NCBI GenBank assembly: GCA_025617745.1
Contig: CM046857.1
Coordinates: 24,273,761 to 24,337,760 of the forward strand
From: Heliocidaris erythrogramma
Lineage: Eukaryota > Echinodermata > Echinoidea > Camarodonta > Echinometridae
DNA: 64,000 bases
Reading direction: 5' to 3'
Shown: piece by piece, positions 1-64,000 of the stretch
Layout of the letters: the number at the start of each line of letters is the position of its first letter
Numbering within the stretch: position 1 is the stretch's first letter
The notes under the pieces: generated by a model
Told to the model about the DNA's origin: nothing
The model's database searches: none
Seen by the model: the letters and a program-made list of their open reading frames with translations, nothing else
Translations under genes and position numbers: made by a program

Positions 1-360
1 TACAATGAAACGGTTTTAGCTATCAGAATCAGTTTCACTTTCCCTTTATAATGGTGTGAAATAAGGTCATATTTAAATACACCAAACTCTTTATAATTTG
101 ATAAATAATTGCATTGCAATTACGTTCATTCATTATAGGACGTCGTCTGCTTAAGCAGGATCGATCCCGAGTGTGACGACATCAAAACATCGCTATATTT
201 CTGGCGAATCCTCATATATTCCAGATGCTGAGAAAAGCTTTTGTGTTGTTTTTATAATCATCAGATACGCAGTTGACATAAAACTTATACGATTGCCATC
301 TGTAAGCTTCCCAGTTTCTAGTGATACATTAATTGCCATATTTGTGATTTTCTTTGAATA
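1..360. other. No gene recognised at left edge
   Basis: I see no discoidin exon, transposon terminus or simple repeat here. A short open frame at 173-361 has no recognisable domain and is probably chance. If the partial discoidin gene to the right has 5' exons, they are not in this stretch as far as I can read it. Confidence 0.5.
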
Positions 361-1051
361 GCTACTTTAAGGGTTAAGGCCTTTGCCTTTGGTTCCCAAG
401 ATCAAGACAGCTTTTTCAAGGCTAAGTCTCTCTCTCTGGAGATTTTAGCGGTGGGTCGGCGTCTGCGTGCGACCAATCCGCTTCTTTTTCCTTTAAGTCT
501 GAGGATAAGCGTTGGAGCAAATGTTGAAGTCAGAGCAGGTATGCGCTTGGCTGCTTTTCAAGGTTTTCTCTCCGACCTCCAGGGCGGAGGGGTTGAATGT
601 CACTGATGGTGATAAGCTGGTTATTGATGACCTGCTGCACTCTCTTTTTAGTTTGCAGTGGTCACAACTTTCCAGTGCGGCTGCTTTGGTTACGTACCGT
701 CGCAGGGTTTTGGCCCTCTCTGCCCTCGGGGTTAAGGAGTCTGACATCGCGTCACTTCTCCGGGATGTCCCGTCCCGGGGTCCTTCGCTCTTTGGCGGTC
801 AATTCGCTACAGATTTTCAGAGGGAGATTGATGCGCGGAAGCAGGTCACTGAGATGACTAAGCAAGCCCGTCGGAGGCCTGTTGCTCCCATTTCGGGACA
901 ACACAGTCGTGTTTCTGGGGGCCTGTCTGCTGAGTTTCAGCCAGTTCCTTCTCGTGGGAGAGGGGGGCGTGGCAGAGGCTCTTCGAGAGGTACTCGTGGC
1001 TCCCTGCGTAGCAAGGCGACGGCTTCGCACAAAGCTAAGCCTAGTCTTTGA
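361..1051 (+). pseudogene. DIRS ORF1, gag-like, broken
   Basis: A readable frame begins near 375 (...SQDQDSFFKAKS...), shifts near 505-512, and continues open to the stop at 1051. The tail is basic and glycine-rich (an RGRGGRGRGSSRG-type stretch near residues 145-170), as expected for a nucleic-acid-binding gag-like product. Assignment rests on position directly before the reverse transcriptase and on the basic tail, not on a conserved catalytic motif. The exact start is unknown; no ATG precedes the open frame in a convincing context. Confidence 0.6.
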
Positions 1052-1204
1052 TGGTCTTCCCCGAGCGCTTGTTCAATCCGACATGGTAGGTGGCCGACTT
1101 CGTTCTTTTCACCCGGCTTGGGAGGCCATCTCCGGGGACGCATTCGTGCTCTCTGTAGTGCGAGACGGATTCTTCATAGATCTATCCGCCTCGCTCCCCG
1201 GAGG

Positions 1205-1560
1205 CTAAATTTTTTTTCCCACGAACTTTTTGTCCCTGTCCTCCCTGGCGCATGCGCACCTGATCCTTTCCGATCTAAATCAATTTCGCAATCATAGGGT
1301 TTATTCCGTAAGCGATATAATGACGATTGCTCCCAGCGTCTTGCTGTGGCGAGATGCGTTAGCCCTCGGACATTTAACCTGAGGTATGTGGGTTCGACTC
1401 TCAGTTTGGACATTATAAAAATAACGTTTTGTATTTTTATTATTACTAAAAGTAGGATGAAACTTTGAAACCCCATCCAATTCCAAGCATTGGAGGGCTA
1501 TTTCAAAGTTGCGCATGCGTCAAGGACGATAGTGACAAAAAGTTCGTGGGAAAAAAAAGT
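1205..1560. mobile_element. SINE/MITE-like insert within the DIRS element
   Basis: A 356-bp insert is flanked by the same 14-bp direct repeat, TCGCTCCCCGGAGG, at 1191-1204 and 1561-1574. Its ends are imperfect inverted repeats of about 50 bp (TTTTTTTTCCCACGAACTTT at the left, its complement at 1535-1558). Inside are a possible pol III A box (TGGCGAGATGCG at 1347) and B box (GGTTCGACTCT at 1391) at tRNA-like spacing. The long target duplication and boxes point to a SINE; the inverted ends point to a MITE. Confidence 0.6.
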
Positions 1561-1574
1561 TCGCTCCCCGGAGG

Positions 1575-3330
1575 GGCTATAAGATCTCGTTCACCTCCCA
1601 TGTCTGCCCTGGCCCGTTGTCACGCCTCAATGGAGATCAAATCTCTGTTGAACAAAAGGGCTATAGAAAGGGTAAGAGACCGACCGTCTCTTTCCCTTTC
1701 TCCGATTTCGTTATTCCCAAGCGCTCGGGAAAACTTCGTTCGATACTGAATTTGAAAAGAATTAACAAATTCATTCCTTCAGCTCATTTTCGGATGGAAA
1801 CTGTCGCCTCCATTCTCACGTTGATCAAGAGGAAGGACTACGCGATCTCGATAGATCTCAAAGATGCGTATTTCCATATCCCCATTCATCGCGCTTTGCG
1901 ATATTCCTCTCAGAGACTTTTCGCTTTCGCGCTCTTCCCTTCGGGCTGCGCCCAGCCCCTCGGGTATTTATGCAAGTTGTAGCCGTCTTGGCAGCCTCGC
2001 TGAGGCGCCGCGGCCTTCGGCTATTTTGCTATCTGGACGACTGGGTCCTCTTAGCGGAATCGCACAATCGTTTGTTAGACGAGGCCGGTTTGCTCGTCAA
2101 TACTACTCAAGACTTGGGTTTCCTAATAAATTGGGAAAAGTCAGAGTTGGTTCCTACTCGCAGCCCGGTTTTTCGGGGGGGGGGGGGGCGGCTGTGTTAG
2201 ACATTCGGAATCAATTAGCTCGGCCCAGTCGAGACAGGATTCTGACTATTGTCTCTGCGGCTCGCAAGCCCATTCTGGCCAGAAAGGTCAGGGCCAGACA
2301 GTGGCTTCAGTTCTTAGGTTATCTAGCCAGTTTAGTCTATTGCCGGCTCGTTATGAGGCCTTTTCATAGGCATCTCCTCACGTTTTACAAACCGTGCAAG
2401 GATTCTCTCTTGGTCTGGATTCCAGTACCAGTAGAAATCAAGTCCCTTCTCTCCTGTTGGACGAACGTGGAGTTTCTCCGTACCCCCCCCCCCCCCCTCC
2501 CCTTCCGTCGATCTCGATTTCGACGGACGCCTCTCGGCTGGGGTGGGGCGGACATTGCAACGGTTTCGGGGGATTGGTCTCATCTCTGGACTCTACCCCA
2601 TATCAATGTCCTGGAGTTCATGGCAGTCTTCTTAACCCTGCTTCACTTCAGAAGTCGACTTCTCAATCGTTCAGTTCTGATCCTCACGGACAATGTCACA
2701 GTGGCGGCTTATATCAATCGGCAGGGAGGCACTCGTTCTGCCACCCTGAATGCCTTAGCAGCGCAGCTGTGGAGGTGGTGTCGTCACATGGCGATCATGC
2801 CCGTTGCCTCTTTCATCCCCGGTCAGGAAAACCTCATTGCGGATTTTCTATCCCGGGGCAGGTGTCTTCCATCAGAATGGAAGCTCCATCCAGAGGTCTT
2901 TTCCCGCATTTGCAGTTGCCTGGGCCCACTGGAGGTGGACCTGTTTGCGTCAGCTCTTAACCACCCGCTTCCAAAGTACTGCTCCCGTGTTCGCAACCGG
3001 GAGGTCTCTCTCAGTTGGGAGAATCTTCGAGGGTTAACCTTTCCTCCCTTCCAGCTGATCCCGCGAGTCTTGCAGAAGATCAGGGAAGATCGGGCTCGGG
3101 TGCTTGTAATAGCTCCTTTTTGGCCCAGGAGGATTTTGTTCCCGGAGTTAGTGAGCCTTCAGGTGGCTCAACCGTTACTTATTCCGCTAAAAGCGGATCT
3201 GGTGTGGCAACCCCTCTCCGGGATTCTTCACCACAGTCAGGCGTTCCTTCATTTGACTGCTTGGCCCCTGTCGGGGAATCTGCAAGACAGTCAGGTCTCT
3301 CTGAAAGGGCCGCTGACTTTTTAATGTCCA
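1575..3330 (+). pseudogene. DIRS reverse transcriptase-RNase H, frameshifted
   Basis: Reverse transcriptase motifs appear in order but in different frames: an SGKLRSILNLKRIN block near 1725, an ISIDLKDAYFHIP block near 1848-1880 and the catalytic YLDD box near 2028. After the G run, the RNase H region shows STDASRLGWGG near 2518 and LTDNVTVAAYINRQGG near 2685. A further conserved DIRS block, VDLFAS...N..LPKYCS, lies near 2935-2985. In a working element this protein copies the RNA template. Homopolymer slippage at the G and C runs explains at least two of the frame breaks; some could be sequencing error. Confidence 0.85.
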
Positions 3331-4276
3331 GTCGTAGAGGCTCTACTAGGGAAATTTATAATTCGCGTCTCTTTCAGTCTTTTTCCAATGGTGTAAAGCG
3401 CGGGATCAAACCCCGTCTAAGGCTCCTATTGGTTCAATCGCGGATTTTCTAATCTCGCTGTTTGACAAAGGGAGGTCCATCTCTACTATCCGAGGCTACC
3501 GGTCTGCGATCGGTGCCTTTCATTCGGGGTTTTCGGATGGTTCGTGGATTTCTAATTCCCCGCTGTTGAGTGGATTGATTCGGTCTTTCTTTCTGAAACG
3601 TCCCCCTCGTTCTCAGTTGGTCCCGTCTTGGAGTATTCCTCGGGTCCTAGAAGCCCTAGCCAAGCCTCCTTTCGAACCGTTAGGTGAAGCTTCGCTTCAC
3701 CATCTTACGGTAAAGACGCTCTTCCTGGTAGCCATTGCCTTTGGTCAGAGGCGCAGTACCCTTCATGCCCTCTGTCTTACTCCTGGCCATGTTCGTTGGG
3801 AGAGAAAAGGCGTTAGATTGATTCCTAAAGCTTCTTTCATTGCCAAGAATCAGACGGCTTCTTCTGGCCCTGTTGAGATTTTTCTTTGTCCGCTATCTGA
3901 CTTTTCGTCAGTACGTGAGGACAAGGTTTGGTGTCCTGTTCGAGCTCTCAAATGGTATATTGATAAGACTAAGTCATGTCGCAAGGATGATCAGTTGTTC
4001 TTGATCGCTCGAGAGCCTTTTTCTCCTGCTTCTCTTGATTCCATTTCTAGATGGATTGTCGAGGCTATTCGGGCCACTGGCACAGAGGCTCTTTGGTCAG
4101 ATAGTAAGCCCCATGCTCATGACACTCGTAGTGTCAGCACCTCTTGGGCTTTGTTTCAAGGTGTGACGCTTAATGATATTTTGAAGGCTGCCTATTGGCG
4201 TTCGCCCAATTCCCTCATTTCTTGCTACCTTAGGGATGTCCCTGCAGGTGAGGCAATTTTTGCGTCAGCTACCTAG
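3300..4276 (+). pseudogene. DIRS tyrosine recombinase, nearly intact
   Basis: The recombinase integrates the circular DNA form in DIRS elements. The N-terminal SAM-like core-binding region contains SISTIRGYRSAIGAFH near 3480, followed by the catalytic domain: an arginine in QRRSTLHAL near 3750, HAHDTR near 4110 (the H-x-x-R box) and a C-terminal YLRDV tyrosine near 4230. The frame is open from about 3383 to the TAG at 4276; the first 80 or so bases lie in another frame, indicating one shift near 3382. It overlaps the reverse transcriptase ORF, which is usual for the order. Confidence 0.8.
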
Positions 4277-4386
4277 AAGGCCGCTGTGTCTTCTTTGTAA
4301 TCCTGTTCCCTTCTCTTAAAACATGCCACCCGGTTTTTGAATGGGTGCTAGTCTAGCATAATACGTAGGTATATATAATTTATTGC

Positions 4387-5110
4387 AGTAAATTTGTAAA
4401 ATCAGCACTGATTTTCTTATTTACTATATAAATCTATATACCTACCTATGACCGACCCTCCCTCCTTCCCCTCACCTTGCAAGCAACATGTTTTGTACTT
4501 GGGTTTGCTCGCCAAAGAGGAAGATGGCCGTTGCGTGTTGCTGCGCATGAGTGGCGAAGGGGAGAACAACAGGATTACGGGGGGTGCGCACAATATTGTG
4601 ACTCATTTGTATTAAAGACCTCAGCCTGACCGAATTTTGAAATATACCCTTTATTCATCCACGGGGAGCTATATATTTTATGAACAAATTGAAACCAACT
4701 TCATGAGATTCCGTTTCCTGTGGAATGAGTAACAGCGTCCCGAATGTTGAGCCCCGGTGGTTTGGGCCCCGTCTCTGAGGAACGCTACTTTGCGGGGGGA
4801 AAATTTGATGACGACATATCGTGTAGACGCACTCGGAGCTGTATACATGACATGTCGTCACACGTCTAGCGACCCCCTGCAGTGTTACGCCATCTTTTTT
4901 ATTTTTTATGGATAAACGGAGACGATTTATGAATAACCAGGGTAATTATATTCTTTGTTTACTAAGCTTTACGTCAATATATGGTTGTTTTGGGTCAGGC
5001 TGAGGTCTTTAAGTTCTCGAACAGGTTAGCGTAGTCAAGAAACTAGCACAATAGGTAGGTATATAGATTTATATAGTAAATAAGAAAAATCAGTGCTGAT
5101 TTTACAAATT
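4387..5110. repeat. Inverted repeat at the right end of the DIRS element
   Basis: The segment 4395-4452 (ending CTATATACCTACCTAT) reappears in reverse complement at 5054-5110. A second pair, GACCTCAGCCTGACC at 4618 and GGTCAGGCTGAGGTC at about 4996, is nested inside. The centre (4640-4990) shows no coding sequence. It may be the terminal/internal complementary region of the DIRS element or a separate foldback insertion; I cannot decide. Confidence 0.55.
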
Positions 5111-5929
5111 AGTTTGTTTATGTTGGTCAATTGGCAAAGTTCATAGAGGGGCTATTCCATAGGTTGGTGGAAATGACCTTGAAAATTCAAATTCAATATT
5201 TCTCTGAATATCATTTTTAGTCCTTCATACATGATAGTTTCAGGAACAAAAAATAAAGTTTATATTCATGTTTACTTTTGAAAAAAGGTCGAAAGTTGTG
5301 TCTTCCATTATATACAAATAAACAAGAAAAATAGAGAAAAATGAAATATGGCTTATGGAAATATGACTTTTTACCAACCTACAATAAGTCGCACGGACCA
5401 CAACGTAGCAAAGAGCCCAACATAGTAAATTTGCTTGGATCAGTCGATTTTCTGTATTTGATAGAAATGGGTAGTTTCATTATCATTCTATCATGTCTCA
5501 AGTTTGAGTCGTAATTCGACTTAGAAATATGTTTTAGGGCATTTTAAAATGACTCCTTTTTTTCACCTGTTGAGCTAATGAATGTTTGGAGAGCTTTTGT
5601 AATACTTTCATTGAATGCCAAATTACTACTTTACCTCCAAAGGTATTAAATTGATTTTTGGAGTGAGTAATGAATAGGTCCTCCTGGAGCAGCGTGCCGA
5701 AATTCAGCCTAATCTAATAACCCCTTTATACCGGTTGCTATGGCCATTTGAATACCCAGTTTTACTTGGGCGCACACAGAGAGCGAAGGTTTAGCACTCT
5801 TTTGTTCCGAACTTAAATGGCCATTTTCTCTGAATAGGAGTTATTGGATGATCTTTGAAGGTTTGCATGGTGGTGTACAGAATGTGGATAAGGTTTACGG
5901 TTCACCATGTGCTAGTCCTGATAAGGACT
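5111..5929. other. Intronic or intergenic, no gene seen
   Basis: No exon recognised. A short piece near 5111-5150 (GGCAAAGTTCATAGAGG) resembles 50925-50942 in the equivalent intron of the complete gene, but the same phrase belongs to a dispersed repeat, so it is weak evidence for homology beyond the duplication boundary. Confidence 0.4.
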
Positions 5930-6335
5930 GTCAGTCACGCACAAACATTATCGCAATCTATATTGTCGCGATATATGAAATCGAGAACATCCAGAATAAA
6001 AAAGTGACAATATCTGTATAGCGAAAAATATACAGAGGTCTGACGTCACGCGATATCCATGTACGAATTTGAATTTGAATTTGAAATTTCAATGTTTCCT
6101 TCGTGGTGAAAGTATTTAATGCCACGTGAGATATTCCTGGCCAATCCTTGCCCGATTTTATGATGTAGGATACAAAGTATATCAGATCCCTTTTCACATT
6201 CCCGAACCCGATCTTTAGGGTAGATTTCTGCCCACCAGACTAAGCTAAAAGGCTTTTCTTTGTTTAAAATTTGGAAAGTTCAAACTGCCTATAGCACAGT
6301 AACGGTTAATTGTTGGATATCATTTTTCTGTGAAG

Positions 6336-7259
6336 GTGGTAGATGGACGGGTGCTTGGTCTGCCAAAACCAATGACCACTCACAGTGGTTTCAAGTTGAT
6401 CTGCTAACTGACTATAAGCTCGAAGGCATTGTGATCCAAGGTAGGTCAGATTATGACCAGTGGGTGACGAGTTTCAGCCTTCAGTACAGACCAGATGGAA
6501 AAGCAGCCTTGATAGATGTAGTGGACGACAATGGTGCCATTGTGGTAAGTGACTTCTACCTTGACTCTTCAACTTTTCATGTTCCTAACTAAGCTGAAGT
6601 TGGGATTAGTTACTAGTCGGAATGGTCTCTGAAAAACAAAAATTTGTGTTCTCTATGAAATTACAATGATTTTTTGTGTAATAGCGATGTTATGTAGGTA
6701 CCAAAAGTAATTTTTACAAACGTTTTGTTGGTGTTGGTAAGTTGGTAAGTTGCTTAGCACATTACTGTACATGCTCAAGGGTTGTAGGTTAGGACGATGC
6801 ACATTTGCGAATAAAATTTCTGATTGTTCCATGGCAGGCTATGCGTGTGTGTGTGTGTGTGTGTTTGTAGACATGTACGTGGATATATTGCAAAGAAACT
6901 TAATTGACACCATGGTTTAAGAATCAACATCCGGGACTAAGTAGTATTTTGGATGGTACGTTGAACACACCAGCATTTTATTAACATAAAGAAGTAAAAC
7001 CTTGCTAATGGTAGGGTGAAGGAGTATCGTTTCCATTTCATTATAAAGTTTCCAATTATCCAAGATTTCATAAATCTGAGGAGCCTACTCTTTACTATGT
7101 TCCATCATCAGATCTTCTCAGGGAATAGTGATAGGGACAGTCCAGTGATCAACATGCTAGCTCTGCCTGTCACAGCTCGTTATGTTCGTATCAATCCGGA
7201 AAATTGGAATGGTCACATCAGTATGCGTTTTGAGCTGATTGGAGAAGGACCTATCAATG
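6336..7259 (+). CDS. Copy A, domain 3 (second and third exons only)
   Basis: Exon 6336-6544 carries the GAWSAKTNDHSQWFQVDL core and ends at GTG|gtaagt. Exon 7112-7259 carries the ARYVRI...HISMRFEL end. The acceptor of the first (TTTTTCTGTGAAG) has a weak pyrimidine tract but is shared with copy B. The expected N-terminal exon, equivalent to 49824-49949, is absent from the window. Confidence 0.8.
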
Positions 7260-10200
7260 GTAAGGTCCTCCCCGGAGGCATTTGAAGTAACTGTATATCT
7301 TGAGCAGTGGCCTGGGAGTCGGGGTGAAGGGGGTGCTACCGCACTCCCTGCAATTTTTTTTCTTTAAAAAGTAGTTAAAAAGAGACCCTAAAACGCTGAG
7401 GACTTTTTTTTTTTTTTTTTTGCTTGTCAGATTTTTGGCTCACAGCACCCCCAGTAACAAAATCGTTCCCAGGCGCCTGATCTTGAGGTTATTGCAGATA
7501 ATTATGGTTATACTTTTTGACTGTATGTGTTTGTGTGGGTGTGTGCATATGGTTATTTTTTTTTTTTTTTTTTGTTCTCTCTCGTTAAAGAATATCGATA
7601 TTAAAAGGAGAAAAAAATGTTACGTAGGTCTACATAATTATGTATAGTGTGTGGCAAAAATAGTCAATTATGACTGATTGCCAAATAAAAACAAATCAAG
7701 AAGAAGGTGGTTCTCTTCAAAATTCATGATGGAAATGGAGAAATCTCACCTTCGAATAAATAGGCAACTTTCCATGCTCATCAAAGGAAAAATGAACACT
7801 AAAATAGTATGAGTCTTTTGTTAGCATTTTAATATTTGTTTTAATATCTTGCTGTAAACCGTTTTAAAGCTCGTAATCAATGTACTCCTGTGTACAATCT
7901 AGGTCTCATGAGACGAACAAATGAGATCTGCATGTAGTCTGTAACTTTTTTGCATTGTTTTTTTATTGAGACCAACTCGATAACGGTGACATCACAACAC
8001 AACCAGTGAGGATTATTTTTAAGGAAAATGCAGTTTGAATTAAATTAGGAGTGAGGTCATGCTATTTCTAAATTTAGTTTCTTTTGATTGCCTCTCATAG
8101 TTGTTCCCATCCCTGGAAAGCTGGGTATAGAAGATGGTCGCATAGCTACTACTAGTCTCTCTGCTTCATCTTGCTGGGATGTCAATCATTGTGTTGCTCG
8201 GTCCAGACTCAACCAGCCTCAAGTGGGAGCTCTTCGGGGAGCTTGGTCTGCTTTAGTAAGTATATAACTGCATCCTAATTTCCCCACAATTGTTCACGAT
8301 TGCATGACTAATACCCTCAGCCAAAATCTTGTCTTCATAATTACTCTTCGAAATGTTTAATTGCTTTCCTCTGTATTGAATTTTGACTGCACACATGCAT
8401 CCAAGAACATATTCTGCGGAAAGTCGCAAATAACGGTAATGGTAAAAGCATATTACAATGTATTGATCGCATTTCCTTTCTCTTCCAAAACTGCTCATGA
8501 GTAATTGTTTCACAGGCGAAGAATGATTATATTACATAAACATCATCAACACTATACTGGTGCTGTTCACTTTTGCACTCACTTTGACCCCTCTCTTCCA
8601 CAGACTAATGATTTAAACCAGTGGATACAAGTTGACCTTCGTGCTGCATTAGAGGTTACAGGGATCCTCACACAAGGCAGGAACAGCTACGACCAGTGGG
8701 TCAGGTCCTATCATGTTTCCTATAGCATTGATGGCAAAGACTGGACTTTGGTGAAAGACTGCCAGACAGGACCAAAGGTGAGACTAAAACGTCATTCAGA
8801 TGAGCAAACTACATTGATAACTGATAGCTTTGCGTAAGTAATCAATTGTAGTCATACACAACTATGCTCCTACCGTAAGTTCAGGCTATGGTTTTTAGTG
8901 AAATGTGTATGCATATATATGTATTATGGTGTTCTATACTTCAGCTGTTTCACCATGAAAGTATAAAGTTCTGTGAACTGTATATTTCTGCATATTTATA
9001 CCTCATGTAATATATTTTATAGATCTTTCCCAGCATTGCAGATCTTTCCCAGCATTGCAGATGCCCCTATTTATATCTTATTCTGTGATTTTATATTACA
9101 GATCTTTCCAGGCAATGCTGATCGCGACAGCCTTGTTGAAAATGCCATTAACCCACCTGTGACAGCTAGGTTCTTCCGCCTTCATCCCTTAACTTGGAAT
9201 AACCATATTAGTCTGAGATGGGAACTAACTGGCGAGGGTTCTTTCTTATGTAAGCAATTTAATGACCTCTCACATGTTTTTTGAGTTGGACTTAAATATA
9301 TTTTCTCGGGATACTGCTATGATATTAATCTGAATTGTAGTTGCATTAGTGAATGCTGTGTTACAATGTATGCATTCAGTATGTATTCAAGTCATTTTTA
9401 AATATTGAGAATGAAAATAATGTTGAATTGAATTCAACTGCATATGAACATGTTGTTAAGCATTTACCGTCAAGTCATTCAATTTGTCTGTATCCTGCAG
9501 TGGCAAGTGCTTCTCAAAAGCTTGGACTAGAGGACTACCGCATCCCGGACAGTGCCATGACGGCTTCCTCACAATGGAATTCAAAACGTGGACCACGACG
9601 AGCTCGCTTGAACCTTCCACGGACAGGTGCCCTCATAGGAGCCTGGTCTGCACTCACCCTAGACCATAGCCAGTGGCTACAGATAGACATGAGAGGCACC
9701 TATCGGGTTACAGGAATAATCACACAGGGACGCGCTGCTGCCAACCAGTGGGTGACCAGTTATAAGGTGGCTCATAGCTTGAATGGACGAGACTTCACCA
9801 CCGTGCTGTCTCCTGGCTCGCAGCAAGACAAGGTATGGGTTCATTATAAAAAAATAATGTTATAACAAAATCTAGTTTATAACAAGGTGATTTAACTGCT
9901 TCCACTTCTTTATATTTCATTGTTTTTTTTTTTTAGCCCTCATAACAAGGTTTCAATATACAGGTAATTTCACTCGTCTCAATGAGCTTGCACTGAGAGC
10001 CGGACTTTTGCGACCACCTGTATGGAAATACCTGTCTATAAAGACCACATATTTTGTCCTCTTTGAAATATGTTTAACCCTTAACCCTAAAAGGGCCGGG
10101 ATATTTTGGCTATGCCACAGCCGGGGGTGGGGGTTGGGGGTGGAATCCACCCCCCCCCCCCCAGATATCTCGACCGTCGACCGCGTAATCGCGCCGAAAA

Positions 10201-13200
10201 TCGGCACGCACGTCGCCCACAACGTAATCTACAAAACTGTATAAAAGGTAATTAGATGCTTCAAAAAATTTACACATTATGCAAATTTATGCATGAAATT
10301 TTTGCTCTAAATCATTAAAGGAGAATTACCCCCTGATGACAAATTTACTTATATTGGAAGGTGTAATTTATTCCTACTTATTGGCCTAAATCATTTTCTA
10401 ATAAGATATCAGAAAAGGGTATAAATAAAGATATTCCAACACCCGGTATCGTCTCCTACTCATTTACATGGGGGCTGCCATTTTCTTGCTGATTTGGAGT
10501 TGTACATGAACCATTGAGAAATGTTCCAGTCAGGAAGATATTTTTAATCCAAGACCTAAATTGATTTTCTTTATTACCTAAAATCCCATATGTGATGGAA
10601 AATATAAAGTGGTGTTTACATGTATTATAAAAATTAAATCTTTATGATACCTTTAAATTGTCTGGTTTTGCTTAACAAAAATCTATTTTTTGGGGTTTGC
10701 CAAACAGAGCAGAACATAATACAATGTATATGCAGCATGCATTCTGACTTTTCAAGTCCCATTATCCGAAAGCCGGTGAATGCATAGTTTGCCGCTATAG
10801 ATGCTCAGGGAAGAAGCATCCATAAAATTTGAATTAATTTGCTCCGTCCCATACGTCCAATATCGAGAAAATAGATTTCTATTAAGCGAATATCGATTTT
10901 CAACAGAAATATATAAGGAAATCTTCAGTTTAAAAATAAATTGACATATCTATTCTATATTTTTAATCTCAAAGGGGTTTTTAATTTTGAAAAAGGCAAT
11001 ATGGCATTTGGATTAGGAAAATGTTCTTGTACACATTAAAAAAAATGGCAGCCCCCATGTATTGCTAGCAGACGATACATATTGCTAGCAGATGATAAAT
11101 TTTGCTCAGAAAATCTTGATTCGTATCGATCTCGTATATTTTGACGCGAAGCCATATAGCCTAACAAGTAGGAATAAATAACACCTTTGAACACTATCGT
11201 CTTTATTGTTTGAGGTTGATTCTCGTTTAAATAAAGCTCAAAATAAGCTAATTTTTTGGTCAAGACACTCTTTCCAGTATTCTTAGCAAATATACTTGAA
11301 AAAAATTGACTTATGTATTTTTTTTTGTTTAAATTTCTTATGTACTTCTTTGTTTTGTTTACCTTTTGTTTTTTATTGTTTTTTGGATGAAATTTGTCGG
11401 GGATGCTTTCGCGAACATAAACAGCATAAAATTAATTTAAATCAGCTCATCTAAAAATATTCATATATTTCTAAATTTTGGCTGAAAACACATTTTGTAT
11501 TGAAATTATACATGAAATCATGTTTTTGAGCAGTTTTCGGTCTGACGTGAAGTACGAAATGTTGCATAACTTCGGAACCGCATGCCCGGACATCACGAAT
11601 TTGGTCTCACAAAATGCGTGAGATTCGAAAAAAAAAGTCATGAAACGCCGCGGTCACTGCTTTGCGCGTTGCGGACATATCGAGAAACGTCTGGGGGGGG
11701 GGGGGGTGGATTCCACCCCCGGCCCTATTAGGGTTAATGTAATGGGTTAATTCAAGCTCCTCTCTGACTTGGAGGGAGGGGGCTCGGAGGCCCCAGCACC
11801 CTGATCCCGGCCGCGACATGACTGGACCTCGAATCGTGTATAGTATATTTTTTATGTAAAACTTTAGCATTTCATATAATTTATGCAAATTATATGCATA
11901 ATTTAGCAAATATATAGCATTTTTTATTGAAAAAAGGTTTTGGAGATAAAATGTTAGTGCAGTACATTCTTTCTAAACCTTAAAAAACATTACATAAGAA
12001 TACAGTTTGAAAAGTGATTTCAGTATTCTATTTTACAAATTTGTTATGTATTTCTTTGTTTTTCAATTTAATTTTTTTTTTCTATCTGCAGTTAGAATAG
12101 ATGGTAATTACAGCTCAAGGAAGAAATTATAGGTGATGAAGGAGAAACATGAGGAAATGAAGTTTCCAATCCGTTTTATCGGACTAACATTAAGGTCATA
12201 AAAGGTCATAAATGGTCACGTGACTCGGGAACGGTATGACCGATTTTTGTCAACTTGGTGTCAAAAGATGGGCAAGACATTAAAGACAAATCGGAAAGTT
12301 GCGTGGTGTGAATGTAGCGGTTCGAAATGAGCGGCGATTTTTTTTTCGGGGGGGGGGGGTGTACAGTCAGCGTTAAAGAGAACCTGAATCTATTGACCCT
12401 TTTCCTATATATAACAATTTTTGACTCCCAGTTTGGAATTAATATCTCATATTAACAGTTCAGGCAATTTGTATCACAAATGAGCTAGATGTTATCTAAA
12501 GCAGTACAACTAAAGCTACCAAATCAGGAACCATCTGCAGACTACCCCCCCCCCCCCCCACCAACTACATCTTCCCCTACAATATCCCATACCCTATGTC
12601 AACTACTCGTTTTAGGAATAACCTCCCCCTCCACCCCCCCCCCCCCCCCCCCACTACGCCTCCCCACGCCTCCGTATGGCTATGTGCAGTGAGTTGTCAC
12701 TGATTGGGGAGATGTTCATTGTTTTGTGAAGGCATTTTGGTCGGCTATGATCAGCTCGAGTCACAATAAATCTAAATAGTTCCATCCTTAGTCCAATATG
12801 TATAATTTTATTTAATTGGCGTGGTAGCGACGATGGGATATACAATCAAAAGGACTGGTTGCTCATTATACATACTCCCTTGTTTAATATCAACCATCCT
12901 TTTATTGGGGTCATTTGGGGAAGGGGGAGGGGTATCCAAAGGAAGGTAGAATCCTTGGTGACCGTTATGTCTCGGGCACACAGTCCTGAGATCATATTTT
13001 GGCAATAGGTTAATTGACCATACCGCTCAATTTTGTTTTTCTAAAGGTCTTCAGTGGAAACAATGACAGATCTACCCAGGTAACTCACTACTTTGCCCCA
13101 CCGCTGACCACTCGTTTTGTCCGAGTTCTTCCCTCTTTGTGGCATGGACACATCAGCATGCGTTTGGAACTCCTCGGAGTTGGACCTGTAGCAGGTGAGG

Positions 13201-16200
13201 GACGAAAGATTCTAAAACATGCTCCAGCGACAATTACTCCACGGTCATTTTTGCATTATCCAATATCCCAACTTCCACCCTAATAAATTTTAACATTAAT
13301 CCTTCCCTTACCTTACACTTAACGAAACCAAAAATGAAAACCTGTCCTTAACCCTTTACTTCACATGAAACTCAATCACAACAGTAACCCTAACCCTATG
13401 TCTTTGACAAAATATAAGATAGCATGTGTCACTGGATCATGTGTTGGATTATCAGAACTAAATGATTTTAACGTGTTTGTTTTATACACCACTCATCAGG
13501 GCCAAATGGGTCACAAGACTACATTTTACAGACAATTGGAATATAATCAATCTGACTGTATCAATCCTTCTTTCGTTATGTTTCTTGTATATTTTCATTC
13601 TTTTTACCAACAGCCATCTTGAATGACCCTGTTCCGCTTGGACTTGAGAGTGGAGTCATCCCTGATTCAAGTCTGACGGCTTCCAGTGAGTGGAATACTG
13701 ACCGTGGACCAAAGAGAGTTCGTCTCAATCTAGCCAGAGTCGGCAACCTGCGAGGAGCCTGGTCGGCACAAGCAAATAATGTCAACCAGTGGATACAGGT
13801 AAGAATGGATTTTAAGGGGTCATTCAGACATGCTGAATCAAGGAAATGTATTACTGTTAAAGCTCTGTACGGTTTTGGTAGGTTTTGGCAAAGGGGATAT
13901 TAGTAAGATACGTGTTTAATACTTATAGTAGCGTGTTCTTGTACTCATTTGGTATTTCATCTATTTCCGGTGAATTCTGGTGTAAATATATGGAACGCTA
14001 AATCACGGGAATATACTGCCCTACGTCAGGACCTTCCTCCCCGCACAACAATCTTCTGGTTTGGCATGGAAATAATTGTCATTCTGTGTAGTATACACAC
14101 CTTCCTCAGTAGTGTATAGTGCAAACTGCCGTTGTTGGAAGTTTACACCCCTGGCCCGTAATCTAAATTTATTTTTTTGCCTCATGTTTTTTAGTATTCT
14201 ACTTTAGGAGTCGAAATCTTTCCAGCATCTAAGTATTGCTAAAAATTAATATCTTGATGTTATCAACAAAAATAACAAAAATCTGAGAACAGTTTGTAAG
14301 GGCTTACCAAAACCGAATTACCTTTTAAGATTATCATTTCGGAGTTTATTCTTGCTCTTTTTTAAAGACAAAGATTAGGGAGTTCTTGTGAGAGATGTCT
14401 TGTGCACAGTTACCCAAAAGCAGGGTGAATAGGACATCTATGTGACTGGACTCTTAAAGATTTAGAAAAACACATAATTTCCTTTTCCAGGGATGATGCA
14501 CACCCTTGGTTCTCAGTCATGTTTAATGAAAGAAATGGAAATGGTGTACATCGCTCACTGTGCAAAATGGTGTCAAAAAACGCCTTTTCGGTGTTTTCCC
14601 CCTATTCACCTACAAATGGCCATTTTATTTTAGTTCTCTACAAAATGTTGATTTTATGACATATATTAATAGACCTTTAGAGCTTTCATCTTTTTTGTAT
14701 GTAAATACACTATATAATTCTCAGTCATATTAATTATTCTTCGAATCCAAGGGTAACGAAAGGCAACAACCATTAGCCTATAATCATGTTGATAATTGTC
14801 GGCCTATTGCAAATGTATTGAAATTAATCATATTTGATTATTGAGAACACTGTCTGAAAAAGTTGCAGTTTCCTTGCTAGACATTATCCCATGGGGGCTG
14901 CCATTTTCTTTACGAAGTCATGTCAGAGCAGTTCTATTTGTGAGCTACCCACTGACCTGTACACTAGCTACAATGATACTATGATCATCTGTGGAATGCA
15001 TGATCTATATTTCTCTAAACCAATTTTTAGTCGAAATATCTGTTTCTTTTGTTAATAAGCAGGATTTGGTATGCACAAGTTGTTGCTTGGTCAGACAAAG
15101 GTTTGTTAATTCTTCAAAGAAGTGACAAAAACCTATACAACTGCTCTTAGATATCATGTGCGAGACAATGGGGTACCAAGATGGCTGCCATTTTGGGTGG
15201 CTTTAGTTGTACAATAGCAATGCTATTCATTATGCAACATCTTATTGTGTAAAATGGACATGTACTTCTATGACATCAGTTTATCAAAATGGCCGCCCCC
15301 ATGAGATATTAATCTAGCAAGGAATCTGCAAAATTTTGAGATCGTTCTCCTTAACTGAGTAATCAAATCGGGGTATTTTCAAGATATTTTGAACAGGCTG
15401 GCAATTTTCCACATGATTATCGGCTAATGTATGTTGAGTATTCTATTTTTTCTTTTAATATAGATGACCTAAGAATAGGACTCTCCTTAGTCCTGTATGT
15501 ATGTGTACGGAGAATTTACAATTGAAATATTTTCCATGGAGCAGTTGAGCCTAATAGCCAGGAACAATGATACTCGGTTAATACCCGTAATATCTGTGAA
15601 AGAATGTATTTTAGTTGGAAAATATTAGAAGTAAAACATTTTGGTACAATGCTGTTGGTTTGAAAATGTTGTCATGCAGAATGAAAGTCAGTTGATTAAT
15701 AGGATGGTCCTAACGTATTCCTCATTTGAGTTTTCTTTATTTGTTCCAAGGTGGACCTTTTGAACCCTTACCGCATCATTGCTGTGGCAACTCAAGGGCG
15801 TGAGGATGTTAGTCAATGGGTAACAAGCTACAAGATTGCTTGCAGCAATGATGGTGTGACCTTTGATACTGTTCAGGGCATATGTACCAACGCTGGAGCT
15901 GACAGGGTAAGTTACATTGAGATAAATATTATGTTTAACACGTTTCAACTTTCAAAGCAGTATCTGCTTTTCTTTGCGATTTGTTTTTGCTGATCTGTGC
16001 CAATTTTTCTGTAAAGGACTAATGCTATTTTATTCCTCAATCACTGAGGCCTGTTATTGCAGCATGGTGTTTTGGGATTATCCATTTGTCTTTCAAAGAT
16101 TTGAACCAATTTGGGTCAACAGTAATTTTAGTATAAGGTGTACCACAAGAGGCAATTACTTTTTTGTTCAATGACAATGTACAGGTTTTAAAACAACGGT

Positions 16201-17752
16201 GACATTAATGCAGATGACATGGCCTTCATATGTAACTGGATCATCTTTGAATTATTCGAGAAAGTGGATTTATATTTCTTTTTTCATTAAGGTTTTCACA
16301 GGCAATGCTGACCGCAACACTATTGTGACCAACACTCTGCCTGTGCCAGAGGTTTGCCGCTATGTCCGTCTACTACCCGCAACCTGGAGTAGCCACATCA
16401 GCCTTCGTATGGAGCTGTACGGAGAAGGCCCTCTCACAGGTTAGTTTTTTAGTCGTGATCTATCATTTTCCGCAGTGATATTTACTTCAGGTTTCATTTT
16501 GTCAAATGCTTACCACTTGCGATTGGGTTTCAGATAAGGTATATGATTAAGGGCAATCCAACCTTAGTAATACGATGATTTGTGTGTAAGCAGCAAAATG
16601 ATAAGAAATTGGATGGTGGAAGTTTGAAAGAAATGAGACAAGAAGATAGTAAGAAAGTTATGGATGGTTAAAAAATGAGATCACTAAATCTATGCAAATC
16701 TGGTGATTGGATTGTGACGTTTTGGCGGTCAACTCTCCTGCTTTTCATACACAATATCATTAATTAGCTGTTTCTCCTAAGCGCCTTTCCCCCGGGGCAG
16801 TATAATATATTATAGAAAGCATATCATTAGGATCCTACAGACTGATACATTTGTGTGTGTTAAAGCAAATGGGGGAAGTTGTCCGCAACCACGTCAGTTA
16901 CATTATAGATTCGGCCAATTTGAAATTCCATATGTATAGTGATTTTAGAACTTTCCAAAATTCATAATTTTTGTATTCCTTTTCCAATTTCGTTCGAACT
17001 TTCACCAATCTGCTTCTGTGATTTTTTTTGTCTTTCTTTCAGAGCAACTTGCCATTATATAGGGCGGCGTTTCCCTTTAATATAGTAGGTCCAGGAATAA
17101 AGTTAGGTTATCGTGTGCCACAAAAATCTCTAAGCTGGTATCCTGTCAACATATATTAAGAACCTTCTGGCGCAATGCTGATAATAGCCACATTCAAACT
17201 ATCGTTGGAGGCAGTCTATCGCTTATACTACCTTTAGTTAGTTTATGTCAGTCTAATCCCGAAACAAGTATGCCTTAAAAATAGGGTAGTATCAACAAGG
17301 TATTTGCTATGGTGATTCAATGTCCAGAATATTATTGCCATGGGGATGGGGATTGTCCTGGGAGGTAGATGTCCCATCTGGAAATAGGGTAGTGGTCGGT
17401 GTTATTTGCCTCAAGGATAGAGGAAGATGTTCATAGGCAATCGTATTAACCCAGGTGATAACTGACTGGATGGATGGTAAAGGCGTGGTTGTCGGGGGGG
17501 GGGGGGGGGGGGGCTCGGGATAGCTTTAGGGTTAGTTATCTTGATCCAAATGTACATAATATGTGTTACTACTGCAAGAGTGAGACATCTGTTTTCAATC
17601 CAGGCAGTTTTTGGTCAGATAAGTCCTTCAATATATAAATTTAGGTAATTTGGATGGCACTATCAACAGATCATTTAGTTTGTCTCCTGCCCCATCTAGG
17701 CAATACATGTATTTAATCTCTATTTAACTATCCTCTTTATTTTGCAGTGTGA
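6336..17752 (+). CDS. Multi-discoidin (F5/8 type C) protein gene, 3' part, copy A
   Basis: Eleven coding exons: 6336-6544, 7112-7259, 8101-8255, 8604-8777, 9102-9249, 9501-9832, 13047-13194, 13614-13798, 15751-15906, 16292-16439, 17748-17752. They encode about 601 residues: the second half of one F5/8C domain (matching domain 3 of the gene at 40945) and three full domains (4-6), then the stop. F5/8C domains are beta-sandwich ligand-binding modules, usually extracellular, that bind glycans or lipids. All exons are open, phases match and splice sites are GT/AG. No first half-exon, signal peptide or start is visible to the left, so this is either the 3' part of a gene starting outside the window, a truncated duplicate, or a chimeric 3' end. 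Gene against pseudogene is undecided. Confidence 0.8.
6845..6864. repeat. (GT)n microsatellite
   Basis: Ten uninterrupted GT dinucleotides in an intron of copy A. Not present at the corresponding place in copy B. Confidence 0.9.
7305..7479. mobile_element. hAT-like MITE with empty site in copy B
   Basis: 175 bp with ends CAGTGGCCTGGGA and TCCCAGGCGCCTG, flanked by the 8-bp duplication ATCTTGAG (7297-7304 and 7480-7487). Copy B has a single ATCTTGAG at this place (around 52714). The 8-bp duplication and CAG-starting inverted repeats fit the hAT superfamily. A further 200 bp of copy-A-specific T-rich sequence follows to about 7708. Confidence 0.8.
8101..9249 (+). CDS. Copy A, domain 4
   Basis: Exons 8101-8255, 8604-8777 and 9102-9249 encode one complete F5/8C domain beginning LGIEDGRIATTSLSASSCW. 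It has a C-x5-C pair (CWDVNHC). The first intron splits the domain after GAWSAL in phase 0, unlike domains 1-3. A duplicated false exon start lies just upstream of the third exon near 9023-9062. Confidence 0.85.
9501..13194 (+). CDS. Copy A, domain 5
   Basis: Exon 9501-9832 (332 nt) joins what are two exons in the other domains and runs from LGLEDYRIPDSAMTASSQW to the end of the Q-W-V-T-S-Y region. Exon 13047-13194 supplies the TRFVRV...HISMRLEL end. The 3.2-kb intron between them contains the 1.65-kb TTAA transposon at 10085-11733. Confidence 0.85.
10085..11733. mobile_element. TTAA-target (piggyBac-like) element, 1.65 kb, non-autonomous
   Basis: Ends are CCCTAAAAGGGCCGGG and GGCCCTATTAGGG, flanked by TTAA at 10081-10084 and 11734-11737. 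Copy B has the uninterrupted site at 57291-57300 with one TTAA. Near each end is a palindromic GTGGAATCCAC/GTGGATTCCAC followed or preceded by a C or G run. No transposase is encoded. It contains a second TTAA element at 10319-11226. Confidence 0.85.
10319..11226. mobile_element. TTAA family 1 element, nested
   Basis: Ends AGGAGAATTACC and GGTTGATTCTCGT (inverted repeats) between TTAA at 10315-10318 and 11227-11230. It is about 908 bp, shares its full length with copies at 20359-21263 and 32321-33843, and more distantly with 39669-40546. It has subterminal ATGGGGGCTGCCATTTT near the left end and its complement near the right end. Confidence 0.8.
13614..16439 (+). CDS. Copy A, domain 6
   Basis: Exons 13614-13798, 15751-15906 and 16292-16439. 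The domain begins LGLESGVIPDSSLTASSEW; the first intron lies after NQWIQ in phase 0; the last exon carries CRYVRLLPATW and HISLRMELYGEG. The intron 13799-15750 holds a TTAA-type element also present in copy B. Confidence 0.85.
14750..15350. mobile_element. TTAA family 2 element (copy A intron)
   Basis: Corresponds to 60207-60841 in copy B and to 41302-42601. The right end GTTCTCC abuts TTAA (15351); the left end GGGTAACGAAAGGCAAC is degenerate. ATGGGGGCTGCCATTTTC is near the left end and ATGGCCGCCCCCATG near the right. Present in both copies, so older than the duplication. Confidence 0.7.
17748..17752 (+). CDS. Copy A terminal coding exon (stop)
   Basis: After TTTATTTTGCAG the phase-1 G of the previous exon plus TG makes valine, followed by TGA. 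The same structure occurs at 63540-63544. Confidence 0.75.
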
Positions 17753-18220
17753 ATGAACATAGCAGCTGTGCAAGAGCAGTGGAATTGATCGAACTATAAA
17801 CGACATGAATATCATACAAAACTTCTCTTTTCATAAAGTTTATGTATACAGCAAGATGTAGATTATTGCCGAATTTTAGAAAGGGTTTATGGGAATTTGT
17901 GTTCTGGACTTCTTTGTTATTCCGATTTTTTCAAACTTAGCTTTACATTATAAAGTAACCCTATACCCATAGGGATTAAGAGATTTTCATTTCACTATTG
18001 GTGTTGGTGTTATTAGCTATAGGAAATCAATGTGGTAAGTCGAGAAATAGTCAGTAGGAGTAAATCAAAATTTTACAGGCATTATGAAGTACGCTCATAC
18101 AAGCGCAACTTTAGACCTAGACCACCATTAATGAGATGGAACTGCTTTTGCCTTTTATCGGGGCTGAATGAGTCAATGAAATATCCTACCTAATATTCCT
18201 TTAATACATATTTTATGAAT
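17753..18220 (+). other. Putative 3' UTR / flank, copy A
   Basis: Near-identical to 63545-64000. Where copy B has AATAAA (63822), copy A reads AATCAA (18025-18030). No other clear poly(A) signal was identified before 18220. Confidence 0.5.
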
Positions 18221-20354
18221 AAGACATTAGATTAACCGTAGTAAAGACCTAGAGAATTTATATTAATAATTAGGATGACTTCTAAATCAACATGCACAAT
18301 ACAAGTCATGAATCTGATCCGATGAGCGAAATTTGAATGTTTACCATGTACGCCCCGCGCCGTTCGATCCGGCGTCCAGCTGCAGGAGCTTTCCTTGCAG
18401 TGTCCTGATAATAGAAGGTGGATAATTGAACACTCGTATATGTTTCTTGCAATCTATTTGATGCATTAGTTTTATTACATTTGTATTTTATTATTGATGT
18501 GGCTTCCCTGGGTAAACAAAACATATTGTGCGTCTCACAGCATGGGCTGAAAATACTCTTTAATAATGCTTTAGATATTTCAAAATCGTTTCTACTTGTG
18601 GAGGGTGAAGGAATTATGCTCCAATTTATTGTTCAAATATAGACTACTTTCCAAAACATGTGAACAGACTACGTTGTATTTTATTACTTTCAATCGTTTT
18701 CTTATGCATTTATCTTTAATCATACAGCAGTTATTACTAATCCGTTTAAAGGTATGTATCTTCAATTTTTGCTTCCTCATTTAGAACAATTTCATAATTT
18801 TGTTACTTGATGATCGAGTTCACCCTTTTTCTAAAGTGCCTGGGTGGTATTTTGAGAATTTTTGTTTTTAGTGAAAGATTTTTAAATTTTAAATTGCAAC
18901 ATTTCATTCGTGTTTGCACAGATGTCTTTCACAGATGTCTTATGCATACATCAACCAATGATGCCACATAAGTGAACATTTTGTTATGACAATTAAAATC
19001 CTTTCACTAAAATCAAGAAAATGAATCTCAGAATATCACCACTGGTCTCTTTAGTCTTAATGCATCATTCGGATGTGGTATTCACACAAAATAGGAAAAA
19101 GAAGTTGAAAACCAATTATTTGAATCAATGAGACATCGGATATATGAGCTAATACAACATAAAAAAAAACGTCTGGGGATACATTTAAGTGTATAATGAG
19201 AATCGGTTCTACGACCTAAATGAAATAATCTTATGTGGACGGATATGAGAGAAAGAAAGAGGCGCAATGTGTGTTTACGAGACAATAGGTTGTTGAGGTT
19301 GTGTGCGAGTGTGTGTGTGTGTGTAGGCCTATATACTATTGCAGTTTGAAAATTAAAACATATCACTTGAAAAACAGCTATGCACTTTGCAACCAATAAC
19401 TATTCTAATGAATCACTTTTTTATATGGCAACAATTTAAAAGCGGCTACATGGAATCTCTTCGAATTAGTCCTTTCCAAAGATAATTAGTATCTCTGAGT
19501 TGATGTTCCATGTAGGTTTTAAGCGTCATCATCCGTATCATCAATATCGGTATCATTATCATCGTCGTCATTACCGTCATTACCATCATCGTCATCATCA
19601 CCATCGTCATCATTATCACCATGATCATCATCTTCATCGTCAGCATCCCGTCATTGCCGCCACAATATTCTCACTGAAGGATAACATGTATTTTACATTG
19701 CACTACTCTGATGATAATAGACCATTCATTCTATTTAAATACATTTATTTTGTCAAGGGAGCTGTTGTAAAATATTTTGTTTGTAATGCCACATGACAAA
19801 AAAGAAGCAATATTCGGAGGGCCCCTAAAGTGACCCTACTCTGAAAGTCTGAACATCAAATTAGCAAGAATATCGGTTGCTGCAAGACTGTTGTGCATAA
19901 TGCCAATTCAAAATTTCAAGAATATCAAGACAATGGCCGATTTTTTAACCTGAAAGATTAGGTATCCATTAACACTACCCCCCCCCCCTCCTCCTCCTCC
20001 TCGTGATGACCATGTAATTCAGAGCGTTCTCATGAAGGATCCTTCAAGTCCTTGTCGAAAGATCAAGGCACCTGTGCCAAATGTTACTGTAAACACTTTC
20101 TCTTGCTGCTTGGGCAATTAATAAGTTTCTATGATTAATTGTTTTAAGTTTTAAGTTTTTTAAGTTAATGTATTTGTGCTTTGCAAATTATTGTAAGTAT
20201 CTGAGTAGAACAGTGAGTAAAATAGTACAAACACTCTCCTAGAAATATTGTACCCTTGATTTTGTGATTTGCAAATGATTGAATCTATAACAGTGAGTAA
20301 AAAATACAACAAATATTGGACCCGATGTATTGAGGAATTATGTTAAGATCGTCC
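18221..20354. other. Intergenic, no gene; CAT/CGT-rich simple repeat at 19540-19650
   Basis: An imperfect trinucleotide stretch (CATCATCACCATCGTCATCA type) at 19540-19650 makes histidine- or methionine-rich open frames on both strands that are not credible genes. A short GT run lies at 19309-19324. The rest is AT-rich with no recognised element. Confidence 0.6.
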
Positions 20355-20358
20355 TTAA

Positions 20359-21263
20359 AGGAGAATTAACCTCAAACAATAAAGACGATAGTGTTCAAAG
20401 GTGTTATTTATTCCTACTTGTTAGACTATATGGCTTCGCGTCAAAATATACGAGATCGATACGAATCAAGATTTTCTGAGCAAAATTTATCATCTGCTAG
20501 CAATATGTATCGTCTGCTAGCAATACATGGGGGCTGCCATTTTTTTTATGTGTACAAGAAGATTTTCTTAATCCAAATGCCCAATTGCCTTTTTCAAAAT
20601 TAAAAACCCATTTGAGATTAAAAATATAGAATAGATATGTCAATTTATTTTTAAACTGAAGATTTCCTTATATATTTCTGTTGAAAATCGATATTCGCTT
20701 AATATAAATCTATTTTCTAGATACTGTGACGCAATGGACGGAGCAAATTAATTCAAATTTTATGGATGCTTCTTCCCTGAGCATCTATAGCGGCAAACTA
20801 TGCATTCACCTGCTTTCGGATAATGGGACTTGAAAAGTCAGAATGCATGCTGCATATATTATGTTCTGCTCTGTTTGGCAAACCCAAGAAAATAGATTTT
20901 TGTTAAGCAAAACCAGACAATTTAAAAGTATCATTATAAAGATTTAATTTTTATAAATCATGTAAACACCCACTTTATATTTTTCGTCACATATGGGATT
21001 TTAGGTAATGAAGAAAATCAATTTAGGTCTTGGATGCAAAATATCTTCCTGACCGGAACATTTCTCAATGGTTCATGTACAAATCCAAATCAGCAAGAAA
21101 ATGGCAGCCCCCATGTAAATGAGTAGGAGACGATACCGGGTGTTGGAATATCTTTATTTATACCCTTTTCTGATATCTTATTAGAAAATGATTTAGGCCA
21201 ATAAGTAGGAATATATTACACCTTTCAATACAAGTAAATTTGTACTCAGGGGTTAATTCTCCT
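20359..21263. mobile_element. TTAA family 1 element (inverted orientation)
   Basis: Ends AGGAGAATTAACCTC and GGGGTTAATTCTCCT between TTAA at 20355 and 21264. Reverse-complement of the copy at 10319-11226 over its whole length. 905 bp, no transposase. Confidence 0.85.
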
Positions 21264-21668
21264 TTAAACCAGAACTTTCATGCCACCTCTATAATACTGT
21301 GACTGCCAGCCATCTTAGTTTTTCCCGAATACCAGCTTTCTAGTTTCTACATTAGCAAAAAAAAAAAAATAACGCTTTTGTAACTAAAATGTACAAAAAT
21401 TAGATATCCATGAATAAAACTAATCAAATATTTCGAGAACCTGGCTGCCCGAATATGAGGTGGTAATTGCCCTAATATCGGCACTTTCAAAATCCTCAGA
21501 GGGCTGCACCCCCCCCCCCCCCCCCCCCCACACGGTAGTATACACCGATGTTTATGTACTACATATCAAATTTTTCCCAATATTGCTTCCTTTATCAGAA
21601 CTTTATCTTACCTTTAAAGTCATCATCATCGACCTTCCATCAGGTAACCAGGTTCACATTTGGAGAGA

Positions 21669-22021
21669 TTTCTCTTCTCTTCTCTTCTCTTCTCTCTTCT
21701 CTCTTCTCTCTTCTCTCTTCTCTCTTCTCTCTTCTCTCTTCTCTCTTCTCTCTTCTCTCTTCTCTCTTCTCTCTTCTCTCTTCTCTCTTCTCTCTTCTCT
21801 CTTCTCTCTTCTCTCTTCTCTCTTCTCTCTTCTCTCTTCTCTCTTCTCTCTTCTCTCTTCTCTCTTCTCTCTTCTCTCTTCTCTCTTCTCTCTTCTCTCT
21901 TCTCTCTTCTCTCTTCTCTCTTCTCTTCTCTCTTCTCTCTTCTCTCTTCTCTCTTCTCTCTTCTCTCTTCTCTCTTCTCTCTTCTCTCTTCTCTCTTCTC
22001 TCTTCTCTCTTCTCTCTTCTC
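21669..22021. repeat. 7-bp polypyrimidine satellite (TTCTCTC)n
   Basis: About 350 bp of TTCTCTC units, roughly 50 copies, with only a few unit-length changes near the left end and near 21923. The + strand is pure pyrimidine. Long open frames through it on both strands are artefacts of the period. A C run (about 21509-21529) lies just upstream. Confidence 0.95.
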
Positions 22022-23321
22022 TAAGGGGGGACACACTAATGCAGGTTTGTCAAAGGTAGACCCGTATATTTTTTTTTTGGGGGGGGGGGGGGCACAATCG
22101 ACAAAAGGGTTAAGGGCGGATCCTTTATGGTCAAAATGCATACTTTTCTTCCAAAAAAGGGGGGGGGGGGCATGGGACGGAAGTGCCCCCTGGATCTTCC
22201 AATGCAATATATTGTTGAATGGAAACTGAATATTGTATTCTAATAAGTGAAGATGCCCATATAACATTTAAAAGATGCACGAGTTCCATGAGATATACAT
22301 TTTCAGTGTATGTTCTAAGATTTTTATCAATTCCTTCGATGCATAACTACTTAACCTACCAGGGAAAACATATCAGAAACCTAAACATGCCAGTGGAAGC
22401 CCTACAAATCTTATCACTTTTCATCACAGCAGCTAACCCCCTCCCCCCCCCCCCCCCTTTCTTTCTCTCTCTCTCTCTCTCTCTCCTGTGCGTGTCTATT
22501 TTTTTTTCTCTTTCTCGCTCTCATATTTCCCACCGGCTGTTTCTCACTCTCTCATATTTCCACTGTTTCTCTCTCTCACTCTCTTTATCTCTCATTTTCC
22601 ACTATGTATGCCTCCCTCTCTAACTCATTTCCCCACCACTGTTTCCCACTGTATCACACTCTCTCTCGCTTCTTTTAACATTCCACTATATACTTCTCGC
22701 TTCTTTCAATATTATTAATTTTCAATATCTCATGTTTTGGGGTGCGCGGACGCGTAAAAAGGTGAATACCTGTTTTAATAAGACAACTAGCGGGACCCGT
22801 GGAAATCCACGGGTTCACTTGTTTACATTGCACTCTCAACAGTTTCACAGTCGATGTGTACATTCTTGTGAGTTTATTCATAAATAATCACGCATACGTG
22901 CGCATGATCACAATTACTTAGTCCAACATACCCACATACTCAGTTAAAAACATTGTATAATGTTATGTAATGTACAGAATATATTTTAATTCTATCTTAG
23001 ATATCATTATGACATAAGGGGGAGGGGGAGGGAGAGAGAAATAGAGAGAGGGGAGGGAAAGAGAGAGAGAGAGAGAAAGTATGTTGGTAGACAGATAAGA
23101 GAGAGAAATTGATGTAGAGAATATAAACATAACAGAAAGAGAAAGAGTGGAATAGAGATAAAAGAAGTTCTTTTGATGTCAGTGTTTCCATTTCGCTTTA
23201 TTATAAGACAACTTAAATATAGTTGTAAAATTAATTAGCAAGTTAATGGCCTAGTTATGAAGATTTTTGTGTACGGAATATTGTCATCGTAGAGGTCGCT
23301 CATAGTAGTTATCTATTTTCT
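22022..23321. other. Low-complexity intergenic block
   Basis: G runs near 22079-22092 and 22158-22170, a C run at about 22444-22457, a CT run to 22487 with T/C-rich sequence to 22720, and GA-rich sequence at 23020-23100. A perfect short hairpin, ACCCGTGGA...TCCACGGGT, lies at 22796-22815. No gene seen. Confidence 0.6.
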
Positions 23322-23330
23322 ATAAGTAAT

Positions 23331-24752
23331 TCGAAAATAAAAGATGATTTAAACTACAAAGAGATATTAAGTAAAATAAAAAGATTAATAGGTTGGTGGA
23401 GCCAACGAGATCTTACGACGTACGGCAAAATCAAATTATTGAAAATGTATGTATATTCAAAATTAAATTACGTTTCTTCTCTTATATCTGTTCCACATAG
23501 TATCCTTGAAGAAATTGAAAAAATTTCCTTTAATTTCATTTGGGGTGGGAAAGATAGAATAAAAAGGAAAATATTATATCAAGATTATTCTGCAGGGGGG
23601 CTTCGGGTAACTGACTACAAAACTTTTATTAAGACTCAAAGAATAATGTGGATCAAACGGCTGTTGTACGGTGAAAAATATTTAGGGTGGAAACTAACAT
23701 TTGATTACTTTTTTAGATCGATTGGAGGTCGAAATATATTTCTTTGTAATTATGATATGAAGAAAATGAATTTAAATGGTATTCCCATGTTTTATTTAGA
23801 TATGTTAAAAGCATGGCAAGATATAGATGAATGTAGACACTTCGAAAAGAACAAGGTCAATCCGATAATTTTTAACAATAGAAGTATTTGTTTTCGAAAT
23901 AAAATGATCTTTGATGCTGATCTTTTTTATAAAGGAATATTTAAAGCATCAGATATAACCGTTGGAGGTAATTTTAAACCAATCTCTTATTTTTATAACT
24001 TAGGTTTTACCACCGACAGCCTGATCAGGATTCAAAAAATATTTTCAGTCATTGAACAGGAATGGATACAGAGTGATTTTATACATGTGGATACTGAACA
24101 TTTTCAAATAGATCTGAAGATCTTTGGTCATATACAAAAATTTAGCGATTTAAAGTCTGTACGGTTATATAATCACTTTATTGAACAATTTCAAAGAGAG
24201 TATACATTAAAGGTTACGGATGGAAATGTTCAACATGATTTTGGAACTGGGATGTTAAAAGAAATATTTACAAGACTGAAAAATGCATTTGTTATTAATA
24301 AACAAAGGGAGTTTCAATACAAATTGTTGCATGGGGCTATATATACGAAACAAAGACTCTTTCAATTTTGTTTCGAGTTGGATAATCTATGTTCCTTTTG
24401 TAAAAATCAAGTTGAAACATACCAACATTTGTTTTTAGAATGTCCTAAAGTTAAACAATTATGGCAGGACATTAGTAAAAAGCTGCATCTAAGAGAAATT
24501 AATATAAATGATTGGAAATCCATTTTTATGGGACTATCGGGTAAAACGGTACGAATATATTTAATAAATTGTGTAATTTTTCTTGTCAAATACATAATTT
24601 TTTCTTCAAGAAAACAAGGCGAGCTGCCATCTCTACGGAAAACAGTTACTTGGATAAAAGATCACAGAGACGAAGAATATAAGATAGCCAACAAAAAGGG
24701 GAAATTGGGGGTGCACTTAAGGAAATGGGAACAGATTGATGCGTTTCTTTGA
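23331..24752 (+). CDS. LINE ORF2 C-terminal fragment
   Basis: An open frame of about 470 codons to TGA at 24752, with no internal stop. It starts downstream of the polymerase catalytic box, with the L1-type WWSQRDLTTYGKIKLLK thumb segment near 23388, WGGKDRIKR and GGLRVTDY segments near 23540-23610, and a C-terminal cysteine-histidine cluster CSFCKNQVETYQHLFLEC near 24390-24440. This resembles the zinc-binding tail of L1/Tx1 ORF2. The fragment cannot be catalytic. The intact frame suggests a fairly recent insertion. Confidence 0.8.
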   Translation, partial: SKIKDDLNYKEILSKIKRLIGWWSQRDLTTYGKIKLLKMYVYSKLNYVSSLISVPHSILEEIEKISFNFIWGGKDRIKRKILYQDYSAGGLRVTDYKTFIKTQRIMWIKRLLYGEKYLGWKLTFDYFFRSIGGRNIFLCNYDMKKMNLNGIPMFYLDMLKAWQDIDECRHFEKNKVNPIIFNNRSICFRNKMIFDADLFYKGIFKASDITVGGNFKPISYFYNLGFTTDSLIRIQKIFSVIEQEWIQSDFIHVDTEHFQIDLKIFGHIQKFSDLKSVRLYNHFIEQFQREYTLKVTDGNVQHDFGTGMLKEIFTRLKNAFVINKQREFQYKLLHGAIYTKQRLFQFCFELDNLCSFCKNQVETYQHLFLECPKVKQLWQDISKKLHLREININDWKSIFMGLSGKTVRIYLINCVIFLVKYIIFSSRKQGELPSLRKTVTWIKDHRDEEYKIANKKGKLGVHLRKWEQIDAFL

Positions 24753-25610
24753 TTTTGTTTTCGTTTGCTTTTGTGTTGTTGTTTTTTGTTTGTTTGTTAT
24801 GTTTTGTTTTGTTTGTTTGCTTTTCTTATGTACTCATTACGGACAGGCAAACCGGAACTGGATGCATGCATGGGTGTTCGTATGTTGGGGGAGGGAGAAG
24901 GGGGGGGGGGGGGGGGTGCGGGAAGTGGGAGTGAGAATGAGTGTGTGTGTGATTGGTAGGAGAATGGTGAGGGGGAAGGGTTGGGTGGATGAGATGAGTG
25001 TGTAAGGGTGAGTTTGGGTGGGCCATGTATATCTTCCTCTAAGATTTTTAAATTATCGTTTCAAGAAATCATGTATAATTGATTTTTTTTTTTTTCTAAA
25101 TGCATGTTCAATGATCGATATATTGTATTTGTTTTCTTTCTAAAAAAAAAAGGAGCCTTTGTTCTGTTATTCCGATTTTAAGAAGACCTTATATTGTTTA
25201 AAAGTATAATTGGTCTATGTAAACTCTGTTCTTTAGTTCCTTTTTGTCTGAATATTATATAGGCCTACACTGTATTATGATTTAATGTGATATTAATGTA
25301 TCTTTCAAGACGAAGGAATAATATATTACTTGAAAGAAAAAGCTCTTTATTATTACTATAATATATTATATGAAAGAAAATAGTTATATATCTATGCCCA
25401 ACGATTGATGCATTGTATTTTCTTTTCATCGAAAAATAATTATGGATAATTTCAGAGAATTTTATAATTTTTACTGGTATTAATGTATTTCATTAAGTTT
25501 CTTTTGTATATGCAAATTATTTTATATGTGACTTATCATGATTGTTTCTTGAAATGTAATATTGTTCTTGAGAGGAAGCAATAAAATATTATTCAAAAAA
25601 AAAAAAAAAA
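23331..25610 (+). mobile_element. 5'-truncated L1/Tx1-like LINE with poly(A) tail and TSD
   Basis: The element begins inside the reverse transcriptase ORF, keeps its C-terminal third, has an 850-bp 3' UTR and ends in an A run at 25595-25610. It is flanked by the identical 9-bp ATAAGTAAT at 23322-23330 and 25611-25619. Truncation, A tail and duplication are the signature of target-primed reverse transcription. Confidence 0.85.
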
Positions 25611-25619
25611 ATAAGTAAT

Positions 25620-26227
25620 CAAGCGAAAATTCACCTACACATATCTCAAATTCAGTGAGACACATGTATGAGCAATAAATGCGTTCAATCACATCCTACA
25701 ATAAACATTAAAAGTATTAAAAAAAAATAGAAGTATGAATTTCCGAATATTAGGCCCCCTCCCTCACAAAATCCTGGATCCACCGTTGGACATGGTGGAT
25801 GGTGAAGGCAGGCCCTATCATGCCCCTGCCCTCACTTTACTTCATCCGGTGGCATAGAAAGGTCCCAAATACAATGAAAATAAAAATGATTGATGCATTC
25901 ACATAATCCCGCGTCACCCATCCCATCTTTAACCCCTGCTAGTGCTATCTACACTGAGATTATTTTTCTACAATAAAAAAAATCTAATGTACATTCACAT
26001 ATCCCCACCCCTGCCCCCTATTTATCTACGCGAATGACTTTAAGGGAATAACGCTCCTCTAGCATAATGCTTGCCCCTCAAACTGATAATATTCATGGAA
26101 CAATTTTATTTTTTAAAGAAACAAAATAGATGTAGAATATACTCAAATAAGATGAATTTACCATCGGGTGCGTCGAAGTAGTCTACTCACGAGTCGCTTT
26201 TACGCTTATATAGAGTGTAATTGAAAT
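25620..26227. other. Intergenic, nothing recognised
   Basis: AT-rich sequence with short C-rich stretches. No exon, terminal repeat or long open frame seen. Confidence 0.5.
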
Positions 26228-27402
26228 GGGGTCCGCTCGCTAGTCATAAGGACCGCTGTTCATAATAAGACATAAGGGTTGCTATTCATAAGGGTAATTA
26301 TTCATAAGGACCGCCATTCCTAATAAGACATAAGGATCGCTATTCATAATACGGAAAGACGGTCGCTATTCATAATACCAAATCAGTGTCGTTAATCATA
26401 AGGGTCCCTATTCATAATACGAAAACAGGGTCACTATTCATAAAGGTCGATATTCATAAAGGTCGGTATTCATAAAGGTCAATGTTCATAAGGGTCGCTA
26501 TTCATAATAGCAGAATAGGGTCGCTATTCATAATCGAAGAATAGGGTCGGTATTCATAATCGAAGAAGAGGGTCGCTATTCATAATCAAAGAAGAGGGTC
26601 GCTATTCATAATCAAAAAAGAGGGTCGCTATTCATAATCAAAGAAGAGGGTCGCTATTCATAATCAAAGAAGAGGGTCGCTATTCATAATCAAAGAAGAG
26701 GGTCGCTATTCATAATCGAAGAAGAGGGTCGCTATTCATAATCGAAGAAGAGGGTCGCTATTCATAATCGAAGAAGAGGGTCGCTATTCATAATCAAAGA
26801 AGAGGGTCGCTATTCATAATCGAAGAAGAGGGTCGCTATTCATAATCGAAGAAGAGGGTCGCTATTCATAATCAAAGAAGAGGGTCGCTATTCATAATCA
26901 AAGAAGAGGGTCGCTATTCATAATCAAAGAAGAGGGTCGCTATTCATAATCAAAGAAGAGGGTCGCTATTCATAATCAAAGAAGAGGGTCGCTATTCATA
27001 ATCAAAGAATAGGGTCGGTATTCATAATCGAAGAAGAGGGTCGCTATTCATAATCAAAGAAGAGGGTCGCTATTCATAATCAAAGAAGAGGGTCGCCATT
27101 CATAATCAAAGAAGAGGGTCGCTATTCATAATCAAAGAAGAGGGTCGCTATTCATAATCAAAGAAGAGGGTCGCTATTCATAATCAAAGAAGAGGGTCGC
27201 TATTCATAATCAAAGAAGAGGGTCGCTATTCATAATCAAAGAAGAGGGTCGCTATTCATAATCAAAGAAGAGGGTCGCTATTCATAATCAAAGAGGGTCG
27301 CTATTCATAATCAAAGAAGAGGGTCGCTATTCATAATCAAAGAAGAGGGTCGCTATTCATAATCAAAGAAGAGGGTCGCTATTCATAATCAAAGAAGAGG
27401 GT
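26228..27402 (+). repeat. 26-bp minisatellite array, left copy
   Basis: The unit is GGGTCGCTATTCATAAT followed by CAAAGAAGA. About 35 homogeneous units lie at 26480-27402; the outer part (26228-26480) is degenerate and lacks the 9-bp second half. There are no unique spacers, so this is not CRISPR. The reverse complement of the same unit forms the array at 35031-35985. Confidence 0.95.
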
Positions 27403-28458
27403 CGTCTTTTCACTTTGAAAGGCGCTTTGCCAGTGCCTTAATAATTAAAAAACGATGTCTAATCCTTACATCTACGTGGGAGGAGAGGACCCCCTCCCTC
27501 TCCACACACCCACACACACGCAGACATGTTCTTTGTTTTGAATATTGGAGTGTCATTGCCACACCTGTTTTAGAGTTAGGGGAAGTACTGGTTATCTATT
27601 TTACCTATGTTTGTAGGCCTACCCATTTTCGTTCTTTCTTTTTTTTTTCTTTTTCCTCCTTTTCTCACTCTCTCTTTCTCTTTCCTTCTTTTTCCAGCTT
27701 CTTGTTTCTTTGTTTCTGCATGGTTTATTGTAAGACATGGACCTCTTGCTTGTACTCTATTTCCTTTTGTATACTGTTTATGTAGATTTATCATGGAATA
27801 ATGAGGTATTATATTGTCATGCCTGTTTATTCTTAATGCAATTTTCTGATATGTATTTTTATGTTTGGAAATCAGATTGTAACACAATTTTTATGCTTGT
27901 TGCATGACAATAAATGAATCATTGAATCATCCAGATCTTCCCGTTTCTCAACTCCTGTGGAGACCTAATCCTTAGCCTTTATCTCAAGTTCCAGCAATCG
28001 TCCATTTGGGGGAGCTGGGGGGGGGGGGGTGGGATTGTCTTTGGAGGTAGTTGTCCTGGAGATTAGTTGTTGGGGGTAGTTGTCCGGATACGGGCTTAGA
28101 AATTGCCGCGAGAAATTTTGTTTTTGTTTTAATTTGTGTATATTTTGGGGTGGGGTAGTAGTATTTTCATAATACGTGATTTTAGTAACGTACAATTCAT
28201 TGGCATCTACCGTTCTTACAGTGTGCCCCTGTTTACGGGCATGGATGGGAATGAAGTATCCCCTCCCACGGTTGGGACTTTCAAATTTCCCGAGTTAAAA
28301 TCACCTTTCAGAGCATTTGAGTCCATGTGGTTTCATGGTAATTACTAACTTGCTTAATTTCATTATATTATTTTAAATCCTTATTTCGGTCTTCCTTATC
28401 ATAAATTTAACAAAAATCATGACAAAAATTATGACCATGTTGATCAATCGTGATCCTA
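27403..28458. other. Intergenic; possible LINE 3' tail near 27560-27930
   Basis: The stretch ends CAATAAATGAATCATTGAAT near 27908-27930, a short-repeat tail typical of CR1-like LINE ends, but no coding remnant was found. CA-rich sequence lies near 27500. A G run is at 28018-28030, followed by GGTAGTTGTCC repeats that recur inverted near 29935-29970. Confidence 0.4.
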
Positions 28459-29660
28459 CACTCTTAGAAGTGTTGGGCAAATAATTAACCAATTTTTAAC
28501 CAACACTGGGCAATATACTGACCTGTTAACTGTTGGTAAAAATATGCCCCAACTGATGTTGGGTAACTGAAATGCTTTGTAGTTGGGCAAGTTTAATTGC
28601 CCAACAGCTGTTCACCAATCACATTTACCCAACCTTTTATTTCTCAATTATTGGTTATAGGCCTACATTTAGTCGGTTAATTTATTGCCCAACAAATTAT
28701 AATATTATAATAATATTGGGTAAAATTTATTATATTATATTACCCAATACCCAATTGGTACTTTACCAACTGTTGGGTAAGCCAACTGAAGAACAAACTT
28801 TGTTTCCACAACAAGACATTTTCTCAACTCTCAAAACGCTCATAATTAGGTAATTTTTGCCAAACCACTTCTCTGAAATAGACATTTGCCTAACTCTCAA
28901 AATGCCCAAATACTGGTAATTATTGCCCAACAATTTCTTTCACACAAAGATATTTGTTATGCATTAGGTGACAGTTAGTAAATCTGGCCCACCCCAAACC
29001 GTACGCAACTTAACATCATGAATATTCATATTTAACTTTACCATACATGCCCATTTATTAGGTGAATGCAATTGCCACAAATTGGTCAAGCTTTGGCTAG
29101 CTGAGTTGGTTAAAATAACTTGGTAAACTTTTAACCAACTCGTGTTTGCCCAACTTAATTCGCCCAACATTTTAAGAGTGTGCAACTGTAGGGCACTGTT
29201 TGAGTAATTGTTGAGCAATGTTTGCCGTATGTTAGAGATTTGGGGAAAACTACCCAACAGTTGGAAAAATATTAGGCAAACATTGCCAAACAGTTGGTTG
29301 GGTTGACGATTGCCGCAATATTGGGTTTTTTTTTTTTGCAGTGTAACTTAAATTAATATTTTCCCTGAATCTTGTGCAAAATTTACCCAACTGTTAGGTA
29401 AACTTCTGTATGGCAAAATTTTCCTCATAGATTTCGACCAACCTTTCTATGTCCAACTATTTTTCCGCAACATGAAAGAGGAACTCATTCCCAATTATCC
29501 AACTACGAGGCAAATATTCCCAACCTAGATTTAACCAATGCTGTTGGTAAATATGAGCCCAGCAGTTGTGTAAATTTATTTGCCACAAATTGGTGAAAGC
29601 CTTAGGCGATCAGTTCGTTGGGCATTTTTTTCACAAACCATGATTACCATTTTAAGAGTG
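28459..29660. mobile_element. CACTCTTA-ended element rich in CCAAC/GTTGG motifs
   Basis: Begins CACTCTTAGAAGTGTTGGGC and ends ATTTTAAGAGTG, with a further internal TTTTAAGAGTG near 29170-29180. The interior is filled with variants of ACCCAACAGTTGGGTA in both orientations at irregular short intervals. No coding sequence. Superfamily unassigned; target duplication not clear. Confidence 0.6.
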
Positions 29661-31640
29661 TATGAATAATAATCATCATGGTCATCCTCCTCCTCCTCCT
29701 GATCATATTATTTGATCATGTCATTTATTGAAGGTGAATTATTGCTGGGGGAGGGGGATGATGATACAGGCCAATCCTACAGGCCACCACCCCCCCCCCC
29801 CCCCCCTCCTGCATTATTTGGGGAATATATCACACATTTTGATATCCATGCTTCCACAGCATTTAAAATACAAATTCTACTACTAGAACCGTCGTTTAAT
29901 TGAAAAAGAAGTGAAGGTATACACGTATATATTGTATCCAGACAACTACCCCCAGACAACTACCCCCTTAGGTCAACTAACCCCACGACATCTCTTCCTT
30001 ATGTTCGTTCATATTTTCATCCTTTTTTATCTTTTCTTCTGTCCTAAACTTAATATTGCTTTATCTTTCTGCATTTGTTTTCCCTAACTTTTATGTTATT
30101 TTTTGTTTTAGTATCATTTTATCTTTATCTTTATCTTTATCTTTCCCCCTTCTTCTTTACTTCTAGCCTGCCATTCGTCTCTCTTTATTTTCTTCTTCCT
30201 TTCCTTCTTTGCTTATGTTATTCTTTGGTTTTGGGCTTTTTTTTCATCTTCTCTTTCTGTCCTTTCTTGTTATTCTTTGCTTTGTTCTTTCTTCATTTTC
30301 TCTTGTTGTCTTCTCTCATGTTTTTTTTTTTGGTTTTGAACTTTATTGTTCTTCTCTTTCTGTATTTTGATTTTTCTTGGATCTTCTCTTTCTGTCTTTC
30401 CATATATTGTTCTTTGTTCCCTTTCTTTATCTTCTCTTGCTGTCTTTCCCTTATAAATGTTATTCTGTTTTATCCTTCCATCATTTTGTCTTTTTCTCTC
30501 CTTATGTTTTCCTTTATTCTTTCCTTCTTTCATATCTTCATTTTTGTTCTTCCCTACCCCGTGTATTTCTTCATTATTCTCCTTTTATCTTCTCTTTTGA
30601 TCTTTCCTCTATCTCTTATTCTTTGTTTCTTCCCTTTATAATCTTCTCTATTCTGACTTTCTTATTCTAGCATCATCTCTTTCCTTCTTTTATGTTTTCA
30701 GTATTTTTCCTTTATTTCTTTCTTTTTCATTTTGTATGATTTTGTTTTATATTTTTCTTCTAGTTTTCTCCAGAAGGGTGCGGTTTTGGGGAAGAAACCT
30801 GCCATAAACTGTGACGTCATTTAAACCTAACTGAGATGTAGGATGCGTTCATAGGCGCTGAAGTGGAGGGGGGGGGGGGGGGAGAATTGCGTGTTCGACC
30901 TCCCCATAGGCGTAAATGCATAATTTTGGGAGGGGCTGAAGTAATAGTCGAGCCAATATTGCCCTTCTCAAAATCCTCAAGGGGCTGCAGCCAAGTTATC
31001 TACGGAATTGTACAAGCTTTTTTTTATTTTTGGCATTTTTAAGCTGCAAAAACGTCATTTCTTATTCGATGTACTAAGGAAAATTCGCAAATAACCACTG
31101 CGATTTAGGCCAAGATCTAAATATTGAACATTGATAAAAGTTCATTTTCCCACTTCTTTCTTAAATGGGGGAACAAGTGAGAAATAATACGGGGATTTCG
31201 GAGGGCCACCGAAAGTTGATATTTCTTTCAAATGTACATAGAACATTGAAAATGCGATTTTATGTGCTTTAACATAATTATACTGGGGCAAAATAATGAA
31301 AACAAAGCAAAAACAGAGGCGTAACTAGTACTAACTACGAGGGGGTATGGGGCACGTGCCCCACAAATCGGATGGGGAAAAAGAAAATAATGAAAGAGGA
31401 GAAAATAGAAAAAGATAAGGGAGAGGAAAAGGAAGGGAAAATAAGACAATAATTGGACCCTTTTTTGTTTTGCATTCTTTTGTTTTGTTCAAGCGGACCC
31501 TGCTCGCCAGCGCCCCCTATAATAAGGGCCTGTGTATCATGGTTTTTCTATGTTTGCTTTGAACCTAATTAAATTCAATCCAATTTATTCCCATTTCCAG
31601 CAAAAACCATTCCCAGAAAATTAATCAAAATTACACATAG
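29661..31640. other. Intergenic, T/C-rich low complexity
   Basis: Contains a C run at 29788-29806, a (TTATCT)n tract at about 30118-30146 and a T-rich stretch to about 30770 that opens a spurious hydrophobic frame. A G run lies at 30870-30882. A hAT-like terminus, CAGAGGCGTAACTAG, is at about 31313, but its partner end was not established. Confidence 0.5.
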
Positions 31641-31642
31641 AA

Positions 31643-32015
31643 ATATAAATTGTAAAAAATATTCTGATCGATTTGAGTTTTAGAACTAGCTTTGAATTTA
31701 TCATGTACATTATCATGATAAATTATCATGTATACAATTAATTAATGTATAACATTTCTTTAAACTTCAGCATCAACATGACATTATTCCATCATTTGCC
31801 AATGGTATACTGTAAAGCATACTGCATACAAATATATAAATTGTAAAAAATATTCTGATCGATTTGAGTTTTAGAACTAGCTTTGAATTTATCATGTACA
31901 TTATCATGATAAATTATCATGTATACAATTAATTAATGTATAACATTTCTTTAAACTTCAGCATCAACATGACATTATTCCATCATTTGCAAATGGTATA
32001 CTGTAAAGCATACTG
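31643..32015. repeat. 191-bp tandem duplication
   Basis: The segment starting ATATAAATTGTAAAAAAT at 31643 repeats at 31834 with very few differences, ending near 32015. Each unit contains an internal ATCATGTACATTATCATGAT near-palindrome. No coding content. Confidence 0.85.
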
Positions 32016-32040
32016 CTTGTATGTAAACAACCATACACTA

Positions 32041-32296
32041 TGAACATGGCGAACAAAGAAGCGGACAAAATATACAGCTCCTCATTGTACCTTCCACAAT
32101 TGCCCTGGTAGACAAAAGAACATCCCTTCATTGCTATTATGTAAAAATATGTAGAACAGGTGTCACATGCATATTCACCTGTTCTACTTATTTTACATAA
32201 TAGCAATGAAGGGATGTTCTATTGTCTACCAGGGCAATTGTGTAGGGCACAAAGAGGAGCTGTATATTTTGTCCGCTCTCTTTGTCATCGTGTTCA
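32041..32296. repeat. Large near-perfect palindrome
   Basis: Arms of about 120 bp (32041-32162 and 32176-32296) around a 13-bp loop, with a handful of mismatches and small indels. It is immediately followed by a TTAA family 1 element. Probably a foldback transposon relic or an inverted duplication. Confidence 0.85.
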
Positions 32297-32320
32297 CAGT
32301 GATAGGACCAACGGCTTTAA

Positions 32321-33843
32321 AGGAGAATTAATCCCTGATTACAAATTTACTTATATTGGAAGGTGTAATATATTCCTACTTATTGGCCTAAATCATTTTC
32401 TAATAAGATATCAGAAAAGGGTATAAATAAAGATATTCCAACACCCGGTATCGTCTCCTACTCATTTACATGGGGGCTGCCATTTTCTTGCTGATTTGGA
32501 GTTGTACATGAACCATTGAGAAATGTTCCAGTCAGGAAGATATTTTGAATCCAAATCCTAAATTGATTTTCTTCATTACCTAAAATCCCATATGTGACGA
32601 AAAATATAAAGTGGGTGTTTACATGATTTATAAAAATTAAATCTTTATAATGATACTTTTAAATTGTCTGGTTTTGCTTAACAAAAATCTATTTTCTTGG
32701 GTTTGCCAAACAGAGCAGAACATAATATATGCAGCATGCATTCTGACTTTTTAAGTCCATTATCCGAAAGCAGGTGAATGCATAGTTTGCCGCTATAGAT
32801 GCTCAGGGAAGAAGCATCCATAAAATTTGAATTAATTTGCTCCGTCCCATACGTCACAGTATCGAGAAAATAGATTTCTATTAAAGGGAAATTAACCTCA
32901 GCGTATGAATTAGCTTATTTTGAATGGTGTAGTATATGCCTCTTATTTGATACATGCAATTTCATGTAAAAACACAGGATATAGATATAAATCACTATTT
33001 TCCAGCCAAGTTATCGTCTGCTAGCAATAATAAGGGGGCTGCCATTACTTTATGTGTACACGAACATATTTTTCATCCCAAGTAAAATTTCCTTCATCGT
33101 TAACTTGTAATTGATTTTTAGAGGGCAAATATATATTAGATAAAGTCACATATTCTGAAATGTAAGTTTAGTTTTATATATTTTTTAAAAGGTCTTAATT
33201 TGTTCATAAAAAATATACTTCATAAAAAATATACGTCAAGGACGGAGAATTGACGTCAAGGACGGAGACAAACGTAACAATACCAAAACAAAGCGAGGAA
33301 TCTGCTTTACAGGATGGCTATTAGAACTCATGGGTCGTCAATTATCTAGGCCCATGGCCAATAACAATCGTAATACAATCAGAACAAAGCGACGTATCTG
33401 TTGTAAAGGTAGGCTATTATCAATGCATATGGTACCTAATGATCCGTGTCATGCACAAAATGGCAGCCTCCATGGAAAGACGTAGCGGGTTAATTGTCCT
33501 TTAAGCGAATATCGATTTTCAACAGAAATATATAAGGAAATCTTCAGTTTAAAAATAAATTGACATATCTATTCTATATTTTTAATCTCAAATGGGTTTT
33601 TAATTTTGAAAAAGGCAATTGAGCATTTGGATTAAGAAAATCATCTTGTACACATAAACAAAATGGCAGCCCCCATGTGCTGCTAGCAGACGATACATAT
33701 TGCTAGCAGATGGTAAATTTTGCTCAGAAAAATTTGATTCGTATCGATCTCGTATATTTTGACGCGAAGCCATATAGTCTAACAAGTAGGAATAAATAAC
33801 ACCTTTGAACACTATCGTCTTTATTTTTGAGCGTAATTCTCCT
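32321..33843. mobile_element. TTAA family 1 element carrying a nested insertion
   Basis: Ends AGGAGAATTAATCCC and GCGTAATTCTCCT between TTAA at 32317 and 33844. Without the nested element at 32885-33500 it matches the copies at 10319 and (inverted) 20359. Confidence 0.85.
32885..33500. mobile_element. TTAA family 3 element, nested
   Basis: Ends AGGGAAATTAACC and GGTTAATTGTCCT between TTAA at 32881 and 33501. The family 1 host reads CTATTAAGCGAAT uninterrupted in its other copies, giving the empty site. A near-identical copy is at 52987-53631. Confidence 0.9.
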
Positions 33844-33885
33844 TTAAGTCTTCTCCGATGGACTTGGGGTTAATGCCTTACCAAA

Positions 33886-33955
33886 GGACACGAGTGGTTT
33901 CGAATCCTGGTCCTTCAGTTACGATGCAACTGTTCGTCCACTGAGCTATCTCGCC
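33886..33955 (-). repeat. tRNA-like sequence (SINE head)
   Basis: On the minus strand, TAGCTCAGTGGACG resembles an A box and GGATTCGAAAC a B box. The acceptor ends do not pair well, so I read it as a tRNA-derived SINE head or pseudogene, not a working tRNA. Confidence 0.45.
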
Positions 33956-35030
33956 TTTCTCTGAGGATTATGAACATGATAGAACAACACCTGGTGGCAA
34001 CACCTACTACACCCCCCCCCCCCCCCACCACCCGCACACAGGCTATGCCATTTATGAATTACTTTGACGAAAATTGTCAGTACTATGTGCTTGTACCGAG
34101 GCAAGATGGGTCGAATGACGCAACGTAGTCGGACTGATAGGGGGGGGGGGGGGGGGGGGGGGGGACTAGCCAGGATTTTTCAATATGGGGCGTTATGAGC
34201 ACTCTTCGCGTGCTCTCCAGGGGGGTGGGTGTTGGGAGGGGGAGTTTTCCCCATAGAGTTGTTAGGGGTAAGTAACTCTTTGGTTTTCCCCCTCCCGCGC
34301 AAAGTGCGAAAACTCTGACGTTTTATAGCAAAACCAGAGATAAAGATAAAGGCTCATCGCGATACTGCACTGTTTGTAACTGAGGTGGGTGCATGGAGGG
34401 GGGGGGGGGGGGGGGGCTTCCCGCGCAAAGCTCTGACGTTTTGTAGCAAATCTGAGAGAGAGATAAAGAAAGATAGCAAACAATTCTTTTTAGGCGGAAA
34501 GTTATAGGCATAGACTGCTTTACAATTTGTCCGCTGTGACGTTTTTTAAGCAAATTTAAGAATAAGATAGCGGCTCGTACATGTAGCACATTCTTTTAGG
34601 CAGAAAGTTAGTTCGACACCCGGACTGCTTTCAATTATTGGACGCAATGCTGCACTGTATGTATCAGGGGTGGATGCATGGATGGGGAGTTACTTCCCCC
34701 TTCCCGCGGGAAGCGCGAAAACGTTGACGTTTTAACAAATTTCGTAGCGCCTTTTTAGGCTTTTATCTTTCTCTTCCACCGCCTCCTCCGCTTTTTCGCT
34801 CTCGCATTTTTTAAAGGGGCTGAATAGAGGGGGGAGGGGGGGGGGGGGCATGCCCCCCACTTTTCCCGCCTGGCTAGGCCAGGGGTGTATTTGTTTCATG
34901 GCCCCTCCCCGTATTGCTTCGACACAGCCGTGGGGTGTGTCTCATTAAATCTTTCATATTCTTTCATATTTGAACAATGAAAATCATATTACAATATTTT
35001 ACAAATAATCCTAACCCTTACCTCTTCTTC
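33956..35030. other. Repeat-rich intergenic block with G/C runs
   Basis: C run at 34013-34026, very long G run at about 34141-34164, G runs near 34400-34416 and 34840. The phrase GCGCAAAG...CTCTGACGTTTT...AGCAAA recurs in degenerate form near 34300, 34425, 34535 and 34705. CTAGCCAGG (34166) and CCTGGCTAG (about 34868) may be the ends of one element. No gene. Confidence 0.5.
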
Positions 35031-35985
35031 GAATATGAATAGCAACCCTTTTCTTCCATTATGAATAGCGACTCTCTTCTCTGATTATGAATAGCGACCC
35101 TCTTCTCTGATTATGAATAGCGACCCTCTTCTCCGATTATGAATAGCGACCCTCTTCTCCGATTATGAATAGCGACCCTCTTCTTTGATTATGAATAGCG
35201 ACCCTCTTCTTTGATTATGAATAGCGACCCTCTTCTTTGATTATGAATAGCGACCCTCTTCTTCGATTATGAATAGCGACCCTCTTCTTCGATTATGAAT
35301 AGCCACCCTCTTCTCCAATTATGAATAGCAACCCTTATGAATATTGACCTTTATGAATAACGACCCTCTTCTCCTATTATGAATAGCGACCCTCTTCTTT
35401 GATTATGAATAGCGACCCTCTTCTTTGATTATGAATAGCGACCCTCTTCTTTGATTATGAATAGCGATCCTCTTCTTCGATTATGAATAGCGACCCTCTT
35501 CTCTGATTATGAATAGCGACCCTCTTCTTCGATTATGAATAGCGACCCTCTTCTCTGATTATGAATAGCGACCCTCTTCTCTGATTATGAATAGCGACCT
35601 TCTTCTCCGATTATGAATAGCAACCCTTATGAATATTGACCTTTATGAATAACGACCCTCTTCTTCTATTATGAATAGCGACCCTTTTCTTCGATTATGA
35701 GTAGCCACCCTTATGATTAACGACCCCGATTTGGTATTATGAATTGCGACCCTGTATCTGTATTATGAATAGCGGCCCTTATGAGTAATGACCCTTCTCT
35801 TCGATTATGAATAGCAACCCTCTTCTCCTATTATGAATAGCAATCCTCATGAATAATGCTCCTTATGAGTTTATGAATAGTGATCCCCTTTTCGCTTTAT
35901 GAATAGCGACCCTATAGGTATAGGAAATTACACGTTATGATTAGCGGTCCTTATGAGCCACTGGTCCTTATGACTAGCGGTCCTT
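35031..35985 (-). repeat. 26-bp minisatellite array, right copy, inverted
   Basis: The + strand unit is TCTTCTTTGATTATGAATAGCGACCC or close variants, the reverse complement of the array at 26228-27402. About 22 good units lie at 35040-35630, broken once near 35330-35350; the outer part to 35985 is degenerate and ends in GGTCCTTATGACTAGCG, matching the outer end of the left array inverted. Confidence 0.95.
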
Positions 35986-36280
35986 ATGACTAGCGAGGTT
36001 ATCCCATTTATCTTTATAGCCCACATTTTGAATATCGTATAATGACATAGATACTCCAATATACAGAGCAAACTATATTTTGGTGCAAGGTACCCTTTAA
36101 TTATTTGTGATAACTCATCACCTCATCCTCCAGTCCTTTGTATTCTACCCCTCCCTATTAAAATGGGGCCGGTTTTCCTTTCACGGACAATCTCACCCCT
36201 GTGTAAGACTAAGTTCCGCCGCCCCTCTCTTGAGTATGGAGTGGCAGATACAGATTATCGTCCTGCCAGAGGGTTTAGTG

Positions 36281-36351
36281 CCGCGCCAGGGCTCGAAGCC
36301 AAGACCTGCGGACCTCTAGTCAAGACAGTGTTTAAACCACTGAGGCTTGAC
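36281..36351 (-). repeat. tRNA-like sequence (SINE head)
   Basis: On the minus strand, GCCTCAGTGGTTTAAACACT resembles a tRNA D-arm/A box and GGCTTCGAGCC a T-arm/B box. The acceptor stem is poor. Likely a SINE head. Confidence 0.45.
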
Positions 36352-36390
36352 GTCAACACTTTCCCCCGGTAATCTACTGTAACAATAATT

Positions 36391-37414
36391 ATTGTAACCA
36401 TTATAAGCATGAAATCAAGATTTGAAGAAAAAAAAATAACATTGCTTGTTTTAGCTTTCTGTAACAAATTCAAATCCATGCAGATTAAGCAAACTCTACT
36501 TTGTGGTCTCGTGTACATGGATGAAAGAGAATACTACCAGTCAAAATACAATTAGGGTAAAAATCAATCCAAGTACATAGATATGACCTTGGTTCAACTG
36601 TATTGAAGAAAAATACCGAGGTACATGACCCAATCTACTATGAACTGACTGCTTGTTTTCAAACATTGACATCACGATTCTAGGTTAGTTTACAAGATTT
36701 ACGAACATTTATATGCAGGTCTATATAGGCCCACCTTCTTAAAAGAAGAAAGTATCTTTAATCCCTATATTAACCACAATAATATTCATAAGTAATGGTG
36801 TAATCTATAGATAAGGCAGCCCAGGGCAAACCATGAAGTTGCATGCCCCCTCCCACCTCCAAATGCCCAAACATATCTAAGTTATAATGAAGTTAATTAT
36901 TCAATTGTCTCCAACGGCCACCAGAAGGTGGTAACACACGCAACTGCTGTGTGATAGGTTGCTCGACTGCTGTGAAAAAAATCACAGGCAGACCGAGCGG
37001 GATTCGAACCCGCGACCTCTGGGTTACTAGACCAGCGTCATAACCACTAGACCACCGGAGTGCCCTTAATGGTATAGGTTCGAACTATCCCATTCATATG
37101 ATGTCAAATCAATGGTATAGAATTAATCAGTTGGGTAACATGAAATAATGAAGTTAATTATTCAATTGTCTCCAACGGCCACCAGAAGGTGGTAACACAC
37201 GCAACTGTTGAACCAAGGTCATATCTATGTACTTGGATTGATTTTTACCCTAATTGTATTTTGACTGGTAGTATTCTCTTTCATCCATGTACACGAGACC
37301 ACAAAGTAGAGTTTGCTTAATCTGCATGGATTTGAATTTGTTACAGAAAGCTAAAACAAGCAATGTTATTTTTTTTTCTTCAAATCTTGATTTCATGCTT
37401 ATAATGGTTACAAT
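36391..37414. repeat. 1-kb foldback with 207-bp arms
   Basis: Arms 36391-36597 and 37207-37414 are almost identical in inverse orientation. The interior has a 60-bp direct repeat (36886-36946 and 37147-37206) flanking about 200 bp that includes a tRNA-like sequence. No transposase. Confidence 0.85.
36987..37064 (-). repeat. tRNA-like sequence inside the foldback
   Basis: On the minus strand: GGCACTCC start, D-arm GGTCTAGTGGTTATGACGC, a possible anticodon loop CTAGTAA (AGT if real), and a perfect T-arm GCGGGTTCGAATCCCGC. Three or four outer acceptor pairs form, then mismatches follow and the anticodon stem has one mismatch. Probably a tRNA-derived SINE head; a decayed tRNA-Thr gene is the alternative. 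Confidence 0.5.
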
Positions 37415-39664
37415 TGTTGTACAAGCGATGGAGCGAAAAAAAAATTCTTGCCCATTTTACCTAAGAAATTTTGCCATTGACCACTGCGCGGCAATTACTG
37501 AGCGGTAGAGAAGTTCGAAATTTTACATTGAAAAACGGCTTTCTGTTCACTCCCTTCTCAAATTGAAAGCAAAATGAACGAAAACCCTTGATAACTACTC
37601 GAGGAATTTAGCAAGACGACCGAAATTTGGGATTTCTTTCAAATGTTAAACCTTTGCAAATGCTCTTATACACTTGCTCCTGAATTGGGGGCGCAATATC
37701 TAACAAGAGCCTGATGAAACCTACTATATAGCATGCAAGCAAAGAAACGAGAATTTTTTTTTTCTTCAAATGTTGGACCCATTTAAAAGCCTATTTAACA
37801 ACTATTTACCTCCGCCGCCCCTATCCTAATGACATCGCTGCTGCATGACATTTCAATACTGGGGCGGAAAATCCTAAAACAAAAAAATTGTGTATTTTTT
37901 TGTGCAAGAGGGCCCAGATTGTGATCATTGAAATGTCATGCAGCAGCGATGTCATTAGGATAGGGGCGGCGGCGGGGGCGGGGCGGACACTGGTCTTCCT
38001 AGGTGGATGAAATGCAAGAGCCTGAGGCCATCGAGTTAGGGGATAGTGTGGGGATCACATCATCTTCTTTTCACAATTTGGCCCCTCACGTGCCTCACCC
38101 ATGTGCCCCCCCCCCTCCCATTTAAAAAAATGAAATAAAATTCTCATAAGGCCAAAGACTAAAATAAATAAAAATATGAAATTTAAAAAAAAATGAAATA
38201 AAAATCCATCAATCACTACCTACGCCACTGATGACGTAAGCTCACTGTACTGCCAGCCAAAGTTTAAGGAATAGATGTCACTATAAATCTCGATCCAAGA
38301 TCCAGATCAAGGATAAATTAGAAATTAATAGCAGTCGAGCGTTCTTTTGCTGCTGTTTTGCTTGACTAGTCAAGGTGAAGAGATTCTTTACCTTAAATTG
38401 GCGCCAGTTTCGTATTTCAAAAGTGACGAAAGCTGAAGCTTCTGGAATAGAGAGGTTTTGGTGACAAGAAAAGATTAGAAAAGGGTCGTGATATTTTAGT
38501 CTTTGGCCTTATGAAAAATGAACATGATTTGCCTCTCCCTACCCATGCAAGTGTCGTTACCGGGTAGGATTTATTCCTTAAGAACGCATTCCTTATGGAA
38601 TGTAGACGTAATTATTTACAATAAATGTTGAGTTGAATTTAAATGAATTTATAAGTTCGAGAAAAATGCAAAGAACTTTGAAGGCTCATGTATCATGTAC
38701 ATATCTTTAAGTTATATTCGCTTGACATATTATCCGTTCTTTTCACAGAATATTAGGATCACAACATGGTACACACGAAAATATGAAAATAAAGCCTTTA
38801 TGATGAGAATTGACCTGACTAGTGATGTTAAAATCTGATTCTTATTATCATTATTATCATTTTTATACAAGAGGTATATCAAGGGATCTGTGATCGAAAG
38901 CGGTTAATCTACCCTTGAATATATTCACAAGGTCGTGTTAACTGATTTGGCTAGGAATGTAAGAAATAACATCCTGGAAATTAAGTTTAAAGTTTGGGTA
39001 GATTGAATTTTTACTGTTAATTTTGTGGGAGTGGTTTAATTTAAAAAAACCTCAATTCACATCCTTACAAAATATATTCAAATACATGCAAATGAAATAT
39101 CAAGTAACCAATACAAGTACAGAGAATGGAAGAATCTAGAAAGTAGAATAAGCAAGGGTGAAAGGTGAACCAATGAGGATGATATGGGATGAGTATAAGC
39201 AGGGATGAACGTTCTGAATAATAATGGAGGATGAACAAAAGAGTCATGAGCTGGGCATGGACATGATGAAAAGAAAATGGAAATGAGATAGAGTATGGAA
39301 CAGCTGTAAATGAAGGAAAACAATTTGAATAACTCAGAACAACAGATTTAACCTCCTACAGAAACACTCCGTATCCTTGGCCCTTTGACGTGTTTGCGAG
39401 CGTGCGATGAAATGATACCCTCTTATCAGTCAAGTTGGCTCGCAGTTACTATTATTGCTGGTCGTTTTTATGGTTAAATACAAGTGTTCTGATCCCAATT
39501 AATCGCACTTTGGAGTGAGCATCAGAGGGTTCTCATTTAGGCGAAGCGGTAAGTCAATAGTAACAACTTTTGATAATTAAAAATAAGCTATCGAATTGAA
39601 TGAATCTGCTGTATCATGCTGAATGACTGATACGACTTAATTCATACTTTCATTTTCGATCTGC
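37415..39664. other. Intergenic; two hairpin-forming repeats, no gene
   Basis: A 46-bp perfect inverted repeat lies at 37812-37857 / 37927-37972. A second pair of about 23 bp (CATAAGGCCAAAGACTAAAA at about 38143 and its complement at about 38493) may bound a 370-bp element. No exon recognised. Confidence 0.6.
37812..37972. repeat. 46-bp perfect inverted repeat
   Basis: CCGCCGCCCCTATCCTAATG... at 37812-37857 pairs exactly with 37927-37972 around a 69-bp loop. Confidence 0.9.
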
Positions 39665-39668
39665 TTAA

Positions 39669-40546
39669 AGGAGAATTAGCCCCAGAATATTAATGTACTC
39701 ATGTTCAAAGGTGTAATATATTCTTGGCAAGAATTCCTTATGGCCCGTGTCACTTTAGAAATAAAATATTAGAAAAGAGTTTAAATCAAGACATGCTAGC
39801 ACACGGTATCATCTGCTAATACATGGGGGCTGCCATTTTCTTGATGATATGGAGTTGTACAAAAACCATTGGAAACCGTTCCGGTCAGGAAGATATTTTT
39901 AATCCTAGAGCTGAATTGCTTCTCTTCGTTACAAAAGAATCCCCATATATGATGGAAAATACATAACAGATGTATATATATATTCAAAAATTTGAAATTT
40001 ATAGAGTTCTTTTTAAATTCTCCGGTTTTGCTAAATAAAAATTGATTTCTTGGGCTTGCCTGGCAGAGCAGAACATAATTTATCCAACGCACATTCAGAC
40101 TATTGAAGTCCAATATCTCAACGCAGGTTAATTATGCATAGTATTACACTATTGACGCTCGGGAAAGTTATCATCCATAAATTTGAATTTGCTCCTTGTA
40201 CGTCATATCAGGAAAACAGATTTATATTTAGTAAAATAGTAATTTTCAAAGAAATATAAAACATTTACGTTTTTAAAATAATTATGTATATACCTGTTAA
40301 ATGGTTTAAATCAATTCGATTTTGTATCGGGAAGAAAGACAATTTTGCATTCGGATTAATATTTTCATGTACACATCAAGAAAAGGGCAGCCCTCCGGTA
40401 TCGCTAGCAGTCGCTAAATTTTGCTGAGAAAATCTTTAATTATACCCATCTCGTATATTTCAATGCAAAACTACGTAAGACAACAGAAAGGAACAGATTA
40501 CATCTTGGAATATAAGCACATTTATATTTTGAGGTTAATTCCCCTT
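39669..40546. mobile_element. TTAA family 1 element, diverged
   Basis: Ends AGGAGAATTAGCC and GGTTAATTCCCCT between TTAA at 39665 and 40547. Recognisably the same family as 10319-11226 but much more diverged. It ends about 400 bp upstream of the discoidin gene start codon. Confidence 0.75.
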
Positions 40547-40944
40547 TTAAGGGAGTTAGACTATTTCAAATTGAGAATGAATACTTCAAATACAAATCAA
40601 GTTCGGAAGTAAGCTAATCATAGAAAGAAGCACATGTTTGTTCATTTATTCGTTCGTTTAGTTCATTTTCACAAAAAAATATCGAAATTTGAATGACTAC
40701 CAAAATTCTGTTTTTTATTGGAACTATTCTTTCTAACACACCTGCATGATTGCAAGTGAATACGATAGTTCAAATTCAATATGTCCGCTTGGCAAAAAAA
40801 AAATTAAAAATTGTACGTCTTTAAGATTTTGATCAGATAATTTTCTGATGAGTATTGAAAGTTACAGAAAATAATGAAATGATGTTGGTGATAATTGATG
40901 ATTATGACGATGATGGTTTTTACAATTATATTTCAGATACCAAG

Positions 40945-40996
40945 ATGGCGATACGAAAGTTAGTATTAGCGGTTGTCCTGGTCAAGATGATGATTG
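40945..40996 (+). CDS. Signal-peptide exon
   Basis: ATG in a good context (A at -3, G at +4) encodes MAIRKLVLAVVLVKMMI and splices in phase 1 at ATTG|gtaagc. With exon 2 starting at 44176 the next residues are AASLQAQLGMED, giving a basic start, a hydrophobic core (interrupted by one lysine) and a small-residue cleavage region. A possible acceptor (ATATTTCAG, ending 40936) just upstream suggests a 5' UTR intron. Confidence 0.65.
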
Positions 40997-43900
40997 GTAA
41001 GCTATTCTTTATCCAACAACATAAACAATACGAAATAAAACAAAGAACAATTATATTACCCCGAATGACCAAAAATCGGTCGGTTTGAAATTGGTGCGAA
41101 GTCGGTTTGGCGGTGTGACTTAGGTATCGGTACTTGCAATGGGAAACCAATCAAATGTGAATCAAATGGATTCCGAACCACCTCCTTCAATATATTCTGT
41201 TACCACGCTAGCTTATTCATTTCATTTTCAACTCGAGGAACAACAGACTTACTCTGATTTGGTTCTAGACCTATGATCCGAACGGATCAGCATACATTTA
41301 AAGGGGAATGAAAGGCAACAAACATTATCCTATAATCATGTAGGTAATTGGCAGCCTATTACAATTATTTTTTTTAATTATTCCTATTTGATTATTGAAG
41401 AATAGTGTCTCAAAGTTAGTTTCCTTCCTAGAAATTATCCCGTGGGAGCCATTTGTGAGATATTTGTGAGATACCCACTGACCTGAACACTAGCTGCAAT
41501 GACACTCATGATTACATGTGGAATGCATGACACTGGGTTTTCTCTAGTTGTACGAGCTCCTTGGCTTATCAAGCTGGTACTGGCCTGCGGAGCTGTACAT
41601 GGGGTGCATATACTGTTTGTGGAGGGAGATATTAACAAAAATCTAGATCTAAATATCACCATTTCCCACATGCTGTGAGTCATGCAAACCACCCTCAGTT
41701 TGCTAAAGGGGTTACCTTCCAGGATCAACTAAGATTGAATGAATAAAAAAAAAAACGCAAATCGGCAGGTGTGATCAGGGTTTTTTTTTACCTTGCACAT
41801 GTAACTTGTATATATGGGACTTCACATGTAAGGTAAGATTTGTGTAGTCCCATAATTATATACAATGTGGGGGTTTTTTCTCTTTTTTTTTTAAATTCAA
41901 TTTTACAATCTTAATTGATCCTGGAAGGTAATCCCTTTAGCAAACTCCGAGTGTGGTTTGCATGGCTCACAGTATGTGGGAAATGGTGATATTTAGATCT
42001 AGATTTTTTTTGTATATCTCCCTCCACACACAGTATATGCATCCCATGTACAGCTCCGTAGGCCAGTACCAGAGTGATAAGCCAAGGAGCTCTCACAGCT
42101 AGGTTTTCTCAAACTATTCTTTGTAGTTTTTTGTAGTCATGTACATTCAAATGAAGATACTTTTATCCTGTCATATAACCTATAATGTGGCAGATATTTG
42201 GTTTTAGCCGTTTCTTTTGTTAAGCAGGATTTGGCATGCACAAGTTGTTGCTAGGTCAAACAAAGGTTTGTCAATTCAAAGAAGTGACAAAAACCTACTA
42301 CTGCTCTATCACCTGTGCGAGACAATGGGGGTACGTACTAGATGGCTGCCATTTTGCATTGGTGGCTATAGTTGTACAATAGCTAGTCAGTGTGCAACAT
42401 CACATCCATTGTGTACAAGTAAATGGACATGTACCACTATGACATCAGTTTTTCAAAATGCCAGCCCCCAAGAGATATCTAGCAAGGAATTTCCAAACTT
42501 TAGAGATATTTCTTCCAAATAGTATTTTCAAGATTGAACAGGCTGACAATTTTCCAGAGTCATGATTATCGGCTAATAATTGGTGGGTTTCATTCTCCTT
42601 CAAAGAAACCTGATTAAATCAATATATCTTGTCAGTACAAAACAGGTCTACGTGAATATGAAATGCTACAAGGTGACTCTACTTCAACCCATGTAAAAAC
42701 ACAGAAGCCTTGATTTTTTTTTAAAACATCAAAATTCCAGCTGTTTTGACGGGACATGTATGAAAATTAAAGTAATTTTGTGACTTCAAACAGATATAAA
42801 CGGAATATCATTTGTTTCTTTATAATAAAGCCGTAAAGCCGATCGGCAATTTATCTTCCTAAGACAGACCATTTCTATATGTTGAATCTCCTTTTTTGTT
42901 TTGTTTGTTTGCTTTTTGTTCGTTTCGGGGTTTTTTTTTGTCATACTATGAAAATTGGAGTGTTACCAAACTCGTTTACACTTCCGGCTTTCAATTCAAT
43001 GGCGTAGAGGGCAAGGGGGATATAGACTGAAGGAAACCCCTCCGAACGGGGGAATAAATTTGATACATGAAGGATTTGCAGACAATAGGATGCTCTAAAC
43101 TCTCTACAGACGGTTGTAGAACGAACTGTCTAATGTCAAAGGGACATTGCACGGTCACGTTCATTTGTCCTCGTTCCAACGCGCGATTAACTTTCAACCA
43201 ATTACATTCTCTATGCAAATTGACCAATTAGAGACTGATCGTGTGCCCATTAATGGGGGCCACACTGGGGCCACGTCAGTACGCTATACTCGGCCAGCTC
43301 TCGCTCTTTGCGGATCGGAGATAAGAGATGATCGATGTACGTATACAAATCACCAACCATGGACATCTCATCGAGCATGGAGCAAGTCTCATTGATCACT
43401 CGTTGGACTGTTGGATATGACTATTTCCGTCCTGCAGGCCTATTTATAATAAAGACAGTCCAATATCTATGGTTTAAACGATGGCTTTACTCGCGAGTGT
43501 AAGACTAGTGCAAACAAGGAGTTTTGTGTTTGAAGCTCCTTGGTGCAAGTTTGCTTGTTTGAAATATTAAACCGTAATTGCAGTCAGACCCAACTCCGGA
43601 ATATCGAGCACAGGTATATACTCCGAAAACGGCGTATAGAACAAGATGAATAAGGATCCCTCATCGTTCAGTGCGAGGCAGTGCTTACAAAAGGCATGGG
43701 GAAAATCGCGCAGTGTCGACCTGCTGTAGATAATATATTATTCGAAAATAATGCTGCTGATATATTTATTTCAAATGTTTGTCATTTGAAAGTCATTTCA
43801 TATGACGAATCATTCAAGTATTTTGAAGATAATTGACACGCAGCATTATTTTTAAGGATATGTATATCGTTGCCAAGTTGACTTTGCAAGATTTTCCACA

Positions 43901-46900
43901 TGCCTTTTGTACACATTGTCCCTTACTGAACGATGAGGGCTCTATACTTTTTTCGGACTATATACCTGTGCTCTGTTTTCCAAAGTTGGGTCTGACTGAT
44001 AAAGTACTACCCGTGAAGATTGAGAAGCGGTGATACCGTGATAGGATTGGGGGTTGTGTGTCTTATCTGTCCGGTTAACCAAACTGTCCTATTTTTTTTG
44101 TCCTATTTGTTCAGTTCTCCTTGGTATAAATACTACTTAGTACTTACGCCATTTAATTATCTTTCAATCTTTAAGCCGCATCATTACAGGCACAGTTGGG
44201 GATGGAAGATGGCCGCCTCACGGACGCACAGATCACAGCTAGTAGCTGTTATGATGGTAATCACTGCACGGACAGAGCCAGGCTAAACCAACCGCAAAGT
44301 AAGAAAACGAGGATGGTTTCATTTGGGATGATGAACATGGAGTAAAAAGAGAACCTGCGATAATTTTCGCTACCTCAAATATGCAATTTTCGACGAAGAG
44401 GGCAATACTATGCATGGAAATGGTCCGCATCGTCAACTTCACTTCCGGTCCGTATTGAAATACTACGGCTTATGAATAAAATAAGTGCTAAAATGCTTAA
44501 TTTTTTGATCGCATGACATACACCACTCAAATTTTGAAAATGCAACCAATTGTCTCAATAAATCATGGTATCTTTTCAAACATGTCGGTTAATTTATACT
44601 CAAACTCGAGGATTTTTGTAATGCCTGTGTACATTTTCAATGCAAAAAAAAAACAAATACTTGTCGACCGAATCGGGATATTGTCAGCACTGCGTGGTTT
44701 GCATTACAAACGCCATCTGTTGGCGAAATTGCGTATTTGGGGTAACGAGAATTGCAAAAATTTAGAGCAAATTCACTGAACACGAGAGAGAGAGATGGAG
44801 AAAGAAATGATGTGACTTTATAAGCTGAACCATGTATACATTTACTAGCTGTCTTTATGATAACTTTTCTTAACTTTGAACTGCCTTTTTGTTACTTATT
44901 TGAGAAAAATACTGATGACAGAAGAGCAAATAAATTAGAAAGCCCGGTATTTATAGAAGCATACTAATGTTAGGCCCGTTAGGCCGTGTTTAATTGGACA
45001 AAGTAAGTCCACTCACGTTCATCCTGTAGGAAAATGTCAAGAATTATAACAGATCGAAATGAAGAGGGGGAAAATCATGTCAAGATATCAATTTCTCATT
45101 TTAATTGTATAAATAATGGATTGATGAATTTGTTGCTCGTATTAAATTTGTTAAGGTGGTGTTAAGACGGGAGCATGGAGTGCAAGAAGTAATAACCAGG
45201 AGCAGTACATCCAAGTTGACCTGAGGCAGTTGCATGAAGTCACTGGGGTCATGACCCAAGGTCGCAATGGACACAGCCAATGGGTGACGACATTCAAGCT
45301 GCTTTACAGCCTGGATGGGCTGACATGGACTACTGCAGAGAATGCCATGATGGCTGGCAGTGATGTGAGTTTAAAACCTTTATTAGTAGTATAATAATAT
45401 GGGGCACATGCCCCCAGTACTTCGGGAATGTATGCAAATCTTATGCATATCTTATGCATACCTTTCAAACAAAGTTTGTTCTTGACAACCTGAAAGCTTG
45501 CCGGACATAGCTACAAATAGTGTATGCAAACTAGATTCCAAGCATTGAGGCTCATTTATAAAAAGCAGGTTCATGGAATAGCTCGTCACTAGGTGCTCAT
45601 AGGTGCATAAATTTGTATACATTACAGAAGCGGTCTATTGAATGCCAGAATGAAAATTAAAGTAAATGAAAAAAAAATCACACCGAACAATCAAAGTTTA
45701 ACAGTGGTTGACTTTAAGTGTCTTATATAATATGTTGTACATTTTAAAGTCCCTGAAGATGAGCGTGAATACCAACTGCTTTCCCCCAGATCTTCAATGG
45801 CAATACGGACCGGGACACCATCGTGACGAATGACTTTTCCACCAACATTGTAGCGCGGTTTATCAGGATTGAACCAGTGTCGTGGGCAAACCATATCAGC
45901 ATGAGATTTGAACTCCTTGGCAGCGTTACATCAAGTAGGTTCATTGGTTGTTAATAAAATTATTGGCTTTTGAAAAGAACATGTTGACAAAGTCAGTTCA
46001 AAAGATGGTGGGATGCAAAGTTATATGGGTGGCCGCAATTGGATGGAACACGATACAGTATACATGTACAATGTATTTCCATTCACATGATTTCACAAAT
46101 TGGGGAAAAAAAGATTTGATACTTTGAAAATTACATTCTATGAAAATAATTTTACTTTAAAGGCAAACTTTATATAAGGAAAACTATTCTATCCTTAAGT
46201 CATGATAAGATAATGCTTTAACATAAAGGTGGCGATATCTGTAGTTGTGGATAATCCAGGTGAAGAATAATTGATCCAGATTCACACCATATTATGTCAC
46301 ATTGTATAGTATATTTTTTTTCTCTACTCTACCCAAGAGAGAAATATGGACCCATCAGCATGCACACAAATCTGTGTAGTGACTTGAATCATTACATTAA
46401 TAATGCCAGAGTATATATCATAATTTATTTTCTCCTTTCCCCCTACAGAGATTGAAGGCCCCCAGAAAGATCTCGGTATGAAAAATGGCCAAATTCCAGA
46501 CAGTGCTATCACAGCCTCATCTGAGTATGATGCTAACCATGGAGCAGAACGATCTCGTCTAGACACTGTTGCTAGTAAGTTGTGTTTTATGCAGACAACA
46601 AAAGTTTTTGAATTTTACCTTTGATCTGAAGAAGTACTCGCCTTTTAAAAATAGCTTGTCCATACCCATAATGGTGTTCTGTGAATTTTCTAACGGGTAA
46701 ATGGTAGGATCGAAAGGGGTATGGTCAGCTCACACCAATCGACGGTGGTAGCTATATGAGTACTGTCGGTTCAGAAGCAATGCATTTTACTCTTTTGATT
46801 TATTACAGATGGTTAGAAAGGGCGGTGGTTAGTCCATACAAATAAATGGTATAATACTCGTGTAACTACATGTAGGCTACCATGTTTCTAGGAAAACAGC

Positions 46901-49900
46901 ATGATACCAACAGTCTCCCGTGATTTTACAACGGTTAAGGTAGAAAAGGGGTGTGGTGAGCTCATACCTTAAAGGGAGCGACAAGTCGCAATCAGTGGGC
47001 GGTTTTACAGTTGGCTGCTCCTTTCTCTGGATCAAAGCTCAAAGCGACTTCAATTTATCGCGCACAGCTAATAAAAGTTCGCACATTGACCCAAATTTGA
47101 GTAAACAAGATCGCTCGTTCTTTGTTCCAGTATTTGAATCTCATTGGTCGGTTACGTATGTAGGGATTCGAGTTAACGATCACGCGAGGAATTCGGCAAT
47201 AACATTCCTTCGGTAGCGCACGATTGGACCCGATTGTATCCGAATTTCCCCGAGTCAGGTCAACTGGTCAGGCCCATGGATTACGACTTGCTACTCCCTT
47301 TAATGCCTTTAATACTCCTGTAGTTGTCATGGTTGTATGACAGTCGGTGGTGGTTGAAGCGCATGGTCATCTTATGAACATTGAGCAATGCTATTACCGG
47401 TAATCCTTTACAATAACAGGTGGAGGTAGAAAGGGTGCGTGGTCAGCACGCACAAATAATGCCAACCAGTGGTTGCAGGTGGACCTGAACAGCTTCTACA
47501 TTATAACCGGAGTCATCACGCAGGGTCGACAGGATATCAACCAGTGGGTAACAGCCTTCAAAGTAGCCTACAGTGATGATGGAATCAACTGGAACACCAT
47601 TCAGGATTGCAGTGGAAATGATAAGGTATAGTTACTCGCTCTGCTGATAAGCAAGACTGGAATAAATTACCATGGTTTAATGGTCATAATTTTTTTTTTT
47701 TTTTTAAACTGGTATAAGTTGTTTGAGTGCTTTTACTACAATAATATTTCAAGAGGAACCAAACATTGTGAACCCTTTTTTCGTCAATAGGCTTTCACCG
47801 GAAACACGGATCGCAATAGCAAGGTGACAACAGTGTTTACTCGGCCAATCACTGGCCGTTTCCTACGCATTCACCCCACCGCTTGGAATGGTCACATCAG
47901 TATGAGACTTGAGATTCTTGGAAAGGGAGCCGTGGCCAGTAAGTTAGAATTGACACCTTTTAAAATCATAGACAAAACCCCTCATGATAGTTTTATAATC
48001 TGTTTTGGAAATATGTTATGTATGCATTTTTTCTTTATCTCTTTTTTCTTCAAACATATTTTACAAACTAATAACAACATAACAACAAATATTAATGCGT
48101 TTTCAAGTAAAGTGTTTGAGTATCTGAATATAAAAACGACCCAAGTCCATGGCAGGTCATTTCGAGTAAACTAAAACACTTTATATTTTTTATTTGTCCA
48201 ATAACATGATTATATTTGACTATGATGGTAAGGAAACATCGTAAATACAGGTTTAACCCATATACTATGGGAACCGGGTTGCTCCTGTATTAAGCCTATG
48301 AGAGTTAAAAGAATTCAGTAGTCAAAGGGTTAAATGTTCATTGTTATCATTACGTTCACGTTACTTGTGGGGTTTAAAAAAAAAATCATATACAGAGTAA
48401 GCTACTCTAGTAGGGTTCTAAAAAGAATTCATAATAGTTATTTTTTCAGCTTTTAATCAGTATGGCTTACAAATCTGTGTGCCGTAGGTTGCTTATACTA
48501 CGGCACAATGGTCCCTCGTCACCTAGCATGTTAATTTATGGGATTGTGTGTGTGTGTTAAATGAGGACACTATGTGTCTTGCATCCGAAAATCACACACA
48601 CAAACACACCCTCTCTCTCTCTCTAACACACACACCCACACAGGTTTACATGGCTTTACTTCCGAGGACAACTATTGTTCCTCTATTGTTACTCGTCCTC
48701 GGACAGTCGACGGAATAAGGCATAAATTCATTGTTCGACGTTCGAGGACTATTGTCCGGCTTCCGAGGACCATTGTTATGATTTTTTTTTTGTTCTCTGT
48801 CCGAAAATGTCCTCGGACATAATGCTAAACAAACGCACACACACACACACACACACGAGTCAACATTATCTTTTTACTCTTGCATGTACACGTACTACTG
48901 CACCATATGCAAACTACATGTATGACCAGCAATGGTAAAAATCATTTCCTTTGCAATCAGCACTGCAGCACTTGTTTTACTCAAATTCAAAACATACTTT
49001 AATGACTCCATGCGCACTGAAAACATGAACCATACCAGATGATGGCCCCAATACTTCTGTATTATTCACAATATTGCATTTGAGGAGTGCTCTGTTGGTA
49101 CTGAATCAGGTCTAATAAGGTTAGACAAGGAGTGATGAGAGGGCGCTATGACATGAATGTAAAACTGACCCAAGTCTTGGACTTGGGCCATCCTTTACAA
49201 AAGATAGGAAATACTATTTTACGAAAAAAAGGGAAACAAAAAAAGAGGCATCAGTTTACTTATTCCAAGGAGAGTTGAAACCCATATAAATATGTGAATC
49301 TATGCAGTGCCCAAAATGGTACTGAATTTTATTTGATGATGCGCGACTTTGAGAAACGTGCATGTTTTATCCAAGAAATGTATTTCAAAGTTCCAGTGCC
49401 CGTGGGCTTCTATTTTGTTTATGTGATAAATACGGAATTTCACTTAAACTACTGAAAGGTTCCAGTAAAAAAACGGCTCATCTGGGTTATATTTATGACA
49501 ATGGTGTGGATTACTGTTAAATGTTATCTTGGGATATTTATACAAACTCAACATAATCTGAAATTATGGTATACTGAATTTTCAAGACTACAAATGGTGA
49601 TAGCTGCCAAACATATTTGGTATAAAAGGTATAAGAGAAGAATAATGACATCTAGTTGTCTATCCCGACCCCCTCGCATCACCATGTGGGAAAATGAGTT
49701 AATATTATGATTTTGTTTTTGATATGCTGGTCCAAATAACCCACCTGTTTCATTCTCAATAATTATCTTTAATGTTATTTCCGTGTCCCCATTGTTGCTA
49801 CTATTGATACGATTTACCATCAGGTCATCGGTTTGAGCCACTGAAACTTGGAATGGAAGATGGTCGAATCGCAGACAGCCAACTCTCTTCAAGCACATGT

Positions 49901-52900
49901 TATGATTCGAATCACTGTGTTGACAGGGCAAGACTCAACCAAGTAGCAGGTATGTACAAACATAATGAAGATGTCATGTTTTAGGTTCATGTTTGTTTAT
50001 CGATTAAAAGATATTCCTTATGAAAAATGTCACAATTCTACAAAGACTTGGGGTATTTCCAGAAATTTAGATATCAAAGTTCTGGGAAAATACCTCCCAC
50101 TTTTTCTTTAATAAGGCCTGATACATGTACTTGTATGTTGGTTTAGTTCCAGAAGTCACAATTTCAGTGATTACCCTTTTGGGATTGTTGGTTGTGCTAA
50201 GGAACTAATGTAAAGATTTGTTATTACTTCGCCTCCCAAAGGTGGTGACAAAGCACTGACCTCTACCACCTGGACGGATCATCGCCCATTCCCGCGCGTG
50301 CGAGCACTTGAAGTGGGCGCGGCCATGTTACTCATCCCAGAGCCGTGTGGTTTATTACACGTTACGCACTGAACATCTGTAGTTGTCTGCGCGTTTTGAC
50401 CATGGGCGTCCGCATGGGCGTCCGCATGATTGTTGACAAATCTGTATTCCAGCTTTCTCGCGCGTTGATTTTTCAGAAGTGCAACATGGCGGACCACGAC
50501 TTCACTTCTCTGAGCCAATGAAACGTCCAGGTGGTAGAGGTCAGTGTGACAAAGGTATTATGTTTCGGGTTGGCCGTCCGTCCGTCCCACTTTCTTGTAC
50601 AGGAGATATCTCAAATACCATTTGAGTGAACTTCAAACCCGTTATTATGTATAGTCATGGGAAGACATCTCTTTTTATTTTGGGTAACTAAGGTGAAAGG
50701 TTAACGGTCACAGATAAATTTCTGAAATTACAGGTTTTAGCCTCGTTAATGGGATATCTCGATAACCATTTGAGGTATTTCGGTGTGCGTAGGTCACAGG
50801 TCAATTACCATGAAATATCGGGTTTTAGCCTAATTGCAATATCTCTTGAGCCATTAACTTCAAACTTAATACTAGTATGCATCACCATATTGAGACGAAC
50901 TGTTTAGATTTGTTTGTTGGTCAAATGGCAAAGTTCATAGAGGTCAATATGCATGCACTATGCATGCACTTTTGGTTTCTTAGGTCAAAGGTAAAAGAGG
51001 TCAATTAACATGTAATAAGCTTTTTTGTGGTTATCACAATGTTTCAAGAACAGTTGAGTCATGAACTTAACTAAATTTAGGCGGAGGCATATAGGAGACG
51101 CAGTCGCATTCATCTTATGAATTGGAGAAAATACAATATGCTACTATGAATTATTTATCTACCTGTTCTCATGTTCAGTCGTCAAATATACTGAGGTACT
51201 GAGGGCTCCAGTTGAAATTATGGATTCTCTGAAGTGACTGGCATAACATTTATGTAGGGTGCAGCTCCAAAGAATACAGTAACTATGTCAGTCACCAAAA
51301 AATCCTTAATTTCAACTAGTGCCTCGAAAAAAATATGGTGCATTTGATTTATATCCTACTAGAGTAAGCCTAGATATATTCAAAATAAAAAATAAATGTA
51401 GAATCAGTAGAGAGGCTCGTCAGTCACGCACAAACATTATCGCAGTCTATATTGTCGTGATATATCGAATCGAGAATATCCAGAATAAAAAAGTGACTAT
51501 CTGTATAGCGAAAAATATACGGAGGTCTTACGTCACGCGATATCCTTTTTTCATTCATGGTGAAAGTATTTAATGCCACGTGAGATATTCTTGGCCAATC
51601 ATTGCCCGATTTTATGATGGAGGATACAAAGTATATCGGATCCCTTCTCACATTGCCAAACCCGATCTTTAGGGTAGATTTCTCCCCACCAGACTAAGCT
51701 TAAAAGGCTTTTCTTTGTTCTAAAATTTGGAAAGTTTTAAACTTCCTATAGCACAGTAAGGTTAATTGTTGAATACCATTTTTCTGTGAAGGTGGTGGAA
51801 GGACAGGTGCTTGGTCTGCCCAAACCAATGACCACTCACAGTGGTTTCAAGTTGATCTGCTAACTGACTATAAGCTCGAAGGCATTGTGATCCAAGGTAG
51901 GTCAGATTATGACCAGTGGGTGACGAGTTTCAGCCTTCAGTACAGACCAGATGGACAAGCAGCCTTGATAGATGTAGTGGACGATAATGGAGCCATTGTG
52001 GTAAGCGATTTCTACCTTGACCCTTCAACTTTTCATGTTTCTAACTAGGCTAAAGTTGGGATTAGTTACTAGTCGGAATGGTCTCTGAAAAAATAAATTA
52101 TTTGTGTCCTCTGTGAAATTTTGTCAAATAGCAATGATTTTTTTTTTATGTAAACATTTATAGCAAGGTTATGTAGGTACCACAACTAAACTTTTAAAAA
52201 CTTTTGTTAGTACTAGTTGGTAAGTTGCTTAGCACGTTACTATACATGCTCAAGGGTTGTAGGTTGGGACAATGCACATTTGCGGATTAAATTTCTAATT
52301 GTTCCATGTGTGTGACCATGGTTTAAGAATCAACATCCGGGACTTAGTAGTATTTTGGATGGCACGTTGAACACACCAGCATTTTATCAACATAAAGAAG
52401 TAAAACCTTGCTAATGGTAGAGTGAAGGAGTATCGTTTCAATTTCATTATCAAATTTCCAATTATCCAAGATCTCGTAAATCTGAGGATAGCTTAACATA
52501 CTCTATTATATGTTTCATCATCAGATCTTCCCAGGCAATACTGATAGGGACAGTCCAGTGATCAACATGCTAGCTCTGCCTGTTACAGCTCGTTATGTTC
52601 GTATCCATCCGGAAAATTGGAATGGTCACATCAGTATGCGTTTTGAGCTGCTTGGAGAAGGACCCATCAATGGTAAGGTCATACCCGGAGGCATTCCAAG
52701 TAACTGTATATCTTGAGGTTAATGCAGATATGGTTTTCTTTAAAATTCATGATGGAAATGGACAAATCTCACCTTCGAATAAATAGGCAACCTTCCATGC
52801 TCATCAAAGGAAAAATGAACACCAAAATTAAGTATGAAAGTCTTTTGTTAGCATTTTAATTGTTTTAATATCTTGCTGTAAGCCTTTTTAAAGCTCGTTA

Positions 52901-55900
52901 TCAATGTACTCCTGTGTAAAATCTAAAATATTGAGACCAACTCATAATTAAAAGATCAGAATAACACTGACAACACAACCAGTTAAAGGGAAATTAACCT
53001 CAGCGTATGAATTAGCTTATTTTGAATGGTGTAGTATATGCCTCTTATTTGATACATGCAATTTCATGTAAAAACACAGGATAAAGATATAAATCACTAT
53101 TTTCCAGCCAAGTTATCGTCTGCTAGCAATAATAAGGGGCTGCCATTACTTTATGTGTACACGAACATATTTTTCATCCCAAGTAAAATTTCCTTCATCG
53201 TTAACTTGTAATTGATTTTTAGAGGACAAATATATATTAGATAAAGTCACATATTCTGAAATGTAAGTTTAGTTTTATATATTTTTTAAAAGGTCTTAAT
53301 TTGTTCATAAAAAATATACTTCATAAAAAATATACGTCAAGGACGGAGAATTGACGTCAAGGACGGAGACAATCGTAACAATACCAAAACAAAGCGAGGA
53401 ATCTGCTTTACAGGATGGCTATTAGAACTCATGGGTCGTCAATTATCTAGGCCCATGGCCAATAATAATCGTAATACAATCAGAACAAAGCGACGTATCT
53501 GTTGTAAAGGTAGGCTATTATCAATGCATATGGTACCTAATGATCCGTGTCATGCACAAAATGGCAGCCTCCATGGAAAGACGTAGCAGACAATAGGTGC
53601 ATCTAGAATATCACGTGGGGTTACTTGTCCTTTAAGGAAAATGCAATTTGAATTAAATTAGGAGTGAGGTCATGCTATTTCTAAATTTAGTTTCTTTTGA
53701 TTGCCTCTCATAGTTGTTCCCATCCCTGGAAAGCTGGGTATAGAAGATGGTCGCATAGCTACTACTAGTCTCTCTGCTTCATCTTGCTGGGATGTCAATC
53801 ATTGTGTTGCTCGCTCCAGACTCAACCAGCCTCAAGTGGGAGCTCTTCGGGGAGCCTGGTCTGCTTTAGTAAGTATATAACTGCATCCTAATTTCGCCAC
53901 AATTGTTCAAGATTGCATAACTAATACCCTCAGCCAAAATATTGCAGTGCGTAATCTTCATAATTACTCTTCGAAATGTTAATTGCTTTCCTCTGTATTG
54001 AATTTTGTCCGCACACATGCATCCAAGAAGATATTCTGTGGAAAGTCCCAACTAAATAACAGTAATGGTAAAAGCATAGCATATTACAATGTATTGATCG
54101 CATTTCCTTTCTTCCCAAACTGCTCATAAAGACTGTTTCACAGGTGAAGAATGATTATATTACATAAACATCATCAGCACTATACTAGTGCTGTCCACTT
54201 TTGCACTCACTATGATCCCCTCTCTTCCACAGACTAATGATTTAAACCAATGGATACAAGTTGACCTTCGTGCTGCATTTGAGGTAACAGGGATCCTCAC
54301 ACAAGGCAGGAACAGCCACGACCAGTGGGTCAGGTCTTATCAGGTTTCCTATAGCATTGATGGGAAGGACTGGACCTTGGTGAGAGACTGCCAGACAGGA
54401 ACAAAGGTGAGACTAAAACGTCATTCAGATGAGCAAACTATCAACATTTTGTATGCCTGTTTTCTGGTGTTCTGTACTTCAGCTGTTCCACCATGAAACT
54501 ATAAAGTTCTGTGAACTGTATATCTCCCCATATTTATATCTTATGTGATTTCACGTACATTTATAGATCTTTCCCGTCAATGCAAATGCCCCTATTTATA
54601 TTTTATTCTGTGATTTTATATTACAGATCTTTCCAGGCAATGCTGATCGCGACAGTCTTGTTGAAAATGCCATCAACCCACCTGTGACAGCTAGGTTCTT
54701 CCGTCTTCATCCCTTAACTTGGAATAACCATATTAGTCTGAGATGGGAACTAACTGGCGAGGGTCCTTTCACATGTAAGCGATTTAATGACCCCTCACAT
54801 GTTTTGGGGTTGGACTTAAATATAGCTTCTTGTGATAATGCTGTGATTGATATTAATCTGAATTGTAGTTGCAAGCTCATGCAACCTGATGCATGGAAGA
54901 AATCTGCACCCAACCCAGCAAAGTATGAGATGGACTTGAGGTCTGTTGGCCTCGCACCCTGCTGTATATCTGCATCATATCAACAAAACTTACATATTTG
55001 CGTTTCTGTTCCGTTTTTGAAGCAATATTCACTTTTATGTCTTGTTTGGATTTATCGTTTTATGATTTTGGGGTAATGGTTTTATTACCTATTCTGATAT
55101 AACTATTTAAATTTTTATCCTTAATTGTAAACTTACTGTCATTATTTGCTGTGAATATATCGGTCGGAGGAGGTAAGAGGGATGGTTCTTATTGACTTAC
55201 AGCGACTGAAAGCAGTATATTTCGAGAATTACTCCTTGGTCATGAATGCAAACGCTTTAGACCAACATTACAACATCCGCTAATCAATGCTGTGTTACAG
55301 TGTCTGGATTCAGTATGTATTCATGTCCTTTTAAATATTGAGAATGAAAATAAAATTGAATTCAACTGCATAATGAACATGTTGTAAAGCATTTACCGTC
55401 AAGTCACTCAAATTTGTCTGTATCCTGCAGTGACAAGTGCTTCTCAAAAGCTTGGACTTGAGGACTACCGCATCCCGGACAGTGCCATGACGGCTTCCTC
55501 ACAATGGGATTCAAACCATGGACCACGACGAGCTCGCTTGAACCTTCCACTGTCGGGTGCCCTCAAAGGAGCCTGGTCTGCACTCACCCTAGACCATAGC
55601 CAGTGGCTACAGATAGACCTGAGAGGCACCTATCGGGTTACAGGAATAATCACACAAGGACGCGCTGCTGCCGACCAGTGGGTGACCAGTTATAAGGTGA
55701 CTCATAGCTTGAATGGACAAGACTTCACCACCGTGCTGTCTCCTGGCTCGCAGCAAGACAAGGTATATTTCATTATAAAAAAATTACTGTTATAACAAAC
55801 TCGTAATAAGATGATTTAACTGGTTCCACTTTGTATTTCAATAGGGTGGTCTTTTTTTAGCCCTCATATAACAAGGTTTCAATCCCATTAAACATAATTT

Positions 55901-58900
55901 TGATGTTATATCAATCAATAGTTTTGCCATATTTTAATTACTGTAATATACGTTTGGGTAACTCTGCGATTGTTCATTTGAACCGAATATTTGTTTTACA
56001 GAAGCGTGCAGTCAGAGCTATTACCAATTCTCCCCCACGACCAAGTACACAGCCATTATTTAGAAAACTAAATTTACTGTTTGTACATAATATCAACAAA
56101 TATCAAACTGCAAATTTTATGTTTTCATTTGTTCGAAATTCACTTCCATTTTATAACCATTTATTTGTAAAAAATGAATTTCTAAATAAATAAAATACTA
56201 GACAGTCCGAAAACTTTCATTTACCAAATGGACCCACCCTTTGGAATAGCTTACCGAGGGCACTTAAATCTTGCCCTTCCCTTAACTCTTTTAAACGTAA
56301 TTTGTTTTTAAGATGCCGTTTTTTTATGCCTCCTCCCACCGTAGGTGGTGCCGGAGGCATGATTTTTTCGGGTTGTCCGTCCGTCCGTCCGTCCCTTTTC
56401 GTTCTCGTTCTCGCGATAACTTCAAAACTGTTTTGGGGATCATTTTGTAACTTGGCCCATGTATGCATATGTGAGGGACGATTAGATTTTGGGTTCTCAA
56501 GGTCAAAGGTCATAGAGGTCATTATATACATAAAAATTGTTCGTGATGTATGGAGTCTAGGTCTACCCATTTTAGAAATTTCAAGGGGACAGTGGTCTAT
56601 TTGCTATAAAATCTATTTCCTTGGTGTATTTGATGATTGTAAGTCATCAATGGTAAGTTTTATTATTTGAAAATGAAATTAATTTTCTGTCTCCTGTTCT
56701 TTTTAAGTCAAAAGATTTGTAATTTTGTTGGACCAATCCTTTTTAGAGTGTACATGTATGCCATACATTTCCAATCTGGTGATGGCGGAGGCATAATTTT
56801 TTTTTGTATTATCTTTTATTTTTTAGTAAACGAGGAAGCTTGACTGGGGAGGAATTTTTAATTTGTAAACAAATCTTTCGGCATATTATACTCCCAGTGT
56901 TAAAGATCGTATGCTCGATCTGTAATGAAAAACACAAGTCAGAAAAAATTGGAACCAGCGGGATTCGAACCTGTCATCTACTGCCTGCCAGGCAGCGACT
57001 TAACCACCAGGCTATTCTGGTTCACTTATATTTTTTGTTTGGGATTAGCCCGTCATCGGCCTATGGCCTTTGCAAGTCCCGCACATTTGTATTCTTAGTC
57101 GAGTTTACAGGCATAAAATACAATGTATTTACGTATGTTATTTTGTCTTGTTTTTTATGCAAATGTGAAATAAATGAATTGAATTAAATTCAGTATAAAG
57201 AGGTAATTTCACTCGTCTGAATGAGTTTCCCACTGAGAGCTGGACTTTGCTATAATGACCACATATTTTGTCCTCTTTGAAACATATTTAACCCTTAATG
57301 TAATGGGTTATTTCAAGTTCCCCTCTGACTTGGAGGGAGGGGGCTTCGAGGCCCCAGCCCCCTGATCCCGGCCGCGACATGACCAGACCTAGAATTGCGT
57401 ATAGATTATTTTATGTAAAAATTTCTCTTTTTCGTTTCATATAATTTATTGCAAATATATACATTTCTATTGACAATCAAGTGGAAAATAAAATTTTAAT
57501 GCAAGTCGTTCTTTCTAAACCTTAAAATTATTACATAAGAATACATTTTGAAAATGATTTTTTTTTTATTATTGTTTTACAAATTTATTTCTGTTTTTCA
57601 ATTTAGATTTTTTTATTTTAATTTTTTTCTAATCTGCAGTTAGAATAGATATTTACAGCTCAAGGAAAAAAATTATAGGTGATATAGGAGGAACATGAGG
57701 AAATGAACTTTCCCATTCGTTTTGTACATAAATCCTTCGTTTTCGGCCTAACATGAGGTCATAAAAGGTCACGCGACTCTGTAACAGTATGACCGATTTT
57801 TGTCAACTTGGTGGCAAAAGATGCGCAAGACATTAAAAGAGAAAAATCTGAAAGTTGCGTGATGTGAGATGTAGCAGTTCAAAATGAGCGGCGATTTTTT
57901 TTTTCTAGAGGGGGGGGGGGGGGCAGCGAGGCCCCCCCCCCCCCCAAGTACAGTCAGCGCTAAAGAGAACCTGAATCTACTGACCTTTTCCAATGTGTAT
58001 AAATTTTTGTCTCCCTTTGATGTTTTTTCAACTCCAGTTAGATCGTATTAATATCTCATATTAGACAGTTCAGACAATCTGTATCACAAATGATGTTATC
58101 TAAAGCAGTTATTAAAGCTACCGTATCAGGAAAACCATCCCCAGACTACCCCCCCCCCCCCCCCCCCCAACGCCTCCGTATGGCTATGTGCAGTGAGATG
58201 TCACTGATTGGGGAGATGTTCCTTGTTTTGAGAAGGCATTTTGATCAGCTATGATCAGCTCGAGTCACAATAAATCTAAATAGTCCAATGTGTATAATTA
58301 TCTTTAATTGGCGTGGTAGCAACGATGGGATACACAATCAAAAGGACTGGTTGCTCATTATACATACTACCTTGTTTAATATCAACCGTCCTTTTATTGG
58401 GGGCCATTTATTATTATTTTTTGGGGGGAGGGGTGTCCAAAGGAAGGTAGAATCCTTGGTGACCGTTATGTCTCGGGGCACACAGTCCTGAGATCATGTT
58501 TTGGCAATAGGTTAATTGACCGTACCGCTCAATTTTATGTTTCTATAGGTCTTCAGTGGAAACAATGACAGATCTACCCAGGTAACTCACTACTTTGCCC
58601 CACTGCTGACCACTCGTTTTGTCCGAGTTCTTCCCTCTATGTGGCATGGACACATCAGCATGCGTTTGGAACTCCTCGGAGCTGGACCTGTAGCAGGTGA
58701 GGGACGAAAGGTTCTACGAAACATGCTCCAGCGACAATTGATCCACGGTCATTTTTTGCACTAACCAATCTCCTAACTTCCGCTCTAATAATAAATTAAC
58801 ATTAACACTTCCCTTACGCTACATTTAAGAAATAAAAACCCAAAATGAAAACCTGACCTTAAACATTGACTTCACATGAAACTGAGTCACAACAATAACC

Positions 58901-61900
58901 CTAACCCTATGTCTTTGACAAAATATAACATAGCATGTGTTGCTGGATCATGTGTTGGATTACCAGAACTAAATGATTTTAACGCGTTTGTTTTATACAC
59001 CACTCATCAGGGCAAAATGGGACACAAGACTATATTTTACAGACAATTGCAAGTTAATCCATCTGACTGTATCAATCCTTCTTTCGTTATGTTTCTTGTA
59101 TATTTTCATTCTTTCTGCCAACAGCCATCTTGAATGACCCTGTTCCGCTTGGACTTGAGAGTGGAGTCATCCCTGATTCAAGTCTGACGGCTTCCAGTGA
59201 GTGGAATGCTGACCATGGACCAAAGAGAGCTCGTCTCAATCTAGCCAGAGTAGGCAACCTGCGAGGAGCCTGGTCGGCACAAGCAAATAATGTCAACCAG
59301 TGGATACAAGTAAGAATGGATTTTAAGTGGTCATTCAGACATGCAGAATCAAGGTTTTGGTAGGTTTTGGCAGAGGGGGTATTAGTAAGAAACTTGTTTA
59401 ATATTTATAGTAGCATGTTCTTGTGTACTCATTTGGTATTCCAAACATTTTTTCCGGTGAATTCTAGTGTAAATATACCTAAGGAACGCTAGATCACGTG
59501 AATATACTGCCCTACGCCAGGACCTTCTCCCCGCACAACAATCTTCTGGTTTGGCATGGAAATTTGTGTGTCACTCTGTGTAGGATACACACCTTCATCA
59601 TAGTAGTGTATAGTGTATATTGGAAGCTGCCGTTCCCTGGCCCGGAGTCTAAATTATTTTTTGCCTCATTTGTTTAGTATTCTACTTTGGGAGGCGAAAT
59701 CTTTCCAGTTTCTTAGTATTGCTAATATGTTTATTAACAAAAATAAAAAAAATCTGCCATAGTTTGTAAGCGCTTACCAAAACTGAATTACATTTTTAAG
59801 ATTGTCATTTCGGAGTTTCTTCTTGCTCTTCTTTAAAGACAAAGATTAGGGAGTCCTTGGGAGATATGTGCACAGCTACCAAAAGCAGGGTGAATAGGAC
59901 ACATATGTGACTGGAAACTTAAGATTTAGAAAATGCATAATTTCCTTTCCCAGGGATGATGCACACCCTACTCTTGGTTCTCAGTCATGATTAATGAAAT
60001 AAATGGAAATGGTCTGCATCACTCCCTGTGAAAAATGGAGTCAAAACACGCTTTTTTCGTGTTTCCCCCCCTATTCACCTACAAGTGGCCATTTTATTTT
60101 AGTTCTCTACAAAATGTTGATTTTATGACATATCTTAATAAACCTTCAGAGCTTTCATCCTTTTTGTATGTAAATACAACACTTGTATCATTTAGCAAGA
60201 TATTAAACGGGAACGAAAGGCAACAACATTAGCCTATAATAATGTTGATAATTGTACAAATGTATTGAAATTAATCATATTTGATTATTGAAGAACACTG
60301 TCTCAATGAGTTGCAGTTTCCTTGCTAGACATTATCGCATGGGGGCTGCCATAGAGCAGTTCTATTAGTGAGCTACCCACTGACCGTACCTGTACACTAG
60401 CTACAATTACACTATGATCACCTTTGGAATGCATGACCTGTATTTCTGTAAACCATTTTTGTAGTCATGTACATTCACATGGAGATACTTTTATCCTGTC
60501 ATATGTTTTGTGTCGAAATATCTGTTTCAGCTCTTTTGTTAAGCAGAATTCGGTATGCACAAGTTGTTGCTTGGTCAGACAAAGGTTTGTTAATTCTTCA
60601 AAGAAGTGACAAAACCTATACAACTGCTCTTAGATATCACATGTGCGAGACAATGGGGTACCAAGATGGCTGCCATTTTGCAAGGGGTGGCTTTAGTTGT
60701 ACAATAGCTATTCATTATGCAACATCTTATCTATTGTGTAAAATGGACATGTACTTCTGTGACATCAGTTTATCAAAATGGCAGCCCCCATAGGATATTA
60801 ATCCAGCAAGGAATCTGCAAACTTTTGTGAGATCGTTCTCCTTAACGGAGTAATCAAATCGGGGTATTTTCAAGATATTTTGAACAGGCTGGCAATTTTC
60901 CGCATGATTGAGTGTTCAATTTTTTTTTAAATATAGATGACCTCCCTTGTAAAAAAAATACTGCAAAGTAATGCAGTAGTACTGCAGTACTTGGGTCCAA
61001 TTTACAACAGTACTTGCAATATTTTTGAGGTACTTGCAATACTCCTAGTACTTTTGCAGTACATACTGAGGTAGTATTGCAGTAGTGTAGAAACTTTGAG
61101 GTATTTGCATAGTACTCGTGATACTCCTGCAGTACATTGCAGTACTTGTGGTACTGTTGCAGTACATTTGCAGTAGTAATATATGCATTATTACTGCACT
61201 ACTTGCAGTAGTACTGCAGTACAGGTACTGCAGTACTTGGGTCCAATTTAATACAGTACTACTGCAGTAATTGCAGTACTTTTTCACAAGGGCTAAGAAT
61301 GGGACTTTCCTTAGTCCTGTATGTGTACGGAAAATTTACAATTGAAATATTTTCCATGGAGCAGTTGAGCCTAATAGCCAAGAACAGTGATACTCGGTTA
61401 ATACCCGTAATATCTGTGAAAGAGTGTTGTATTTTAGTTGGAAAATATTAGAAGTTAAACATTTAGGTACAATGCTGATGGTTTGAAAAATTTGCCACCA
61501 GAATGAATGTCGGTTGGTTAATAGGATGGTCCTAACGTATTCCTCATTTGATCTTTCTTTTTCCAAGGTGGACCTTTTGAACCCTTACCGCATCATTGCT
61601 GTGGCAACTCAAGGCCGTGAGGATGTTAGTCAATGGGTAACAAGCTACAAGATTGCTTGCAGCAATGATGGTGTGACCTTTGATACTGTTCAGGGCATAT
61701 GTACCAACGCTGGAGCTGACAGGGTAAGTTACATTGAGATAAAAATTATGTTTAACACGTTTCAATGTTAATAGCAGTATCTGCTTTTTGGGGTTATCCA
61801 TTTCTCTTTCAAAGATTTGAACCAACTTTGGGTCAACAGTAATTTTAGTATAAGGTGTACCACAAGAGGCAATTACTTTTTTGTTCAATTCAATGACAAT

Positions 61901-63544
61901 GTACAGGTTTTAAAACAACGGAGGTGTCATTATGCAGATGACATGGCCTTCATATGTAACTGGATCCTCTTTGAATTATTCAAAAAAGTTGATTTATATT
62001 TCTTTTTTCATTAAAGGTTTTCACAGGCAATGCTGACCGCAACACTATTGTGACCAACACTCTGCCTGTGCCAGAGGTTTGCCGCTATGTCCGTCTACTA
62101 CCCGCAAGCTGGAGTAGCCACATCAGCCTTCGTATGGAGCTGTACGGAGAAGGCCCTCTCACAGGTTAGTTTTTTAGTCGTGATCGATCATTTTCCGCAG
62201 TGATATTTTCTTCAGGTTTCATTTTGTCAAATGCTTACTGCTTGACTTGCGATTGGGTTTCAGATGAGGTATATGATTACGATTACAGATTTAAAGGGCA
62301 ATCCAACCTTAGTAATACGATGATTTGTGTGTAAGCAGCAAAATAATAAGAAATAATAAGAAAAAATAGGATGGTGGAAGTTTGAAATAAATCAGACAAG
62401 AAGATAGAAAAATTATGGATGGTTAAAAAATGAGATCACTAAATCTATGCAAATCTCAAATTTGCAATTTGGTGAGTGGATTGTGACGTTTTGTCTGTCA
62501 ACTCTCCTGCTTGTCATACACAATATCATTAATTTGCTGTTTCTCCTAAGCGCCTTTTCCCCCGGGGCAGTACTCATAATGTATTGTAGAAAGCATATTG
62601 TTATTAGGATCCTACGGACTGATACATTTTTGTGTGTTAAAGCAAATGGGGAAGTTATCCGCAACCACATCAGTTACATTATAGATTCGGCCAATTTTGA
62701 AATTCCATATGTATAGTGATTTAAGAAACTTTCCAAAATTGTTGTATTCCTTGTCCGATTTCGTTCGAACTTTCACCAATCTGCTTCTGTTATTTTTTAA
62801 ATCTTTCTTTCAGAGCAACTTGCCATTATATAGGGCGGCATTTCCCTTTAATATAGTAGGTCCAGGAATAAAGTTATGTTATCGTGTGCCACAAAAATCT
62901 CTGAAGCTGGTATCCTGTCAACATTTATTAAGAACCTTCTGGCGCAATGCTGATAATAGCCAGATTCAAACAATCTTTGGAGGCAGTCTATCACTTACAC
63001 TACCTTTTTATTTTATGTCAGTCTGATCCCAAAACAAGTATGCCTTAAAAATAGGGTAGTATCAACAAGGTATTTGCTATGGTGATTCAATGTCCAGAAT
63101 ATTATTGCCATAGGAAAGGGATGGGGATTGTCCTGGGATGTAGATGTGCCATCTGGAAATAGGGTAGTGGTCGGGGGTGTTGTGTTATTTGCCTCAACGA
63201 TAGAGGAAGATGTCCATGGGCAATCATATCAACCCAGGTTGATAACTTACTGGATGGATGGTAAAGGCGTGGTTGTCGGGGTGATTTTCGACAGGGATTA
63301 ATTGTCGGAGGGGCTGGGGATAGCTTTAGGGTTAGTTATCTTGATCCAGACGTACATATTTGTGTTACTACTGCAAGAGTAAGACATCTGTTTTCAATCC
63401 AGGCGGTTTTTGGTCAGTATGTCCTTCAATATGTAGGTCATTTGGATGTCACTATCTAAAGATCATTTAGTTTGTCTCCTGCCCCATCTAGGCAATACAT
63501 GTATTTAATCTCTATTTAACTATCCTCTTTATTTTGCAGTGTGA
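40945..63544 (+). CDS. Secreted protein of six tandem F5/8 type C (discoidin) domains
   Basis: Nineteen coding exons: 40945-40996, 44176-44298, 45156-45364, 45790-45934, 46449-46574, 47420-47625, 47791-47938, 49824-49949, 51792-52000, 52525-52672, 53714-53868, 54233-54406, 54627-54774, 55431-55762, 58549-58696, 59125-59309, 61568-61723, 62017-62164, 63540-63544. They sum to 2943 nt with consistent phases: 980 residues plus stop. Architecture is a signal peptide and six F5/8C domains of about 157 residues, with no EGF, transmembrane or kinase part. F5/8C domains bind glycans or membrane lipids, so an extracellular lectin- or adhesion-like role is the natural inference; the ligand is unknown. 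Each domain shows LGxExGxI, GAWSA, QWxQVDL, QGR, QWVTSY and HIS-R-EL-G blocks. Start choice: Kozak CAAGATGG and a signal sequence. The first exon and its link to exon 2 are the least certain part. Confidence 0.85.
41302..42601. mobile_element. TTAA family 2 element with nested foldback
   Basis: Left end AGGGGAATGAAAGGCAACA after TTAA (41298); right end TTTCATTCTCCTTC near 42600 with a degenerate TTAA. Homologous to 60207-60841 once the foldback at 41545-42101 is removed. Lies in the first intron of the discoidin gene. Confidence 0.75.
41545..42101. mobile_element. Foldback element with 9-bp duplication (Mutator-like)
   Basis: Arms of about 190 bp run inward from TAGTTGTACGAGCTCCTTGG and its near-complement ending GGAGCTCTCACAGCTA. 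Both flanks carry GGTTTTCTC (41536-41544 and 42102-42110). A 9-bp duplication with long inverted repeats is typical of Mutator-like elements. No transposase inside. Confidence 0.8.
42602..43580. other. Intron sequence, nothing recognised
   Basis: Part of the first intron. A T-rich stretch near 42890-42945; otherwise unique-looking, no exon in phase with the flanking exons was found. Confidence 0.45.
43581..43998. mobile_element. Foldback MITE
   Basis: Ends CAGTCAGACCCAACT and AGTTGGGTCTGACTG; imperfect inverted arms of about 140 bp (GAGCACAGGTATATA near 43609 against TATATACCTGTGCTC near 43960). Target duplication not identified. Confidence 0.75.
44176..45934 (+). CDS. Domain 1 exons
   Basis: Exons 44176-44298, 45156-45364 and 45790-45934. 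Contains LGMEDGRLTDAQITASSCYD, a C-x5-C pair (CYDGNHC), GAWSARSNNQEQYIQVDL, VTGVMTQGR and FIRIEP...HISMRFELLG. The acceptor at 44176 (TATCTTTCAATCTTTAAG) is preferred over the AG at 44189 because only it keeps phase with the signal exon and gives a first exon of the usual length (123 against 126 nt). Confidence 0.85.
46449..47938 (+). CDS. Domain 2 exons
   Basis: Exons 46449-46574, 47420-47625 and 47791-47938. Begins KDLGMKNGQIPDSAITASSE; YDANHG replaces the paired-cysteine loop. The middle exon has GAWSARTNNANQWLQVDL. Its upstream intron contains several degraded look-alikes of the exon start and a TTAA element. Confidence 0.9.
46695..47419 (+). repeat. Degenerate tandem copies of an intron-exon junction
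   Basis: The start of exon 47420 (GGTAGAAAGGGTGCGTGGTC) has decayed look-alikes near 46706, 46812, 46938 and 47348, in intervals of roughly 105-130 bp once the TTAA element is removed. Some are preceded by a matching acceptor-like stretch (TTTATTACAG at about 46800). Confidence 0.6.
46973..47299. mobile_element. TTAA family 4 MITE
   Basis: 327 bp, ends AGGGAGCGACAAGTCGCAATC-like (first 20: AGGGAGCGACAAGTCGCAAT) and ATTACGACTTGCTACTCCCT, between TTAA at 46969 and 47300. No coding sequence. Confidence 0.85.
48544..48860. repeat. CA/GT and CT simple repeats around a CGAGGAC motif block
   Basis: GT run near 48544-48557, CA and CT runs at 48592-48642 and CA run at 48835-48856. Between them CGAGGAC...ATTGT and its complement recur about four times. 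Intronic. Confidence 0.7.
49824..52672 (+). CDS. Domain 3 exons
   Basis: Exons 49824-49949, 51792-52000 and 52525-52672. Begins LKLGMEDGRIADSQLSSSTC with a C-x5-C pair (CYDSNHC). The duplication boundary (51419) lies in the intron between the first and second exons, so only the last two have counterparts in copy A. A hAT-like MITE is in that intron. Confidence 0.9.
50254..50546. mobile_element. hAT-like MITE
   Basis: 293 bp with 23-bp perfect inverted ends beginning CACTGACCTCTACCACCTGG, flanked by the 8-bp duplication TGACAAAG (50246-50253 and 50547-50554). It is inserted in a dispersed GTCCGTCC-type repeat. No transposase. Confidence 0.9.
50560..51090. repeat. Dispersed GTCCGTCC / GGCGGAGGCAT repeat
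   Basis: GGCCGTCCGTCCGTCC near 50573, GTTCATAGAGGTCAA near 50932 and GGCGGAGGCAT near 51081. A related stretch is at 56330-56560 and a fragment near 5130. Family not named. Confidence 0.6.
52987..53631. mobile_element. TTAA family 3 element, copy B only
   Basis: Ends AGGGAAATTAACC and GGTTACTTGTCCT between TTAA at 52983 and 53632; near-identical to 32885-33500. Copy A reads through near 8005-8026 without it, although a few bases there also differ. Confidence 0.85.
53714..54774 (+). CDS. Domain 4 exons
   Basis: Exons 53714-53868, 54233-54406 and 54627-54774. LGIEDGRIATTSLSASSCW with C-x5-C; the first internal intron is after GAWSAL in phase 0. The intron before it carries a TTAA family 3 insertion absent from copy A. 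Confidence 0.9.
55431..58696 (+). CDS. Domain 5 exons
   Basis: Exons 55431-55762 and 58549-58696. The first is 332 nt because the internal intron found in other domains is missing. Core is GAWSALTLDHSQWLQIDL. The intron between holds a LINE fragment insertion (about 55891-57195). Confidence 0.9.
55900..56312 (+). pseudogene. Non-LTR reverse transcriptase C-terminal remnant
   Basis: Starts LYQSIVLPYFNYCNIRLGNS and includes LQKRAVRAITNSPPRPSTQP, the post-catalytic region common to Jockey/CR1/I-type LINEs. A stop at 56193 breaks it; a downstream stretch (GPTLWNSLPRALKS near 56230-56275) is the usual C-terminal block in a shifted position. Not functional. Confidence 0.7.
56952..57023 (-). repeat. 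tRNA-like sequence
   Basis: On the minus strand a perfect 7-bp acceptor stem (GAACCAG...CTGGTTC), D-arm AGCCTGGTGGTTAAGTCGC and B box GGTTCGAATCC. The anticodon arm is irregular (a 5-nt loop if CTGCC pairs with GGCAG) and the T-stem has mismatches, so it is more likely a SINE head than a working tRNA. Confidence 0.5.
57909..57946. repeat. Adjacent G and C runs, hairpin-forming
   Basis: About 14 G, a short CAGCGAGG spacer, then about 14 C. Copy A has only the G run here (about 12347-12357). Intronic. Confidence 0.85.
59125..62164 (+). CDS. Domain 6 exons
   Basis: Exons 59125-59309, 61568-61723 and 62017-62164. LGLESGVIPDSSLTASSEW start, first internal intron after NQWIQ in phase 0, last exon with CRYVRLLPASW and HISLRMELYGEG. 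The first intron holds a TTAA family 2 element and a TACTGCAG-rich insertion. Confidence 0.9.
60207..60841. mobile_element. TTAA family 2 element (copy B intron)
   Basis: Left end ACGGGAACGAAAGGCAAC after TTAA (60203), right end GATCGTTCTCC before TTAA (60842). Same element as 14750-15350 in copy A. Confidence 0.75.
60944..61292. mobile_element. TACTGCAG-rich insertion, copy B only
   Basis: 349 bp with ends CCCTTGTAAAAAAAATACTG and CAGTACTTTTTCACAAGGG. The interior is almost entirely variants of TACTGCAGTACTTG. Copy A reads GACCTAAGAAT without it (around 15466), and CT is repeated on both sides, suggesting a 2-bp duplication. Confidence 0.8.
63540..63544 (+). CDS. Terminal coding exon (stop)
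   Basis: TTATTTTGCAG then TG TGA; the product ends GEGPLTV. Identical in copy A. Confidence 0.75.
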
Positions 63545-64000
63545 ATGAACAACATAGCAGCTGTGCAAGAGCAGTGGAATTGATCGAACTATAAACGACA
63601 TGAATATCATACAAAACTTCTCTTTTCATAAAGTTTATGTATACAGCAAGATGTAGATTATTGCCGAATTTTAGAAAGGGTTTATTGGAAATTGTCTTCT
63701 GGACTTCTCTTTGTTGTTCCGATTTTTTCAAACTTAGCTTTACATTATAAAGTAACCCTATACCCATAGGGATTAAGAAATTGTCATTTCACTATTGGTG
63801 TTGGTGTTATTAGCTATAGGAAATAAATGTGGTAAGTCGAGAAATAGGAGTAAATCAAAATTTTACAGGCATTATGAAGTACGCTCATACAAGCGCAACT
63901 TTAGACCTAGACCACCATTAATGAGATGGAACTACTTTTGCCTTTTATCGGGGCTGAATGAGTCAATGAAATATCCTACCTAATATTCCTTTAATACACA
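63545..64000 (+). other. Putative 3' UTR / flank, copy B
   Basis: Follows the stop. AATAAA at 63822-63827 with GT-rich sequence after it is a candidate poly(A) signal. Continues past the window end. Confidence 0.5.
63822..63827 (+). promoter_or_regulatory. Candidate poly(A) signal AATAAA
   Basis: About 280 nt after the stop codon and followed by TGTGGT. The paralogous hexamer in copy A is AATCAA. Confidence 0.4.

Follow-up and report, generated by a model that had tools for sequence, protein, structure and literature searches.

Gene architecture of the locus

The analysed window, a 64,000-nucleotide stretch of the Heliocidaris erythrogramma genome, carries one complete gene on the forward strand, gene B (40945–63544), together with the 3′ half of gene A, its tandem paralogue (6336–17752). 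Gene B, rebuilt from splice sites, is composed of 19 exons that join into 2,943 nt, or 981 codons including the stop, as the first-pass annotation had proposed; the same reading is kept in four of four copies on the contig. All 18 introns are GT-AG with consistent phases, and the model draws on genomic DNA and splice sites. The product comprises a predicted signal peptide followed by six F5/8C (discoidin) domains, 980 residues in all, with a calculated precursor mass of 108,164 Da (108.2 kDa). Exon 1 is conserved in all four copies, and exons 2 to 19 are defined by the splice model together with the four copies:

40945–40996, + strand: exon 1, start codon and signal peptide MAIRKLVLAVVLVKMMI, donor phase 1
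44176–44298, + strand: exon 2, domain I first part, CYDGNHC pair Cys42/48
45156–45364, + strand: exon 3, domain I middle
45790–45934, + strand: exon 4, domain I end
46449–46574, + strand: exon 5, domain II first part, LDT (residues 214–216)
47420–47625, + strand: exon 6, domain II middle
47791–47938, + strand: exon 7, domain II end
49824–49949, + strand: exon 8, domain III first part, Cys362/368
51792–52000, + strand: exon 9, domain III middle
52525–52672, + strand: exon 10, domain III end
53714–53868, + strand: exon 11, domain IV first part, Cys522/528
54233–54406, + strand: exon 12, domain IV middle, Cys602 (equivalent to Cys605, the proposed dimer cysteine of Nectin)
54627–54774, + strand: exon 13, domain IV end
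55431–55762, + strand: exon 14, domain V first and middle parts in a single exon
58549–58696, + strand: exon 15, domain V end
59125–59309, + strand: exon 16, domain VI first part
61568–61723, + strand: exon 17, domain VI middle, Cys909 and Cys923
62017–62164, + strand: exon 18, domain VI end, Cys952; in-frame TAG right after the donor
63540–63544, + strand: exon 19, finishes the last Val codon, then stop TGA

The exon 2 acceptor at 44176 is phase-compatible with exon 1 and places the first cysteine one residue from its published Nectin position; acceptors at 44190 and 44196 were rejected as phase-incompatible. Exon 19 contributes two coding bases and the stop, nothing more. Because an in-frame TAG follows the exon 18 donor directly, an 18-exon rather than a 19-exon ending would alter the last residue only (Gly or Val).

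Domain content of the gene B protein

Pfam F5_F8_type_C (PF00754), the check that the first-pass annotation had suggested, matches the protein in six stretches with E = 1.6e-195 and 639.6 bits (cut-off 28.2). The other matches at E ≤ 0.001 (F5_F8_type_C_2, Muskelin_N, DUF7402 and SANTA) all overlap the F5/8C repeats, and none of the five is an EGF, Ig or enzyme model. No stretch resembles a membrane span: past residue 30, mean hydropathy over 19 residues peaks at 1.28. The signal peptide is predicted from hydropathy only and has a lysine inside its hydrophobic stretch. With this qualification, the annotated order of signal peptide, six F5/8C domains and stop is upheld, as is the all-discoidin composition lacking EGF, membrane or enzymatic parts. 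Inter-domain identities are 45.2–54.7%. Two other open reading frames of the window (3362–4273 and 55861–56190) give no Pfam match at E ≤ 0.001.

Among the best 60 of 68 PDB sequence matches, domains III–IV align with factor V and neuropilin-2 (E ~1e-42) and with lactadherin and retinoschisin (~1e-25). The C domains of coagulation factors V/VIII, the b domains of neuropilin, lactadherin and retinoschisin belong to the same F5/8C family as gene B; in those proteins the domain is joined to other parts or present in one or two copies. In F5/8C domains of the clotting factor and lactadherin type, a disulfide joins the two ends of the domain. Cysteines at both ends occur in none of the six gene B repeats; the protein has 11 cysteines in total, and domain V has none.

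Tandem gene A and an inverted second pair in the assembly

The window covers ten domain exons and the terminal exon of gene A, whose exons 1–8 lie upstream of it (C5:24252923–24270939). Each exon listed here has an equal-length counterpart in the four copies:

6336–6544, + strand: gene A exon 9, domain III middle
7112–7259, + strand: gene A exon 10
8101–8255, + strand: gene A exon 11
8604–8777, + strand: gene A exon 12
9102–9249, + strand: gene A exon 13
9501–9832, + strand: gene A exon 14
13047–13194, + strand: gene A exon 15
13614–13798, + strand: gene A exon 16
15751–15906, + strand: gene A exon 17
16292–16439, + strand: gene A exon 18
17748–17752, + strand: gene A exon 19 (stop)

The 19 exons of gene B recur in three further copies on C5, with 19 of 19 equal in length and AG/GT at the introns in all four copies, which rules out a chance chain of open reading frames. 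The A–B pair is repeated in inverted orientation 0.2–0.35 Mb away in the assembly. All four copies are open for 980 aa and differ from one another by 3 to 52 residues. The dN/dS ratio is 0.445 between genes A and B over 980 codons and 0.41–0.45 in five of the six pairs among the copies; together with the four open frames, these values rule out a pseudogene. The sixth pair, gene B against its mirror, gives 0.663, a near-relaxed value that, with 29 differences, is weak evidence either way.

We put at slightly below even odds the reading that the inverted pair is an assembly artefact, in which two haplotypes were placed on one scaffold and the true locus holds two genes (A and B), not four. Consistent with haplotypes, coding differences are small (5 of 2,940 bases between gene A and its mirror, 29 between gene B and its mirror), and collinear blocks of the two arms are mostly 94–99% identical, with insertion differences, a level within the range of sea urchin heterozygosity. 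Against it, each arm stops at an inner edge (24243107 and 24070930), the two edges enclosing a spacer of ~172 kb; the ~7 kb past the edge on either side contain scattered repeats but nothing collinear. At the protein level, the difference between gene B and its mirror amounts to 20 residues, which exceeds the 8 and 13 reported for variant pairs of Paracentrotus lividus Nectin (PMC10057474).

Probable identity as sea urchin Nectin

A secreted protein of six discoidin domains is already described in sea urchins. P. lividus Nectin (Q70JA0, A0A182BBB6, AJ578435) is reported as a 984-aa protein of ~108 kDa with a signal peptide and six discoidin domains (PMC10057474, PMC7037938), its published mass being 108.3 kDa (PMC7037938). 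The novelty that the first-pass annotation implied for this architecture therefore falls away; what is new here is a probable Nectin orthologue from H. erythrogramma, and the more surprising finding is the presence of at least two complete copies next to each other in this genome.

Gene B and Nectin share a signal peptide followed by six tandem F5/8C domains, an LDT motif in domain II and a mass of ~108 kDa. The gene B cysteines (42 and 48 in domain I; 282 in II; 362 and 368 in III; 522, 528 and 602 in IV; none in V; 909, 923 and 952 in VI) give per-domain counts of 2,1,2,3,0,3. Nectin is described with the same counts, with pairs 43–49, 363–369, 523–529 and 927–956 plus Cys605, the proposed dimer cysteine (PMC10057474). 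All 11 cysteines are thus identically spread at matching positions, with an offset (Nectin minus gene B) rising from +1 to +4, the latter equal to the four residues by which Nectin is longer. The published inter-domain identities are 47–55%, and the Nectin LDT is a proposed integrin link (PMC10057474). LDT begins at residue 214 in all four C5 copies. The mirror of gene B also has cysteine counts of 2,1,2,3,0,3; gene A and its mirror carry an extra cysteine, Cys95 in domain I, that is absent from the published Nectin map. The first-pass annotation had mentioned neither the LDT–integrin link, nor the dimer cysteine (Cys605, here Cys602), nor the tandem paralogue in the window.

Gene B is thus probably (roughly 0.9) the sea urchin Nectin gene, encoding a predicted secreted protein of 980 residues made of six F5/8C domains only, with at least two diverged, intact tandem genes (A and B) whose pair is repeated inverted in the assembly. 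The orthology draws on the domain architecture, the length and mass of the protein, its cysteine map and the LDT motif, each compared with what papers describe for P. lividus Nectin.

It is improbable that gene B instead encodes a different, undescribed six-discoidin secreted protein, such as an immunity lectin, that resembles Nectin in architecture only. Many F5/8C stretches occur in this genome, the scoring of 150 out of 339 candidates alone giving 153 matches, and at least one more gene of six domains is present, on contig C11 (46.022–46.058 Mb), so architecture alone is insufficient to name the gene. The 17 domain exons of the C11 gene follow the gene B order, 13 of them with equal length, their boundaries being picked among sites fitting the gene B phases. 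Its domains are 68.5–78.0% identical to the same-numbered gene B domain and at most 51.4% to any other. Unlike gene B, it has LDS in place of LDT, its cysteine counts are 2,0,2,5,0,2 (the five including one from the linker that precedes domain V) against 2,1,2,3,0,3, and its exons of domains I, III and VI are shorter. With no LDT and a different cysteine map, it was rejected as the Nectin orthologue. Gene B fits Nectin in cysteine map, LDT, length and mass, which argues against an undescribed protein. An immune link alone is no argument against Nectin, since a rise of Pl-nectin protein has been reported in immune cells exposed to Vibrio (PMC8539316).

That gene B continues after exon 18, with additional domains outside the window, is very improbable: the exon 18 donor is phase 1, like the inter-domain donors, but unspliced exon 18 already runs into the TAG, the tiny stop exon is kept in all four copies, and published Nectin ends at six domains and 984 aa (PMC10057474).

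Sea urchin Nectin shares only its name with the unrelated vertebrate nectins, which are immunoglobulin-type adhesion molecules; the Pfam matches of gene B contain no Ig model. Two sea star proteins are likewise linked to adhesion (PMC7037938): Arub-27 is reported as 56.3% identical to Nectin, and Sfp1 is a 426-kDa protein with discoidin, vWD, CTL, C8 and EGF domains, four of them discoidin. Discoidin domains are common to Sfp1 and the gene B protein, whereas vWD, C8, EGF and CTL are absent from the latter.

Proposed function

Nectin is described in the tube-foot adhesive and the embryonic matrix (PMC10057474, PMC7037938, PMC9231221), and binding of galactose and N-acetylglucosamine is ascribed to its six discoidin domains (PMC7037938). 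By analogy with P. lividus, the gene B product would be exported to the extracellular matrix of the embryo and to the tube-foot adhesive, where it may dimerise via Cys602, the odd cysteine in domain IV, and present the domain II LDT to integrin. The six domains would hold glycans (galactose, N-acetylglucosamine) at several points simultaneously, and the protein may thereby link cells or adhesive material with a glycan-rich matrix. The first-pass annotation had envisaged a multivalent extracellular binder of glycans or lipids; predicted secretion, multivalency and an extracellular place fit, and glycan binding agrees with the Nectin literature (PMC7037938). The lipid part found no specific support in this analysis.

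Gene copies as a possible source of Nectin variants

Published Nectin protein variants, whose pairs differ by 8 and 13 residues, have been ascribed to RNA editing (PMC10057474). The main text of that 2023 paper discusses protein variants and not gene copies, and neither 'genome' nor 'allel' occurs in it. In the titles and abstract openings of the literature searched, no Nectin gene cluster was found in print. Several intact gene copies offer a simpler alternative to RNA editing, put forward here as a hypothesis. We lean slightly towards the view that the variants are products of separate Nectin genes together with alleles, that urchins keep a tandem, perhaps inverted, cluster of complete Nectin genes, and that the adhesive would comprise several genomically fixed forms. 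The 19-exon model, the neighbouring full gene, the mirrored pair and the C11 paralogue provide a genomic frame for Nectin, and they make the gene-copy explanation of its variants one that can be tested against RNA editing.

Gene B and its relatives

Gene B, which encodes a predicted secreted protein of six discoidin (F5/8C) domains, has relatives in tandem, in inverted orientation and on a second contig.

C5:24273761-24337760, forward strand: the window, in an assembly of 1.06 Gb and 26 contigs
Window 40945-63544, + strand: gene B
Window 6336-17752: 3' part of gene A (ten domain exons plus the stop exon), with exon lengths and splice sites identical to those of gene B
C5:24252923-24291512: gene A in full, the tandem neighbour of gene B; exons 1-8 (5' half) lie upstream of the window
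C5 ~23.98-24.07 Mb: inverted copies of A and B (the mirrors), two further gene copies
C11:46.022-46.058 Mb (region 46020001-46060000): six-discoidin gene, ~70% identical, without LDT

Reconstructed from splice sites, gene B comprises 19 exons with GT-AG at 18 of 18 introns, phases in register, and a coding length of 2943 nt (981 codons including the stop). The Pfam F5_F8_type_C profile, a check suggested by the first-pass annotation, matches six stretches of the protein (E 1.6e-195); no EGF, Ig or enzyme model occurs among the Pfam hits, the other four of which overlie the same repeats. The rebuild and the profile bear out the annotated 19-exon, 981-codon, six-F5/8C-domain gene. Its all-discoidin architecture stands as well, and the implied novelty falls away, since the protein corresponds to the known Nectin; the annotation's interpretation is thereby borne out in part. 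The closest solved structures by sequence, among the best 60 of 68 matches, are factor V/VIII C and neuropilin b domains, followed by lactadherin and retinoschisin. Exon 19 contributes only two bases and the stop, and a TAG immediately follows the exon 18 donor, so the exon 18/19 splice affects only the last residue.

Identification as Nectin

Nectin of Paracentrotus lividus, a secreted sea urchin adhesion protein, is described in PMC10057474 as 984 aa long, with a signal peptide ahead of six tandem discoidin domains of 47-55% inter-domain identity, and with an LDT motif in domain II. Its cysteines are distributed 2,1,2,3,0,3 over the domains, forming pairs 43-49, 363-369, 523-529 and 927-956, with Cys605 for the dimer (PMC10057474); a mass of 108.3 kDa is given in PMC7037938. 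The gene B protein, of 980 aa and 108,164 Da, carries LDT at 214, pairwise domain identities of 45.2-54.7%, and cysteines at 42 and 48 (I), 282 (II), 362 and 368 (III), 522, 528 and 602 (IV), none (V), and 909, 923 and 952 (VI). Nectin positions are offset from these by +1 rising to +4, the latter equal to the length difference. This closeness supports the choice of exon 1. The Nectin match points to a sea urchin source, and the shifted positions and length to one other than P. lividus. Compared with P. lividus Nectin by its published description, the predicted gene B protein is identified as Nectin: the protein is known, this orthologue is new.

Five gene B domains carry an RLN motif (RARLN or RSRLN) and domain II carries RSRLD; in sequence, LDT is a variant of this motif. 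The first intra-domain intron is in phase 1 before GAWSA in I-III, in phase 0 and further on in IV and VI, and absent from V.

A six-domain paralogue as control

The C11 gene has 17 domain exons in gene B order, 13 of equal length. Phase-1 introns bound domains I-VI in both genes and sites compatible with the intra-domain pattern of gene B are present, the common phases being partly by construction, as C11 exon ends were picked among sites fitting gene B phases. Same-numbered domains are 68.5-78.0% identical between the two genes, and any other domain is at most 51.4% identical. In a FastTree tree of 18 domains (A, B and C11), each numbered domain of A groups with its B and C11 counterparts at support of 0.99-1.00, so the six-domain order predates the duplication separating the C11 gene from the C5 genes. 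The C11 gene lacks LDT and has a cysteine map unlike that of Nectin; both features can thus discriminate, pointing to the C5 genes as Nectin. More F5/8C exon clusters lie on C11 at ~23.3-23.9, 27.8, 31.1 and 46.3-46.6 Mb.

Four copies on C5

All 19 exons recur at equal length with AG/GT at the introns in 4/4 C5 copies (the mapping disregards six partial cross-matches between exons 7 and 10), placing the gene B exon chain far from chance. Each copy has an open reading frame of 980 aa; gene A has one extra cysteine, Cys95. Between A and B there are 88 coding-base and 51 residue differences (dN/dS 0.445); the A mirror departs from A at 5 bases and 3 residues, and the B mirror from B at 29 bases and 20 residues (dN/dS 0.663). 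The three remaining pairs differ at 47, 48 and 52 residues. Among 103 variable coding sites, 69 distinguish both A copies from both B copies, and no site unites an A copy with a B copy. The tandem duplication is therefore most likely the older event and the inverted one the younger.

The A+B region recurs inverted: one arm runs from C5 24243107 to at least 24355104 (~112 kb) and its counterpart from 24070930 to 23969761 (~101 kb), separated by a spacer of ~172 kb. The outer edge is only loosely placed (~0.7 kb past the match end examined on the forward arm). The inverted pair may reflect either palindromic duplication on a large scale or a haplotype misplaced during assembly.

Retroelement sequence (window ~358-4273; RVT_1 E 9.7e-11, ORF 1766-2197) lies in gene A intron 8, which measures ~9.2 kb versus 1.8 kb in gene B. 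Arrays of a 26-base unit lie between A and B on opposite strands (26491-27412, ~35 copies; 35021-35711, ~26 copies), and a 7-base array, TCTCTTC, spans 21671-22022 (~50 copies). A 6.1 kb stretch, probably a recently active mobile element, occurs in three places at ~98.6% identity: C5:24338901-24344978 (window 65141-71218, downstream), intron 7 of inverted B and intron 8 of inverted A.

Nectin variants and function

RNA editing has been argued as a possible origin of Nectin variants (PMC10057474); in the main text of that paper 'genome' and 'allel' are absent and 'duplicat' occurs only in a reference title. Whole Nectin genes in the assembly lie 3 to 52 residues apart, and their base changes are of all kinds, A/G accounting for 24/88 (A vs B) and 9/29 (B vs mirror). 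Gene copies and alleles are therefore a simple alternative candidate source. A search by title or abstract opening, its coverage mostly outside the subscription literature, returned no report of a Nectin gene cluster.

By analogy, the protein may act in the embryonic matrix and skeleton signalling, as described for Nectin in PMC9231221, and in tube-foot adhesive (PMC7037938, PMC10057474). Some papers explain sea urchin Pl-nectin via vertebrate nectins, which are unrelated, Ig-type and alike in name only (PMC6763604, PMC8539316). Pl-nectin binds TiO2 particles and increases in Vibrio-exposed immune cells (PMC6763604, PMC8539316), suggesting that Nectin may have an immune role. The gene cluster around this known protein is worth a note.
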